A DNA stretch of 64,000 bases. Origin: Weissella confusa. Its GTDB lineage: Bacteria > Bacillota > Bacilli > Lactobacillales > Lactobacillaceae. The translations under genes and the position numbers were made by a program. Under the pieces are notes generated by a model. The model ran no database searches. It was not told the DNA's origin and saw nothing but the letters and a program-made list of their open reading frames with translations. Below are positions 1 to 64,000 of this stretch, in pieces. Position 1 is the stretch's first letter. Every line of letters starts with the position of its first letter. The DNA is taken from assembly GCA_014332815.1 (NCBI GenBank), contig JACSZT010000005.1, positions 39,994 through 103,993 of the forward strand, written 5' to 3'.

Positions 1-863
1 TTCACGCACCTTATCAGCCTTCCAATATCCCGTTCCGATGATACCCAAACCACCTGCCTCAGAGACAGCACCTGCAAGATGACCAGTCCCTGCCCAGGCC
101 ATACCACCTTGGATGATAGGGTACTTCATGCCTAACTTTTCATCTTCAGCAACAACCGCATCGACACCCTTCTTTTCCATCATCTTAGCAAGTCCAACTG
201 ATGGAACAACTGGAATTACCAAAATGTCGTGGCTGTGCAATTCTTCGATAAATGGTGATGGATCACCAGCACCGGTTGCGACAACCTTAACACCTTCTTC
301 GATGATGACGTCGAAGACTTCGCGAATGTGACGTGACAACGCGTGAACTTCAGATTCTTCCGAAGCCAAGAAACGTGTTCCCATTTGTACACCTGAGGCA
401 CCTAGCATGAAGGCCGCAGCAACGCCGCGACCATCTGCAATACCACCAGCTGCGATAACTGGAATCTTCAATGCGTCAACCACTTGCGGTACCAACGTCA
501 TCGTCGTCAACATACCAATGTGACCACCTGACTCCATAACAGCTCGGCGAAGTGAACCATTTTCAAGTTCTTCAATCGCATCTGCATCTGGCTTAGGCTT
601 TGTGATTTCAATACGTTCTTGTTTAACAAAGTTCTTTGACATCTTCGTCTTCAAAACACGAGCGCGGTTACCCATCAATTCACCGGTAACCAACGTATCA
701 ATGTCCTTTGCCTTGACAACGGCATTCTTGAAGTTGTTGCCAACTTGTTGGGCACCTTGACCACTCATCAATAGTCCTAGTTTCATGTTCTCTCCCCTGT
801 TGTTTGGTTAGTTCAACAAGTCTTCGGCTTGTGACCAAACATCTTCTAGAATTTGTGCCACTG
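1..863 (-). CDS. fabK: Enoyl-ACP reductase II FabK, partial, block-inverted
   Basis: FMN-dependent enoyl-ACP reductase, last step of the fatty-acid elongation cycle in the cytoplasm. Visible pieces carry the FabK landmarks in block order: KYPIIQGGMAW near the N-terminus, VVATGAG, IPVVPSVGLAKMM, ESGGHIG, PVIAAGGIADGRG, GVQMGTRF and the C-terminal GAFMAGQISGM. The first residues and about 18 residues after KADKVRE lie outside the window. The stop comes 21 nt before fabD, with a GGGGAG ribosome site between them. It is the first visible gene of the fab/acc operon. Identity is firm; as printed it cannot be translated into a working protein. Confidence 0.9.
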
Positions 864-884
864 GCTTAATCTCAGTAATCATTC

Positions 885-1829
885 CTGAAATTTGACCAGC
901 CATGAAGGCACCGTTTTCCTTATCACCATCAAGCTCTGGCTTTGCCATAACGTCTGACAAAGCATTGTAAATACCCATACTCATTGCCAAAATAGCAGGT
1001 TGTGTGTACTTCGTTTGCTTGATGTTGTCTTCACTATTTACAACAGTGGCCATGACATCATAGCCAAGCAACTCACTCGCACGGTCAATTGTTTCTTGAT
1101 ATTCAGGTAAGTTTGCGTACAAGTCAGCTCCCCCTTGTAGCTTTTCAAGCGTTGCAACTACCATATCTTGTTCATCCGTCATAACGGCAACCATCTTACC
1201 TGGGTTGGCATCACCGGCCGCTTGCATGTAAGCACCACGATCCTTGATAATGCACATCGCTTGTTCAAACGTCATTGCACCTGCAGCAGTCAATGCACTG
1301 TATTCGCCCAAACTTAGGCCCAATGCAGCGCTTAAGCGAACTGCCAATTGATCAGCAGCCGTTTGCAACAATGGTGTGTGGAAAGCCCCTGAAACTGGCA
1401 ATTCAACCATACGTGAGACACCAGCTTCAGTTAGCGCTGCCATGGCATCATTAACATCTGCTTCAATACCACCAATGACCAATTGGTTAAATGTGTTGAA
1501 GTTAGCTGGATAAACGCGCTTGCCAGCTCTGGCAAACTTCATCAAGGTGTCGCTTGGACCAAACTCAATCAACGTATCAACACCATCATCAACCATCGCT
1601 TGCAACGCTTGGGCAAAGTAGGTTGGTGACGTGATTTGTTGCAACAAGGTTGCCTTCACGTCGTCAAACTTTTGACCCGTCGTGTTTGAATAAACAGCAA
1701 ATTCAGGCGTGTTAAACGTTTCGTCAAACACGTGCACCAGCTTCATCGAAAGCCTTGGCAATTGCCAACCCAATACCACGTGTTGATCCCGTGATCAACA
1801 CGTTCTTTCCTGCAAGATCCATTATTGTA
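885..1829 (-). CDS. fabD: Malonyl-CoA:ACP transacylase FabD, block-inverted
   Basis: Transfers malonyl from CoA to acyl carrier protein for fatty-acid synthesis. Restored length is 314 aa, normal for FabD. It starts MKLGLLMSGQGAQ and holds the nucleophile elbow GLSLGEYSAL with the active serine, and PVSGAFHTPLL with the catalytic histidine. The stop overlaps the fabG start (TAATG), as expected for translational coupling. As printed, its blocks form a false 323-residue minus-strand ORF (808-1779) with C-terminal parts first and the FabK tail at the end. That ORF should not be read as a new acyltransferase. Confidence 0.9.
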
Positions 1830-2551
1830 CTGTCTCCTGTTCTGCAATCAACATGTCGCGAACTTCATTAAATGAAGCAAGGTCCTTCACGCAGTAGCGC
1901 TTAACGTCCTTACCAACAATCTTCTTTCATCCCCATAGCCAACTTGTCGTCAACGATACCAGCGTTGTTAACCAAGATGTCGATGCCGTCTACTTCTTCA
2001 AGCAAACCTGCCAACGCATCGTTAACACTGTTTTCATCAGCGATATCAGCCGTAATTGCCAATGTGTCTTCACTGAATTCAGCCATTACTTCAGGCTTCA
2101 CGGCTGAACGTCCGTGCAAAATGAACGTCTTCGTCAATCCGACGATACCAGCCTTTGACGCAGCGTAGTTAGCTTGTCCAACGTTACCCATCAATCCCAC
2201 CACTGATGCGATGTTAATGATGTTTCCTGAACGGGCGCTCAACATCTTCTTGAAGAGTGGTTGCGTCACGTTAAACGTACCGTTCAAGTTTGTGTTCACC
2301 ACATTGGCGAATTCGCTAGGGTGGCCAGTGATGTAATCGTTTTGAGCCAAGAACAAGGCAGTTTGTGCGATTTCAGCCGCGTTTCCAAAACGCTTCAAAG
2401 GCACAGCCTCTAGGACTTGTTCCTTAACCTTGTCAGACAAAGCATCCGTCATGTCAGAAACGATCATGCCGGGCGCGATTGCGTTAACACGAATGCCACG
2501 CATTGCGCCTTCCTTTGCACCATCCAAAAAGTCATTTGCTGTATTACCGAC
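1829..2551 (-). CDS. fabG: 3-oxoacyl-ACP reductase FabG, block-inverted
   Basis: NADPH-dependent short-chain dehydrogenase reducing beta-ketoacyl-ACP. Restored protein is 240 aa, the usual size. Landmarks are the nucleotide-binding STRGIGLAIA motif near residue 13, ILVNNAG, the catalytic region with IINIASVVG and NYAASKAG (YxxxK), AIAPGMI and the C-terminal ITVDGGLYI. The start ATG overlaps the fabD stop by one base. The restored edge at 2122/2518 reads TKTFAKEGAMRG, good family sequence. This supports the 198-bp grid to the exact base. Confidence 0.9.
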
Positions 2552-2641
2552 GGGTGTAACTGCACCCAAACCTGTTACGACAACTCGTGTCATGTTGTTC
2601 TCCTCTACTTTCCTAAAGCGTTAGATACGACTTATTTAAAT

Positions 2642-3877
2642 AAGTTACGAAAGAATAAGTGCATCAAGTCGTATCTGGTTTCCTTAGATGTACAATCCAC
2701 CATCGACCGTAATTGTATCTGCCAAACCAGCGTTTTCCAAAGCTTCACCAGCTGCGTGAACGGCATATTGTGAGAACAAATCCATCTTGCGAGCTTCGCG
2801 CTTTCCAACGCGTTCTGCAGGATCGAAGCCCTTCACTTCACCGGCAACTGTGACACCCGTCTCTGTGGCGTCAAACTTTGTAATTGGGGCAATACCAACT
2901 TGACTGTTAAAGATTGTGTAGTTAATTCCCTTGGCACCGTAACGCATTGACACGTTACCTGACACCATGTTTGGGATAGCGTTTGGCACGAACATTGGGC
3001 TCACACGTTGTGGTCCCTTGTCGTGCATCTTGATAACTTGTTCTTCGATCGTCGTCAAACCACCGATTCCGTTACCCATGATAACGCCGAAACGATCCGG
3101 GTTATCAACACCATTAACATCAAATGGCTTTGAAGCTTCAAGTGGGTTGGGCTCAGTTGACAAAGCAGTCAACGCAGCAAATCCTGAGATTCCCATTTCG
3201 TTAACCGTTGCTTCTGAACCACCCGTAACCATCACATCGTACTTGCCTGATTGGATACGCCAGAAGGCTTCACCAATCGCGTTCGTCGCACTGGCGCACG
3301 CCGTTGACAACCCAGCGTCTTGCAAAGCCAACTTCACTGAACCAGCAGGTCCTGATCCGTCAGGTGTTGGACTCGTCAAGTGGTAGGCATCTGAGTTAGC
3401 CCCATAACCAACCACTTCGGCGATAATCTTGGCACCGCGAGCTTGCGCATGTTCCAAAGATTCCAAAACCAAAATTCCTGAACCTTCACCCATGACGAAA
3501 CCGTGACGTCGAACCAAAGCACCGATTGCAGCGATTGCTTCAATGGCACCAGCGGCTCCTAACAAGTGCCCTGTCATACCCTTAGTTGATGAAACAAGCA
3601 CACCGTTCTTTCCGAATACCAACTCCATTGCCTTTGATTCGGCAGCATCGTTAGCACCAGTAGCTGTTCCGTGCGCGTTGACATAGTCAATGTCGCTAGC
3701 TTCAATTTCGAATGTCATCTAATTGCAAACCCATTAATTCTCACTCCACTTCTTGAAAATGATAGCGGCGTTGTGGCCACCAAATCCGTAGTTAGCTGAC
3801 AAAACGTAGTTAGGGGCAACAAACTTGTTGTCGTCATTAACCAACGTTACACCAGCAGTTTCAGGATCTTGTTCCGT
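2642..3877 (-). CDS. fabF: 3-oxoacyl-ACP synthase II FabF, block-inverted
   Basis: Condensing enzyme that elongates acyl-ACP with malonyl-ACP. Restored length is 411 aa. It starts TRVVVTGLGAVTPVG and has the active-site cysteine in STACASATNAIGEAF, the first histidine in VNAHGTATGANDAAE and the second in YGFGGHNAAIIF near the C-terminus, so the Cys-His-His triad is complete. It begins about 90 nt after fabG with an AGGAGAACAAC leader. Its stop overlaps the accB start (TAATG). The printed minus-strand ORF 2684-3718 is a shuffled version containing five of its blocks plus the fabG tail. Confidence 0.9.
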
Positions 3878-4347
3878 CACACCAACGTTAACTGGCAATT
3901 GCTCGCTTTTCTTCCTTATCCAATGGATGATGCTCAGCAGCTGCTACAGGCGCCTCTGCTGTCGCGACACTCGCAACAGCTGGCTGTGCAGGCGTCGTGA
4001 CAACAGGTTGCGCGATTTCGTTCTTGCTCAAGTGCAAGCTGAAATCATCTGATTGCAATGAAAACTCACGCAATGAACTGTTTTCCAAATCTTGCATTAA
4101 AGCATCTTCTTCCTCAACCAAAATTTCAGTAATGATACCAGCAACTTCACTCTTTACTGGTGTCATCAACTTCATTGCTTCAACAATCGCAACTTGCTCA
4201 CCAACGGCAACGTGGTCACCCACTTGCTTAAATGGTGCTGCATCTGGATTTGGCTTCAAGTAAACCGTACCAACCAACGGTGCGTCGATTGTTACGCCTT
4301 GGACCTCTTCGTTGATTGTGATGTTCTTAATCGCAACCGTCTTCTCA
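3877..4347 (-). CDS. accB: Biotin carboxyl carrier protein of acetyl-CoA carboxylase, block-inverted
   Basis: Carries biotin between AccC and the AccA/AccD carboxyltransferase. Restored length is 156 aa. The N-terminus [19 protein letters not shown] is followed by an Ala/Pro-rich hinge, then the biotinyl domain with the EAMKLM motif whose lysine is biotinylated, and the C-terminal [13 protein letters not shown]. The start overlaps the fabF stop. The fabZ ribosome site GGAGG follows directly after its stop. Confidence 0.88.
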
Positions 4348-4359
4348 CCGGGTACCAAT

Positions 4360-4791
4360 TCCTCAACCGTATCCAACATCAACATTGGGTAACGGTGTGG
4401 CAAGATCTCTTGAATTTCTTGTGTGTTTAATACTGACATGTCGAGACCTCCTTAGGCATCCAATTCGACACGGAATAGTGCGTGACCGTAGTCAACAATA
4501 TCAAGCGTCACTTCAAGACGCATTTGATCACCAGGCTTTACCATCTTACGGAAACGGGCCTTCTTGATACCACCAAAATAAGCTGTCTTACCCTTGAACT
4601 CAGGCATTGACAACAACGCCACTGCACCAGCTTGGGCAAGAGCCTCAACCGTCAAAGCGCCTGGGAACGTTGGGTTACCAGGGAAGTGGCCTTGGACGAA
4701 GAGTAAATTGCGACAGATTTAATGCCCATTTCCTTCAGTGTACGGATGACACGAACGGCGATTTCACCGCGGTTCGCGACTAACACTTTCT
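4360..4791 (-). CDS. fabZ: 3-hydroxyacyl-ACP dehydratase FabZ, block-inverted
   Basis: Hot-dog fold dehydratase making trans-2-enoyl-ACP. Restored length is 143 aa. It starts with [23 protein letters not shown] and holds the active-site stretch [24 protein letters not shown], whose His and Glu form the catalytic pair. A GGAGG ribosome site lies 7 nt before the ATG. Located between accB and accC, as in the conserved lactic-acid-bacterial fab cluster. Confidence 0.9.
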
Positions 4792-4792
4792 T

Positions 4793-6169
4793 GAACATTT
4801 TAGTCTCCAATAATAAACGTCAAATCAGCTGTTGTAGCCTTCTTACCGTTAACGTAAGCAATACCCTTACCCTCACCGATTGGTCCGCGCAAACAAAACC
4901 AACCGCTTCCGCCATTTCAACGAATAACTCATTTTCAGATAAGAAACCATAACCTGGATGAATTGCTTCAGCACCCGTCAACAAAGCGGCGCTCAAGATA
5001 TTCTTCATGTTCAGGTAACTATCTTTTGACTTTGGTCCTCCAACTGAAATTGCTTCATCGGCCAACTTCACATGGAGGCTATCCGCATCAGCGTTACCAC
5101 CGCCACCAGCCGCAGCCTTTAGCAATAGTGGATAGCCCACGCGATCAGCCACCGCCTTGGCTTCTGTAGCATCACGAATGAAGCCTTCAGAACCAGGAAT
5201 AACTGGTACGCCAGCAGCTCGCATTGATTCACGGGCGTTGGCCTTGTTACCCATCAGCTCAATCACCTTAGGGCTCGGACCAATCCACTTGTGCAATGAG
5301 CAGTTACGCTCAGGGAAGTACAATACATTGCCGAAACGATCACGCATCACTTGCATCTCAATGTGACGCACGTTCTCCATAACCTTTTCAACGTACATGT
5401 GTTCATCCCCAAACGCAGCCTTCGCTTCACGTTGGGCATCATCGAACTTGTCTGCCAACTCATCAGCTGAGTAAACAAAACGCATTCCAGGGTGCTCAAC
5501 CTGAATACGTGTGTTCATTTCCATAAAGTAGAAATTGCCATCGTGGTCTTGCAAGAATTCCAACGTCCCAGTGTTCTCGTACTGCAAAGCGTTAACCGCC
5601 TTCGTTGCGATTTCACCAAGGTTGTCACGCATTTCTTGCGTGACACCAAGCGCTGGACTTTCTTCCATTACCTTTTGATTATTACGACCACCTGTTGGCA
5701 AAAAGGCAAAATCAATTGTGCCGGCACTTGGCGCAAAGTTCTTTGCTGGTTGTTCCGCATTCAAACGAACTTCCAAAGCATGTCCCTTCAAGGCAATGTC
5801 TGCTTGTGACACAGACAATGGCTCACCAGCTGCCACTTCAATTTGCATACGAATCAAGTCAACACCGGTTACCATTTCAGTAACAGGATCGTGCAACAAC
5901 GCCTTTTGGAATTCAGCGTTCGTGCTGACCCCGTGAACAACCAATTCGTCCAAGATACGATCCATCTTTGTAACTGCATCGGCACGGTTATTGGCGTGAA
6001 CCAACAACTTACCAATCATCGAGTCGTAGAATGGTTGAATCTTATCACCAGCATAAATGGCAGAATCGATACGAATACCAGGATGGGCACGCCAAGAACA
6101 AGCCATCTGGAATGCGATCGTTTAGGTTCGCATCTCGCTTAATCTTGGGAGTTGAAACCGTGGTGTTAT
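4793..6169 (-). CDS. accC: Biotin carboxylase of acetyl-CoA carboxylase, block-inverted
   Basis: ATP-dependent carboxylation of biotin on AccB. Restored length is 458 aa. Landmarks in restored order are [30 protein letters not shown], the glycine-rich ATP loop [23 protein letters not shown] and [12 protein letters not shown], which carries active-site Glu, Asn and Arg. The C-terminus ends with [16 protein letters not shown]. It starts 1 nt after fabZ and ends 11 nt before accD. The printed minus ORF 4820-6106 contains most of its blocks in reversed order. Confidence 0.9.
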
Positions 6170-6180
6170 TAAATAAATCC

Positions 6181-7026
6181 ATGCCTCTCCTCCTTAATCC
6201 GCCTTAGGCAGACTGGCTTGCCATCGTGGCAAGAACTCCTTCTCCAAGTAACGTGTGTCGAACATCCCACGGGCAACCGTTTTGTTGTTGCGCACGTTCC
6301 AACTTCGCCGCATACCCTGGGAAGTCTGAATCGGCCAACTTCAAATCAGCATCTAGTTCTTCAAAATCATTCGTCATCAAGGCCATGCGTTCGCGTGCTT
6401 GCAAACGGAAACCATAACCACAATTTGGGCAGACACGGTGGTCACCCAATTGCTTTGAATAGAGTTGTGCGCCACAGTACATACGCGCACCACCTGATGC
6501 GGTAAACAAGATGACTGGCAACTTAGCTGCCGTCGCGTGCTCAAACAAGCGCGTGATTTTTTCACCCGTGATTGAACCCAATGACCCCATGATGAAGTAA
6601 GAATCCATGATACCAATAGCGACGCGTTGGTCTTCAAGGGTCGCTACTCCCGTCAAGACTGAGTCGCCCAATTCCGCGATGACACGCTTACCAGCAAAAC
6701 CAATCAACGCGTGTGGCTCTGCCAATGTAATGTCACCTTGCATGGCGAATGATGCGGTTACCCCACCCATTGTAGGGTCCGTTAGAACCACAATGTATGG
6801 TAAACCGGCATCTTGGTGCGCCGCAACTGCGCCTGACACCTTTGCCATTTGCATCAATGAGTGAATACCCTCTTGCACCACCTGCACAGGGGTTAATTCA
6901 CGACGAAATAGGGCTGCCATTTACTTAACCTCCGCTGTTTGGTGAAAACGCACAAGTTGTGCGAGAATTGCTGCCATTTGTGGGCGTTGCACAATCGCAT
7001 CGATAAAGCCATTTTCCATGACTGTC
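6181..7026 (-). CDS. accD: Acetyl-CoA carboxylase carboxyltransferase beta subunit, block-inverted
   Basis: With AccA transfers the carboxyl group from biotin to acetyl-CoA. Restored length is 281 aa. An N-terminal zinc ribbon is visible (CPYCG ... CPNCGYG), followed by the crotonase-fold region with [18 protein letters not shown] and [20 protein letters not shown]. The glutamate in VIEQT appears only when the block edge is set at 7072; 2 nt to the right it would be a TAG stop. Stop TAA is followed at once by the accA ATG. Confidence 0.9.
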
Positions 7027-7812
7027 TCGGCACGTTGGAACTCCTTCGGCAACTTTTCGTGAATCGTTTGCTAGCGCTTTGCCAACTTGTCTTTGATGTC
7101 GGTTCCCTTGTCGATGGCAATCACCGTCACTGGCTTACCATCAAGGTTCGCTAGGCCACCGATGACACTCGCGTCATCACCAGCAAAACGATCACCGTGT
7201 AGTTCAAAGAAATCAGTGAAGATACCGTCAATAATTTCGCGTGCTGAGAATCGATCCTCACGCGACTTTTAGGCAATCATTGGTACCGGGTACGTCATAC
7301 TTTGCAGAATACTTTGGGCGATTGCCTCACCTTGTCCTTGGTCTTCAGCTGACTTACCAGGAAAAGCACCTGGCGTGTTGATAAAGGTGATGATAGGACG
7401 ACCAAACTTAGCCGCTTGGTCCATCAAACGGGTAGCCTTACGATAACCGTACGGCTCAGGAGACCCGTAAATCTCGTTCGCTAAGAGATCATTTGGCGTC
7501 AAGCCCATCAATTCGGCTGCTTCAGCACTGCGCTTGGCATCTTTCCACAAAATAGCTGCAAATCCTTCCGGAGAGAGAATGGAATACGTTGCATTTTGGA
7601 ACATCCAAACTTGGTCAGATGTCGCTAGGGCCAACGCGCCCCCTGACCCACCTTCACCGTACACAAAAAACGCCAGATAGTAACTATCTGGCGTTCGATA
7701 TTGAATAATTGCAATTGTTTAAAATGCTCGGAAACGTGCGCGACGTTGCTTAACAAGTTCGTCAGGTGCAAGTGTTTGCAACTTTGAAATCTCATCTTGC
7801 AACTTGGCACGA
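7027..7812 (-). CDS. accA: Acetyl-CoA carboxylase carboxyltransferase alpha subunit, block-inverted
   Basis: Partner of AccD. Restored length is 261 aa. Landmarks are [71 protein letters not shown] and the C-terminal [11 protein letters not shown]. Start is directly after the accD stop. It is the last gene of the operon and is followed by a strong intrinsic terminator. Confidence 0.9.
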
Positions 7813-7836
7813 ACCAAATTGAAGACACGTGCATGT

Positions 7837-7870
7837 GAGCGACTCTCTGGCACGATGTAGTCAATTATCC
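7837..7870 (-). terminator. Terminator after accA (restored position)
   Basis: Restored sequence has an 11-bp stem ACGCCAGATAG/CTATCTGGCGT with a TTA loop and a seven-T tail, seen as printed at 7663-7694. The T tail is completed only by joining two blocks. Confidence 0.8.
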
Positions 7871-7910
7871 AATCCTTCGCGGTTAATTCGCTCCGCTAAT
7901 TTTTCAATGA

Positions 7911-8609
<699 letters not shown>

Positions 8610-8706
8610 TGGTTTGCTCCAAATAATAGGCTAATGCCTGTGGATGTTCGATGACTACATACCAGCCGTTCCGAATGAAAGTGGTTGGTAGAATGCGTCT
8701 TCAGCA

Positions 8707-10431
8707 GCCTTTTCGTCAGCTGCCAACTTCTTCATATCGTCTTGCAAGTTTTGTGGCAAATCAGTACGATCTGCCCAAATTTGGTAATTTTCTTGCCAAG
8801 TCATAAGTCTTTATTCTCCTTTTAATAAGTCCCCGAACTTACTACTAATGCTCACCTTGATGCCGTGCGCTCCCAAAACCTTAGCAGATTCGATTGCAAA
8901 TTCTGGTGAGAAGTGACGTGAATCGTAAGAGATTGCAACACCACGTCCCTTAACAGCGTCGTCCAATGAATCCATCAAACGTGCCAAACCTTCAGTTGCT
9001 TGGCGAACCGTAAAGATGTTCATACGGTTGATTCCAGCACCCAAAAGGCCACGGTCAGCTTCACGAATTGAGGCTGTGATGATGTCTGATTCCTTAGGTG
9101 GCATTTGACCACCATCTTCACCGTAAATCTTGTAACCGTTGTATTCCTTAGGGTTGTGTGATGCCGTAATCATGATACCTGCGTAGGCGTTCAAGTGGCG
9201 AACCGTGAATGACAACTCAGGCGTTGGGCGCAACGTCTCAAAGACATAAGAACCAGCAATCAAAGCACCCGTTCCGTGCAATGGTGAGTACACCAACTTC
9301 ATGTCCTTACCAACAGTGTCAATCAACTCTTGGTTAACCGTAACCGTCTTCACTTCAGCCAAGTAAGCATCGTCGACATCCTTGCCAATCTTAACCAACA
9401 GACCAGCTTCAACCAACTCAGCTTCATCCTTAACTGGCACTTCAAACACCGCCGTTCCCATACGGTCAGCATCTGGGTCAACCGCAATAACAACGTCAGC
9501 CCCTTGTTCCTTAGCCAAAGCAATTCCCATTGCCAAAGCTTCTGGATCTTCAGGATTTGGCAACTTAACCGTTGGGAAGTCCCCATTTGGCTCAGCTTGT
9601 TCAGGCACAATCGTCACGTTTTCAAAACCAGCGTTCTTCAATGCTTGAGTCAAAACGTTAATCGTCTCAACACCAAAGCTCTTAGCAATATCTGCTGCGA
9701 ATTCTGATGACACGATTGACTTAACCAACGCACCGTTTGCTGGCAAAGTGCCGGCAGCCTTCTTAGCCGTCAACAAGTAGTTCAACAAAACGGCACCGAT
9801 TTGGTTACCCGTCAACAATTGGTACTCACCTGATGGTTGACGAAGCAAACCGTCGTACAACGTCTTACCCAATGACTTGTAGTAAGCTGCTACTTCGGCC
9901 AACAAAACCGTTGCTTGAACTGAGTCCTTGTCGCGGGCAAATGACTTTACCAAGTAACCGTATGACTCTTCAAATCCGAACAAGAATGTGTGCTCGTTCG
10001 TGTCTTCGAAGTGTTGGATTTGCTCCGCAATATACTTAAATCCGGCACCCGTAGCTGTGTCCGTCTCAGTTTGCAATGAGAAGTCTTCAACCTTGGCAAC
10101 CTTAACACCACCAAATTCAGCCGGCGTCTCAGCACGGAACTTGTTCATCAATGATGCAATCTTGTCAGCACCGTCGATACCAGCAAACGTCAATGACTTC
10201 GTGTTTTCAACAAAGTAGCCGTATTGCTCGAACAATTCTTGTTATTATTAGTCTACATAAGTTGCAATCGTTGCTTGGATAGCAGCCAACTCTTCGTCAG
10301 CAGCTTGTGCCGTAGCACCCTTTGTTCCAACGTAGAACTTAATCTTTGGCTCAGTTCCTGAAGGACGAACGGCTACCCATGAACCGTCAGTCAACCAGTA
10401 CTTCACCACGTTTGCCTTTGGCAACGTCATT
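8707..10431 (-). CDS. pgcA: Phosphoglucomutase/phosphomannomutase, block-inverted
   Basis: Alpha-D-phosphohexomutase family, 574 aa restored, matching the long lactobacillal PgcA-type enzyme. Landmarks are [20 protein letters not shown] near residue 46, [12 protein letters not shown], the phosphoserine loop [14 protein letters not shown], metal-binding [18 protein letters not shown] and the C-terminal phosphate-binding [12 protein letters not shown]. An AAGGAG ribosome site lies before the ATG. Just upstream (end of rpiA) a TATAAT box is seen. The printed ORF 8811-10235 is its shuffled form. Confidence 0.88.
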
Positions 10432-10442
10432 GGCGTTATAAA

Positions 10443-10479
10443 TATTGATAGTCATCGAATGCTTGTTCAGTAAAAATCA
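10443..10479 (-). terminator. Terminator after the phosphohexomutase (restored position)
   Basis: GACCGCTACAAC/GTTGTGGCGGTC stem followed by TTTTTC, printed at 10596-10632. Confidence 0.75.
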
Positions 10480-10594
10480 GCTTTTTACCCCGCGCATACC
10501 GTCGGCTAACTTCTTAGCTGCTTTCATCGTCATCAGCCGTCACCTCATCTCTTATATATACCGTTATCATATCATGATGAAATAACAGCCACTA

Positions 10595-10834
10595 TGAAAA
10601 AGACCGCCACAACCCGATGAGTTGTAGCGGTCAATCTTAGCGAAGTTGGGCAATCGTCACATCCCCATTACTTTCAGGGAAATAAATCATGCGGTTCGCG
10701 CTATCAATGCGTCGTGACCAACCACCATCAAGGCCTGCTTGCAGTTCAGGCTTACCTGTCCCTTCAAACGGCGTGCGGAAGACTTCCTTCAGAAGCTTGT
10801 TTATCTTTTTCGTTGTCTTTGGATCTTGCGTCAA
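10595..10834 (-). pseudogene. yoeB: YoeB-like mRNA interferase toxin, block-inverted, start unclear
   Basis: Restored frame reads LIFTEQAFDDYQYLLTQD, then PKTTKKINKLLKEV, TPFEGTGKPELQ, WSRRIDSANRMIYF and ends IAQLR, a full YoeB/RelE-fold RNase with the family's Glu, Arg and C-terminal aromatic/basic residues. No ATG, GTG or TTG lies in this frame after the upstream stop. An ATG with a GAGG site 16 codons upstream is in another frame and would join only with one extra A in an A-run of five. No YefM antitoxin is seen beside it. The frame problem lies inside one block, so it is not due to the block inversion. Either a sequencing slip or a decayed orphan toxin. Confidence 0.6.
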
Positions 10835-10874
10835 CAAATATCGTCTGCAAATTCACCCGTGCCGACTTGTCCAA

Positions 10875-11909
10875 CTGAGGCGATTTCCTTTTGGTTCTTG
10901 AAATTCACCACGCCAACTGTCGCCCCGAACAAACGGCCGTCATCGACCATCTTTTGGGCGATATTTTCTAGGCGTTCAATTAATTCTTCCATTTTCAATA
11001 TCTCCTCAAGACGTCATTGACTTCATGTAGTGTCCTTACGCACGCTACTTGGCAAACCAGAATTGTGCCAAAGCAATTGACCAAGCGTAATGTCAGCGTT
11101 ACCAAAAGTTGGCAAAATTGATTGTACCGTCGTTTCGGGCGTTACCGTCGCTGACTTGAATAATTGCAAATAACGCATTGTCGTATAGAGCTTGGTCAAA
11201 CTCGCTAAGTCATAAATGTGGTTCACTGACTACCCTGAGTTAGTTAAGTTCTTGGGTGCCAACACATTTGCCGTCACATCAAGTGCCAGTGGCATATCAT
11301 CAAGTGCTTCAAGCGCTTTACCCAACACCATGAAGCCGACATCAGAATACTTCGTCACTGTACCAGGTTCATTGATTGTGTCGCCAATCATCAAATCTTC
11401 TTCGAGCATCTCACGCGTCAATTCAGGCAGCATCAACCATTCATGTACGAATGACAAAGCATCTTCAGCTGTCGCAAACATACCAGCGTGTCCCCCAGCA
11501 CCGCCAAGCAAGTGTGCCTTAAAATCATCAACCTCACCTTGCAAGACGCCACCACGGAATGGTACGTCTTCAGTTGGCACGAAACGATCAAGTGGCGCAT
11601 CAAAACGGCCCTTGTCAGCAACGCGACTCAAAACGACCATCCCCTGCATTGTACGGTAATTCACTGCCATAATCGTGCCCGTGAAGCCCGTTTGGTACAA
11701 CCAATCCGTGACCACAACCGGGTTATCTTCCCCACCATACGTCCAGTAGTGCCAACCAAACGTGCGAATCCCGGCCTGATTGTCCTTAAGATAAGCATGC
11801 ATATCAGCTGGCAAATCTTCATCCCACCGCGATAATAATGATAATTGTCATGTATGTTGCCCCCTATTAAATTGTTTTTATGACATATTTTAATGCTAAT
11901 TTCATTTTA
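10875..11909 (-). CDS. Serine hydrolase, beta-lactamase class C family, block-inverted
   Basis: Restored 344 aa. MEELIERLENIAQKMVDDG, then VGVVNFKNQKEI, the nucleophile SxxK motif in YDLASLTKLYTT, LLWHNSGLP, a YSDVGFMVLG motif in the YxN position and a C-terminal GHAGMFAT/GTIMAVN region. Members are esterases or D-Ala peptidase-like enzymes; the substrate cannot be told. At the 10834/11230 edge the join gives DDIWSVNHIYDL, while a 2-nt shift would put a TAG there. No signal peptide is evident, so probably cytoplasmic. Confidence 0.8.
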
Positions 11910-11995
11910 CCAGAAATAAGTTGGTATATCAGGTAAATCAAATTTGGGCAAAGAAAGCTTGCGTAAATTCATAGCGGTCTTTTAGCCAGCTCGTG

Positions 11996-12565
11996 TTATT
12001 ACGCGTTGGGTGTACTCGGTTCTTTACGCAATGACACAACCTTCTCCAGCGTACCTTGTTCGAACTTGGCATAACCCTTAACCGTTTCCAACAAGTTCGG
12101 AATCAAATCGTTACGACGCTTCAATTGCACATCAATTTGGCTCCAAGCCTCTTGTGTGTGCATACGCGCCTTAACCAAGCCGTTGTAGATGCTGATCCAA
12201 ATCAAACCAATCACGACTACCGTGTTGAACAATTGACGTGAGTAAGCAATCTTGTTTTCAGTGTTCGTCAACTCATCCATTAACTTGTTGTATTGGGTTG
12301 ATGCCTTCAAGTCTGGGTAAGCTTCCGCAACCGCAAAGACTGACTTCAAGCTCGTCGTCAATTGGTCAGAAATTTCCATGGCTTGTTGGTGGTCGCCAGA
12401 TGGCACTTGCGTCAAAGCAACGCTTGTTTTTGGCAATTTGGTCAAATAACATCTGCGTTTAAACCTCGATTACATTCCTTGATCGTCAAATGAAACCTTA
12501 ACAACCTGCTTCTCTTCTTCAGGCGTCTCCAAGAATTCGCTTGGTTGGAAGTGGTGAATCCCAGC
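11996..12565 (-). CDS. lemA: LemA family protein, block-inverted
   Basis: Restored 189 aa. One N-terminal membrane helix ([20 protein letters not shown]), then the coiled LemA domain with [31 protein letters not shown] split over block edges, and the C-terminal [17 protein letters not shown]. Function is poorly defined; it is almost always next to HtpX, as here. An AGGGGG site precedes the ATG. About 90 nt upstream lies an AT-rich stretch with TGGTAAAAT, a possible promoter. Confidence 0.88.
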
Positions 12566-12582
12566 GATGATGTTCGTTGGGA

Positions 12583-14989
<2,407 letters not shown>

Positions 14990-15022
14990 TGGAATTCATG
15001 CGTGGCCTCAACCAGCATCTTG

Positions 15023-15058
15023 GTAATCCAGTTTGTACCAATTACACCTAACTTTAGT
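15023..15058 (-). terminator. Terminator between rlmD and the oxidoreductase (restored position)
   Basis: Imperfect GC-rich stem AGCTCGCCGACTG/TTTGGTGGGCT followed by TTTTTT, printed at 15125-15160. Confidence 0.65.
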
Positions 15059-15069
15059 GTCATTTCCAT

Positions 15070-15100
15070 ATCCCTCGTTTCCTAAAAGCGCTTTCAATAA
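15070..15100 (-). promoter_or_regulatory. Promoter with CcpA cre-like site before the Gfo/Idh gene (restored position)
   Basis: Restored order is TATAAT, then 11 nt, then TGAAAGCGCTTTTA, one base from a consensus cre, then the ribosome site and ATG. A cre just after the start point normally gives CcpA roadblock repression. Printed at 15083-15113. The whole element sits inside one block. Confidence 0.6.
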
Positions 15101-15119
15101 TACTTTTATTATACCTTGC

Positions 15120-16112
15120 ACCACCAAAAAAGCCCACCAAACAGTTAAACAGTCGGCGAGCTTCTTCGGGTTATCGATTTAATTTTTTAGCCGTGTAACT
15201 CGTGTTCGATGGCTTGTACAACTTGGTCATAGTGCAGGCTGTTTGGTGAAGCGATGTAAACCACTTCGATACCACTGTTGTAGAAATCTGCCAAATCAGT
15301 AAACACAGGGACATCCCCGAAATCAGCGGCAAAGGCTGCCCCAGTTTCAGCACGGCGTGAGTATACGGCTGCTAGTTCATAGTCATTATGTGAAGAGTAC
15401 TTCTCATAGACCAGTGTCGCACCAGAAATGTGGTCCATTTCACCAATCTTCTTCGCAATTGCCTTAAAGTTTGGTTGGTGAATGTGGCGTGTAGCCTCAA
15501 ACAAACGCACATTTGGGTGCTCACGAAGCAATGAGTACACCGCTTCGTACTCCTTCGTGTTTGAAAAGGCTGACTTTTCAACAATCGCAGCATAACGCAA
15601 AATAGCGATACCACGACCATCAGCCCCATTACGCAATGGCGTTGCGAAGTAGTGGCTTTCCTTCGGCATACCGAACAAGGCAATCGCTGCATAAAGTGGA
15701 TAAACACCCAAGTCGGTCAACGCACCGGCACTAAACTCACGCGTCAACACGTTCGGCTCCTCACCCGCCAAGTACGCATCAAAGACGAAGACGCTCATTT
15801 CAGCCACCATTGGGTTACCAGGGAATTCTTCACTCAAGACTGTGTCGTTGCCTTGACCATCCTTGTACGTGACTTCATGCAACTCTGCAATGTTGTCGAT
15901 GACAATAGTGTCACGCAACCCAAGAATTTCAGACGTCAAATAGCTGTTGGCACCCTTACCGAATTGCACTGTCACATCAAAGCTCATTGTCTTTCTAATT
16001 GTAACAGAAAAGCGCCCCACAAAACGTGCGACGCTTATCATTCGTTCATTTTACTTATCAGCTGGGAAAACAATTCCTGCGTCTTGACGCAAGTTTGTCA
16101 TCACAATGTTGA
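15120..16112 (-). CDS. Gfo/Idh/MocA family oxidoreductase, block-inverted
   Basis: Restored 330 aa NAD(P)-dependent dehydrogenase acting on a sugar or similar polyol. N-terminal Rossmann motif KLGVIGTNWI, then AVYSRRAETGAAFAADFGD, VYIASPNSLHYDQVVQAIEH, a TNFKAI-type central region and LTDLGVYPLYAAIALFG, where the D-x-G-x-Y segment marks the catalytic face. C-terminus QDAGIVFPADK. An upstream ATG 6 nt earlier is possible; this start has the better spacing from GAGG. The cre site suggests catabolite control. Substrate unknown. Confidence 0.8.
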
Positions 16113-16202
16113 CGCGTTGGCTCAATGTCAACAATTGACGGTATTCTTCATCGTTAGCAACTGGATCATTGATAATCTTCACCGGTACCAACGTTGGCAA
16201 CA

Positions 16203-17501
16203 ATGGCCACGTAAAGGCCAAAGTCTTTCCAGTTCCAGTTGGTGCCAAGGCATCGATTGATTCACCAGCAGCCAATGGTTCAGCTACGGCTTCTTGAATT
16301 GGCGTTAGCGTGGTAAACCCAACACTAGCCAATCGCTCTTCAAAACGAGTATCCATTTTCTATCCTCATTCAATTTCTGATTCAGCAACACGACCTGGTG
16401 TTCCAACAATCACTTCTGGGTGCTTCTTCAAGGCATCTAGTTGACGCTTCACGTTCGCGCCACCAGTCAAAGCCAACACCTTCAAGTCCACCAAAGTTGC
16501 CCATTCACGTACAACACGGGTCGTTTGCATGGCCAATTCTTGTGATGGTGCCAAGATTAGCAATTGTTCACCATCCTAGTCGCGATCGAACAAACCAGCC
16601 GCGATTGTCGTATCTACTTCTGTCGCCCCAAATAAAGCAACTTGTACATCAGGGTCGTCAATAGCGTCCCATACGCCGTCAATTTGCTTAGCAGTATCTT
16701 CAGTCAACAATTCGTCTGCTTCGTCCAAAAGCAACGTACGCAAACGCTTCAACTTCAACTTACCGTTGTCGACCTCCATTGCCACGTGTTCGTGCGCCAA
16801 GAAACTAGCCGTCACCTTCAATTGCTTGGTCGTGTTAAAGAACACAATCGCTTGGAAGTTCTTGCGCGCTGCCAATTGGCGTAAGCGCTTGTTGCGTTGC
16901 TCGCGGGCAGTTGGCCAGAATTCGTGGGCAATTGCCGTTGGAATTGGGACATTACGTTGGTCAATACGCGTACTACGACCCGTACGGCCGGCACGGTGTG
17001 TATAAGTTTCACCGTTACGTGGCAAATCAAAGTTGATAACCGCTGACAAGTCAGGAATATCCAAACCACGCGCAGCCACATCAGTCGTCAACAAGAACTT
17101 TGCCGTACCCTTACGGAAGTTTTCCAATGACTTGGCGCGCGTTGAACTAGAATCACCACGGACCAATGTCTTTGCAACCGGACGTGGCTTATCAGCCGTT
17201 TCCTTGTTTGCACCTGGTTCTACCGTATGACCAGCTGACCCTGAGAATGACGTTGGCTTCGTAGCTTGACTAGCACCGTTGACCAATTGAATATCAACAG
17301 CCACCAAACGACGCAAATCACGCAAATCGTGATCATTTCCGAATGAAATAACCAAACCATGCTTGCCCAATACATTTTCACAAACTAAGAGCAAAAAGAA
17401 AGACCGCTATTTCCGAAATAGCGGTCTAAATGCCTAGTTTTCGCCGTTTTTACGCTTTGGCTTACCCTTATTTTTACTGTGCTTACGCTTAGCTTTTTTC
17501 T
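16203..17501 (-). CDS. DEAD-box ATP-dependent RNA helicase, block-inverted
   Basis: Restored 432 aa, CshB-like. Motifs in restored order are Q motif TPIQEAV, Walker A APTGTGKT, PSQELAMQ, TPGRV, DEADELL, FGAT in place of SAT, TTDVAARGLDIP and HRAGRTGR. A strongly basic C-terminal tail rich in Lys follows, ending KPKRKNGEN, likely RNA-binding. Cold-adaptation or ribosome-assembly roles are known for this family. An intrinsic terminator follows the stop. Confidence 0.87.
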
Positions 17502-17507
17502 CTTTTG

Positions 17508-17542
17508 CGAAGCGATCTGTACGCGCCACAACTTCTTCGGCC
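17508..17542 (-). terminator. Terminator after the helicase gene (restored position)
   Basis: AGACCGCTATTTC/GAAATAGCGGTCT stem with TTTCTTTTT tail, printed at 17393-17427. Confidence 0.8.
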
Positions 17543-17689
17543 TTCTTTTTTTGGACCTTACGCACCTAACAAAAGCTTCAAGTAACGGTAATAAATTGGC
17601 AAACGCTTAGCGGTCGCGCGGGGGATGTCATGTTCTGCCATGTCAACCTACCTCATTTTCTAAAAAATTTTATTTTCATGCTATTTCAC

Positions 17690-18334
17690 AAACAAAAAAA
17701 CGTTTGTGAACTCTCTATCCTTATTTATAGTAACACATTCCCTGCTTTATGTGAACTAAATAACGACTCCGACAAGGGCAACTGATGCCAAAGTGTCTTG
17801 GTTCAAAATTTCACCGAAGAACGTCATCAATGCCTTAACGTCGTACCCGTAACCACGCTTTCCCAATGCACCAAAGTATGAGAAATCACGACGAATCGTC
17901 GCAGCGTCAAACTTAACAGCATCAGACAATTCGTTTGATGAAACGCGAGTCGTCCCCGCATCCACTGGTGCTGGGACCGTCAAAATTGCCACATCAATGC
18001 GTTGATCAGAAATTTGCTTCTCCAAATCGTCCATGCTGTATACAGGGACACCAGCTTGAATCGTGTTCACGATATCTTCGTTAATATCAAAAGCTGCAGA
18101 AATGCGGGCGTTTGAGCTTTGGTGGAAGTTAAAGTTCAACAAAGCTTGTCCCAAATTACCTGGAATGGGTGACTTCTCGTGTCATTATTCAGCCTCTGAA
18201 GCGCCAAAGTTATTGATGAAGTACAACAACGTTTGCAATTCGTTCGTCAAATCAACGTTTTGTACGCGGACATCACTAGGCACATCCAAACGCAATGGCG
18301 TGAAGTTCAAAATTCCGTGTACCCCGGCCTTAGC
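17690..18334 (-). CDS. rex: Redox-sensing transcriptional repressor Rex, block-inverted
   Basis: NADH/NAD-responsive repressor of fermentation genes. Restored 214 aa: N-terminal winged helix with [41 protein letters not shown] and KRGYGYDV, then the Rossmann motif [11 protein letters not shown] and [10 protein letters not shown]-terminal [13 protein letters not shown], with [16 protein letters not shown] matching the family. Upstream (printed 17676-17701) an inverted repeat pairs TTCACAAAC with GTTTGTGAA, resembling Rex half-sites but facing outward, so autoregulation is only a guess. A hairpin of GTCACCC/GGGTGGC plus TTTTTATTT follows the stop, split over two blocks. Confidence 0.9.
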
Positions 18335-18385
18335 CAAACGGTTAGCCAATTCTTGGGCTGGGGCCCATTTTACAAACAGTCGTGA

Positions 18386-18634
18386 TGGTTAGGCACGCCT
18401 ATTTGAGGCGTTATCATTTTAGAGGTCTTAGACAATAATAACGTCTGTAACATATGAGAAATGCTAAGTATGAACTACTTAACATATATCATTCTACCAA
18501 AACGACTTTCACAAAGTAAGCGTTGTCATGTTTCAAAATGAAATAAAAAGCCACCCGTTTAACGTAAAGTTGGCAATCTCGTTATGAAAAATCAAGCCCA
18601 ACGAAATTATCAAAATCAGTAGTACACCCAGCCA
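18386..18634 (-). other. Noncoding leader before the sortase, with terminator-like hairpin
   Basis: About 250 nt without a gene after restoration. It holds a TAGAAT -10-like box, a small AACGCC..GGCGT hairpin and, about 50 nt before the sortase start, an ATGGGCC/GGCCCAT stem followed by TTTTTATT. A promoter followed by a terminator before the start codon fits a small RNA or an attenuator-type leader. No known riboswitch was recognised. Confidence 0.4.
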
Positions 18635-19369
18635 TTTCAGCCATGCGAATTTCTTCTTCTTTTTCTTTTCACTCATATCAACGTCACCCCTCGTTAATTT
18701 ACTGATATCGTACCACCAAATTAATAAAAAGATGGGCCTCCGATATGAATATATGCCGTTTGAAATTGGTACCGAAATACCAACTTCCGGCACAGCGACA
18801 AAGCCAATAAAATTAATCTTGTCTGAATTCAAGCGCGCTTGTAGCACCTGCTGCGCTGTTAAAGCGCCCACTTTCTGCCAATCGTAGTTCGCCTGTTTCT
18901 TTTCTTTCTGCCCGGCCTTGATCGATTGCTTTGTAACTTGTGGTTCGAATGATTTGTAGCGATAAACCTTGTTCATATCAGTCAGATAAATGTCTTGGCC
19001 CACTTTTCCTTTGTAGTAAAGTGGCGAGAACAGCAAATCACGGCCTGAGTCACCTGGAATAAAGTGAGAAGCTAAGGCATAATTGCCTTCCCCCATCACT
19101 TCATCAGGAAACATCGTCCCAGCACCTAGCGACAAGTTTAAATCAGTCGTACGGTTATCCGTAGTGAATGCCTTTTGAATGTCTTTTGGCGTTTCTGCCC
19201 AAGTCTTTACCCCTTGTAGCTCACCACGCATCATAATACGGCCACGTTCGGCCGTGTAATCACACGTGATCAACGTGACCAGCTTCTTACCTTCAACTGG
19301 GTAAACCCAATCGACATCGGTTGGCTGAATCACCTTGAAGTCCACTGCTTTAAAGTCCGCCATAACTAA
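18635..19369 (-). CDS. srtA: Sortase (class A-like), block-inverted
   Basis: Membrane transpeptidase anchoring LPxTG proteins to peptidoglycan. Restored about 240 aa. Lysine-rich start MSEKKKKKKFAWLKWLG, one membrane helix (LLILIISLGLIF), then VGISVPIS, the histidine in ASHFIPGDSGRDLLFSP, the cysteine in TLITCDYTAERGR and an arginine shortly after (ERGRIMM). His-Cys-Arg are all present. The last codons depend on whether the next 198-bp block (19349-19546) is also inverted; both readings give a stop within 7 codons. A GAGGGGTGA site precedes the ATG. Confidence 0.85.
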
Positions 19370-19538
19370 CTATGTCTATTACTACAACAATAAGCGGATA
19401 AAAACAAAACTGGCCGGAAGAACTCCGGTTCAATACCGAAATCTTTCCGACCAGTTAGCCGCTTAAACGTCACTCCAATTTTCGGGGTTCAGTTCATGGC
19501 ACCAAATACGGCGCCAATGGCTTTTTTTGAGTCGTTAC
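19370..19538. other. Junction between block-inverted region and prophage
   Basis: Noncoding. Contains a stem AACTGGTCGG/CCGGCCAGTT (19408-19456) with a T-rich tail on the minus strand, so as printed it terminates the leftward prophage genes. At 19471-19496 the minus strand reads TGAACTGAACCCC followed by a GAAAATTGGA-like stretch, similar to IS3-family inverted-repeat ends; no transposase is present. Whether 19349-19546 is itself an inverted block cannot be decided from frames. Confidence 0.5.
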
Positions 19539-20003
19539 TTAATCCACGATATATTTAATTGACTCATCTGCCTTATGCTCCAAGTCTCGAATGCGTTCAA
19601 CCGTCATTTTGTAGAAGTTGTCTGCATCTTCTTCGCTAGTGTCATAGGATAGGTATGCAAATTTTGCACTATCGCGGTAGATGTCATGCGAAAACGCACT
19701 GATGTGATCCATTTTTAGACGTTGTGCCGCCTTTGCAAGGTCAGTTTTGAGTTCATCTGGGAAATCATTCGAGAAGATGTGATAAACGGTCACAATGACC
19801 TTGCTGTGAGGATTGATGACCATACCAACTTCACCGCTATGCCATACTTGTGTGCCGTTATTTTGCATCTTGACCATTTCTGCATCCATGTTGAATGACG
19901 TCAGCCAGTTCTTCCAATTATTTCGCTCCGTTTTGAAGCGGCTCTTCAATTGCTCTGCTGCATGCTCACTGAACTCATACAGCTCAATACGCTTAATTCC
20001 CAT
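19539..20003 (-). CDS. Hypothetical phage protein
   Basis: 154 aa, not recognised. Starts MGIKRIELYEFSEHAAEQLKSRFK; mixed alpha/beta with a TVYHIFSND segment and an acidic C-terminus. An AAAGGAG site lies 7 nt before the ATG. It is last in the leftward early operon, after the DnaD-like protein, where phages often carry transcription activators or recombination accessory genes. The last codon spans a position that would be a block edge (19546/19547), so the true C-terminus may differ by one or two residues. Confidence 0.7.
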   Translation of the reverse strand: MGIKRIELYEFSEHAAEQLKSRFKTERNNWKNWLTSFNMDAEMVKMQNNGTQVWHSGEVGMVINPHSKVIVTVYHIFSNDFPDELKTDLAKAAQRLKMDHISAFSHDIYRDSAKFAYLSYDTSEEDADNFYKMTVERIRDLEHKADESIKYIVD

Positions 20004-20055
20004 GTTTACTCCTTTGTTACCCGCCCTATCCCGTCATCGCTGACACACTCTTAAT

Positions 20056-20580
20056 TTAGAAACGCTGTACAACACGTCTGCCGTTCGCTGTGCGCCCGTT
20101 TGACGCATTAGCGGCTAATCGGTCAGCTCGTGTCCTTCTAAGTTCTGACAGCTTCTCTGCTGTCCCCTTAGCCATATCTGCAACTGATGCATAGCCAAGT
20201 TCTTTAGCCATACGTTGATTTTGTTGATCAATCTGTTCAGCAGTCGGTTTACTTGGTCCGGTTTCACGTTGAATCGGCTGGTTTCCGTACCGTGTTTGCT
20301 GAATCTTTTGAGCTTCACTTTCATATTCACCAACAGCCGTTGCATTAGTAGCGCCAGCATTCAGCCACTTATTTAAGTTATTCTCAACAGCCATCGCTGT
20401 CTTACCACCATTTTTTTCAGCTGCTCGAATGGCTAAGATGATTAGCTTATTTGCTTCTTCGTCAGAATCAGCATTATGAACAGCTAGTTCATACAGGTTC
20501 GTGATGTCTTGAAACATAAAGCCGTTTTCTTTTAACCCTGCTTTTTGCCACTCAATGATGATTTGCTTTTGATTTAACAT
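20056..20580 (-). CDS. Phage replication protein with DnaD-like C-terminal domain
   Basis: 174 aa from MLNQKQIIIEWQKAG. The middle part, with helices ending in NNLNKWLNAGATNAT, matches the DnaB/DnaD domain that ends in a Trp-containing 'ILxxWxxxG' helix. The C-terminus is basic with Arg-rich NGRTANGRRVVQRF. A GGTGGAG site precedes this ATG; an in-frame ATG 12 nt and others up to 30 nt upstream are less well placed. It lies next to the iteron cluster and the winged-helix protein at 20754. The two together look like the two halves of a usual phage replisome organiser. Confidence 0.65.
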   Translation of the reverse strand: MLNQKQIIIEWQKAGLKENGFMFQDITNLYELAVHNADSDEEANKLIILAIRAAEKNGGKTAMAVENNLNKWLNAGATNATAVGEYESEAQKIQQTRYGNQPIQRETGPSKPTAEQIDQQNQRMAKELGYASVADMAKGTAEKLSELRRTRADRLAANASNGRTANGRRVVQRF

Positions 20581-20654
20581 TTTCTCCACCATTTGGCTGG
20601 CTAGTACCATCGACTTGGTTCCGTATACTATGAGTGCGGCTAGCCAGCGGGCCG

Positions 20655-20784
20655 ATTGATATTCTTTAATTATTGATATTCTTATAAATTGATATTCTTA
20701 GGGTGTCGGTTTACTACATGTAGTAAATGCGACATGTGGTTAATGCCCTGATATCAACGTTCACCAGGTGTCGCATTTGCGACA
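20655..20784. other. Candidate phage replication origin: iterons and palindromes
   Basis: Three exact copies of ATTGATATTCTT at 20655-20666, 20672-20683 and 20688-20699. They are followed by a perfect 18-bp palindrome TTTACTACATGTAGTAAA at 20710-20727 and a GCGACATGTGGTT direct repeat at 20729-20741 and 20779-20791. A TGTCGCA/TGCGACA palindrome lies at 20769-20784. The site sits between two replication genes and is AT rich, as expected for an initiator-bound origin. Confidence 0.65.
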
Positions 20785-21080
20785 TGTGGTTTTTCGTGTA
20801 CAATCCGCTCCCATTCAACGATTTGGCCCTTATTATTTCGCAATGGTTGGCGCGTCATGTACCCATACTTTTCCAAGATATTCATCTGATTTGAAACCCA
20901 ACGCTCGTTGTGACCCAAGTCCTTTGCAATGACCGAATTGTGAAACACCCAGTTATCAGCCATTGATAGCATGTACATCAGTAACCGATATGGGCCATCT
21001 TTTAAGCGTGTGTCTCGCAATGTCTCATTCGGTATCTGGGTAAACCCATGGGGTCGCCTTTCTCTTTTGATCATCATCAA
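20754..21080 (-). CDS. Phage replisome organiser, winged-helix N-terminal domain
   Basis: 108 aa. KRERRPHGFTQIPNETLRD then RLKDGPYRLLMYMLSMAD and LGHNERWVSNQMNILEKYGYM form the helix-turn-helix domain typical of phage DnaD-type initiators. Ends in TGA without a DnaD domain, which is instead in the gene at 20056 beyond the iterons. It overlaps the HNH gene by 56 nt. AAGGAG just before a run of three ATG codons leaves the exact start within 6 nt. Its last codons contain the TGTCGCA palindrome. Confidence 0.7.
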   Translation of the reverse strand: MMMIKRERRPHGFTQIPNETLRDTRLKDGPYRLLMYMLSMADNWVFHNSVIAKDLGHNERWVSNQMNILEKYGYMTRQPLRNNKGQIVEWERIVHEKPHVANATPGER

Positions 21081-21750
21081 ACTCCTTAATCTGTTTCTTT
21101 GACATCAAGCCAAGCTTAACGAGCTGGTCACCACGCAAATAAATTCCTTCAATGTGATATTTAGCTGCAAAGCCAGGCCACCCAATATCGTGAGCTTCCT
21201 TGTGGTGAACCGCACACAACGCAATCAAACGATGTTCTCGATGGTCAGTTTCTGTACGGTCGTTTCCCATTCCAATCGTGTCGACGTGGTGTATCTGAGC
21301 TGGCTGTCCGCAGATAACACAACTTCGATGAATCAGTGACATTTCCATGTACCGCGCCAAATCATCATTTAGTTCGGCACCACTCTTACTCATTGGTATA
21401 TGATGTCTGATTGCAAATTCCAACAAGAATGAAATGAACTCTCTAGCCGTCGTCATGTCAGTATCTGAGAAGCTGAAGTAGTCTTCTCCAGTCTCGGCAA
21501 CCCAATAAGACTTCATTAGGTCCTTCACTTCTTCCGGAGCATACCCAGTCCACTTCGCAATGTCATTCATGATTGCGTATGCTTTTTTGCGTTGTATCTT
21601 GCTAACTTGCCGTTCATCAGCTAATTGAAGCACCGCTTGTGGCATTTCATTCGTTGTTGTCAGGGATAGACTAGCAAGCTCTTGGGCATCACTAACCGTA
21701 AACGTCACGTTTCGACCATTTACATTCGTAACCCTTCCCCACAAGTCCAT
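21025..21750 (-). CDS. Putative phage HNH nuclease
   Basis: 241 aa. The C-terminal half has an HNH/zinc layout: CVICGQPAQIHHVDTIG, then HRLIALCAVHHKEAHDIGW, typical of the phage HNHc_6 family found in early gene clusters. The N-terminal 130 residues are helical without a known motif. Likely acts in phage recombination or replication. The ATG lies 10 nt upstream of the end of the SSB-tailed gene's stop, preceded by a GAGGTGAGAG site. Confidence 0.75.
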   Translation of the reverse strand: MDLWGRVTNVNGRNVTFTVSDAQELASLSLTTTNEMPQAVLQLADERQVSKIQRKKAYAIMNDIAKWTGYAPEEVKDLMKSYWVAETGEDYFSFSDTDMTTAREFISFLLEFAIRHHIPMSKSGAELNDDLARYMEMSLIHRSCVICGQPAQIHHVDTIGMGNDRTETDHREHRLIALCAVHHKEAHDIGWPGFAAKYHIEGIYLRGDQLVKLGLMSKKQIKEFDDDQKRKATPWVYPDTE

Positions 21751-21760
21751 CTCTCACCTC

Positions 21761-22630
21761 TTAAAACGGTAAATCGTCTTCGTTAATATCAATCTCGTCA
21801 GCTGGTGCGCCAACTGGCTTGCCTGTAAACGGATTAATACCTTGGACTTTCGCCGGTTGTTGTTGTGCTGTTGGTTGACCACCACTAGTGATCACAACCT
21901 GTGGTGCTGGTGTCGTTGCACTTTTGGCAGCTTCAACAATTCGTTCGCTTGCTGAAATCATGTCTAGCCGATATTGTTCAATCGTTTGTGCAGCACTTTC
22001 GGACCATTTGATGAATCCATCAATTTTTTCCTCTGGAATGTCGCTAATCTCAAAATCAAGCACCATATTTGTGCCACCAGCATCATTAGTACGCATCGTT
22101 CCCTTAGCTGTCACCTTAATTAAAGTACGAGCTGATAGTTGACCATAATTGTTCATGGCTTCGTTCAGCAAGTAAGCGTTAACACCTCGTGACACGTACC
22201 AAACTGGTTCAGCAATACCAATCGCTTCTCCGTCAAGATTGACAATGTAGCCAACAAAAACCTGCTCTTGCTTCAACTTATTAGCATCTGCACCAAGCTT
22301 AACGGCCATCTGCTTCCCAGAATCTGCAACGTGAGTAATGCCATCAACCGTCATCACATATGGCGTGTCTTCTCCAGCAATAACGTAATTAGATAGCGTC
22401 TTAGTTGTTGCGTCCGGTGTGTACTTCAGACGAGTCATTACAAAGTGCGTGATGAATTGAAGCGAATTGATGTCTGATGCATCTGAAAGATTTGAACCAG
22501 GCTGCATGATACTGAACTTTCCGCTGTTACCGTTAAAGGCAGTGAACTGTCCTGGGAACGGTGGCAATTCAGACGTCGTTGTTTGAATGCGGTCATTGTT
22601 TCGCAAACGCTCTGCAAATGTATTAGTCAT
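21761..22630 (-). CDS. Phage protein with SSB-like acidic C-terminal tip
   Basis: 289 aa. The body is not recognised beyond a beta-rich central part (YVMTVDGITHVADSGK, VFVGYIVNLDGEAIG). After a Pro/Gln/Thr linker (from about 235) the protein ends DEIDINEDDLPF, the acidic Asp-Leu-Pro-Phe tip used by bacterial SSB to recruit replication and repair proteins. Its place among HNH, DUF1351 and initiator genes fits a single-strand DNA-binding or annealing role. Function by inference only. Confidence 0.6.
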   Translation of the reverse strand: MTNTFAERLRNNDRIQTTTSELPPFPGQFTAFNGNSGKFSIMQPGSNLSDASDINSLQFITHFVMTRLKYTPDATTKTLSNYVIAGEDTPYVMTVDGITHVADSGKQMAVKLGADANKLKQEQVFVGYIVNLDGEAIGIAEPVWYVSRGVNAYLLNEAMNNYGQLSARTLIKVTAKGTMRTNDAGGTNMVLDFEISDIPEEKIDGFIKWSESAAQTIEQYRLDMISASERIVEAAKSATTPAPQVVITSGGQPTAQQQPAKVQGINPFTGKPVGAPADEIDINEDDLPF

Positions 22631-22641
22631 GTTTTTTACCC

Positions 22642-23541
22642 CTATACTTCATATGCACTGAATGAGATACCCCACTCAGTAAATGTCTTGTCCAAGAATT
22701 GCTTTTGCTCATCTGTAAGCTCATCGAACGTGTATTGCCAATTTCGTAGTCGTGGACCAGCTGGTTCAACAATTTCTCCAGTATTCTTATCCACTAGTCG
22801 TTCACCGACCTTCATGGCTTCCTCAGCCCGCTTCTTGCGTGCTTCGTACTCGGCTTGTTCCTTAGCTTTTTGCGCTTCGAACTTAGCCTTAGCTTGTTGA
22901 ACGTCACGATCCATGGCCGCCTTCACTTCATCAAGTGACTTGAATTTAAGCTGGCCAATATAGCCAGACACGCCAACTGGATCAACACCAAGTTGTTCTG
23001 CGTGAGATGTGATTTGTTGGGCTTGAAGCTCAAACAACTCCGCTTGCTGCTTTAATACATCGAATTGACTGCGAACAGCATTTTCCGTCTCATTCCACTT
23101 AGCCGTCTTATTTAACCACTTATCATCAAACACAATGTTTTCAGCTGGCATTCCGTACTCAGAAGAAATCTTTTCAATTTCAGACAATATCAACTGCTTA
23201 CGACTTTGCTTTTCAGCTTCAATCACATCGTCAATTTGTGGCTTCAACGTCTCATCAGACACCTTTTGTATCTTCTTCTCAATTTCTTTGATGCGTGTTT
23301 CGGTCTCTGGCCAATTACCAGCAACTTGACTTGCAATCTTCTTACGGGTGTCACTAAGGCCCTTGTACGCCTTATTTAAGTCGGTGCGTGCCTGCTTAGC
23401 CTGCGCTAACGTTTCAGGTGACACAGGTGTCTTCTTGTACGTCTCAAGCATGGTATCAACGTACTTGTCTAGGTCGTCAATGCCTGGTACTTCTACAAGT
23501 GCCGGCTTAACGTTTGCCTGTTGCAAAGTTAGTTCATTCAT
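22642..23541 (-). CDS. DUF1351 family phage protein
   Basis: 299 aa. MNELTLQQANVKPALVEVPG, then long charged helices with a strong coiled-coil around residues 45-125 and 205-245 (KAKFEAQKAKEQAEYEARKKRAEEA). The C-terminus WQYTFDELTDEQKQFLDKTF is typical of DUF1351 proteins in lactobacillal phages. Often neighbours of single-strand annealing proteins; biochemical role unknown. Start overlaps the preceding small gene by ATGA. Confidence 0.75.
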   Translation of the reverse strand: MNELTLQQANVKPALVEVPGIDDLDKYVDTMLETYKKTPVSPETLAQAKQARTDLNKAYKGLSDTRKKIASQVAGNWPETETRIKEIEKKIQKVSDETLKPQIDDVIEAEKQSRKQLILSEIEKISSEYGMPAENIVFDDKWLNKTAKWNETENAVRSQFDVLKQQAELFELQAQQITSHAEQLGVDPVGVSGYIGQLKFKSLDEVKAAMDRDVQQAKAKFEAQKAKEQAEYEARKKRAEEAMKVGERLVDKNTGEIVEPAGPRLRNWQYTFDELTDEQKQFLDKTFTEWGISFSAYEV

Positions 23542-23630
23542 ATGTCTATATCCTCGTATTCATCTTGATAGCCATCAAATTCTTCATCTTCGACTGGGTC
23601 ATCTGGTGGATCAATCAGTTCATCAAACAC
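23538..23630 (-). CDS. Small acidic phage protein
   Basis: About 30 aa, starting at a GTG that overlaps the stop of the 47-aa gene upstream (GTGTTTGA) and ending in ATGA overlap with the DUF1351 gene. Composition is extreme: DDPVEDEEFDGYQDEYEDIDI. A longer in-frame GTG start at 23723 lacks a ribosome site. Could be a DNA-mimic-like or simply linking peptide. Confidence 0.4.
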   Translation of the reverse strand: MFDELIDPPDDPVEDEEFDGYQDEYEDIDI

Positions 23631-23766
23631 GTTCAGCCACCCATGACAACGTTTCTGATACCGCAAGCCAGTATTCTGACGCTGTACCATCATTGCCCTC
23701 TCGTTGTTCTGAAACGAACGCACGGTCTAAAAATTGCTTTGCATCCGCTCGCAATTCATTTGTCAT
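23623..23766 (-). CDS. Small phage protein, 47 aa
   Basis: MTNELRADAKQFLDRAFVSE... with a perfect GGAGG 7 nt before the ATG. Helical, no recognised domain. Belongs to the leftward early operon; coupled to the next small acidic frame. Confidence 0.55.
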   Translation of the reverse strand: MTNELRADAKQFLDRAFVSEQREGNDGTASEYWLAVSETLSWVAERV

Positions 23767-23843
23767 GTCATTCCTCCATGTGTTACCCTTATCGGGTAGT
23801 TAACTATTCCAAATTAATTACCGACGCTTAACGGTTGCAGCCG

Positions 23844-24158
23844 TTAGGCGTTTTCTTTTTGGTAACGTCCACGATAACGAATTGATGACAGCGTCACCTT
23901 AGACACTCCAATAGCTGATGCAATTTCACTTGCTGATTTACCTGCGTCTTGCATCTTCTTGAATACTTGGTACCGACTTTCGTACTCATCTCTCTTCACC
24001 TGATTTTCACCAGGCGCCACCCAAGTAGTACGGTGTTCCAAACGACCGTTATATTGCAGAATGCGTTTACGCTCCGCTTCGATGTCAAACTCCTTATCTG
24101 GTGCAAAGTAGTGATGAAAATCCGCAACACCAGTTGATCCAATATCATAATCCGCCAT
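23844..24158 (-). CDS. Phage protein with C-terminal helix-turn-helix
   Basis: 104 aa from MADYDIGSTGVADF, with TTGGAGGACGATC before the ATG. The C-terminal part KSASEIASAIGVSKVTLSSIRYR reads as a helix-turn-helix, so DNA binding is likely. The start overlaps the end of the upstream gene by 14 nt. Confidence 0.65.
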   Translation of the reverse strand: MADYDIGSTGVADFHHYFAPDKEFDIEAERKRILQYNGRLEHRTTWVAPGENQVKRDEYESRYQVFKKMQDAGKSASEIASAIGVSKVTLSSIRYRGRYQKENA

Positions 24159-24411
24159 GATCGTCCTCCAATACTTGTTTTGTGGATTCAATAAGAGAGT
24201 GCTTCTCTGACAAAATACGATGTACATTCAATGCCAACCAAGGCGGTGTTGAGATGCCAGTATGCTTTGCTTCACGCATCATGTTCAATGCAGCCACACT
24301 AGTTCCTAATTGGTCAGCTAACTCTTCGTCGTACAAGTTTTCGAGGCCTTGAACGATGAAGATTGAAACCAATTGTTTCGGTGAAATCATTACCGGATTA
24401 AATTCATTCAT
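24145..24411 (-). CDS. Hypothetical phage regulator-like protein
   Basis: 88 aa. The segment YDEELADQLGTSVAALNMMREAK looks like a helix-turn-helix. AAAGGAAACAAAA precedes the ATG and its start overlaps the stop of the XRE gene (ATGA). Exact role unknown. Confidence 0.6.
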   Translation of the reverse strand: MNEFNPVMISPKQLVSIFIVQGLENLYDEELADQLGTSVAALNMMREAKHTGISTPPWLALNVHRILSEKHSLIESTKQVLEDDHGGL

Positions 24412-24632
24412 TTTTGTTTCCTTTCTAGGTTGCAGCCGCTAGGCGTTTTTTCACCTTCCAACCACTGTTGATCAACGCCATAAAACACACTCAATGCGTA
24501 CCAAGCTAGACGACTCGGTGTCCGTACTCCTGTTTCATACTGCGACAATACGTTAGGTCGTACGCCAATCGCATCTCCCACTTGTGTTTGGGTAAACCCT
24601 CGCTTAAGCCTGATTTCTTTTATCCGATTCAT
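24408..24632 (-). CDS. XRE-family helix-turn-helix protein
   Basis: 74 aa from MNRIKEIRLKRGFTQTQVGDAIGVRPNVLSQYETG, a textbook XRE/Cro fold. An AAAGGTAATTAT leader sets the start; longer in-frame starts lack a site. Second small repressor-like gene of the early operon, distinct from the Cro-like gene at 26038. Confidence 0.75.
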   Translation of the reverse strand: MNRIKEIRLKRGFTQTQVGDAIGVRPNVLSQYETGVRTPSRLAWYALSVFYGVDQQWLEGEKTPSGCNLERKQK

Positions 24633-24763
24633 ATAATTACCTTTCTGAGTCGCACACCCCAAGACACACACCAACATGTTGTTAAGAGACAAACAGTAAG
24701 AGAAAAAATATTACATGTAAGTGGTTGATGTGCATCTGGCGATGCGCGACCCATATTCAATTA

Positions 24764-24931
24764 TTATTGATGTGAGTTGTTGTACTCAACAAAGTCATTC
24801 CAATACTCATCTGGATCCCAGCCAACATCGGCGGCTGCCTTTTTGGAACGCTTCTCAACTTGACTATCAAGTCCAATGAGTGCAATCGCATCGAATGCGT
24901 TAGCCAATACTTTAACAATCGTCTTGATCAT
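24764..24931 (-). CDS. Small phage protein with hydrophobic N-terminus
   Basis: 55 aa from MIKTIVKVLANAFDAIALIG; AAGGAGG lies 7 nt upstream. N-terminal amphipathic or membrane-active helix, then KKAAADVGWDPDEYW. Overlaps the end of the 49-aa membrane protein. The 70 nt to the next gene hold nothing recognisable. Confidence 0.5.
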   Translation of the reverse strand: MIKTIVKVLANAFDAIALIGLDSQVEKRSKKAAADVGWDPDEYWNDFVEYNNSHQ

Positions 24932-25061
24932 CAGTTGCCTCCTTAATCTTTTCTTCCAGCTGTGGTCGCAAGTGAATGTCGCGAGCGTCGAGGAAGTCAA
25001 ACAACCAAGCCACGAACATCACCAACATTAATATTGCGAACACTACATATCCAACTGCCAT
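24912..25061 (-). CDS. Small phage membrane protein, 49 aa
   Basis: MAVGYVVFAILMLVMFVAWLF is one membrane helix, followed by a charged tail ending QLEEKIKEATDDQDDC. Start overlaps the upstream stop (TAATG) with GGAGAATATCGATA before it. Small early membrane proteins in phages can act in superinfection exclusion; no direct evidence here. Confidence 0.5.
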   Translation of the reverse strand: MAVGYVVFAILMLVMFVAWLFDFLDARDIHLRPQLEEKIKEATDDQDDC

Positions 25062-25276
25062 TATCGATATTCTCCACGTCCAAACTTGCGCAACAACTCA
25101 ACTGAGAAACGGTTTGGTTGTTGCTCAATTCGCATACGCTTGAATTCATCTGAGTAACGAATCTCATTGAACTTCTCTTGTGCGTAATCAAGCATCGCCG
25201 CCGCAGTCTCAGCATTCACCCAAATTACAAGTTCCGGTGGTAACTCGGTTAACTGGTCAATTTTTCGCTTGGTCAT
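25061..25276 (-). CDS. Hypothetical phage protein, 71 aa
   Basis: MTKRKIDQLTELPPELVIWVNAETAAAMLDYAQEKF..., helical, no known motif. A GGAGG site lies before the ATG. Between the antirepressor and the small membrane protein. Confidence 0.6.
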   Translation of the reverse strand: MTKRKIDQLTELPPELVIWVNAETAAAMLDYAQEKFNEIRYSDEFKRMRIEQQPNRFSVELLRKFGRGEYR

Positions 25277-25282
25277 TCCGTC

Positions 25283-26035
25283 CTACACCTCCAATAAAGC
25301 CTTAGCTTCACCAAGAAACTTGTTAATGAAGTATTGTTGTCCCTTGCCGGTCACCTTTGGCGTCTTAGTAGTCACATTCACACCATTAGCGTTGATGTGG
25401 TTGTGTTCCTTAATCTCAAACAAGCCAAGCTCCATGCTCTTCTGTGTTGGCATGTTCCGGTCTGAACCTTGTCGCTTAACTAGATAGCCATTTTCACGTA
25501 GATAACCGAACAAACGATTCTGTCCCATATCTACGCCGTTTTGCTTAAGCAACTTTGCCAACTCACCAATCAGAATTGATGACTGACTGGCTGATACTGC
25601 GTCAGCAAACAAAGCCTTAGGCGTCATCTCTGCGATGATCTTGTCCTTGTGGTCTAACATCAGTTGAGCTGACTTCAAGCCCATGGCCATTTGAATACGT
25701 GGGTCTGCCATCAACGCCTTGTGTTCTTTCTCAATTGCGATGAAGTAGTCTCGAATTTCTTGGCTCTTAGCTGTCTTAGACATCATCGCTACATTCTTAG
25801 CCATATCTGTTGTTAAGTTGAAATCGTTAAGATACTGCACACTTCCGTTTCCACCTTTAACAGGTGTACCTCCAGGTACGCCCGTCCAATCAGTACCTTC
25901 AACATACATATCTTGGTATTGACTGAACCAAGTACTGAATCGCTTTACAACTCCTAGCACCTTATACAATTCACGAGCGCTAACCCGTTGCTCACCTTCT
26001 TGATTCGTTTGAACCTTAATCAGTTCGTTTGTCAT
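25283..26035 (-). CDS. ant: Phage antirepressor, AntA-type N-terminus and KilAC domain
   Basis: 250 aa from MTNELIKVQTNQEG, with GAGG 7 nt upstream. Residues about 18-85 (RVSARELYKVLGVVKRFSTWF ... FNLTTDMAKNVAMMSKTAKS) match AntA. The C-terminal half (ALFADAVSASQSSILIGELAK, NGVDMGQNRLFGYLRENGYL, MPTQKSMELGLFEIKE) is a KilAC domain. Antirepressors bind or displace CI to start lytic growth. Placed right after the Cro-like gene. Confidence 0.88.
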   Translation of the reverse strand: MTNELIKVQTNQEGEQRVSARELYKVLGVVKRFSTWFSQYQDMYVEGTDWTGVPGGTPVKGGNGSVQYLNDFNLTTDMAKNVAMMSKTAKSQEIRDYFIAIEKEHKALMADPRIQMAMGLKSAQLMLDHKDKIIAEMTPKALFADAVSASQSSILIGELAKLLKQNGVDMGQNRLFGYLRENGYLVKRQGSDRNMPTQKSMELGLFEIKEHNHINANGVNVTTKTPKVTGKGQQYFINKFLGEAKALLEV

Positions 26036-26037
26036 GA

Positions 26038-26253
26038 TTAAACCTCTACTTCCTGTTGCTTCAACTTCACGTAATCGAGAGCTTGTTGCCATCGCTTACG
26101 GTCCAATTCTGTTGCCGTCTTACCTTCGCCAGTAATCATCTTGGTTACCAACGTAGACATTTGACTGCGAGTAATACCGATGAATTCACCAACTTGCGTT
26201 TGGTTAACACGAGCCTTAGCAAGTTCAACGCTCCATTCCCACTTATCAGCCAT
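26038..26253 (-). CDS. cro: Cro-like DNA-binding protein
   Basis: 71 aa. VNQTQVGEFIGITRSQMSTLVTKM forms a helix-turn-helix. First leftward gene, divergent from the CI-like gene, with AAGGAGG before the ATG, the position of cro in temperate phages. An excisionase-like role cannot be excluded. Confidence 0.65.
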   Translation of the reverse strand: MADKWEWSVELAKARVNQTQVGEFIGITRSQMSTLVTKMITGEGKTATELDRKRWQQALDYVKLKQQEVEV

Positions 26254-26535
26254 TTATAAACCTCCTTCGGTACTAATTTAGTTGAACAATGTTTAAAAAC
26301 ATTGTTGACTTAGTACTCTTTCAGTACTAGAATTACACGTATAAAGAAGCGTTACAAAACGCCTACTTATCCCTATTTATCAGAGCCTGCCAGCATTTGA
26401 TTTATCGGGTTTGTGTTTTTGTACGCTGTTTAACAACTTGGTACATGAATTATAATAGTACTGTTTTAATACCGTGTCAACTATTTTGATACGCTTTTAG
26501 TACTTTTATTTTTCGAGGCCCTTTGAGGTATTGAT
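26254..26535. promoter_or_regulatory. CI/Cro divergent control region with operator-like repeats
   Basis: A 10-bp inverted repeat AACAATGTTT/AAACATTGTT with AA spacer sits at 26285-26306. The motif AGTACT occurs at 26312-26317, 26323-26328 (together an inverted pair TAGTACT/AGTACTA), 26457-26462 and 26499-26504. A TATAAT box at 26451-26456 faces the CI gene. The two motif classes may serve two regulators, for example CI/Cro. Confidence 0.6.
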
Positions 26536-26916
26536 ATGACACTATTTGAACGAGTTAAAGACATTGCAAAATCAAAAGGATTTACCCTTACTGAACTAGC
26601 CAGACGAGCAGGCATAGGTGAAAAATCTATTTATACATGGAAACCAACTAAACAATTTCCAGATGGAATTGAACCAAAACGAGAAACACTTGAAAAAGTC
26701 GCTGACGTCTTAGGCGTATCAGTAGACTACCTATTGGGTAACACTGATGAGATGCACCTTGCTCCTAACGCCGGCAAACAAGAGCCAATAGACCTTGCCG
26801 AAACTGTCGATGACAGTGAACGAGATAATGTTATCTCAGCTAACGGACAACCCATCTCAGATGAAGACTGGGCGATTATTAAAGCAGTGCTAGCAAAATA
26901 CCCAAAGCGTGACTAA
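26536..26916 (+). CDS. CI-like phage repressor, XRE family
   Basis: 126 aa. N-terminal helix-turn-helix LFERVKDIAKSKGFTLTELARRAGIGEKSIYTW and VADVLGVSVDYLLGNTDE. The C-terminus is short and lacks the LexA-type Ser/Lys peptidase, so inactivation probably depends on the adjoining ImmA peptidase or the antirepressor. The next gene begins right after its stop (TAAATG). Confidence 0.85.
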   Translation: MTLFERVKDIAKSKGFTLTELARRAGIGEKSIYTWKPTKQFPDGIEPKRETLEKVADVLGVSVDYLLGNTDEMHLAPNAGKQEPIDLAETVDDSERDNVISANGQPISDEDWAIIKAVLAKYPKRD

Positions 26917-27300
26917 ATGATTAACGATTTATTGAGAGAGATTAATGCGTTGGACTTCGATCATGAAGCCGTGCCTATTGATATACCTGCTGCACTCATT
27001 CCAGAGCACAAGGTGGTAGTTTATAACCCCACGCTGGTTACACCCTACTATCTCACGCACGAAATTATTCATATAGAAGAACAGCACAATCGCAGATTGT
27101 TTTCATTCAATGGTAACGACGAACGCAACCCAAACGAACGCATCGCAGAAGATGAAGCCATTCACCGATTAGTTAAACACCACCTGTCGTTGAATGGTCG
27201 ATACAACTATTTAGACATCATGATGATTTACGGCATTCCAGCGCATTTAGAGCAGTCGGTTATTCGTGAGATGTCTGATATAACGCTATACGCAAATTAA
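26917..27300 (+). CDS. immA: ImmA/IrrE-type metallopeptidase
   Basis: 127 aa. The zinc motif HEIIH (in LTHEIIHIEEQHNR) with a downstream Glu in EDEAIHRLVKHH. ImmA peptidases cleave the paired XRE repressor on induction, which fits the repressor without its own peptidase domain. Translationally joined to the CI-like gene. Confidence 0.85.
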   Translation: MINDLLREINALDFDHEAVPIDIPAALIPEHKVVVYNPTLVTPYYLTHEIIHIEEQHNRRLFSFNGNDERNPNERIAEDEAIHRLVKHHLSLNGRYNYLDIMMIYGIPAHLEQSVIREMSDITLYAN

Positions 27301-27347
27301 AATACGTGCAGACAGGAATCACGTTAAAAGCTTTAAGGAGTATGGGT

Positions 27348-28109
27348 ATGACATTCTTCATGATACTTTGGCTTATTACTGGTATCGCTTTTTGGGTAAC
27401 CTTAATCATTTGGGGAATCAATCGGGCAAAGAAGCGTGAAAGTAAAATAACTGGTAAAGTACCGTTAATTCTTTTAGCCATTTCAGTGGTATCGCTTATC
27501 TTTGGTGCAGTACTTGCACCAAGCGATAATAGTGATACAACAGCAGATGTTTCTTCTTCAACTTCTAAAAAATCAGTTTCAATGACTGCTTCTGAAAAAG
27601 AATCATCAAAAAAGGCTGCTTCTGAATCGGCATCAAAGGCATCTTCTAAGGCTGCTGCAAAAGCATCTTCTGAATCTGCTTCATCCAAGGCTGCTTCTGA
27701 ATCTGAGGCAAAAGAATCTTCTGAACGTGCTGCTTCAGCGTCTGTCGCACACGACCCTGCCACATATCAAACAGGCATCACATACGATCAAGTTGCACGA
27801 ACTCCAGATGAATATGAGGATAAAAAAGTGCAATTCACCGGACGTGTTCTTCAAGTAATGGAAGATAAAAGTGGAACTCAAATTCGACTGGGTGTTGATG
27901 GTAGCTACGATAATGTCATTCTAGTTTCAATTGATAAGAGCAACCTCAATGGATCTCGTATTCTTGAAGATGATTTAGTTACCGTATCTGGTATTAGTAG
28001 TAATACGATCACCTATAAGTCAACTTTGGGTGGAAACATTACTATACCATCAATGATTGGTTTGATTGTTGATAACCAAGGTCCTGCATCAGATGACTAT
28101 GGATACTAA
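27348..28109 (+). CDS. Membrane-anchored protein with Ser/Ala/Lys-rich stalk
   Basis: 253 aa from MTFFMILWLITG, chosen because AAGGAG lies 7 nt upstream; an in-frame GTG at 27306 has no site. Two membrane helices (about 2-22 and 38-60), then a low-complexity stalk of Ser, Ala, Lys and Glu (about 65-137). A C-terminal beta-rich domain follows (YDQVARTPDEYEDKKVQFTGRVLQV ... LVTVSGISSNTITYKSTLGG), resembling OB-fold domains of lactobacillal surface proteins. Lysogeny-module location suggests a moron, perhaps for exclusion. Not proven. Confidence 0.7.
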   Translation: MTFFMILWLITGIAFWVTLIIWGINRAKKRESKITGKVPLILLAISVVSLIFGAVLAPSDNSDTTADVSSSTSKKSVSMTASEKESSKKAASESASKASSKAAAKASSESASSKAASESEAKESSERAASASVAHDPATYQTGITYDQVARTPDEYEDKKVQFTGRVLQVMEDKSGTQIRLGVDGSYDNVILVSIDKSNLNGSRILEDDLVTVSGISSNTITYKSTLGGNITIPSMIGLIVDNQGPASDDYGY

Positions 28110-28269
28110 TTAATACACAAAAAAATACGCACACCCCCGCCGCCAAGCTAGAAGTGTACGTATCAGTCAAAATAGAACATCACTGCCCTATTTACGTATT
28201 CAATTGTACCAGACCTGGGTATGTCTTTAAACTGCCTAAATTTTTTATGTAAAGGTTAGGTTTAAATTA

Positions 28270-29334
28270 ATGTCAGTAGAAAAACGCAACGGTAGCTGGC
28301 GTGCAGTCGTCACTTATTACGTTGAAGGTAAAAAGAAGCGAAAAGTAAAAGCTGGCTTCAGAACTAAAACGGAAGCATTAGCTTATGAAACTAATTTGAA
28401 AGCTAAGCTCAATGATGGGTACGAAATCGATAAAACGACAATGTTATTTACTGACTTCTACGATGCATGGCTCAATAACCATCTGGAATCAGGTATCAAA
28501 CAGCAAACGCAACTCAATCACTTAGCAACCCAAAAAATCGTGCACGAGTATTTGAAAAACGTCACGCTGGAGCAAATGGACCGCCGTCGTTTTCAACGTT
28601 TCCTTGATGAATATTCAATCGGTCATTCAGCAAGCCCTGTTCGTCAAGTAGCTATGCGTGCTGGTATGCCGCTAAAAGAAGCGTTTAATGACGGAATAAT
28701 AAAAACAGATCCAACGTACGGCGCAAAATTCAAAGGATCAGAAAGTAAATCTTCCGAACTAAAGTTTCTTGAAGAATCTGACCTTAATAAGCTAGTAGCC
28801 TATATCGAAGACCAACCAATAACCGCACCCAATTTTGCTATCTACACTGCCGCTCTATCCGGTATGCGTGCTGGTGAAGTATTGGCATTAACGTTTGCTG
28901 ACATCAACATAGCTGGTCATTTTATCTCAGTCACAAAGACAAAGACCAATCGACCACCATATCAGTACACAACGCCAAAAACAAAGCGCTCAGTGCGTCA
29001 AGTTGCCATGCCTGATAAATACTTCATACAACTAGAAAGATTTGTCACAGCCTTTCCTAACGCTCCTGAACATATCTTTGGAGAGAAGACGACCCAATCA
29101 GTACCATCTCACTATCTTCGAAAAATGGTTAAAGAACTTGGCATCAAGCCAATTACGCTACACGGATTACGTCACACACATGCCAGCTTATTGATTAGTA
29201 AGGGTATCGACGTTGCGTATGTTAGTGAGCGTCTTGGACATAGCAACGTTACTATTACTCAAAATACCTACTTCCACTTATTAGCAAATGAGCGCCAAAC
29301 AGAAGCTCAAAAAGCACTCAGTTTACTCAATTAG
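28270..29334 (+). CDS. int: Tyrosine-family site-specific integrase
   Basis: 354 aa. N-terminal arm-binding domain (SVEKRNGSWRAVVTYYVEGKK), SAM-like core-binding domain (about 60-150), catalytic domain with Arg200 (ALSGMRAGEVL), His298-x-x-Arg301 (HGLRHTH), His324 (RLGHSN) and nucleophile Tyr334 (NTYFHL). Complete active site. The 160 nt upstream hold only an imperfect TACGCACAC/GTGTACGTA repeat. Followed at once by four AGGTGTCC repeats, likely arm sites. Confidence 0.92.
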   Translation: MSVEKRNGSWRAVVTYYVEGKKKRKVKAGFRTKTEALAYETNLKAKLNDGYEIDKTTMLFTDFYDAWLNNHLESGIKQQTQLNHLATQKIVHEYLKNVTLEQMDRRRFQRFLDEYSIGHSASPVRQVAMRAGMPLKEAFNDGIIKTDPTYGAKFKGSESKSSELKFLEESDLNKLVAYIEDQPITAPNFAIYTAALSGMRAGEVLALTFADINIAGHFISVTKTKTNRPPYQYTTPKTKRSVRQVAMPDKYFIQLERFVTAFPNAPEHIFGEKTTQSVPSHYLRKMVKELGIKPITLHGLRHTHASLLISKGIDVAYVSERLGHSNVTITQNTYFHLLANERQTEAQKALSLLN

Positions 29335-29336
29335 AA

Positions 29337-29374
29337 AGGTGTCCATAAGGTGTCCGAGGTGTCCAAAGGTGTCC
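29337..29374 (+). repeat. Four AGGTGTCC direct repeats, likely integrase arm sites
   Basis: Exact copies at 29337-29344, 29348-29355, 29357-29364 and 29367-29374, starting 3 nt after the integrase stop. Short phased direct repeats next to int are typical P-arm binding sites of attP. This marks the right end of the element; no matching core duplication was found at the left junction. Confidence 0.65.
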
Positions 29375-29430
29375 GAAAATCTAGTTTTACCTGGTTCGAT
29401 ATGGTTATAAACGGATACGAAAAAACAAAC

Positions 29431-29474
29431 AAAAAAGCCGTTATACCAAGCTTTCGCCCGATATAACGGCTTTT
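29431..29474. terminator. Bidirectional terminator between int and rpmE2
   Basis: AAGCCGTTATA/TATAACGGCTT stem with A-run left and T-run right; serves rpmE2 (leftward) and int. Confidence 0.8.
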
Positions 29475-29488
29475 GTACGAAATATCTA

Positions 29489-29731
29489 TTAAGACAAACC
29501 GTACTTCTTGTTGAACTTGTCGACCGCACCATCGGCAGTAGTAAACTTTTGCTTACCAGTGTAGAATGGGTGTGAATCTGACGTAACTTCAACACGGATC
29601 ATTGGGTACGTAGCACCTTCGAACTCGATCGTCTCGTTTGAAGTACGAGTTGAACCAGTCAAAAGCTTGTAACCAGTAGTTGAATCAACGAAAACCACTT
29701 GGTGGTAATCTGGGTGAATATCAGCCTTCAT
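29489..29731 (-). CDS. rpmE2: 50S ribosomal protein L31 type B
   Basis: 80 aa. [20 protein letters not shown] ... [28 protein letters not shown]. It lacks the zinc-binding cysteines, as expected for the B-type paralogue used under zinc limitation or as sole L31 in lactobacilli. GGAGAAACACG precedes the ATG. Flanks the right end of the prophage. Confidence 0.93.
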
Positions 29732-29856
29732 CGTGTTTCTCCTTATCGCCCTAGTACATTGCGTACCAGAGTCAGTTTATTTAACCTGAATATAATACCA
29801 TAACTTCGAAAAGAATGGTAGTCTCTCAACCAAAGAAATTTGCAGAATATTCACAA

Positions 29857-31707
29857 TTAGTGATTAGCACCCTTTGCGAATTCTGTATCATCTTCAGCCT
29901 TAAGCACAGCCATAAAGGCTTCTTGTGGCACATCAACCGTACCAACCGCCTTCATGCGCTTCTTTCCACGCTTTTGCTTATCCAACAACTTGGCACGACG
30001 GTCAGGGTCACCTGTGTGAATCTTTGAGGTAACGTCCTTACGGTATGCCTTAATCGTTGAACGTGACACAATCTTTGAACCGATTGCCGCTTGCACTGGA
30101 ATTTCAAAGTTACGACGTGGGATGATTTGCTTCAACTTAGCCGTAATAATGCGTGAACGCTCTTGGGCGAAGTCCTTGTGCACGATAAAGCTCAAGGCAT
30201 CGACCTTATCACCGTTCAACAAGATATCAATCTTAACCAAGTCAGACTTGCGGTAACCTGAAATCTCGTAATCCAATGAGGCGTAACCACGCGTGTTTGA
30301 CTTCAACTTATCGAAGAAGTCAAAGATGATTTCTGACAATGGAATGTAGTACTTCACGTTAACACGGTTTTGGTCCAAGTAATCCATCGTATCGAATTCA
30401 CCACGCTTTTGTTGCGCCAATTCCATAACTGCCCCAACATATTCGTTAGGCACCATGATTTGTGCGTGTACGTATGGTTCTTCAATCCACTTGATGGCAC
30501 TGGCTTCAGGCAACTCTGATGGGTTGGCCACTTCAACCATTTCACCGTCTGTCGTGTACGCGTGGTACGTTACAGATGGCGCCGTCGTGATCAATTCCAT
30601 ATCGAATTCACGTTCAAGACGCTCTTGCACAACGTCCATGTGCAACAAGCCCAAGAATCCAGTACGGAAACCGAATCCCAACGCTTGTGACGTTTCAGGC
30701 TCAAATTCCAATGACGCATCGTTCAATTGCAACTTTTCAAGCGCTTCACGCAAGTCGTTGTACTTTGAGTTATCCGTTGGGTACAAACCTGAGTACACCA
30801 TTGGCGTCATTGGTTGGTAACCTGGCAATGCTTCAGCCGCTGGGTTCTTAACTGATGTAATCGTATCACCAGGGCGTGCGTCACGAATGTTCTTAATTGA
30901 AGCAGCGACATAACCAATATCACCAGCCATCAAGAAGTCACGCTTCACAGGGTGTGGTGAGTTAACACCAACTTCTGTGATTTCGTATTCAGCTCCTGAG
31001 TTCATGAAGCGAATCTTATCACCCGGCTTCATAACCCCTTCCTTCACACGAACGGTCAAAATAACACCCTTGTATGAATCGTAGGCTGAGTCAAAAATCA
31101 ACGCTTGCAATGGGGCTTCCAAATCACCCTCTGGTGCCGGAATCTTCGCCACAATTTGCTCAAGCAATTCTGGAATACCGATACCTTGCTTAGCTGATGC
31201 CAAAACAGCTTCAGATGCATCAATACCAATCACATCTTCGATTTCAGCACGGACAGCTTCTGGATCAGCGGCTGGCAAGTCAATCTTATTGATCAATGGC
31301 AAAATTTCCAAGTCGTTTTCCAACGCCAAGTAAACGTTTGCCAACGTTTGGGCTTCAACACCTTGGGCGGCATCAACAACCAAAATGGCACCATCGGCCG
31401 CAGCCAATGAACGAGAAACTTCATAAGAGAAGTCGACGTGACCTGGTGTATCAACCAAGTGGAAGATGTACGTCTCACCGTCGTTCGCCTTGTAGTGAAC
31501 TTCAACCGCATTCATCTTAATCGTGATACCACGCTCACGTTCCAAATCCATCGTGTCGAGCAATTGATTTTGCATCTCACGCTCAGTAACCGTGTGCGTC
31601 GCTTCCAGAATACGATCTGAAATTGTCGACTTACCGTGGTCAATGTGAGCCACAATACTAAAGTTACGAATGTGAGATTGGCGCGCCTTCATTTCTTGAA
31701 TGTCCAT
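29857..31707 (-). CDS. lepA: Elongation factor 4 (LepA GTPase)
   Basis: 616 aa, full length. G1 motif AHIDHGKST at residues 20-28, [10 protein letters not shown] switch [16 protein letters not shown], then the EF-G-like domains and the LepA-specific C-terminal domain (YGSLDYE-like [30 protein letters not shown]). Acts on ribosomes in back-translocation or biogenesis. A GGAG site lies 11 nt upstream; an internal ATG at codon 6 is also possible. About 60 nt of AT-rich spacer precede it. Confidence 0.95.
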
Positions 31708-31783
31708 TATTTATCGCGCTCCTATTCTGTCTAATTTTTCTGTCCCTACCATTATACAGGGTATTTCGGTGCCTGACGATAGC

Positions 31784-31817
31784 AAAAAGAGACCAATCCG
31801 CCTAGATTAGCCTCTTT
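31784..31817 (-). terminator. Terminator after the small membrane protein
   Basis: AGAGGCTAATC/GATTGGTCTCT with TTTTT tail on the minus strand. Confidence 0.75.
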
Positions 31818-31821
31818 CACC

Positions 31822-31956
31822 TTACTTCTTGGTCACGTCCTTGAATTCGCCTTCCAAGACTTGTGCCTTGTTGCGCATTTCATGGTCATGACGTGCTTTA
31901 CGTGATTGCGTGTAAACAAACAATCCGACCAGAATCAAAATAATCAAAAACCACAT
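31822..31956 (-). CDS. Small membrane protein, 44 aa
   Basis: MWFLIILILVGLFVYTQ is a membrane helix, followed by a charged tail (SRKARHDHEMRNKAQVLEGEF). GGAGA 7 nt before the ATG and a terminator right after the stop support a real gene. Lies 10 nt after the aldo/keto reductase and is probably co-transcribed. Function unknown. Confidence 0.6.
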   Translation of the reverse strand: MWFLIILILVGLFVYTQSRKARHDHEMRNKAQVLEGEFKDVTKK

Positions 31957-31966
31957 ACTTGTTCTC

Positions 31967-32821
31967 CTAGTGTGTTACGGTCCAATTCAACATTTTTTGA
32001 ACATGGGCAACATCGGGATCATCTGAGCCCCCAAACAATGTTTCACCCGTATTCATGGTAGCAATTTGCGCCATTTCATCAGTCGTTAGTTCAAAATCAA
32101 ATACATCCAAATTCGATGCCATTCGTGCCGGCTTCATTGACTTTGGAATCGTGCTGATACCTCGTTGTAGTAGCCAACGCAAAATAACATGGCCGACTTC
32201 TTTGCCGTGGTTCTCAGCAATCTTAGTTAAAATTGGTGAATGGAACACATCATGCATCCCCTCCGCAAACGGTGCCCACGCTTCAACCAAGATGCCTTGT
32301 TCTTGGAAGTACGTCACCTTGTCTGCTTGTTGGTGGAACGGATGGTTTTCAATTTGGTTAACCATTGGCGCGATGTCGTTCAATGCCACAAATTGCGTCA
32401 TCAATGCTGGTGAAAAATTCGATACACCAATTGCACGAATACGACCAGCTTTGTATGCCTCTTCCAATGCACGCCAAGCGCCCCAGATATCGCCAATTGG
32501 GTGGTGCAACAACACCAAATCCAAGTAGTCAGTTCCTAGTAATTCCAATGAGCGTGAAACAGAAGCCTTTGCGCCCTCGTAGCTCATGTCTTGTACCCAA
32601 ACCTTAGTTGTCAAAAACAAGTCACGACGGTCGACATCACTCTCAGCAATTGCGCGACCGATATCACCTTCATTGTCATAAATCACAGCCGTATCGATCA
32701 TACGATAGCCGTTCGCAATGGCATCCTTGACTGCTTGGGTAGCTTCAGCGCCTTGGACTTGCGCAACACCGTACCCAAGTACCGGCATCTTCACCCCATT
32801 TGCTAATGTTCGAAACTCCAT
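31967..32821 (-). CDS. Aldo/keto reductase
   Basis: 284 aa from MEFRTLANGVKMPVLGYG. Catalytic Asp-Tyr-Lys-His set is visible: MIDTAVIYDNE (Asp, Tyr), TTKVWV (Lys) and VLLHHP (His), plus IGVSNF and the NADPH-binding IPKSMKPARM. AKR5-like 2,5-diketogluconate reductase relatives; real substrate unknown. GAGGCAATGAAAATGG favours the second ATG by spacing. Confidence 0.88.
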   Translation of the reverse strand: MEFRTLANGVKMPVLGYGVAQVQGAEATQAVKDAIANGYRMIDTAVIYDNEGDIGRAIAESDVDRRDLFLTTKVWVQDMSYEGAKASVSRSLELLGTDYLDLVLLHHPIGDIWGAWRALEEAYKAGRIRAIGVSNFSPALMTQFVALNDIAPMVNQIENHPFHQQADKVTYFQEQGILVEAWAPFAEGMHDVFHSPILTKIAENHGKEVGHVILRWLLQRGISTIPKSMKPARMASNLDVFDFELTTDEMAQIATMNTGETLFGGSDDPDVAHVQKMLNWTVTH

Positions 32822-32876
32822 TTTCATTGCCTCGTTATCTTATCCGTTAATACCCTGTATTATACGCTTCTGTAAT

Positions 32877-32906
32877 GAAAAAACACGGCAAAATTGCCGT
32901 GTTTTT
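32877..32906. terminator. Bidirectional terminator
   Basis: AACACGGCAA/TTGCCGTGTT stem with A-run and T-run on either side, just after the cardiolipin synthase stop (leftward). Confidence 0.8.
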
Positions 32907-32908
32907 GT

Positions 32909-34354
32909 TTACAAGATTGGTGTCAGCAAACGTGAGAACATTTGCTTAAACTTGCGCCATCCTGACTGGTTATCGAAGTATTGACGGGTCAAACGTGTTG
33001 AAACTCGCAAATCTTTTTCGAAAATCTGATTCATTTCAGCAGCCAAACGACGACTGTACATAAAGGCATTCACTTCAAAGTTCAAAGCGAATGAACGAAT
33101 ATCCATGTTGGCACTACCGACTGACACAATCTTATCATCAATCACTAACGTCTTAGCATGCAAAAAGCCCTTGTCATACGTATAAACTTCGGCCCCCGCT
33201 CGAACCATCGCACGCGCATAGTATTCTGTCGCGCGATAAACAAACGGATGATCCGGCATGCTCGGAATCATGATGCGCACTTTAACCCCTGAACGCGCAG
33301 CCACAGATAGCACATCTATAATCGCTTGGTTCGGAATAAAGTACGGTGATTGAATCGTGATACTTTCACGGGCAATCGCCAGCATGTGCAAGTATCCTTG
33401 ATAAATTTGCTTCGAGTCCGACTCCGGTCCCGATGAGACAATCTGCATCGCGACATCCCCAGCCTGTGTGTTGTCTGGGAAGTAATCATCACTGAACTGC
33501 AACTTTTCTTCAGTGGTCGTCGCATTCCAATCCATGAAGAAGCGACTTTGCATTGCCAACACCGCATCACCTTCAACACGCAAATGCGTATCACGCCAGT
33601 AACCGAACTTCTTTTTCTTGCCCAGGTATTGATCACCAACGTTAAAGCCGCCAATGTAACCGATATTACCGTCGATAATCACTAGCTTACGGTGATCGTG
33701 ATTATTCACACGGAATGAAAAGGGCTGCCAATCATGAATCAAGAACGTTTCAATTTGGCCACCCGCTTCACGCAAGCGCTTGAACATCTTCTTGTGACGG
33801 CCACCTGAACCCCACATGTCATAAATGACACGAACGCGTACACCTTCTGCTGCTTTCTTCGTCAACAAATCAACCAACTGATTACCGATTTCATCGTCAT
33901 AAATTGTGTAGTACTCAACATTTACGTGATGCTTGGCTTGTTCGATATCCGCAAACAATTGGGCAAACTTCTCTTTACCATCCGTGATGACCGATACGTG
34001 ATTTTCATTTGTGAAAATTGCTTGCTCATTATTCAAGAACAGGCGAACGAATGCCTGTTCTTCTTGATAATCAGCCGTGGCAATGTGCGCCATTTGCTTC
34101 TTTTGCTTCTTCGCAATACGGTCAATGCCCATGACGCGTTGCGTTCGAATATCAAAAATGCGCTTATTTGATAGCTTACGTCCAAAGAAAAAGTAAAATG
34201 CGAACCCAAAAACTGGGAACAACAACAGCACCAGCATCCAAGCCCATACCGTCGTGATGTCACGGTTTCGATCACGGAAAACCGTGACAATCGCTCCTAG
34301 CGTATTCGCAATCAACAAGACGATTAGCGCAATATTTATCCAATGTTCTATCAT
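32909..34354 (-). CDS. cls: Cardiolipin synthase
   Basis: 481 aa from MIEHWINIALIVLLIAN. Two N-terminal membrane helices (about 5-25 and 34-54), then the two phospholipase D motifs: HDHRKLVIIDGNIGYIGGFN and HAKTLVIDDKIVSVGSANMD (HxKxxxxD). Condenses two phosphatidylglycerols to cardiolipin in the membrane. A TTG-started extension of 8 codons is possible but has no site. Confidence 0.92.
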   Translation of the reverse strand: MIEHWINIALIVLLIANTLGAIVTVFRDRNRDITTVWAWMLVLLLFPVFGFAFYFFFGRKLSNKRIFDIRTQRVMGIDRIAKKQKKQMAHIATADYQEEQAFVRLFLNNEQAIFTNENHVSVITDGKEKFAQLFADIEQAKHHVNVEYYTIYDDEIGNQLVDLLTKKAAEGVRVRVIYDMWGSGGRHKKMFKRLREAGGQIETFLIHDWQPFSFRVNNHDHRKLVIIDGNIGYIGGFNVGDQYLGKKKKFGYWRDTHLRVEGDAVLAMQSRFFMDWNATTTEEKLQFSDDYFPDNTQAGDVAMQIVSSGPESDSKQIYQGYLHMLAIARESITIQSPYFIPNQAIIDVLSVAARSGVKVRIMIPSMPDHPFVYRATEYYARAMVRAGAEVYTYDKGFLHAKTLVIDDKIVSVGSANMDIRSFALNFEVNAFMYSRRLAAEMNQIFEKDLRVSTRLTRQYFDNQSGWRKFKQMFSRLLTPIL

Positions 34355-34415
34355 TGCTAATCCCCACTTTCCTACCAACTCATAATCGTACGTCTATTGT
34401 AGCAGTACCCTGAAT

Positions 34416-34444
34416 GAAAAAACCAGTGCAGTCACGCACTGGTT
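34416..34444 (-). terminator. Terminator after the ABC exporter pair
   Basis: AACCAGTGCGTGACTGCACTGGTT hairpin followed by TTTTTTC on the minus strand. Confidence 0.8.
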
Positions 34445-34472
34445 ACATTTTCATCTAAATCTTAACAAGAAG

Positions 34473-36311
34473 TTAGCCAACATTTTCGGCAAATTGTGAA
34501 TTATACAACTTTGCATAGGCGCCATTCGCAGCTAACAACTCATCGTGCTTACCACGTTCAACGATATTACCATGCTCCATGACCAAAATTTGGTCTGCAT
34601 AGCGAATCGTTGATAGACGGTGAGCCACAACGAAGCTGGTACGACCAGCCATCAACCGGGCCATTGCATCCTGAATCATCCGTTCAGTACGCGTATCAAC
34701 CGAACTTGTTGCTTCATCCAAAATCAAAATTTCAGGATCCGCCACAAAGGCACGCGCGATTGTTAGCAATTGACGCTGTCCCTGCGAGATATTGGTTGCT
34801 TCTTCATTCAGCACCGTATCATAGCCATCCGGTAGCGTCTTAATGAAATCGTCCGCGTGGGCCATCTTCGCCGCTTCGTAGATGAAATCATCCGTCGCAT
34901 CCAAACGGCCATACCGCAAATTATCCATAATCGTCCCTGAGAACAGCCATGTTTCTTGGAGCACCATCGCAAAGTGATGACGCAAGGACTGGCGACTCAT
35001 TGACTTCGTATCTAAGCCACGCAAACGAATTGTCCCTGACGTTGTGTCATAAAAACGTTCCAACAGGTTAATCATCGTTGACTTACCTGCCCCGGTCGGC
35101 CCAACAATCGCAACCATCTCACCCGGCTTAACCGACATATTATAATCGGTCATCAGCGGCTGATCAGGCACATAACTAAAGGCCACATTTTCAAAGGTCA
35201 CCAAGTCATCCGTTTCAATCGGTTCGACTGGTGCTGGATTATCCATCTCTGGTTCATCCAGCACTTCAAAAATACGCTCAGCTGAGGCCACTGTCGCTTG
35301 AATCGTATTCGTTAAGTTAGCAATCTGGGTGATTGGCTGACTAAACTGATTCGTGTACTGCAACATCGCTTGGACATCACCCAAGCTAACCGTACCTGAC
35401 GCCACCTTAATACCATCAATTACGGCCATCGCGAGGTAATCCAAGTTATTGACGAAACGCATTGATGGGAAAATCAATGTTGAAACGAACTGGGCCTTCC
35501 AAGCTGACTTGTAATACGTTTCGTTTTGCGCATCAAAATCAACCATGACGTTCTTCTCTTGGTTAAACGTCTTTACGACGGTGTGGCCGGCAAACGTTTC
35601 TTCAACTTGGTCATTCAGTAGACCAAGCGACGCCTGCTGACGAGCAAAGAAACGCTGTGACAACGGCGCAATTGTTCGCACAATCAACAATGAAATCGGA
35701 ACTGTCGCAAAGGCGACCAATGACAATTGCCAGCTAATTGTCAGCATAAAGTAGATAACCCCAACGAACGTTAAGGCTGGTGTCACCAACTGAATCAATG
35801 ACTGATTTAGTGTTCCTGAGATATTATCCATATCGTTAACAACACGCGACATGATGTCACCGTTTTGGTGAGTATCATAATACGACACCGGCAACTTCGT
35901 CATTTTCACTTTGAAATCTTGGCGCAATTGATAGACCGTGCGTTGCGCAATCCGGGTCATGATCCATTGCTGTGTGATTGAGAAAATGGCACTCAAGACA
36001 TACAAAATCGACACGAATACCAAAATCTGGAATACCTTATCCATGTTAATGTGAATTCCGGTATGCATTTTCACCGATCGTGTCACGTCATTAAAGATAA
36101 CTGTTGTCGCTTCACCCAAAACCTTTGGCGCACGAACTGACAACACAACTGATACCGCTCCAATAATCAGTGAAAAAATGACCCCAGCGCGATCCTTACG
36201 CAAGTACTTAAACAAGCGAATCACAGTCGGCCAGAAGTTCACTGCCTTTTCAACGGGGCGTCCCATGCCGCCACGGCCACCACCGCGACCGCCACTAGTA
36301 TAACTACGCAT
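34473..36311 (-). CDS. ABC exporter subunit, catalytic partner of a heterodimer
   Basis: 612 aa. Gly/Arg-rich N-terminus (SGGRGGGRGGMGR), six-helix membrane domain (about 25-330), then ATPase with Walker A GPTGAGKST, signature ISQGQ instead of LSGGQ, Walker B ILILDEATSSVD with catalytic Glu, and H-loop VVAHR. BmrCD/LmrCD-type half-transporter exporting drugs or lipids. Overlaps the upstream subunit; ATG chosen 10 nt after AAGGAGG, a GTG 6 nt earlier is possible. Confidence 0.9.
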   Translation of the reverse strand: MRSYTSGGRGGGRGGMGRPVEKAVNFWPTVIRLFKYLRKDRAGVIFSLIIGAVSVVLSVRAPKVLGEATTVIFNDVTRSVKMHTGIHINMDKVFQILVFVSILYVLSAIFSITQQWIMTRIAQRTVYQLRQDFKVKMTKLPVSYYDTHQNGDIMSRVVNDMDNISGTLNQSLIQLVTPALTFVGVIYFMLTISWQLSLVAFATVPISLLIVRTIAPLSQRFFARQQASLGLLNDQVEETFAGHTVVKTFNQEKNVMVDFDAQNETYYKSAWKAQFVSTLIFPSMRFVNNLDYLAMAVIDGIKVASGTVSLGDVQAMLQYTNQFSQPITQIANLTNTIQATVASAERIFEVLDEPEMDNPAPVEPIETDDLVTFENVAFSYVPDQPLMTDYNMSVKPGEMVAIVGPTGAGKSTMINLLERFYDTTSGTIRLRGLDTKSMSRQSLRHHFAMVLQETWLFSGTIMDNLRYGRLDATDDFIYEAAKMAHADDFIKTLPDGYDTVLNEEATNISQGQRQLLTIARAFVADPEILILDEATSSVDTRTERMIQDAMARLMAGRTSFVVAHRLSTIRYADQILVMEHGNIVERGKHDELLAANGAYAKLYNSQFAENVG

Positions 36312-38049
36312 CGACACCCACCTCCTTCAAATCTGCTTCAGACAATTGGCTTCGCATGATTTCTTGATATGCTGGGCAAGTCTTAGCCAACTCTTCGTGC
36401 GAACCAACGCCGGCTAATTCGCCATTGTCTAGCACCACGATGACGTCGGCATTCATAACCGTCGCAATTCGTTGCGCCACAATTACCTTGATTGCCAGTG
36501 CCAAACGTTCGTCAGCATTAATGGCAGCTCGCAAGCGTGCATCCGTGGCAAAGTCTAGCGCTGAGAACGAATCATCAAACACATATACCTTGGCGTCTTT
36601 AATCAAAGTACGGGCAATCGCCAACCGTTGACGCTGACCTCCTGAGAAGTTAGCCCCGCCTTGCTCAACCGTCATATCCAAGCCACCTTGCTCTTGAATA
36701 AAATCATCTGCTTGTGCAATTTTCAGAGCATCCCAAATTTGTTCGTCCGTCGCATATGGCATCCCGAACGTCATGTTTGAACGAACCGTCCCCGTGAATA
36801 ACGTTGCTTTCTGCTGGGTAATTGATACCGCCTCGTGCAAATCATGTTGAGACAGCTTTTTAACATCAACCCCTGATAGTTCAACGTGACCCCCAGTTGC
36901 ATCAAGCAACCGCGGAATCAAATTAACTAACGTCGACTTTCCTGAACCGGTTCCACCGATAATCGCCATTGTTTGCCCTGCTGTTGCCTGCGCAGTGATA
37001 TGACTCAAAGCGGGGCGTTCGGCACCTTCAAAACGATATGACACATCGTAAAATTCCAATGATGCTGGTCCATCAGGCAATGCCACCGTTTGATCAGCGT
37101 CCGTAATCGTGTCGGCTGAGTCCAAGACTTCATTAATACGGTCTGCTGACGCTTGGGCACGTGGCACCATGACAATCACCATTGATAGCTGCATGAAACT
37201 CATCAAAATTTGAGTCGCATACGTCAAAAATGCCACCAAGTTTCCCATTGGCATCAGATCAGCGCCAATCAGCTTGGCACCTAACCACACAATCCCAACG
37301 TTGGTGAATGACAAAATGATTGTCATCACTGGCATCATCATCGCTACTGTTGTGAAGACGACACGCGCCGTGTGCGTCAAGTCATAGTTGGCCTCTTTAA
37401 ACTTATCAACCTCGTAGTCATCACGATCAAACGCACGAATAACACGCACACCTGTCAGTCCCTGCTGGAAAATCAGATTGATTTTATCAACCTTCTTTTG
37501 CATCGTCTTAAAACGAGGAACTGAAATGCGCATATTGATAAACACAGCGAGTGCCAAAACAGGCAATGCGACCGCGAAGACCATCGTTAAACGGTGGTCC
37601 AAACGCCAGGCCATGATGGATGCCCCCACAAACAAAAGTGGTGACATCAGCATCATACGTAAGACAGTTTGGAACACGTTCTGAATTTGCGTGACGTCAT
37701 TCGTCGTTCGCGTAATCAACGTTGCATTTCCAAACTTATCAACGTTTTTCGCATCCATAAACGTGACCTTGCGGAATAACGCACTACGCAACTTCATCCC
37801 CAAACGCTGACTCTGAGTCGCCGCAAAGAACACATTCAAAGCAGCACCCGACCAGCCGGCAATGGCAATCAACAACATGATGCCACCCATACGCCAGATA
37901 TAGTCAATATCGTTTTGGGCAATTCCTTTATTAATAATGTTCGACGTAATTGTCGGCAAAGACAAATCCGCCGATACTTGAACCATTAAAAACAACACCG
38001 CCAGTATGACTGGAATGGGTTGTAAATATCGTTTTCCTATTCGAAACAT
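36304..38049 (-). CDS. ABC exporter subunit with degenerate ATPase site
   Basis: 581 aa from MFRIGKRYLQPIPVI. Six-helix membrane domain, Walker A GGTGSGKST, canonical signature FSGGQ, but Walker B ends VYVFDDSFSALD, so the catalytic Glu is Asp, and the H-loop is VIVAQRIAT with Gln for His. This is the non-hydrolysing half of an asymmetric pair, complementing the downstream subunit whose signature is altered. GAGGAATGATC fixes the second of two ATGs. First gene of a two-gene operon. Confidence 0.9.
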   Translation of the reverse strand: MFRIGKRYLQPIPVILAVLFLMVQVSADLSLPTITSNIINKGIAQNDIDYIWRMGGIMLLIAIAGWSGAALNVFFAATQSQRLGMKLRSALFRKVTFMDAKNVDKFGNATLITRTTNDVTQIQNVFQTVLRMMLMSPLLFVGASIMAWRLDHRLTMVFAVALPVLALAVFINMRISVPRFKTMQKKVDKINLIFQQGLTGVRVIRAFDRDDYEVDKFKEANYDLTHTARVVFTTVAMMMPVMTIILSFTNVGIVWLGAKLIGADLMPMGNLVAFLTYATQILMSFMQLSMVIVMVPRAQASADRINEVLDSADTITDADQTVALPDGPASLEFYDVSYRFEGAERPALSHITAQATAGQTMAIIGGTGSGKSTLVNLIPRLLDATGGHVELSGVDVKKLSQHDLHEAVSITQQKATLFTGTVRSNMTFGMPYATDEQIWDALKIAQADDFIQEQGGLDMTVEQGGANFSGGQRQRLAIARTLIKDAKVYVFDDSFSALDFATDARLRAAINADERLALAIKVIVAQRIATVMNADVIVVLDNGELAGVGSHEELAKTCPAYQEIMRSQLSEADLKEVGVDA

Positions 38050-38109
38050 GATCATTCCTCACGTTCTGTTAGAAACCGTTAGTTTACTCGCCTTTTTCGG
38101 ATAATAAAA

Positions 38110-38139
38110 GAAAAAGCTCATGGACGCACCATGAGCTTT
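38110..38139 (-). terminator. Terminator after the LysR gene
   Basis: AAAGCTCATGG/CCATGAGCTTT stem and T-rich tail on the minus strand. Confidence 0.8.
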
Positions 38140-38147
38140 GATTATGT

Positions 38148-39026
38148 TTACTTGTTCTGACCAACAAACTCCCAGAAGAGCTCGCTTGCTTTTGAATGTT
38201 GCGTTGTATTCTTACGCATAAAGGCTAATTGACTCACATCATTGAGGTTAATCGGACGCTTGATGATATCAGGATTAGCTGACATATCGACACTCTTTTC
38301 CATCATGATTGAGACACCCATACCGTTCGCGATCATATTTAAGATGATATCGATACGTTGCCCTTCATACGCCACCTTTGGCTCAAACCCAGCGGTACGG
38401 GCCATCGTCATGACGCGATTATAAATCGTCGTCTCACGCCCAAGCAACAAGAATTCTTCATCTTGTAAATCGCTAATTTTAACCTGTGTCGCATCAGCCA
38501 AAGGATGGTCTTTTGGTACAACGCAAACGAACTGATCCTTATCTGTGACGATGGTTTCGTACTTCTCATTAATATCACCGAAGTCACGCCCAAACACCAC
38601 ATCTGCCTTGCCGTTGTCCAACGACTGAGTAATAACGCCGTGATCAACTTCAGATAGGTGCAGTGATATTTCGGGATACTTATGATGAAATGCGGCGATT
38701 AACTCAAACCCACGGTAATTAGAAACTGATGGAATCGCATGAATCGTTAGTGTATTCTCCGATTCTGCCGCGTGCTGATTAAGTGTGCGCAACATCGCAT
38801 CATATTCGGACATAATTTTAGCTGCATAAATAGCGGTAATGCCCCCGGCCTCCGTTAACTTGATGGTTCGGTGACTACGCTCAAACAGCTTCGTATCCAA
38901 TTCCTTTTCTAGCGCTAAGATTTGTTTTGAGATGTTACCTTGCGTCGTGAATAAACGTTCGGCAGTCTCGGTATAGCTTAGCGTTTTCGCCAAATCTAAA
39001 AATACCTCAAACTTATGGATATCCAT
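38148..39026 (-). CDS. LysR-family transcriptional regulator
   Basis: 292 aa. N-terminal helix-turn-helix (FLDLAKTLSYTETAERLFTTQGNISKQILALEKELDTKLFER), then a substrate-binding domain. Divergent from the DUF554 gene across a 115-nt spacer, the usual arrangement for a LysR regulator and its target. Inducer unknown. Confidence 0.9.
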   Translation of the reverse strand: MDIHKFEVFLDLAKTLSYTETAERLFTTQGNISKQILALEKELDTKLFERSHRTIKLTEAGGITAIYAAKIMSEYDAMLRTLNQHAAESENTLTIHAIPSVSNYRGFELIAAFHHKYPEISLHLSEVDHGVITQSLDNGKADVVFGRDFGDINEKYETIVTDKDQFVCVVPKDHPLADATQVKISDLQDEEFLLLGRETTIYNRVMTMARTAGFEPKVAYEGQRIDIILNMIANGMGVSIMMEKSVDMSANPDIIKRPINLNDVSQLAFMRKNTTQHSKASELFWEFVGQNK

Positions 39027-39141
39027 AATACGTCCTCTTAAATATTACTCTTTGGAATAGTTTATCACATTTTTGGATTTGTTGCGTTTACTTATCAAGC
39101 GTAAGATAGAAATATCGCGTTTTATGGAGGTAAGAGAGAAT

Positions 39142-39879
39142 ATGAATATGCCTACTGGTATTATTATTAATTCTTTGTCCGTTTTAGCGGGCGGTATCGT
39201 CGGTGGCCTTTTCGGTAACCGCATTTCAGACAAGTTTAAAAATGAAATTAACATGATTTTCGGCGTCGCTTCAATGACAATGGGTGTCATCGCCATTGCG
39301 CCAACTAAGAACATGGCGCCAGTCATCTTTGCTTTGATTCTTGGGACATCACTTGGGTTGGTTTTCCACGTTGGCCAGCTGGTTAACCGTGGTGCTGGCT
39401 TTATGCAACGTCAAATTGCTCGTGTGATTCCAATGAAATCAAGTATGCCTGAGGATGAATTCATGGCAACCTTGTTGACAGTTATCGTCCTATTCACCGC
39501 CTCAGGAACTGGTATCTATGGTTCTTTGGTTAACGGTATGACTGGTGATGCGACAATTTTGATTTCTAAGTCAATTTTGGATTTCTTCACGGCAACGATT
39601 TTTGCGGCCAACCTTGGCTTTGTGGTCTCAGTAATCGCCGTACCACAATTTATTTTCTTCTTTATTCTATTCTTGCTAGCTGGGTTCATTTACCCACTAA
39701 CGAACCCAGCCATGATTACGGACTTTAAGGCCGTTGGTGGTGTGCTAATGCTAGCCACGGGATTCCGTATGATTAAAGTTAAAATGTTCCCAACTGCGGA
39801 TATGATTCCTTCAATGATCATTGTCATGCCGCTTAGCTGGCTATGGATGACCTACATCCTACCTGTATTAACTCATTAA
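39142..39879 (+). CDS. DUF554 family membrane protein
   Basis: 245 aa from MNMPTGIIINSLSVLAGGIVGG. About seven membrane helices, with the family pattern of glycine-rich first helix and PTKNMAPVIFALILGTSLG. Possible transporter of unknown substrate. GGAGG is 11 nt before this ATG, a little far. Probably controlled by the divergent LysR protein. Confidence 0.85.
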   Translation: MNMPTGIIINSLSVLAGGIVGGLFGNRISDKFKNEINMIFGVASMTMGVIAIAPTKNMAPVIFALILGTSLGLVFHVGQLVNRGAGFMQRQIARVIPMKSSMPEDEFMATLLTVIVLFTASGTGIYGSLVNGMTGDATILISKSILDFFTATIFAANLGFVVSVIAVPQFIFFFILFLLAGFIYPLTNPAMITDFKAVGGVLMLATGFRMIKVKMFPTADMIPSMIIVMPLSWLWMTYILPVLTH

Positions 39880-39883
39880 ACAC

Positions 39884-39927
39884 AAAAAACCGCTTAATCC
39901 ACAAGTTGTGAATTAATCGGTTTTATT
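39884..39927. terminator. Bidirectional terminator between DUF554 and pgk
   Basis: AAAACCGATTAATTC / similar complementary arm with flanking A- and T-runs; serves both converging genes. Confidence 0.75.
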
Positions 39928-39937
39928 ATTCAACTAA

Positions 39938-41161
39938 TTACTTTTCAGAAATAGCTGCGATACCTGGCAAAGTCTTACCTTCCAAGTACTCCAATGAAGC
40001 ACCACCACCAGTTGAGATGTGGCTCAATTGGTCAGCAACACCAAGTTGTTGAACAGCGGCAGTTGAGTCACCACCACCAACGATAGTCGTTGCACCGTTC
40101 TCCTTAGTTACCTTAACCAATTCTTCACCGATAGCCAAAGTTCCCTTAGCAAAGTTAGGCATTTCGAACACACCCATAGGTCCGTTCCAAACAACAGTCT
40201 TTGCGTCTGACAAAACTGACTTGAACAATTCGATTGACTTAGGACCAGCATCAAGACCCATGTAACCGTCCTTGATACCATCTTCAGCAATGTACGTGTC
40301 AGCATCGTTAGCAAACTTGTCAGCTGCAACGGCGTCAACAGGCAATACCAACTTGTCGCCAGCTTCTTCGATCAATTGCTTAGCCAAGGCAACCTTGTCT
40401 TCTTCAAACAATGAGTTACCGATAGCCTTACCGTTAGCTGCGTCGAACGTAAATGCCATTCCACCACCAACGATAACCTTGTCAGCCTTCTTCAACAAGT
40501 TCTCGATAATCGTGATCTTGTCTGAAACCTTAGCACCACCGATGATAGCAACGAATGGACGCTCTGGGTTTTCAACGGCACCACCCAAGAACTTGATTTC
40601 CTTTTCCATCAAGAATCCAGCAGCAGTTTGTGCGATGTTTGAAGCGATACCAACGTTTGAAGCGTGGGCACGGTGAGCCGTACCAAAGGCATCGTTAACA
40701 AAGACGTCACCCAATGAAGCCCAGTACTTACCAAGCTCAGGATCGTTCTTTGACTCGCGCTTAACTTCTTCACCGTTAACAACGTCTTCGAAACGCGTGT
40801 TCTCGAAGATCAAAACTTGACCATCTTCCAAACCAGCGATTGCGTCTTCCAATTCCTTACCTTCAGTAGCAAGAACGAAAGTAACAGGTTGACCCAACAA
40901 GTCAGCCAAACGTTGTGCAACAGGCTTCATTGACAAGCCCTTCTTGTCATCTTCACTCTTGATACGTCCCAAGTGTGAGAACAAGATAGCGCGTCCGCCG
41001 TTATCCAAAACGTACTTAATAGTTGGCAATGCAGCCACGATACGGTTGTCGTTTGAGACAACAACTTCACCGTTCTCTTCCTTCAAAGGAACGTTAAAGT
41101 CAACACGCATCAAAACCTTCTTACCCTTCAATTCCAAGTCTTCAACAGTCAACTTAGCCAT
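39938..41161 (-). CDS. pgk: Phosphoglycerate kinase
   Basis: 407 aa, full length. MRVDFNVPL substrate site, [16 protein letters not shown] and nucleotide-binding GGGDSTAA near the C-terminus. Makes ATP and 3-phosphoglycerate in glycolysis. GAAGGAC before the ATG. It follows gap but a terminator lies between, so it has at least partly separate transcription. Confidence 0.96.
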
Positions 41162-41223
41162 TGCAAAAGTCCTTCTTTCTGTGTGTGATTGCTTTTAATA
41201 AAAATCAATAACTATATTATATC

Positions 41224-41263
41224 AAAAAACAGGTGGTTCAGAATGTCTAAACCACCTGTTTTT
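41224..41263 (-). terminator. Terminator between gap and pgk
   Basis: AAACAGGTGGTTTAGAC/...GAACCACCTGTTT stem with T-run on the minus strand; may allow read-through to pgk. Confidence 0.75.
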
Positions 41264-41287
41264 ACTCTATCTACTAGAAACTAGCAA

Positions 41288-42298
41288 TTAGAGAGTTGCC
41301 AAGTGCAACAACGTACGGATCATGTTTGAAGTGAAACCGTATTCGTTGTCATACCATGCAGCAGTTTGAACCAATTGCTTGTCACCAACAGTGATGACCT
41401 TAGTCAAAGTTGGGTCAAATACAGCACCGTGCGTGTCGCCGATGATGTCTGATGAAACGATTTCGTCTTCGTTTACACCAAATGAGTCGTTGACATACTT
41501 CTTAACAGCGTTGTTAACTTCTTCGGCAGTTACAGTCTTTGACAATACAGTCGTCAACTCAGTAACAGAACCGTCAACAACACCAACACGTTGTGCGTGA
41601 CCGTCCAACTTACCAGCAACAGAAGGAACAACCAAACCGATAGCCTTAGCGGCACCAGTTGAGTGAGGAATCGTGTTTGCTGAAGCAGTACGGTTTGAAC
41701 GGAACTTTGATCCCTTAGGACCGTCCAAGATCATTTGCGTTGAAGTGAAGGCGTGAACCGTCGTCATCAAACCGATCTCGATACCAAATTCCTTGTCCAA
41801 TGCGTTAGCCAATGGAGCCAATGATTGCGTCGTGCATGAACCAGCTGATACGATGTGATCATCTGAAGTCAAAGTGTCTTGGTTAACTCCGTAAACAACC
41901 GTTGGGATGTTTCCAGCTGGAGCTGAGATCAAGACCTTCTTTGCACCTGCATCCAAGTGAGCTTGTGACTTTTCTGCTGAAGTGTAGAATCCAGTAGACT
42001 CCAAAACGATTTCAACACCATCGTTTGCAACCCACTTCAAGTCAGCTGCGTTACGCTCAGCGTAAACGCGGATCTTCTTACCATCAACGATGATACCTTC
42101 TTCGTCAGCTGAAACTTCAGCGTTCAAAGTACCGTGCGTTGAGTCATACTTCAACAAGTATGCCAACATAGCAGGGTTAGTCAAATCGTTAATTGCAACA
42201 ACTTCGATGTCGTCCGCAGTATCCTTCAACTCAAGGATGCGACGGAAGGCCAAACGACCAATACGGCCGAAACCGTTGATACCAATCTTAACAGTCAT
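41288..42298 (-). CDS. gap: Glyceraldehyde-3-phosphate dehydrogenase, type I
   Basis: 336 aa from [18 protein letters not shown], the NAD Rossmann motif. The catalytic cysteine lies in [12 protein letters not shown], where most family members read [43 protein letters not shown] and [16 protein letters not shown] follow. Glycolytic. GGAGG sits 10 nt before the ATG; the in-frame extension to 42388 is noncoding leader. Confidence 0.96.
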
Positions 42299-42324
42299 TA
42301 TTAAGATTCCTCCCAGAAATTCTT

Positions 42325-42375
42325 TGTAAACGTTTTTACGTTGTCTATTATACGACTTTGTATAAAGTTTCGCAA
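42325..42375 (-). promoter_or_regulatory. gap promoter with cre-like site in the leader
   Basis: On the minus strand: TTGCGA (42370-42375), 17-nt spacer, TATAAT (42347-42352), then at 42325-42338 the near-palindrome TGTAAACGTTTTTA (plus-strand reading), one or two bases from cre. CcpA bound just after the start could modulate glycolysis. Confidence 0.7.
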
Positions 42376-42533
42376 ACAGTTGTAACAACGCGCTTTCAAC
42401 ATCGCAACAAATATGAAATTTGTTACGAACCGAGTCGATCTTTGGTCCTGAAATAAATCAAAACTCCCAACCAATCGATATATCTATTATACGCCACTAG
42501 CTTAAAAAAAGCTCACTTTTGCTTTGATTAAGA

Positions 42534-42567
42534 ACAAAAATGCCCAGGATTCGCTCCTGGGCATTTG
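42534..42567 (-). terminator. Terminator after the secreted membrane protein gene
   Basis: ATGCCCAGGA/TCCTGGGCAT stem with TTTTTG tail on the minus strand. The remaining 42376-42533 holds a second TATAAT at about 42488 and nothing else recognised. Confidence 0.8.
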
Positions 42568-43299
42568 TTACTTTTTCATAGAATTTACAAGACGTCGCTT
42601 TGTACGGCGGAACGTCGTTGACATGAAGCTCGTGTGCAATTCAATCAACGTCAAAATAACAAGCAATGTCACCGTTCCAATGACTGAAAACCATGTCCCC
42701 GTCATATCAATCAATGAACGTTCGTCACGGCTAGCCAATGAAATTGAAGAGGCCTTCACAACCTCTTCCTCTGACAAAGCTTCGCTAATCAAATCGAAGT
42801 CTGCCATACCAATCATTTGTTGCAACGTAAATGGGTCGTTCAACGATTGGAATTCGTGCAAGTTTTCTTGCAATTGATCTTCTTCACTCTTCAAACGATC
42901 TTCCCAACCATCACGGTCGTTATCAAAAATCGTTAGCAAACGAATCTCGTGAATCAAAAAGATGTAATCAGCGACATATTGGTAGGCGGCTTGTTCTAGA
43001 GACAACAAACCTTGTGCCATTTGTCCTTGGTGATCGCTCAATTGATGGGTTGCCTTCTTCAAAGCATCTACGACATCAGCTTGTGCCTTAAAGCGATCGC
43101 GCATACTATCGACCTTCCCCAATGCGGTCGTGTATGCCGTATACATTTCTTCATTATCAGGCGTATCCGCCATCGGTACAGCAGACGTTTGTGCGTTTGT
43201 ATCAAACACTTTCGTCTCTTCCCCATATGCTGTTACTTGCATGCCTAGTGCGACAATAAATGTCACAACTGCCATACCAACCTTTTGCCACTTTTTCAT
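42568..43299 (-). CDS. Secreted, C-terminally membrane-anchored protein of unknown function
   Basis: 243 aa from MKKWQKVGMAVVTFIVALG, a signal peptide with probable cleavage after TAYG. Extracellular helical region (about 30-190) with coiled-coil character (DRLKSEEDQLQENLHEFQ), then one membrane helix (WFSVIGTVTLLVILTLIELH) and a basic cytoplasmic tail RRTKRRLVNSMKK. Topology is clear; function is not. ATGs 9 and 18 nt upstream are alternatives. Confidence 0.65.
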   Translation of the reverse strand: MKKWQKVGMAVVTFIVALGMQVTAYGEETKVFDTNAQTSAVPMADTPDNEEMYTAYTTALGKVDSMRDRFKAQADVVDALKKATHQLSDHQGQMAQGLLSLEQAAYQYVADYIFLIHEIRLLTIFDNDRDGWEDRLKSEEDQLQENLHEFQSLNDPFTLQQMIGMADFDLISEALSEEEVVKASSISLASRDERSLIDMTGTWFSVIGTVTLLVILTLIELHTSFMSTTFRRTKRRLVNSMKK

Positions 43300-43414
43300 A
43301 ACATTCATGCCTTCCATTTCTCTCTTGTAAAAGAATAGCAAGACATTTTAGATTTATTTGGCTTAATTTATGACGAAATTCCAGAAAATGTGAATTTTTA
43401 TTGTAGAGCATCCC

Positions 43415-43453
43415 AAAACAAAACGCACCTGGCCTCACTGAACCAGATGCGTT
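43415..43453 (-). terminator. Terminator after the 70-aa membrane protein
   Basis: AACGCATCTGG/CCAGGTGCGTT stem with TTGTTTT tail on the minus strand. Confidence 0.7.
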
Positions 43454-43464
43454 AGAAACGTTGC

Positions 43465-43677
43465 TTATTTTTGTAAAACAATTCGGTGTGCTTGACTAGC
43501 GTTCGCACCACTTAAACGAGCTAATGCATAACGCGCCACACGCCCCAATCCTCGTAGCACGTGCACACCACGCAAATCCCAAATGAAATCAATCGCAGTT
43601 GCTAACGTTACTAAGATCAACCATGCAATCGCCATCAAAATCCCCAAAACAAATACTCCATTCCATGCTGCAATCAT
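43465..43677 (-). CDS. Small membrane protein, 70 aa
   Basis: MIAAWNGVFVLGILMAIAWLILVTLATAIDFIWDLRG: one long or two short membrane helices, then a basic tail ending ASQAHRIVLQK. GGGAGG before the ATG. Its upstream region contains one of the TTAGGTTT motifs shared with the XRE gene. Unknown function. Confidence 0.6.
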   Translation of the reverse strand: MIAAWNGVFVLGILMAIAWLILVTLATAIDFIWDLRGVHVLRGLGRVARYALARLSGANASQAHRIVLQK

Positions 43678-43698
43678 AACATTACCTCCCGCGATTAA

Positions 43699-43806
43699 TT
43701 TAAACCTAACTGTCATTGTTAATTAAAGTCCTAAACGTCTATCGCTTAGGACATAATTTATTATATATTAGGTTTTAGCTAATTTCAACCCTAAAGTTAG
43801 GTTTTA
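43699..43806. promoter_or_regulatory. Cluster of TTAGGTTT-type operator motifs
   Basis: TTAGGTTTAAA (reverse strand, 43699-43709), TTAGGTTTTA at 43768-43777 and again at 43797-43806, plus an inverted repeat GTCCTAA/TTAGGAC at 43729-43753. A fourth TTAGGTTTAA occurs at 44931-44940 upstream of the XRE gene. Shared sites suggest one regulator acting on these promoters. Confidence 0.55.
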
Positions 43807-43807
43807 A

Positions 43808-43987
43808 TTAACGGTAACTAATACGGTCCATTGGGTGGGCTGCATTAAAGGCATTAATAATCTCAAGCATGTCTCGACGAGTCGCACCCTTTTGGGCGTA
43901 CTTAACCGCTTTTTGCTTATCTTTTGAGACATTTGATAGTGTTGATTGAAAATGCATACCGTTACGTTGGTTAGATGGTAAAGCCAT
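43808..43987 (-). CDS. Small protein, 59 aa
   Basis: MALPSNQRNGMHFQSTLSNVSKDKQKAVKYAQKG..., basic and helical, ending HPMDRISYR. AAGGAAT lies before the ATG. Directly downstream of the ImmA-like gene, 23 nt apart, so likely in the same operon. No known domain. Confidence 0.6.
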   Translation of the reverse strand: MALPSNQRNGMHFQSTLSNVSKDKQKAVKYAQKGATRRDMLEIINAFNAAHPMDRISYR

Positions 43988-44010
43988 AATCGATTCCTTC
44001 TTTCAACATG

Positions 44011-44469
44011 TTAGCCAGGTAGTAATCCACGACGCTGATAATAATTAACCGTCTCATCAGCAAAGTCACTTGGATACCCCAAATGTTCTTCTAACATCCA
44101 AGCTGCAAATGGTTCATCTGAGTGTTGACGGGCAATACGCATTAACTCTTCCTCCGAAGTCATGTAGGCAATGACTTCTTCACGTGCGTTAACCTCATTA
44201 TTATGAGCACGGACAGCATCATAGTCCAAGTGGTCCCCTAAGTCAGAAATAGCGTGATGATACTCTTCGACCAGCGTACGCGCTTTATCAAACGTATCTA
44301 ATTCACGATCAATAAAGATATAGGCCTTGTTCCCCTTTAGGTAGGCAACACCGTCTAATCCCGAATTTTCTTTTAATGGCATCGTATCTAGAATGATAGG
44401 TTCTAACCCGTGTCGCGTTAAATCATCCTCTACGCGCATTAATAGATCATCGTAATCATTACTTCGCAT
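44011..44469 (-). CDS. ImmA/IrrE-like metallopeptidase
   Basis: 152 aa from MRSNDYDDLLM. ARTLVEEYHHAISDLGDH carries the E-E-x-x-H-H zinc motif of phage-type ImmA proteins, with downstream Glu in REEVIAYM. Overlaps the XRE gene by 11 nt. It probably cleaves the XRE partner in response to stress. Outside the prophage, so a chromosomal or remnant regulatory pair. Confidence 0.78.
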   Translation of the reverse strand: MRSNDYDDLLMRVEDDLTRHGLEPIILDTMPLKENSGLDGVAYLKGNKAYIFIDRELDTFDKARTLVEEYHHAISDLGDHLDYDAVRAHNNEVNAREEVIAYMTSEEELMRIARQHSDEPFAAWMLEEHLGYPSDFADETVNYYQRRGLLPG

Positions 44470-44842
44470 TGCGATCCTCGTAGTCAGCAATCAATCCTTC
44501 AATATACGCTTTGGCACGGTCGATAACACGGTGACGATCTTCGTCTGGTAGCCCTGAAATATCCAAGCCCCAGTGTGCTGCCATCAAAACTGGTTCATCA
44601 GTTGCAACGGCCGTTGAAACCTTATCTGGGTCTTCGACTAGGTCTGACTTTGACACACCAAAGTATTCAGCCATTGCTTCAATCTTATCGATGCGTGGGT
44701 ACGTCTTACCGTTTGACCAGTCAGAAATTGTTGCCGTTGACACACCAACGATTTCAGCCAAACGGGCCGCTGTAATTTCTCGTTGCTTGATTAGGCGCTT
44801 AATGTTTCGCCCCATAATCTCCTTACCTTCTGATGATGCCAT
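44459..44842 (-). CDS. XRE-family repressor paired with ImmA
   Basis: 127 aa from MASSEGKEIMGRNIKRLIKQ. N-terminal helix-turn-helix ITAARLAEIVGVSTATISDWSNGKTYPR, then YFGVSKSDLVEDPDK and a C-terminal helical part without peptidase residues. AAAAGGTG before the ATG. Own promoter has TATAAT at about 44899-44904 (minus strand) with a TTAGGTTTAA motif upstream. Confidence 0.82.
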   Translation of the reverse strand: MASSEGKEIMGRNIKRLIKQREITAARLAEIVGVSTATISDWSNGKTYPRIDKIEAMAEYFGVSKSDLVEDPDKVSTAVATDEPVLMAAHWGLDISGLPDEDRHRVIDRAKAYIEGLIADYEDRNAK

Positions 44843-44996
44843 AATTTTCACCTTTTTCTTGTTTGTGTTTTTAATGTTTATTTCAGTCTTATAGGTATTA
44901 TATTAAAGGTAAACTTAACAAAATGCAAGGTTAAACCTAATCTTTTTTATGCTATTGCGCGCTATAAAACAATTGGGCTATACTAAATAACGTATT

Positions 44997-45068
44997 GGAC
45001 TTGTAGTGTAATGGATATCACGTCGGATTCCGGTTCCGGAGATGAGGGTTCGATTCCCTCCAAGTTCA
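44997..45068 (+). tRNA. tRNA-Arg (CCG)
   Basis: Acceptor GGACTTG/CAAGTTC, anticodon stem TCGGA/TCCGG with loop TTCCGGT, so anticodon CCG, and T arm AGGG-TTCGATT-CCCT. No encoded CCA. Confidence 0.93.
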
Positions 45069-45079
45069 TCATGCATGCT

Positions 45080-45113
45080 AAAAAGACCGAGATTTAAAAT
45101 CTCGGTCTTTTTT
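45080..45113. terminator. Bidirectional terminator after tRNA-Arg
   Basis: AAGACCGAGATT/AATCTCGGTCTT with flanking A- and T-runs; also ends the nuclease gene from the other side. Confidence 0.8.
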
Positions 45114-45126
45114 CTATTTCTATATA

Positions 45127-45978
45127 TTACTTAGCTACCTTCGCGTAACCGGTGCTGTAGTTAATCACAACTCCTGGCTCCACATTAGGAACAAATACGT
45201 TAAACTCTAGTGATCCGTCTGATGACTTGGCCTCCAAGTGTGAACCAGATGGTACCAAGTTATCACCATCGTAAACCGGCGTTACACGGTAACGAACCGT
45301 CTTACGATTATCTTGTGCGCGTCGAACTTGGGTCTCGTAATAGTTTTGACCCGTGTTGCTGTCATTCCCATTTGAGGCTTGGTTAGCCCACGCCGTTTGT
45401 GCGGTAATGTTTTGTGGGTTTGCTTCAGAAGCATCAAAACCACGAACACTTCCAGCCAACGCGTAACCAATTGAATGTCCACGGTTATAGAGCATCTTGT
45501 AGTTACCACCAATTGATAGTTGGTGCCACCCAACTGGTTGCATTTGGCGGCTGTTACCCGTCTGGTCACGTGATTGATATTGGCGACTCGCCTTTGTTAG
45601 TAGCGCATTGGCAACGCCGGCACGTCCCAAGGAATCTTGCTTAGCAAGTTGCACGTATGGTGCTGAACTTACTTTAGCGTTCAAATCAGTTTTATTATCG
45701 TTAAGAATAAACGCACCGTTACCATTAAAACGCACGCTATTCGTGCCCAATTGCTTCACCACATTGGCAGTCAAAACCGATGATGCCAATGACTCATTTG
45801 GGTGCTCATCTGATGTGCTACCGTAATTAACCTTCGCATCAGACTTTACACTGGATTGTGCATAATTTGTCTTCGTTACTTGTGTGCCATTGTTATCCTT
45901 TAGAACGGTTTGTTGCAAAGCAAAAACACCTAATGCAATCACAACACCTGCTACAGATACTTGTCGCTTACGTCCCAT
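45127..45978 (-). CDS. Secreted DNA/RNA non-specific endonuclease
   Basis: 283 aa. N-terminal membrane/signal segment (VSVAGVVIALGVFALQQ), a Ser/Asn-rich region, then the beta-beta-alpha-metal nuclease core NRGHSIGYALAG with the catalytic His, NPQNITAQTAWANQ and VRYRVTPVYDGDNLVPSG. EndA/streptodornase-like. Likely cell-surface DNA degradation for nutrition or competence. Confidence 0.85.
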   Translation of the reverse strand: MGRKRQVSVAGVVIALGVFALQQTVLKDNNGTQVTKTNYAQSSVKSDAKVNYGSTSDEHPNESLASSVLTANVVKQLGTNSVRFNGNGAFILNDNKTDLNAKVSSAPYVQLAKQDSLGRAGVANALLTKASRQYQSRDQTGNSRQMQPVGWHQLSIGGNYKMLYNRGHSIGYALAGSVRGFDASEANPQNITAQTAWANQASNGNDSNTGQNYYETQVRRAQDNRKTVRYRVTPVYDGDNLVPSGSHLEAKSSDGSLEFNVFVPNVEPGVVINYSTGYAKVAK

Positions 45979-46116
45979 GTCAAAAACTCCTTCTCTTATA
46001 TCCCTGAGATATTATTATACCAGTAAGTTCTACTTAATATTGTCTTTGAACTGTCAAAACTTGCATGTTATCTGGTATTATTAGGGCAATCAATAAATAC
46101 AAACGAGGATGTCATT

Positions 46117-46509
46117 ATGACGAACAAGAACTTGATTGCAAAGCAAGAATTGTCACACCCTGCCGACTGGAAGCCTGAAGCTGCCCACGCCGACGTACGT
46201 GCACAAATTGAGGATGCCATCGCCAAGCGTTTGACGGAAATCATCGCAACTGTTGCCGATTTCGGTTTCGAATCAGCGACGGTCAACCTACACGACTTGC
46301 AAGACTTCGTGCGTGATGTCGTAATTGGTCACTACCAATTCCATTTCCGCAAGAACCCTGCTTTGCGTGAACAACTTGTTTTGGCAAACGAAATGCCACT
46401 TTCAGTTTTCAACACGCTCGTTCAAAGCGGCGTCGCTGATATTTTGGATAACTCAGATTTCGAATACTCATTCCACACTGACGGTGAAGTTCAAATTTTC
46501 TGGAACTAA
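46117..46509 (+). CDS. Hypothetical protein, 130 aa
   Basis: MTNKNLIAKQELSHPADWKPEAAHADVRAQIEDAIAKRL..., soluble, helical with a beta C-terminus (FEYSFHTDGEVQIFW). CGAGGATGTCATT before the ATG and a clear terminator after the stop show an independent gene. No family recognised. Confidence 0.75.
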   Translation: MTNKNLIAKQELSHPADWKPEAAHADVRAQIEDAIAKRLTEIIATVADFGFESATVNLHDLQDFVRDVVIGHYQFHFRKNPALREQLVLANEMPLSVFNTLVQSGVADILDNSDFEYSFHTDGEVQIFWN

Positions 46510-46513
46510 ACTT

Positions 46514-46556
46514 AAAAAGGCGTGAACAAACAGATTGTTTGTTCACGCCTTTTTTA
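46514..46556. terminator. Bidirectional terminator
   Basis: AAAAGGCGTGAACAAAC/GTTTGTTCACGCCTTTT long stem between converging genes. Confidence 0.85.
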
Positions 46557-47396
46557 TTTCCGATTGCCCGGAACGTCTTGATTCTTAGGTAACACATACT
46601 GCTGTATCAAGTCGACAATTTGTTGATTTTGTGGCAAATCAGAATGCTGGGCATCATCCCCAGTCACCGTGATTTCTGTAAAATGGGCGACCTGTTTTTG
46701 GAAAATAAATTTTCCAGTCTGCACTGACTGTTCTGGCACGATGCCATCATCGTCATAGGTTTCAGTTCCCATAATCGAGTATACCGTTAAGTCACTCGGC
46801 AACTTTTCGCGTCCCTTAATGAAGTCTTGTAACATTTGCGTACGATTCTTAGGGTTCGTTTCCTCAAAGTTATACGGTGTTCCGATGGTCATTAACACTT
46901 GAACGTGCTGTGTATCACTGTCATAGTACTTTTCCAAAAAACGGGTCCAAATCAACCCACCATTTGAGTGGCCAATGGCTTGGAATTGTCGAAACCGATA
47001 TTTCTTCTGTAACATCTGCAAAGCTTCATTGAACCAGTTGGCTTGCTTTTTAATATTGCTATAACCATCGTGATTATTCTCAAACGCAATCACGAAATAC
47101 GGTGCTAGATCACCGTTACGCACTTTACCGGTTGTGACCATTGAATTATCAGTCTTAACCGTCACCTTTACAAGACTGTGCTTGTTGTTTCCCTTATTCA
47201 GTTGATTAATCAGTTGATCAAATCGATTCTGTGATGCGGATGATCCTGGAATTAAAATTGTGGGCGTCATGCGTGAGTTGAAGATTCGTTGATTCGTCGT
47301 CGTTTTACTTTGACTCCAACGTAGACCAACAATCGCCATCGTAATCAAGAGGACACTCAACAGCCCTAGTATTAACATTAACCAGCGTCTACGCAT
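46554..47396 (-). CDS. DUF915-type alpha/beta hydrolase, membrane-anchored
   Basis: 280 aa from MRRRWLMLILGLLSVLLITMA, one signal-anchor helix. ILIPGSSASQNRF oxyanion region, nucleophile elbow GHSNGG, Asp region YDDDGIVPEQS and His in DAQHSDLPQN complete an esterase triad. Faces the outside. Start overlaps the stop of the upstream membrane protein gene, with GGGAGG 7 nt before. Confidence 0.85.
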   Translation of the reverse strand: MRRRWLMLILGLLSVLLITMAIVGLRWSQSKTTTNQRIFNSRMTPTILIPGSSASQNRFDQLINQLNKGNNKHSLVKVTVKTDNSMVTTGKVRNGDLAPYFVIAFENNHDGYSNIKKQANWFNEALQMLQKKYRFRQFQAIGHSNGGLIWTRFLEKYYDSDTQHVQVLMTIGTPYNFEETNPKNRTQMLQDFIKGREKLPSDLTVYSIMGTETYDDDGIVPEQSVQTGKFIFQKQVAHFTEITVTGDDAQHSDLPQNQQIVDLIQQYVLPKNQDVPGNRK

Positions 47397-48531
47397 AGGC
47401 GACCTCCCCACTCTTATGTAGTTCTTGTACAACACGCCAGAAGATAACCACATCAAGCGCTAATAAACCAATCATGACAAGAACATACAACAACATATTA
47501 TGTGATGCCAAACCACCAAATAGAATTGTCGGCGTACCTGATGGCACCCAGTACACAGCTGGCGCAAGATGAAGCGCTAATAATAGCGCACCAATGCCAA
47601 GGTTAACCGTGGACGCCATGAGCATTGTCTTTAGAACTCGCCAGTTCCACATAATTGGTAGCACAAACGCGAGCGCCCACCATTGGTCAAAGAACGTTGG
47701 AATAATGGTTAAAATCAATAGCACTGGCAACGCCTTATTCCGGGCTTGAATCAAGTATGTGATTAACAACGCCAACATCAAGCCCGCCCCACCAAACCAC
47801 ACAAATGCGGATAGTGGGTATAACGAGAACACATGCGGAATCGTCTGATGTTGCAAGGCAGCCACCAAGTTTTCGTTCGCAGCCGTCGCTGAAATATCAG
47901 GTCGAATAACACCAGCAACAGCGTTTAACCCAAACCAGTTACCCAAGACAGCTATTAGAACCCACAACCAAGTTTGCCATAACTCAGTTGAACCATCTCC
48001 AATCAAAGCAACTAAACCTTGTTGTAGCAAGCCAAACAAAGATAATTTCAGCCAGCTATGTAGCGTCACGGCATATGCACCAATGAGTAGCGTGACTAAA
48101 ATCGCCACAAGATACTGATGCCTGGGCTTAACCGATTGAATCGGTACCATAATGGCAAACACCATCAAAGGTAACATAGCAAGATTCATTAAACTTGCTG
48201 TCGTATTCAGCATTTGCCAACTCACTAATGTCACCAGGGTTAGCAAAATCGTTTGTTGATGGCCTTGAAATTCATCCTGTAATCGTTTTTGAATGGCAAG
48301 AACGATGACCAACACGCCCATGATTTGGAAGCCTTTATCTAAAAACAGCGTCATAACACGATTAATCTCGCCAAACGACGACATGATATGACGACCATAA
48401 CCAAGTGTGACCGCAAAATAACCATCTGGTCGCAGGAATAATTGTTGCATCAAATACAACCAGGTTAACACCAATACAAGTGGCAGCATTTGTTGCATAG
48501 CACGCCGGACAGCTTGCATATTTTCTCTCAT
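47389..48531 (-). CDS. EIIC-like membrane protein, possibly degenerate PTS permease
   Basis: 380 aa from MRENMQAVRRAMQQ, about ten membrane helices. The layout resembles cellobiose/lichenan PTS EIIC: a GLNAVAGVIRPDISATAANENLVAAL segment, then FVWFGGAGLMLALLITYLIQARNKALP and a VPSGTPTILFGGLAS segment. The conserved substrate loop (usually NEP-containing) reads TFFDQWWALAFVLP. No EIIA or EIIB nearby. May have lost PTS function and work with the DUF915 hydrolase. Family assignment is from visible pattern only. Confidence 0.55.
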   Translation of the reverse strand: MRENMQAVRRAMQQMLPLVLVLTWLYLMQQLFLRPDGYFAVTLGYGRHIMSSFGEINRVMTLFLDKGFQIMGVLVIVLAIQKRLQDEFQGHQQTILLTLVTLVSWQMLNTTASLMNLAMLPLMVFAIMVPIQSVKPRHQYLVAILVTLLIGAYAVTLHSWLKLSLFGLLQQGLVALIGDGSTELWQTWLWVLIAVLGNWFGLNAVAGVIRPDISATAANENLVAALQHQTIPHVFSLYPLSAFVWFGGAGLMLALLITYLIQARNKALPVLLILTIIPTFFDQWWALAFVLPIMWNWRVLKTMLMASTVNLGIGALLLALHLAPAVYWVPSGTPTILFGGLASHNMLLYVLVMIGLLALDVVIFWRVVQELHKSGEVAYA

Positions 48532-48649
48532 GCTCCTCCCATCCTTTCGTTTAACTAGGAATGTTGTCATTATAAGTGGTCAAAAAATGGCGATTAGACA
48601 TCATATCTAATCGCCATTATTCTACCACCACGGCTTTCATTAATGCTTA

Positions 48650-49912
48650 TTACTTAAAAGAATCAACATTTTTCGCCGTGGTCCAATCTTCATCGAAGAA
48701 TTGGTCATTCATATCATACGTTGGTGTCTTGCTTGGCGTTGTTAAGAAGTGGTTTACTTCCTTGTCCATTGCTAACCAACCACGCCAACCTAAGTGAATG
48801 GTATCTTGCATAAAGTGTGCCTTCCCACCATCCTGTGAGAAGTCCGCAATATTCGTAAAGCCTTGTGAGGTCAATTGGTAACGAATTTTTGCTACCGCAT
48901 CTTGATACATGTTCATATCAAGTCCTGTATACTTAGCCCACTTTTCATTAACTGGTGGAATCACAAACAGAACATTTGTCTTCGTCTTAGCAAATTGTTG
49001 CAAAGCCAACTCAAAGTCCCCATATTCAGGTGAACTTGTGTAATCAAATGACTTTTGTGACCCTGCTAACTGCTTAACGTGCTTGGCAACACGTTGCTTA
49101 TAAAACGCATTATCAATACCGAATTGGTTATTTGTCGTACGCTTAGCGGCCAGCTTATCAGCTAACGCATCAAGCTTTTGATTGTCATAGGGTTGTGGCA
49201 AAAGCTTCGTCTTAGGCAAAATCTTCTTTTCGTAGTTATTACCCAATTGGAAGTCCGCAAACAACGCATCTTGATGATTGATGAAGTCTAATCGAACAGC
49301 AATCATTTTCTGATCACCACTAGATAGCTTTTCACCCTTTGCAATCTTCTTCAAGTAACCTGTCAACGCGCTCGAAACGTTCATTTGTAGCAAACGCTTG
49401 GCCGCGTATCGATCAGTTGGTGTGTCACCAGCTGTTTTTAGCCAAGTCAACGCTTGTGCCTGACTGAAGTAGTACTTGAACGCAGCTGGATCCTCGCCTT
49501 GCTTCACAAACCATTGTGGTGAAATCACATAAACAGCTTGCTTACCTTGCATTTGCTTGCTAATTTGTTGCATACCGAAGTATTGCGTCAAAGATTGCGC
49601 CCCACGTTGTCCAAGCAAAAATGGTCGATAGTCACGATCATAAGCTTGGGCCAGCACTGACGGGTGCAAAGAATCCATACGGCTCCACTCACTCGAACCA
49701 AAGAATGGTACAAAACGGTGATTTGGATCCGTCAAGGCACGTTGCTTCAACGTTTGATTTTTAAAAACTGTCGGTGTCAAGGCATTGGCAGCGCGCTGCT
49801 CATCTTGAAAATTGTGTTTGTTGGTTGACATGGGTGCCAACTCAATCACCGCAACGACAAGTACAAAAGCTAGAATGACAGGACCAAAGATCAGTCCTAA
49901 TCGCTTAAGCAT
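48650..49912 (-). CDS. dltD: D-alanyl-lipoteichoic acid biosynthesis protein DltD
   Basis: 420 aa from [20 protein letters not shown]. One N-terminal membrane helix, then an SGNH-like extracellular domain with [10 protein letters not shown] (Ser), and [10 protein letters not shown] at the C-terminus (Asp/His). Transfers D-Ala to teichoic acids outside the membrane. Overlaps dltC by 8 nt. Confidence 0.94.
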
Positions 49913-50144
49913 TGCGCAACTCCTCGATACCTTCAATAATCTTGTTTGCAGTATTCCAGTCGTCACGACCCATTTCTGAAACCGGCACCTTAATGTTGAA
50001 CTTTGATTCGATTTCTAGCACAAGCTCAACCGTTCCCATTGAATCCATGATACCGGCATCAAACAAATCTTCATCCATCATGTCGGAAACATCTTCCAAG
50101 AACAAATCGTTAATCATGGCAATCAATTCTGCTTTTACATCCAT
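49905..50144 (-). CDS. dltC: D-alanine--poly(phosphoribitol) ligase carrier protein DltC
   Basis: 79 aa acyl carrier protein; the phosphopantetheine serine lies in [17 protein letters not shown]. Carries D-Ala from DltA to DltB. Short gap of 30 nt after dltB. Confidence 0.95.
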
Positions 50145-50174
50145 TTTTATTTACCCCATTTTAAACTGTAACTG

Positions 50175-51401
50175 TTAGTGTTGGTGGAACCAAAGTTGGT
50201 TCAAGAACCCTGAGAACAACAAGAAACTCAACATCACGACATTAAACGTGAAGAAGATGGCAAATGCCTCGGTAAACTTGTTGTGTGGCACCTGGCCCTT
50301 GTGGCGCTTCTTGTAACGTAACCACCAGTCATTTACGACCAAGGCAACACCGTGGAACACACCATAAGAAATGTAGTACCAAGTTACACCGTGCCAGAAT
50401 CCCATAATCGTCATATTGATGATGTAGGCAACTCCTGATGTGACATTACGGTTCTTAAAGACTTTGTTGCGCATCAGAACCATGACCAAACGCATGAAGA
50501 TATAGTCACGGAACCAAAAACTCAATGACATGTGCCAGCGGTTCCAGAAGTCTTTAAGATTCTTCGCCATAAATGGCTTATCAAAGTTAATCGGCGTTTC
50601 GATTCCCATCATGTATGAAATGGCGACGGCAAACAATGAATACCCCGCAAAGTCAAAGAACAAATCGAATCCGTATGCGTACATAACGCCTAACGTAGGT
50701 AGATTGAACAGTCCACCAACACGTAGCGCTTGTTGCTCCAAAGGTGGCAACAACAATGACCCAAAAATATAAGCCAAAACAAACTTGTACAAGAATCCCA
50801 AGAACAAGTACTTAACCGCTTTTTCAAGCATTCCTAAATACTTTTCGCGGTCAGGTACATTTTCATAATCTTCATTAAAGCGACGGTAGCGATCAATAGG
50901 TCCTGATGACAAGGTTGGCATGAACAACATAAATCGCATGAATTGCGGCAATGTAAATTCCTTCAGCACCCCATCACGAATTTCCATAATCATGCCGACT
51001 GAGCGGAACATCAAATATGAAATACCCAAAAATCCAAGCAAAGAATTTTGACCGTTATCGATGGCCGGCGTGATTTTTACAATCGCCAATGGCAAGATGT
51101 CTAACAAGACGGCCCCGTAGAACACCCACTTGTTATCGGCTCGCTTGCGATACGCTGCATAACCAAACACCATCACCATTTGCCAAATAATGTAGCCAAT
51201 CAACGCGATGAACTGTTGCCAGTGTGTCCCAGCAAACATCAACACGATGAATGCTAATGACACTAGGCCTTCGTACCACTTAATTCGCTTACCATACAGC
51301 ATGGCAATCACAATTGGCACTAACGCCAAAACTAAGTACCCAAAGTATTGTGGATCACCATATGGCTGCCAATTTGGCAATGCTTTAAGCCAATCCATCA
51401 T
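50175..51401 (-). CDS. dltB: D-alanyl transfer protein DltB (MBOAT)
   Basis: 408 aa, about 11-12 membrane helices. MBOAT core with [18 protein letters not shown] and the conserved catalytic His in [15 protein letters not shown]. Moves D-Ala across the membrane. Overlaps dltA by ATGA. Confidence 0.95.
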
Positions 51402-52939
51402 CGATTGTTAACCTCAGCAATCAAAGCCTTGATGTTAATCTTACCGTTTGGCGTAATTGGCAAGTCATCACGGTACAAGAAACGTGATGGCATCATGTAA
51501 GGCATCATATCGTCCTTCAAGTCTTCCTTGATGGCCTTCGTCAATTGCAAATCCTTTTCGAATTGCTCACGGACACCTGGCTTTACAACAACGTATGCCA
51601 ACAAGTTTTGCACCTTGTGTTGATCGTTATAACGTGGCACAGCCACCGCTGACTCCACATATTGTGACAAGTTCAAAACGTGAGAAACTTCTTCCAACTC
51701 AATACGGTAACCGTTGAACTTGATTTGGAAGTCCAAACGACCGCCGTAGTGCAACATACCATCTTCGTCAAAGAAGCCGAGGTCACCAGTGTGGTACGCT
51801 GGTTGACCATCTAATTCAAAGAAGGCAGCGGCTGTCTTTTCAGGGTTGTTCAAGTATCCCTTTGACACAGCTGGACCTGAGACGATGATTTCTCCTTGCT
51901 CACCAACTGGCAACTTGTTGCCTTCTTCGTCCATAACAAAGGTTGGTGAATCAGGCTTTGGGAAACCAATTGGCAAACGCTCAGCCTTTTCAATCATTGC
52001 TGGCGTAATCGCCACAGCTGACAAAGCAACCGTTGCTTCCGTTGGTCCATAAGCATTCACAATGCGTGCTTCTGGGAAGCGCTCGTGCAACTTTGCTGCT
52101 GTGCTTACCGTTAGCTCTTCACCATCGAAGTAGAAGTACTTAATTTGTGGCATCTTTTCAGCCGTAAAGTCTTCTGACAACATGGCCATGTCCGCAAATG
52201 ATGGCGTTGACGTCCAAACTTGAATTGGCAAATCCGGCAAAACTGCGAACAACTCCTTGAAGTTCTCGGTTACGTGCTTTGGTAGCGCGTATAACGTACC
52301 ACCCATTGCTAACGTTGGTGCCCAATACATCACTGACAAGTCAAATGAGTATGGTGGTTGCGCCAACATTTGTGGTTGCTCTGGCACTGAGAAATCATCC
52401 GTGTTTAGCATCCAGTTCGTGTATGACAACAAGTTGTTGTGTGAAATTTGCACACCCTTTGGCAATCCCGTTGTTCCTGAAGTAAAGATAATGTAGTAAT
52501 TATCATCTCCTTCAACAGCGTGCGTCATCTCATATGAGGCACCTGACTTAAAGGCTGTTTGTAGTTGATAGATATCAATAACTGGCACATCTGCAATCTC
52601 AATTGGCAACGGATCAACCGCAATCACCAAGCTTGGCTTTCCAATTGACAAAATGTTTAGCAAACGCTCATTGGCTGAGTTAACATCAACCGGTGCATAT
52701 GCGTGGCCTGACTTGCTCAAACCAACAAAAGTTGCCAACATTTCATATTCTTGACCACCAAACACCATAACCAATGACTTGTCTGGTAAATCAAGCGAAT
52801 CAACATACGCTGCCAATCCATCTGAGTCGCGCTTCAAATCAGCATATGAGTGCGTCTCACCTAGCACATTGTAGACAGCCATATCTGGTTGTGTTTGTGC
52901 GTATCCATCAATCGTCTTCAACATGTTCGTAACTTGCAT
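51398..52939 (-). CDS. dltA: D-alanine--carrier protein ligase DltA
   Basis: 513 aa adenylate-forming enzyme. [16 protein letters not shown]-loop-like motif, [26 protein letters not shown] and the C-terminal catalytic Lys in NGKINIKAL. Activates D-Ala and loads DltC. GGGGG lies 9 nt before the ATG; an internal ATG at codon 6 is an alternative. Confidence 0.95.
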
Positions 52940-52969
52940 GTTACTAAGCCCCCAATAAATCTCTTATCT

Positions 52970-53119
52970 CTAGAATTCGTTATAAATAAAGTGTCCTTGG
53001 CCTAAACCTGAATAGCCGTATAAGTAGAACAAAATCATCAATACAACTGCGTAAAACAGCGTTTGCAAAACAAATTTCACAACTGGCTGCTGACTCATTG
53101 CCACCAGCTTTTCAATCAT
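52970..53119 (-). CDS. dltX: DltX small membrane protein
   Basis: 49 aa: MIEKLVAMSQQPVVKFVLQT, one membrane helix (LFYAVVLMILFYLYG), and the conserved C-terminus GHFIYNEF. First gene of dltXABCD; its tail is thought to act in the D-Ala relay between DltB and DltD. Easily missed by length cut-offs. Upstream, 53120-53265 is AT rich with a TAAAAT box and no gene. Confidence 0.88.
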   Translation of the reverse strand: MIEKLVAMSQQPVVKFVLQTLFYAVVLMILFYLYGYSGLGQGHFIYNEF

Positions 53120-53265
53120 ATCTAAACCTCTCACACATATTTCTGTCTTTTTCGCAACATAAATGTCACAAAAGTTTCATTTGTTATTTTAGCACGTATT
53201 CATAAATGAACCATAAATTTTACCTTTTCTTGGAGTTTAATTTTTTGGCCTTTTCGTAAATTTAC

Positions 53266-53308
53266 TAAAAAGGGACCGAAATCCTAAAATAAAGATTGTT
53301 CGGTCCCG
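53266..53308 (-). terminator. Terminator after the histidine phosphatase gene
   Basis: GGGACCGAA/TTCGGTCCC stem with TTTTT on the minus strand. Confidence 0.8.
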
Positions 53309-53312
53309 AATG

Positions 53313-53981
53313 TTAATTCACTTTTTTGTTGTTATATTGCGTAATTTCAATGCCAGCCTCAGACAAAGCCATGTGTGCAATTGAGCCATTTTCAGGTCGC
53401 TCGTGCACTTGAATTTTGCCTTGTCCATAACGGTCAGCTAATGAGATAAGTGTATTTCCGTGACTGATTAACAGTACTGTATCACCATCTTGCAATTGCT
53501 CGTTAGCTAAAATTTGTGCAAAACCGTCATCAACACGTTGCCAATACTCTGCTGCATTCTCAGCGTCATGCCAAGGATCCGCGTCCTTCAGCAAGTCCTT
53601 TGTCTTATCGACCCCATATTCGTCAACGATTTGCGCATACGTCGTCAAACCAACTTGTGCCCCGGCTGCCGTCCAAGCGACATCCATATTGCTCCCTTCA
53701 AAGCTGCCATAGAACTCTTCACGGAAATGCCAAGACGTCGTCAATGTGACATCCCCAGAAACTTTGTTAGCTGCCAAAATATACTTAGCTGTATCCATCG
53801 CACGGGTTGTATCCGAACTATAAGCTGCTTTGAATGAAACGTTCGCCAGCGTCTCACCAACGCGTTGTGCATCAGCAATCCCTGCCTCAGTCAGTGGCGA
53901 GTTTCCCCATCCTTGTAACTTGTTATAGCGATTAAAGTACGTCTTACCATGACGCACAACGATCAAATTAATTGTCTTCAT
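53313..53981 (-). CDS. Histidine phosphatase family protein
   Basis: 222 aa. LIVVRHGKTYFN phosphohistidine motif at residues 7-18, acid residue in FYGSFEGSN, and LISHGNTL second histidine. Phosphoglycerate mutase-like fold; in lactobacilli such proteins are often broad phosphatases rather than the glycolytic mutase. AAGGACGGTTAGC before the ATG. Confidence 0.88.
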   Translation of the reverse strand: MKTINLIVVRHGKTYFNRYNKLQGWGNSPLTEAGIADAQRVGETLANVSFKAAYSSDTTRAMDTAKYILAANKVSGDVTLTTSWHFREEFYGSFEGSNMDVAWTAAGAQVGLTTYAQIVDEYGVDKTKDLLKDADPWHDAENAAEYWQRVDDGFAQILANEQLQDGDTVLLISHGNTLISLADRYGQGKIQVHERPENGSIAHMALSEAGIEITQYNNKKVN

Positions 53982-54014
53982 GCTAACCGTCCTTTCAACG
54001 CCATTATAGCAAAC

Positions 54015-54359
54015 TTACTTTTTACGTTCCAAGACACCTTTACGGCGACGAATTTGTTCAGGCTTAAGGTGTGAACGGAAAATTTCAACCGCTTGCTTTG
54101 CCTTAGCGCCAACGAATTCAAACTCTTGCCCGGCCGTTGTCTTAACAAAGAAACCACGGTAATAGAAATTCAAAAAGATTTCCATGCTGACTGATTCAAC
54201 ATTATCCCAAGGAATTTGGACATAACCACCACCAGCGTTAGCACGGAATTCCATACCACGGTCACCATAAAACATACGCCCCTGTTTGATGTTAACCGGT
54301 GACATCATCGCATTTGCGTTACCCTCTAAATCAATTTTTGTATTAAGTGCTTGTACCAT
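54015..54359 (-). CDS. manO: DUF956 family protein, mannose-PTS associated
   Basis: 114 aa. GRMFYGDRGMEFRANAGGGYVQIPWDNVESVSMEIFLNFYYRGFFV is the DUF956 signature. These proteins occur next to EII-Man operons and are proposed to modulate them. It follows manLMN but behind a terminator, with its own leader holding two small hairpins (54385-54455). Confidence 0.85.
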   Translation of the reverse strand: MVQALNTKIDLEGNANAMMSPVNIKQGRMFYGDRGMEFRANAGGGYVQIPWDNVESVSMEIFLNFYYRGFFVKTTAGQEFEFVGAKAKQAVEIFRSHLKPEQIRRRKGVLERKK

Positions 54360-54451
54360 AACTTTTTCCTCTACTATTGATATGTATCCCCTTAGTTAGG
54401 GGATTGTTTTAATTTAGTTGGTGGTGTGTGTCCGCCAACTCTTTTCTAACT

Positions 54452-54489
54452 AAAAATGGTAGCAGGCGTTTCCGCCTCCTACCATTTTA
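54452..54489 (-). terminator. Terminator of the mannose PTS operon
   Basis: AAAATGGTAGGAGGCG/CGCCTGCTACCATTTT stem with T tail on the minus strand. Confidence 0.85.
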
Positions 54490-54513
54490 GCAAACATTAT
54501 ATCGTTCGAATGA

Positions 54514-55461
54514 TTATCCCATGATACCAAGTGCGTAAGCCAAGATACCAACGGCGAACAATCCGAAGATGATTGTGATAGCTGATACGCGCTTACGTAG
54601 CAACCACAATACCAAGAACAACAATAGCAATGGTGCCAAACCAGGAATCAATTGGTTCAACGTGTCTTGCAACGTCGTAATCTTGTAAGCACCCAAAGTT
54701 TGACCACCTTGGATTTGTTGTACGATTTCGATCAACTTTGATACTGAAACGTGTCCGTCGTTGATTTGTGAAGCCAAGCTTCCCATATCAACACCAGCAC
54801 CGTCTTGTACCTTAACCTTTGAAACAACCAATGGGAAGTTCATCGTCGTCCAACGAGGAACCAGCACACCCATGATAAACATACCAAGGATTGATGCACC
54901 CATCGTAATCTTTTGCATGGCACCACCGGCCAAGTTTTGCGTGATGTTAGTTCCTTGCTTGTAACCAAGGTCTTGTGTGTACCACAAGAATCCCATACGC
55001 AAGACGTTCCAAACAACGAAGAAGATGATTGGTCCCATGATTGAACCACCTTGCGCCATACCAGCTGCAAAGGCTCCAAGCACTGGACGAACAGTTCCCC
55101 ACCAGATTGGGTCACCGACACCGGCCAAAGGTCCCATCATTCCGACCTTAACACCTTGAATCGTTTCGTCATCGATATCAGCACCGTTTGCACGTTGCTC
55201 TTCCAAAGCCATTTCAACACCCAAGATTGGTGAAGCCACGTATGGGTGTGTGTTAAAGAATTCCAAGTGACGCTTCAAAGCTGCGGCACGATCTTCCTTT
55301 GATGAGTACAACTTCTTGATTGCAGGAATCATGGCGAATGCCCAACCAACGTTTTGCATACGCTCGTAGTTCCATGAACCTTGCAAGAAGAATGAACGCC
55401 ACCAAGTTGCACGAAGTTCCTTCTTAGTCAAGTGAACTTCATTCTTTACTAATTCAGACAT
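54514..55461 (-). CDS. manN: PTS mannose transporter subunit EIID
   Basis: 315 aa. LRATWWRSFFLQGSWNYERMQNVGWAFAMIPAIKKLY is typical of the EIID N-terminus, then GPLAGVGDPIWWGTVRP and C-terminal membrane helices. Works with EIIC to import mannose/glucose and is also a docking site for class IIa bacteriocins. AGGGGGAATAACATC before the ATG. Confidence 0.95.
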   Translation of the reverse strand: MSELVKNEVHLTKKELRATWWRSFFLQGSWNYERMQNVGWAFAMIPAIKKLYSSKEDRAAALKRHLEFFNTHPYVASPILGVEMALEEQRANGADIDDETIQGVKVGMMGPLAGVGDPIWWGTVRPVLGAFAAGMAQGGSIMGPIIFFVVWNVLRMGFLWYTQDLGYKQGTNITQNLAGGAMQKITMGASILGMFIMGVLVPRWTTMNFPLVVSKVKVQDGAGVDMGSLASQINDGHVSVSKLIEIVQQIQGGQTLGAYKITTLQDTLNQLIPGLAPLLLLFLVLWLLRKRVSAITIIFGLFAVGILAYALGIMG

Positions 55462-55480
55462 GATGTTATTCCCCCTGCTC

Positions 55481-56293
55481 CTAGTAGTTGTTCAAAATGG
55501 CATCGACTGGGTCGCCACCATTTCCGCCGGCAGAACCGCCGCCGTTTGATCCACCACCGTTACCGCCGTTAAACTTTGGTGACAATTGTAGGTAAATCAA
55601 TGCAAGTACCAATCCGATGATACCCATTGCAATCAAGTTCAATTCTGTAACAGCTGATAGGGCAAATCCCAAGAAGAAGAATGGCCACAACTCAGCAGTT
55701 GCCATCATGTTAATAACCATGGCATAACCAACAACCACGATAAATCCACCGGCAACGGCCAATCCCTTAGTAATCACTTCTGGGATAGCGTTCAAAGCGG
55801 CGTTAACAGGTCCGGCACCAACGGCCATAACGATTGCCGTTGGGATAGCGATACGCAATCCTTGGAAGACCAAAGCCAACCAGTGGACACGCTCAACACC
55901 TGCGATGTTACCCTTTTCAGCTTCGCGGTCAGCGACGTGAGCCAAGGCAACCGTAATCGTACGAACACCGATCGTCAAGATTTGTCCGGCAACGGCCAAA
56001 GGAATAGCGATGGCCATACCAGTCTTGATGTCAACTTGTGCAGGTCCAGTAACCAAGTAAGCTGAAACAACTGATGCCAAAGCGGCATCGGGTGCGATAG
56101 CGGCTCCGATGTTCATCCATCCCAAAGCCAACATTTGCAACGTTCCACCAAGGATAACACCTTCCATTAGGTGACCAGTTGCCAATCCAATCAACGTTGC
56201 AGCGACCAGTGGTTGGTGGAATTGGAACTCGTCCAAGATTCCTTCAACACCGGCCAAGAATGCGATTAGAATTACGAAAAACGCTGAAATCAT
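55481..56293 (-). CDS. manM: PTS mannose transporter subunit EIIC
   Basis: 270 aa. Multi-span membrane protein: FQFHQPLVAATLIGLATGHLMEGVILGGTLQMLALGWMNIGAAIAPDAAL is the EIIC-Man signature. The C-terminus carries an unusual glycine/asparagine-rich tail (NGGGSNGGGSAGGNGG) before PVDAILNNY. Located between EIIAB and EIID. Confidence 0.95.
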   Translation of the reverse strand: MISAFFVILIAFLAGVEGILDEFQFHQPLVAATLIGLATGHLMEGVILGGTLQMLALGWMNIGAAIAPDAALASVVSAYLVTGPAQVDIKTGMAIAIPLAVAGQILTIGVRTITVALAHVADREAEKGNIAGVERVHWLALVFQGLRIAIPTAIVMAVGAGPVNAALNAIPEVITKGLAVAGGFIVVVGYAMVINMMATAELWPFFFLGFALSAVTELNLIAMGIIGLVLALIYLQLSPKFNGGNGGGSNGGGSAGGNGGDPVDAILNNY

Positions 56294-56349
56294 GCGTTCA
56301 TCCTCCCAAATAATTTCTTAGCAATAATATAGTAGTTATTCAATTGTGA

Positions 56350-57324
56350 TTACTTCAACAAGTCGAAGATATCCTTGCTTTGATCGCTTGGCACCTTTCG
56401 AACATCGAAAGTGATACCTTGGTCACGCAAGTACTCCAACGTCTTCACGTCTTCGTCGTCAACGGCAACGGCGTTCGTCACCATGCGCTTACCTTCTGAG
56501 TGAGACATTGAACCGATGTTAACCTTGTCCAACTTAACGCCACCCTTAACCGCTGCAGCGACATCTTGAGGTGTTTCAAACAACAACAAGGCCTTAACTG
56601 AGGCGAAACGTGGGTCATCCCAAACATCAACCAACTTTTGAATTGGCACAACGTTAACCTTTACACCAACTGGTGCGGCTTGTACCAACAATGTCTTACG
56701 CAACTCATCCTTAGCAACACCGTCTGAAACAACGATAATACGGTTTGGTTGTACTGACTTCGTCCAAGCCGTTGCAACTTGTCCGTGCAACAAACGTGAA
56801 TCAATACGAGCCAAGCGAACGTCAATTTGGCGCTCACCAGAGTGCTTTACTTCATTAATATCCCCCGCAGCTACTGCTGGTGCTGCTTCATCTGATGAAG
56901 TAGCTTCAGTAGCTGGTGTTGCCTCTTCCGTTTCAGGAATTGACTTCACACCTTCCTTGGCAACTGGTACCAAGTAGTGTGCAATTTCGGCAGCCGTTTC
57001 CATTGAGAAACGAGCACCATATGCTTCTACCAACATTGGTAGGTTCAAACCTGACACAATCGCCATGCGATCTTCGTGTTGTGCTTGAATACGAGTTGCC
57101 GCGTTAAACGGTGACCCGCCCCACAAATCCACAAGGAACAAAACTTGTCCCTCTGGCTCAAACGTTGCCAACGCATCGTCATACTTCTTCATCAAGTCCT
57201 CTGGACCTTCGTTTGGCATAAACGTTACAACTTGTACGTTCTCTTGCTCCCCGAAGATCATTTGACCTGATTGACGGATGCCGGCAGCGAACTCGCCGTG
57301 ACTAGCAATAATGAAATTCACCAT
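56350..57324 (-). CDS. manL: PTS mannose transporter subunit EIIAB
   Basis: 324 aa from MVNFIIASHGEFAAGI. EIIA domain with phosphohistidine in ASHGE (about residue 9), an Ala/Thr/Glu-rich linker (about 135-165), then EIIB with the phosphohistidine in RIDSRLLHGQVATAW. First gene of manLMN. ATG chosen because AAGGAG is 10 nt upstream; a GTG three codons earlier sits too close. Confidence 0.95.
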   Translation of the reverse strand: MVNFIIASHGEFAAGIRQSGQMIFGEQENVQVVTFMPNEGPEDLMKKYDDALATFEPEGQVLFLVDLWGGSPFNAATRIQAQHEDRMAIVSGLNLPMLVEAYGARFSMETAAEIAHYLVPVAKEGVKSIPETEEATPATEATSSDEAAPAVAAGDINEVKHSGERQIDVRLARIDSRLLHGQVATAWTKSVQPNRIIVVSDGVAKDELRKTLLVQAAPVGVKVNVVPIQKLVDVWDDPRFASVKALLLFETPQDVAAAVKGGVKLDKVNIGSMSHSEGKRMVTNAVAVDDEDVKTLEYLRDQGITFDVRKVPSDQSKDIFDLLK

Positions 57325-57370
57325 AATTGCCACGCTCCTTAAATTTATTAATCCCTTAGGTACAAAACAA

Positions 57371-57407
57371 ATTGTACCCTACATATGTTCATATGTAAAC
57401 GCTTTCA
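57371..57407 (-). promoter_or_regulatory. manLMN promoter overlapped by a consensus cre site
   Basis: Minus strand: TTTACA (57394-57399), 17 nt, TACAAT (57371-57376). The plus-strand reading TGTAAACGCTTTCA at 57394-57407 is a perfect cre covering the -35 box. A palindrome ACATATG-TT-CATATGT at 57381-57396 fills the spacer, a possible second operator. Confidence 0.8.
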
Positions 57408-57506
57408 GGGAAATACGTTACAATTTTATGAATTTTCCTGTAAAACGCATAATATCGATATTAAATATTTACTGTGTTTTATTTATGAAAAAAGTCTTGT
57501 TTTTGT

Positions 57507-58937
57507 TTAGCTTGTATAACCGGCGCGCTTTAGCACCAATCCATGTTCAGGCGTACGCGCATTTACAACAATTTCTTCAACTGCAAAGATGTGAGCCAGT
57601 TGCTCATCCGTAAAGATACCAGATGCAATCGCGCACTCACGCAATGGCCGGTTCGTCTTAAGCGATTCCTTCGCCAACTCGGCTGCTTGCTTATACCCAA
57701 CCATGTTCGCCATCGCTGTTGCAAACGATGCCGACAAATCAATGTCTTTAGCCAAGCGTTCTTCATTGTGAGTAATACCAGCAATGGCATGTTCACGGAA
57801 CGTTTTCATGGCCGACGTCAAATGCGTGATTGATGCAAACATACGATAGAACAAAACTGGCTCAAACGCATTCAATTCCAGTTGTCCTGCTTCAACAGCC
57901 GCCGTAATCGTGGCATCATTGCCAATCACTTCAAAGGCAACCTGATTCACAACTTCTGGAATAACTGGGTTAACCTTTCCTGGCATGATTGAACTTCCCG
58001 CCTGACGCGCAGGCAAGTTAATTTCGCTCAAGCCTGATCGTGGGCCAGAACTTAGCAAACGTAAATCATTACTCATCTTTGATAGGTTAACCGCTAGCGT
58101 CTTCAAAGCACCTGATAACGTCGTAAACACATCCAAGTTTTGCGTAGCATCAAACAAGTCGACGGCTTGGAATAATTCTAAGCCAGTCACGGTTTCCAGC
58201 TTTGGAATAACGTGTACTTGGTAGTGGTATGACACATTAATACCTGAACCAATTGCTGAGCCACCCAAGTTCAGAGTGTGCAAGGCAGCTTCCGCGTCTT
58301 GCAAACGACGCAAATCACGACGCAATGGCTTCAAATAGGCGTGGAATGAATTTCCAAGCGTCATCGGCACCGCGTCCTGCAGTTGCGTACGTCCCATTTT
58401 GTAGACGCGGGCAAATTCGTCAGCCTTCGCCCCCAGCGTAGAAATTAAAGCTTCCAACTCATCAAACAATGGTGCCATCAAACGAATCATGGCTAACTTA
58501 CCAGCTGATGGGTAAACGTCATTTGTACTCTGACCACGGTTAACGTGATCGTTTGGATTAATACGGGCGTAATTTCCCTTTTCATCCCCCAACAATTCCA
58601 ACGCCAGATTAGCCACAACTTCATTCACATTCATGTTCATACTTGTGCCAGCACCTCCTTGAATTGGATCAAGTGGGAACATCGTGTAGTCGATTGGTTG
58701 CTGCAAAAGTTGCTTAGTTGCTGCCACAATGGCGTCAGCTGTTTCAATTGGCAAGTCGCCAGCTGCCGCATTAACCAACGCGGCGGCTTCCTTGATTTCA
58801 ATCAGTCCGCGAATTAATTCCGGGTTAACCAGTTCCCCTGTAATTGGAAAATTCTCAACGGCACGCTGTGTGTGCACCCCGTAATATGCCGTTGCTGGTA
58901 CTGAAACTGTTCCTAAAGAATCGCTCTCGTGTCTCAT
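57507..58937 (-). CDS. aspA: Aspartate ammonia-lyase
   Basis: 476 aa. Fumarase/aspartase superfamily with ESDSLGTVSVPATAYYGVHTQRA, RGQSTNDVYPSAGKLA and the catalytic-loop signature GSSIMPGKVNPVIPEVVNQVAFEVIG. The start and the loop favour aspartase over fumarase. Deaminates aspartate to fumarate. Single gene, AGAGGTG before the ATG; divergent from YfhO. Confidence 0.88.
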   Translation of the reverse strand: MRHESDSLGTVSVPATAYYGVHTQRAVENFPITGELVNPELIRGLIEIKEAAALVNAAAGDLPIETADAIVAATKQLLQQPIDYTMFPLDPIQGGAGTSMNMNVNEVVANLALELLGDEKGNYARINPNDHVNRGQSTNDVYPSAGKLAMIRLMAPLFDELEALISTLGAKADEFARVYKMGRTQLQDAVPMTLGNSFHAYLKPLRRDLRRLQDAEAALHTLNLGGSAIGSGINVSYHYQVHVIPKLETVTGLELFQAVDLFDATQNLDVFTTLSGALKTLAVNLSKMSNDLRLLSSGPRSGLSEINLPARQAGSSIMPGKVNPVIPEVVNQVAFEVIGNDATITAAVEAGQLELNAFEPVLFYRMFASITHLTSAMKTFREHAIAGITHNEERLAKDIDLSASFATAMANMVGYKQAAELAKESLKTNRPLRECAIASGIFTDEQLAHIFAVEEIVVNARTPEHGLVLKRAGYTS

Positions 58938-59106
58938 CTTATTTAGTCACCTCTTTAATAAATTTTGACTAGTGTACCGTGTATTTATGCCCAAAGTATG
59001 TCTTTTTGTTAGGCTTCCTAACATCCAGTAACCGTTAAACGTTTTACGAAATCATGTTTTGGCGATGATGATATAATGAAGGGACTTCTTTCAAGGAGAT
59101 TTAAAT

Positions 59107-61896
59107 ATGAAACAAACCTTTCGGTGGTGGCAAAATCTTTTTGTCGAATACACACTTTTATTTGTATTAACCGCTGGGGCTATTTTTTTGCCCTACTACT
59201 TAACCGGAACGTCGCTTGTCTGGCAATCAGATGGGATTGCACAACACTTTCCGGCTTTGGTGCAATGGCAAGGCGATTTGAAAAACTTGCTATTCAATCA
59301 TGAATGGCCGAACGCCTGGCAATGGCAAGTCGGACTTGGCGCGGATTACCTCCAAACGTTTGCTTATTACACGATGGGTGATATTTTCACGTACGGGGTT
59401 GCCTTAGTCAGCAAAGCGCATGTGCTGGCCTATTACAACTTAAGTATTGTCATCCGGCTCTTTTTAGCTGGTTTAAGTTTTATCGTCACGGCACGCCATT
59501 TCGTGCCCAAACAGCAAAATTGGCAATATCTAATCGGAACTTTCGGTTATATCTTTTTCGGATATACTGCCTTTGCTGCCTTTGAACATCCATTCTTTTT
59601 AAACCCATTAATTATTTTCCCATTGCTGATTTTGACGTTGCATCGCGCATTGCGCAAACACCGCTATGGCTGGTTCACTGTATTAGTTGCGTGGACGTTA
59701 TGGAATAATTTTTATTTCGCCTTTATGATGGCCATCGGTGCTATTGTCTTTTGGTTGGGCTATCAATGGCTTAATCAGAATTGGTTGAATTGGCGCAAAC
59801 ACTTAGCTTTGTTAGCCAATGCTATCATTGGTGCATTATTACCTATGATTTTATTCTTTCCAAGCATCATGGCAGTCCTACAGTCCGCTCGTTCTGGTAA
59901 GTCATTAGCTAACGGACTAACGGTCTACCCCGCCTATTACTACTTAGGCTTACCGGGTAACTTGATTGGTAATTTAACGACACCTGACTTTTGGTTGACT
60001 GGTGGCTTTAGCGCCCTCAGTGTCATGGCCATTATTTTTAGCATTCGTCGGTGGCGATCATACAAGCCATATGCTGGCATTTGGCTAATCAGTTTCATCG
60101 GGGTTTTACTACCCGTTTTCGCTGGCCTTTTGAATGGGGGCTCGTCCCCTTCCAACCGTTGGATTTTCATGTTGGCGTTACCAATTAGCCTGATGACCAT
60201 CGTTATGCTTGGCCAGTTAAAACAACTTACCGCTCGTGATTATCTAGCATTTTCACTAGTTGGACTCTTATCAACCGCTTCACTGTTTATCATGAGTAGT
60301 TTCAATCTGAACATGCGTTTTGGTCTAGTCATTGCTTGGTTCTTCGGCACGGTCGCTGTGTTGTGGTTCACACAACATCACCTATCACGCCCAAAGCTCG
60401 CTTGGCTGTTAGTTGGGCTAACGTTATTCAACGTTGTGTTAATTACGAGTCGTAACCACACTGATAACACCAACCCAAATCAAAGTGACATGTTATCTAC
60501 TCAGTCGGTGAAAAAGCTTTTGGCCAATCAAAAAAACTACGAACCAACCTCAAACAAGTTCGAACGTAGTTTTGTCGATAACCAGCTTAGCAACGCAACC
60601 GGTATTGCGCCGGCAACTAATCTACCTATCCTAAGCCATGTTAATAACGTTGAAAGTTACTGGTCACTCCAAAACGGTGCAGTTGGTAACCTAATGACAG
60701 CGTTGGAAGTTGCCCCATCAAATCCCAATGATGTAACGGGTAATCTCGATAATCGCGATGTCTTAAGCAACGTTTTGGGTATTAACCAGCGTTTTCAAAA
60801 TCCTGACACACTGACGCCAGCTTCGTATGAAGAACAGTCAGATGTCATGGTCAATGGTCAAAATGTTTTAACGTCACAGAATGCGTATCCGTTGGTATAT
60901 TTACCAAAATATACCATTGCGCAACGTGACTTTAACCAACTATCTGCAACAAAAAAAGAAGCTACGTTAGCCGATAGTGTCGTTGTACCAAGTGTGACAT
61001 CAGGCGAAACTTCAGCCTTTGCTAAAAAGGTGACAACAGCTAAGGTTCGTACCGACCAAACAAAACCGGCGAAGAACAGCGTACATTTCCGTTATACAAC
61101 CCATGCGTCATTGTTGCCCGATGGTATCTTCTTACCAGCTGATAAGGCACTTAAGGGGACGGAATTGCATTTAACCTTGTCACATATCACGTGCCACCCT
61201 GCGTCGTTAACAGAGCAACATAACCAGGCTTTGGCACAGTACGAATATGATTATGAGCAAGCGAGTCGTAACCCGCAAAACGAGCCTGATTTACGTCACA
61301 ATACGGCTGCCTACTCATGGAACTGGTACCAACATAATATCAAGAATGCTGGTAATGAAATCGGTGGTTATACGATTACCGCTGGTTATGCGGATCGTGA
61401 AATGAGTACAACACAAACCGGTCAAACGAACCTGTCCTTCTTTAACCCACGTCAAAGCGTCACGTTGAATCTGGGGCAGGCAACGAAAACTAGTCAGGAA
61501 CAATTCATCCCGCTAACCTTCTCGCGACCTGGCACATATGAGTTCGATGTCTCAATTGAGGCCATTCCTACTGATAAGCGCTTTACTAAGGTTGCTAAGG
61601 CAACACAAGCAACCGCTCCACGTGTTCATCTAACTGATGATGCAGTCACAACAAGCGTGTCAGTAAAGACGCCTCGTGTATTGGCAACGACCATTCCGTA
61701 CAGCTCAGGTTGGTCAGCCAAGGGTTACGACCTTCAGAAAATCAATAATGGTTTCATTGGTATTCCCCTACACAGTGGTCAAAACAACATTCAATTAACG
61801 TACGAGACACCAGGTTTAACCATTGGTCGTTGGCTAAGTTTAATCGGTATCGTTCTATTTGTGCTAACAACATTCATACAACGTTATCGGAAATAA
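59107..61896 (+). CDS. YfhO family membrane protein
   Basis: 929 aa. About 12-13 membrane helices in the first 430 residues (GTSLVWQSDGIAQHFPALVQW is the family loop), a large extracellular domain (about 440-895) and a final membrane helix followed by QRYRK. YfhO proteins are linked to glycosylation of lipoteichoic acid or other surface polymers. AAGGAG 8 nt before the ATG and a TATAAT at about 59070 upstream. Confidence 0.9.
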   Translation: MKQTFRWWQNLFVEYTLLFVLTAGAIFLPYYLTGTSLVWQSDGIAQHFPALVQWQGDLKNLLFNHEWPNAWQWQVGLGADYLQTFAYYTMGDIFTYGVALVSKAHVLAYYNLSIVIRLFLAGLSFIVTARHFVPKQQNWQYLIGTFGYIFFGYTAFAAFEHPFFLNPLIIFPLLILTLHRALRKHRYGWFTVLVAWTLWNNFYFAFMMAIGAIVFWLGYQWLNQNWLNWRKHLALLANAIIGALLPMILFFPSIMAVLQSARSGKSLANGLTVYPAYYYLGLPGNLIGNLTTPDFWLTGGFSALSVMAIIFSIRRWRSYKPYAGIWLISFIGVLLPVFAGLLNGGSSPSNRWIFMLALPISLMTIVMLGQLKQLTARDYLAFSLVGLLSTASLFIMSSFNLNMRFGLVIAWFFGTVAVLWFTQHHLSRPKLAWLLVGLTLFNVVLITSRNHTDNTNPNQSDMLSTQSVKKLLANQKNYEPTSNKFERSFVDNQLSNATGIAPATNLPILSHVNNVESYWSLQNGAVGNLMTALEVAPSNPNDVTGNLDNRDVLSNVLGINQRFQNPDTLTPASYEEQSDVMVNGQNVLTSQNAYPLVYLPKYTIAQRDFNQLSATKKEATLADSVVVPSVTSGETSAFAKKVTTAKVRTDQTKPAKNSVHFRYTTHASLLPDGIFLPADKALKGTELHLTLSHITCHPASLTEQHNQALAQYEYDYEQASRNPQNEPDLRHNTAAYSWNWYQHNIKNAGNEIGGYTITAGYADREMSTTQTGQTNLSFFNPRQSVTLNLGQATKTSQEQFIPLTFSRPGTYEFDVSIEAIPTDKRFTKVAKATQATAPRVHLTDDAVTTSVSVKTPRVLATTIPYSSGWSAKGYDLQKINNGFIGIPLHSGQNNIQLTYETPGLTIGRWLSLIGIVLFVLTTFIQRYRK

Positions 61897-61899
61897 AGC

Positions 61900-62016
61900 A
61901 GACTGGGAATGTCGGTGGTCTTAGACCTCCGACGTGACCAAGTCGCCCTTATCAGGTGCGTCTTTGGTCTTGCCCCTGACTGAAGTCAGGGGTTTTAGAC
62001 CAACAGCTGCTGTGAT
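61900..62016. repeat. Intergenic hairpin cluster
   Basis: GTCGG..CCGAC hairpin around GGTCTTAGACC (61914-61936) and CCCCTGACT/AGTCAGGGG (61974-61993), followed by the terminator. No ORF with a ribosome site. Could be a small repeat element of the genome. Confidence 0.4.
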
Positions 62017-62074
62017 AAAAAAAGAGATTAACACCTACGCCTTTAAACAGCGTAAAGTGTTAATCTCTTTTTTT
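62017..62074. terminator. Bidirectional terminator between YfhO and the glycohydrolase
   Basis: AAAGAGATTAACAC/GTGTTAATCTCTTT stem with A-run and T-run; reaches the last bases of the glycohydrolase gene. Confidence 0.8.
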
Positions 62075-63026
62075 AAGCAAATTTTCCTGACTCATCAGCC
62101 AGTAACAATTCACGTTCAATCTTTTCTTTAGCACCCAAATCAGCCATCCACTCGGCTGGGAAATCTGGATCAGCAAACGTCATGATAACTGCCACTAAGG
62201 CTGCAATCGTATCCGTATCATCACCTAGTACAGCTGCTGTCTGAACAGCTTCCGCAAAGCTCGTGGTGTGTAATAAGGTCCACAGAACAGCTTGCAACGT
62301 ATCCACAACATATCCTGAACTAGGCACCTCATCTCGCGTCATAGCCTTAAGACGCGAGATGATATCCGCTGATGATTGCTCATCAGTAATGGCAAGCCAG
62401 CCTAGTTCTTCTGTTTCAAGTGCTGCCGTTTCCATCGCCGTGCGGTTAGAACGGCGAATCGCCATGTCTAGAGCACGTTCCACATTTTGTACGCGTGGCA
62501 TCATGCGTAGGAAATAGATAAAGAACCGTGATGCCAAGCGAGAACGACGGTGGCCATGCGTTAGTCCTGTCAACTCATCACTAATTTCTTCGATTGTGCG
62601 ATCAGAATCAAACTCATAAAAAGCGACTGGCCAAACACGCATCAAAGCACCATTACCATTGTTCAGCTCATCCTCTGGACGGAAGTAACCCGTATCACCA
62701 GTCTCCTCGTATGACTTAATTGCGGCTGACGTACCATTACCGACGTCAAACACTTCACCATAGGGCGTAAATGCGCCATTCTCCAGGTAGTCAACAAAAT
62801 TTCCCATCACCGTCTTTAAATCAAAGGGTTCAAACAAAGCATTAATAGTTGCTAGCGTTAAGCTAGTATCATCACTCCACGTACCTTTTGGTTGTGAATG
62901 CGTTTGATATCCCACCATTTCTGATGATACTTCATAAGTATCACGGTCTTTAAATTCATAAGGGACGCCAAATGCATCACCCATCGCGAAGGCATACATC
63001 GCTTGTCTTAAGTATGTTGCTTTCAT
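62073..63026 (-). CDS. ADP-ribosylglycohydrolase family protein
   Basis: 317 aa. DraG fold: AMGDAFGVPYEF, the metal-binding GTWSDDTSLTLA, NGALMRVWP, LTHGHRRS and the second metal motif LGDDTDTIAAL. Removes ADP-ribose from proteins, nucleic acids or small molecules; no ADP-ribosyltransferase is visible nearby. GAGGAGCAGCTT before the ATG. Confidence 0.88.
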   Translation of the reverse strand: MKATYLRQAMYAFAMGDAFGVPYEFKDRDTYEVSSEMVGYQTHSQPKGTWSDDTSLTLATINALFEPFDLKTVMGNFVDYLENGAFTPYGEVFDVGNGTSAAIKSYEETGDTGYFRPEDELNNGNGALMRVWPVAFYEFDSDRTIEEISDELTGLTHGHRRSRLASRFFIYFLRMMPRVQNVERALDMAIRRSNRTAMETAALETEELGWLAITDEQSSADIISRLKAMTRDEVPSSGYVVDTLQAVLWTLLHTTSFAEAVQTAAVLGDDTDTIAALVAVIMTFADPDFPAEWMADLGAKEKIERELLLADESGKFA

Positions 63027-63041
63027 AAGCTGCTCCTCTAA

Positions 63042-63344
63042 TTAAACACGATCCATTGCAAACCAGTCAGCAATGCTCATCCATTCACCCGTAGACTTGG
63101 CTTGAATTTGATAGTCAGTAATATCATATAGGGTCTTACGATCACCCTTTAGTGGTGACCAATACGTCTCGTCAGCACGGCGAATAACATCCCAATAGTT
63201 ATAAACCTCTTCAGTACCTGCTTCATCCCGGACATGAAAACCATCAGCTAAATTGAAACTCTTCTCACCGACTTGAGGACCACCGACACCTAAATCAACG
63301 AGTAATTGTTGATATGATTCATTTGTAATTGGTTCGTTAGCCAT
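63042..63344 (-). CDS. Hypothetical protein, 100 aa
   Basis: MANEPITNESYQQLLVDLGVGGPQVG... EVYNYWDVIRRADETYWSPLKG, soluble and acidic. 15 nt upstream of the glycohydrolase, likely one operon, so a partner or target of that enzyme is possible. Not recognised. Confidence 0.7.
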   Translation of the reverse strand: MANEPITNESYQQLLVDLGVGGPQVGEKSFNLADGFHVRDEAGTEEVYNYWDVIRRADETYWSPLKGDRKTLYDITDYQIQAKSTGEWMSIADWFAMDRV

Positions 63345-63445
63345 ATCTTATCCCTCACTTGTTCTATGCTAAGTTCATTTTACAACAGAAGTTGCGTGCT
63401 GACAGTACAAAAAAAGAGGCTTAGGCGAACCTAAACCTCTAATGA

Positions 63446-63519
63446 TCGGGACGACAGGATTCGAACCTGCGACCCCCTGGTCCCAAACCAGGTGCTCTAC
63501 CAAGCTGAGCTACGTCCCG
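63446..63519 (-). tRNA. tRNA-Pro (TGG)
   Basis: Acceptor CGGGACG/CGTCCCG, anticodon stem CCTGG/CCAGG with loop TTTGGGA, anticodon TGG. No encoded CCA. Confidence 0.95.
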
Positions 63520-63571
63520 ATATTGATTTGTTCAAAATAAAAAGCCCGTTTCCGGACGTTTCATTTTGAAA

Positions 63572-63655
63572 TGCCGTCGGTGGGGGTCGAACCCACACTC
63601 CCTTGCGGGAACTGGATTTTGAGTCCAGCGCGTCTGCCTATTCCGCCACAACGGC
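63572..63655 (-). tRNA. tRNA-Leu (CAA)
   Basis: Class II tRNA with long variable arm TTCCCGCAAGGGAG; anticodon loop CTCAAAA gives CAA; acceptor GCCGTTG/CGACGGC. Confidence 0.95.
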
Positions 63656-63676
63656 AATTTATTAAACATTACGTCA

Positions 63677-63751
63677 GGGCGGTAGATGGGAATCGAACCC
63701 ACGCATGTCGGTACCACAAACCGATGTGTTAACCACTTCACCACTACCGCC
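63677..63751 (-). tRNA. tRNA-His (GTG)
   Basis: Anticodon loop TTGTGGT gives GTG. The extra G at -1 pairs with C73, the His identity element, in acceptor GGCGGTAG/CTACCGCCC. Confidence 0.94.
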
Positions 63752-63755
63752 ATGG

Positions 63756-63826
63756 CAGGGGTAGAGGGAATCGAACCCCCACCAACGGTTTTGGAGACCG
63801 TCGTTCTACCGTTAAACTATACCCCT
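63756..63826 (-). tRNA. tRNA-Trp (CCA)
   Basis: Acceptor AGGGGTA/TACCCCT, discriminator G, anticodon loop CTCCAAA gives CCA. Confidence 0.94.
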
Positions 63827-63853
63827 AAAATGGAGACGTAATATTTAATTATA

Positions 63854-63927
63854 CGGTCACAACGGGATTCGAACCCGTGATCTTTCGCGTGACAGGCGAA
63901 CGTCCTAACCAACTAGACCATGCGACC
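63854..63927 (-). tRNA. tRNA-Asp (GTC)
   Basis: Acceptor GGTCGCA/..TGACC with discriminator G, anticodon stem TTCGC/GCGAA and loop CTGTCAC give GTC. Confidence 0.94.
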
Positions 63928-63929
63928 AA

Positions 63930-64000
63930 TGGACGTTACAGGGATCGAACCTGTGACCCCCTGCTTGTAAGGCAGGTGCTCTCCCAGCTGAGCTAAACGT
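63930..64000 (-). tRNA. tRNA-Val (TAC), 5' end cut by the window
   Basis: Anticodon loop CTTACAA gives TAC; 3' acceptor AACGTCC plus discriminator A pairs with GGACGTT, whose first two bases lie beyond 64000. First of the visible leftward tRNA cluster. Confidence 0.92.

What the first reader, a model, noticed from the sequence alone, without database searches (positions are those of the whole stretch)
1..19348. 98 consecutive 198-bp blocks, each inverted in place, scramble about 20 genes
Seen directly: every protein in this part appears in 66-codon slices on the minus strand, in an order opposite to that strand. Setting edges at 142+198k and inverting each block restores full-length, frame-intact plus-strand genes. 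All edges I worked through agree to the base, from 142 to 18160, with no lost or added bases. Essential genes (accA-D, fabD, fabF) cannot function in the printed form, and no repeats mark the edges. The likely cause is fixed-window processing of the source assembly. If real, it would be an unknown DNA-scrambling process, which I consider very unlikely.
Basis: partly seen in the sequence, partly recalled or inferred. Interest (0 to 1): 0.96.

Follow-up and report, generated by a model that had tools for sequence, protein, structure and literature searches.

The report
Software-scrambled stretch of Weissella genome record
The first 19,546 bases of this stretch, and other large parts of the same Weissella genome record, are printed with successive 197-base pieces flipped in place, which is likely a software fault in preparing the assembly and not something the bacterium does.

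Summary
Against an intact Weissella confusa relative, every matched piece of the left part of this contig is inverted in place on a 198-base grid (143 of 143). In the window the scramble runs from base 1 to 19,546, not 19,348. It continues left to at least C20:15,783 and by its grid probably to base 1 of the contig. It stops at the base where contig C13 of the same assembly also ends. The same grid occurs in C12, C14, C18 and C24 and, on thinner evidence, C11, C15 and part of C19; C13, C22, C23, the middle of C12 and the rest of this window are intact where sampled. Run edges carry no motif or repeats. Completeness is only 66.5% at normal size. A chunk-wise reverse-complement routine (window 197, step 198), applied to whole assembler contigs before scaffolding, explains this. 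The program is unknown; raw reads could not be checked.

The parts
1..19546 (.). scrambled part of the window: right third of segment X = G000:C20:1-59539, which on the grid is a 139-base first piece plus 300 runs of 197 bases (C20:140-15782 by extrapolation of the grid)
   Evidence: matches to G003 and G010; run list and ORF alignments; restored ORFs
144..340 (-). first complete inverted 197-base run in the window; the window holds 98 complete runs (144+198k to 340+198k, the last 19350-19546) after the run tail 1-142
143..143 (+). first of the untouched single bases (143+198k, last 19349), printed in true position and strand
   Evidence: 98% of 56 blocks as predicted; 722 of 790 aligned runs in 8 segments
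19547..64000 (.). segment Y (G000:C20:59540-103993), not scrambled: intact LepA, phosphoglycerate kinase, fumarase-like lyase, YfhO and others
   Evidence: ORFs; Pfam matches of 10 ORFs; first bases equal the end of contig C13
136..7810 (+). fatty-acid synthesis genes, readable only after undoing the runs (restored coordinates): FabK-like 136-861 (first 73 residues outside), fabD-like 886-1827, fabG-like 1830-2549, fabF-like 2643-3875, accB-like 3878-4345, fabZ-like 4361-4789, accC-like 4794-6167, accD-like 6182-7024, accA-like 7028-7810
   Evidence: apart from the first, which lacks its start, each aligns end to end to one ORF of G003:C37, at 95-100% identity; in print the same ORFs match only in pieces; Pfam of printed ORFs; gene names partly recalled
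7909..19358 (+). further genes in restored coordinates: rpiA-like 7909-8589, phosphoglucomutase-like 8708-10426, serine-hydrolase-like about 10854-11909, LemA-like 12039-12563, HtpX-like M48 peptidase from 12584, RNA methyltransferase with TRAM domain about 13586-14989, oxidoreductase-like 15115-16110, DEAD-box helicase-like 16204-17499, Rex-like 17691-18332, sortase-like 18636-19358
   Evidence: (relatives G010 and G003), except the serine-hydrolase-like and methyltransferase ORFs, seen only; Pfam domains of printed ORFs; names partly recalled

Best explanation
Window bases 1-19546 are printed as successive 197-base runs, each reverse-complemented in place with every 198th base left untouched, and the likely cause is a faulty chunk-wise reverse-complement routine run on whole assembler contigs before they were joined into scaffolds. 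Shown: the rule itself; the same grid in seven well-covered segments of five contigs (C12 twice, C14, C18 twice, C20, C24) and a few runs of C19; grid phases that fit an origin at a contig start, contig end or join; intact contigs beside scrambled ones. Inferred: that one routine with a window of 197 and a step of 198 (an off-by-one between chunk length and step) did it; that it acted before scaffolding (some segments have the grid origin at their left end, others at their right, as if correctly turned over afterwards); that the last short piece is inverted whole; and that the cells' DNA is normal.
For: Period 198 wins a blind scan. G003, a relative in the same genus, matches in about 197-base pieces in reversed order; 143 of 143 matched pieces of C20 agree. 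Fixed-base rule: 722 of 790 bases before and 721 of 790 after a run as predicted, against 185 of 790 for a pure 198 inversion, over 8 segments with inner identity 0.91-0.94 (gap-free matches of 150-222 bases only, a run matched twice counts twice). Over 65 stretches (1,123,766 bases) of the genome, 852 neighbouring piece pairs run in reversed order, 0 forward and 10 fit neither; 15 of 65 stretches show intact alignments, up to 18.3 kb. Boundaries coincide with contig ends: C20 at 59539/59540 equals the end of C13; the intact middle of C12 begins and ends with the 147-base repeat end and is followed by a 100-N gap; C18 changes phase at 60472/60473 after an 82-base piece. No motif or repeat at edges. 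W. confusa records L104-L106 are collinear with G003:C37 over 8,000 bases each. Completeness 66.51% at 2,294,552 bases; the 12 same-genus relatives have 95-100%. ORFs of relatives align end to end only after undoing the runs.
Against: No raw reads or pre-scaffold contigs were available, so the artefact was not seen being made. The program is unidentified; 197/198 matches no common FASTA line width that I recall. One 595-base stretch of C18 (60669-61263) aligns without a long break inside a scrambled segment; it lies in internally repeated sequence and was not resolved. Ten neighbouring pairs fit neither order. A protein-level classification called some ORFs intact inside scrambled segments, which I put down to gapped alignments that bridge edges. 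31 of 65 stretches gave no decisive match to the held relative sequence.
Confidence: 0.97

Rival explanations
2. The DNA in the cells is truly scrambled by an unknown process that inverts 197-base units at 198-base steps.
For: Only that the printed sequence says so.
Against: Grid phases follow contig ends and joins; no motif, inverted or direct repeat at edges; core genes broken; relatives intact; intact contigs in the same assembly.
Confidence: 0.003
3. A wet-lab or assembler misjoin, such as fold-back chimeras from whole-genome amplification, made the inversions.
For: Such chimeras do invert segments (recalled).
Against: Chimeras have scattered lengths and lose or duplicate bases (recalled); here one unit length holds to the base in 8 segments, and one phase holds in C14 at three sampled places from about 18 kb to 122 kb.
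Confidence: 0.003
4. Sub-mechanism rival: a line-wise flip of a wrapped FASTA file (each line reverse-complemented, line order kept, last character of each full line spared as if it were the line end) instead of an in-memory chunk routine.
For: Gives the same output for full lines; grid phases that fit an origin at the contig start agree.
Against: Would need lines of 198 characters; and the last short piece seems inverted whole (125 of 125 bases at the end of C18 equal the repeat end), where a spared last character would be expected.
Confidence: 0.25

Closest known systems
Contig-orientation and scaffolding errors in draft genomes (mis-oriented contigs)
   Same: Error made when contigs are turned and joined; boundaries at repeats and contig ends
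   Different: Usually a whole contig is turned the wrong way (recalled); here each 197-base run inside the contig is turned and the run order is kept
Shufflons and other recombinase-made inversions (recalled: Rci/R64, invertons)
   Same: Segments inverted in place
   Different: Those need inverted repeats at the edges and act on a few segments; here no repeats, hundreds of units per contig, constant length
Scrambled germline genes of ciliates (recalled)
   Same: Coding segments inverted and out of order
   Different: Those carry short pointer repeats at junctions and variable lengths; neither is seen here

Membership tests
Chunk-wise reverse-complement data artefact | constant unit length independent of sequence | tested here: met
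   period 198 in 8 segments
Chunk-wise reverse-complement data artefact | grid anchored to file objects (contig ends), not to genes or motifs | tested here: met
   phase fits an origin at base 1 in C12, C14, C18, C24; a run ending at the last base in the right part of C12; an origin at a join in C18 and C20; no motif. Close to a contig start the grid itself was seen in C18 (from base 199)
Chunk-wise reverse-complement data artefact | undoing it restores intact genes and gene order of relatives | tested here: met
   for the window only; run order matches G003 contigs C18, C37, C79
Chunk-wise reverse-complement data artefact | raw reads contradict the printed order | not testable with these tools
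   no reads held
Recombinase-made inversion (shufflon, inverton) | inverted repeats at both edges of each inverted unit | tested here: not met
   arm identity 0.255 at run ends, 0.242-0.263 at 10 other phases, 300 grid runs of C20:1-59539
Recombinase-made inversion (shufflon, inverton) | recombinase gene next to the inverted units | tested here: inconclusive
   an integrase-like gene lies at 28270-29334 in a prophage remnant on the unscrambled side; other scrambled contigs were not searched for one
Ciliate-like gene scrambling | short direct repeats (pointers) at junctions | tested here: not met
   direct-arm identity 0.256 at run ends, about what unrelated bases give (no other phases were run for the direct arms)

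The most novel reading that the evidence does not exclude
A so far undescribed tool fault (reverse-complement with window 197 and step 198) has silently scrambled large parts of this species-level reference genome and may sit in other public assemblies made with the same tool, where it passes as low completeness or as a pseudogene-rich lineage.
Probability: 0.3. Interest if true: 0.35.

Novelty: not a real feature. Interest (0 to 1): 0.13.

Why it matters
It is a database fault, not biology, but a large one: the contigs and segments in which the grid was seen add up to roughly 1 Mb of 2.29 Mb if they are scrambled throughout (estimate from lengths; C11, C15 and C24 were only partly sampled, C19 not counted). 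Gene content, pangenome and phylogenetic work that uses this assembly will miss or fragment those genes. The rule is exact, so the fault can be screened for by alignment to a close relative.

Tried and rejected
Total length of long stop-free frames as a grid detector: it found period 198 over the first 19 kb but was too noisy per 5 kb; dropped for alignment to relatives. Protein-level classification of stretches by tblastn: mixed calls inside scrambled segments (for example 7 intact and 6 scrambled in C20:20001-40000), which I put down to gapped alignments that bridge edges; dropped for the DNA-level test. Pure 198-base inversion: rejected, 185 of 790 against 722 of 790. Expecting the scrambled fraction to equal the missing completeness (33.5%): an early sum came near it (note), but C24 is scrambled too, so I make no such claim. 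A W. confusa paper with 24 contigs (PMC12982343; listing, passages) is another genome: 2,322,326 bp against 2,294,552. Two paper searches for such an artefact (0 papers; 10 listed, none of whose titles or abstract starts describes it; none opened) were narrow. The accC scan of 397 genomes of the family showed 9 matches in G000 and at most 5 in any other; only up to 4 candidates per genome were scored, the match list was cut, and of G000's 9 only the intact C23 copy was listed, so this is weak and does not show that other genomes are free of the fault. The 147-base repeat was not identified; the G003 contig that carries it gave no Rfam match at gathering score.
Full report
What was claimed. It thought this a processing artefact of the assembly.

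Observation. A blind scan of 37 periods (180-216) and all offsets, scoring long stop-free frames, put period 198 in all 15 listed best solutions, with offsets 143-162. The window is G000:C20:39994-103993 of an assembly with 24 contigs and 2,294,552 bases. DNA of window 2700-6100 matched the same-genus relative G003 (contig C37) in 17 pieces of 197-210 bases, on one strand but in reversed order; other relatives of the genus gave similar short pieces at lower identity. Against G003:C37, window 1-7869 breaks into 40 such pieces; window 15800-19352 does the same against G003:C79. Cut into its runs, C20:1-60200 gives 304 pieces; 143 had a match in the two G003 stretches held, and all 143 were on the same strand, with a step of -198 in 129 of 141 neighbouring pairs.

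Exact rule. In 56 blocks (gap-free matches over 150 bases) the first base of each block did not fit a 198-base inversion (18% match), but in 98% equalled the base that belongs there if it was never moved. Over eight segments of six contigs (C12, C14, C18, C19, C20, C24), 722 of 790 bases before a run and 721 of 790 after it follow this rule; 185 of 790 fit the pure 198 inversion, which is chance. Only gap-free matches of 150-222 bases at 80% identity or more were counted, and a run matched twice counts twice. Inner identity there is 0.91-0.94, so the rule explains what sequence divergence allows. So 197 bases are reverse-complemented and every 198th stays.

Genes. ORFs of relatives align end to end to the restored window and only in pieces to the printed one: for example an accC-like ORF of 458 aa, one alignment at 99% identity restored against 8 pieces of at most 75 aa printed; a fabF-like ORF of 411 aa, one alignment at 100% against 7 pieces of at most 85. 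Some printed matches are longer (up to 164 aa, oxidoreductase-like ORF); I take these as gapped alignments that bridge edges. Pfam matches of printed ORFs are partial and out of order: biotin carboxylase C-terminal domain at residues 3-74 and N-terminal domain at 338-404 of one ORF. Gene names beyond Pfam domains are recalled from the sequences. Window 10.9-11.9 kb and 13.6-15.0 kb were read only as restored ORFs, not compared with a relative at ORF level.

Limits. To the left the grid goes on through C20:20001-40000 and to at least C20:15783; further left G003 has almost no match, apart from a repeat whose longest matches cover C20:1-139, the size of the first piece on the grid. So C20:140-15782 is extrapolated. 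To the right the last run is window 19350-19546: the sortase-like ORF of G003:C79 aligns over all 241 aa at restored 18636-19358, and contig C13 ends with the reverse complement of what starts at window 19547. From there the window is intact: LepA, ABC transporters, phosphoglycerate kinase, AMP-binding enzyme, lyase and YfhO are matched by Pfam, after a prophage remnant with anti-repressor-like and integrase-like genes. The held G003 sequence had no long match to window 20001-64000, so this part rests on the ORFs and Pfam.

Elsewhere in the assembly. I compared 65 stretches of G000 (1,123,766 bases) with 721,250 bases of G003. 19 of 65 show two or more neighbouring pairs in reversed order; in all there are 852 such pairs, none forward, and 10 that fit neither. 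15 others show intact alignments longer than 260 bases, the longest 18.3 kb. The other 31 gave nothing decisive; six of them are all N. The starts of C11 and C15 lack useful G003 matches but break into pieces of 185-215 bases (30 and 29) against the G010 and G003 sequence held. Scrambled where sampled: C12 left and right parts, C14, C18, C20 left part, C24 start and 100-120 kb, a part of C19. Intact where sampled: C12 middle, C13, C16 end, C19 end, C21 end, C22, C23.

Anchoring. In C12, C14, C18 and C24 the grid has the phase of an origin at base 1 of the contig; in the right part of C12, of a run ending at the last base of the contig; in C18 a new grid starts at 60473 after an 82-base piece, and its own last piece is 125 bases at the contig end. 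The middle of C12 (62960-169715) is intact, begins and ends with the same 147-base repeat end, and is followed by a gap of 100 N. These look like ends of assembler contigs. A piece with its grid origin on the right (C20 left part, C12 right part) looks like a scrambled contig that was later turned over correctly; hence I infer that the fault came before scaffolding.

Controls. Edges carry no signal: highest information content within 12 bases of the fixed base 0.03 bits, against a mean maximum of 0.027 at 20 other phases; inverted-arm identity 0.255 and direct-arm identity 0.256 over 300 grid runs. Three W. confusa records are collinear with G003:C37 over 8,000 bases each (one of them is very probably G003 itself). 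In 397 genomes of the family the accC model matched G000 in 9 places, the most of all, and at most 5 elsewhere; only one gene is tested, few candidates per genome were scored, and the pieces in G000 were not in the cut list.

Against my reading. The tool that did it is unknown, no reads were available, and a 595-base stretch at C18:60669-61263 aligns without a long break in a scrambled segment; it is internally repeated and I did not resolve it. The public record itself could not be compared.

Verdict. It matters as a large fault in a reference genome.

Noticed in passing
window 19547-29334: The intact segment starts inside a prophage remnant: HNH nuclease-like gene (21025-21750), anti-repressor-like (25283-26092) and an integrase-like gene (28270-29334, + strand).
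   Followed up: partly
window 19546/19547 (G000:C20:59539/59540): Two assembler contigs seem joined here without N although both ends lie in sequence shared with other contig ends (C22 end on the left side, C13 and C23 ends on the right), so the join itself may be wrong.
   Followed up: partly
G000:C12:169716-169815, C19:163130-163229, C21:78850-78949, C1:998-1097: Scaffold gaps of exactly 100 N; three of the four lie next to the 147-base repeat end. Single N bases also occur in C19 and C22.
   Followed up: no
G000:C23:296050-297381: A second, intact accC-like gene on an unscrambled contig, over the NCBIfam cut-off; G003 also has two.
   Followed up: no
L104 and L105: Two records both titled Weissella confusa DSM 20196 differ from G003:C37 by different amounts (96.6% and 98.6% identity over 8,000 bases), so one may be mislabelled.
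   Followed up: no
G000:C18:60669-61263 (L122:669-1263): A 595-base stretch aligns without a long break to G003 inside a scrambled segment; internally repeated sequence, not resolved.
   Followed up: partly
G000:C2-C7: Six short contigs (323-1,693 bases) read entirely as N.
   Followed up: no
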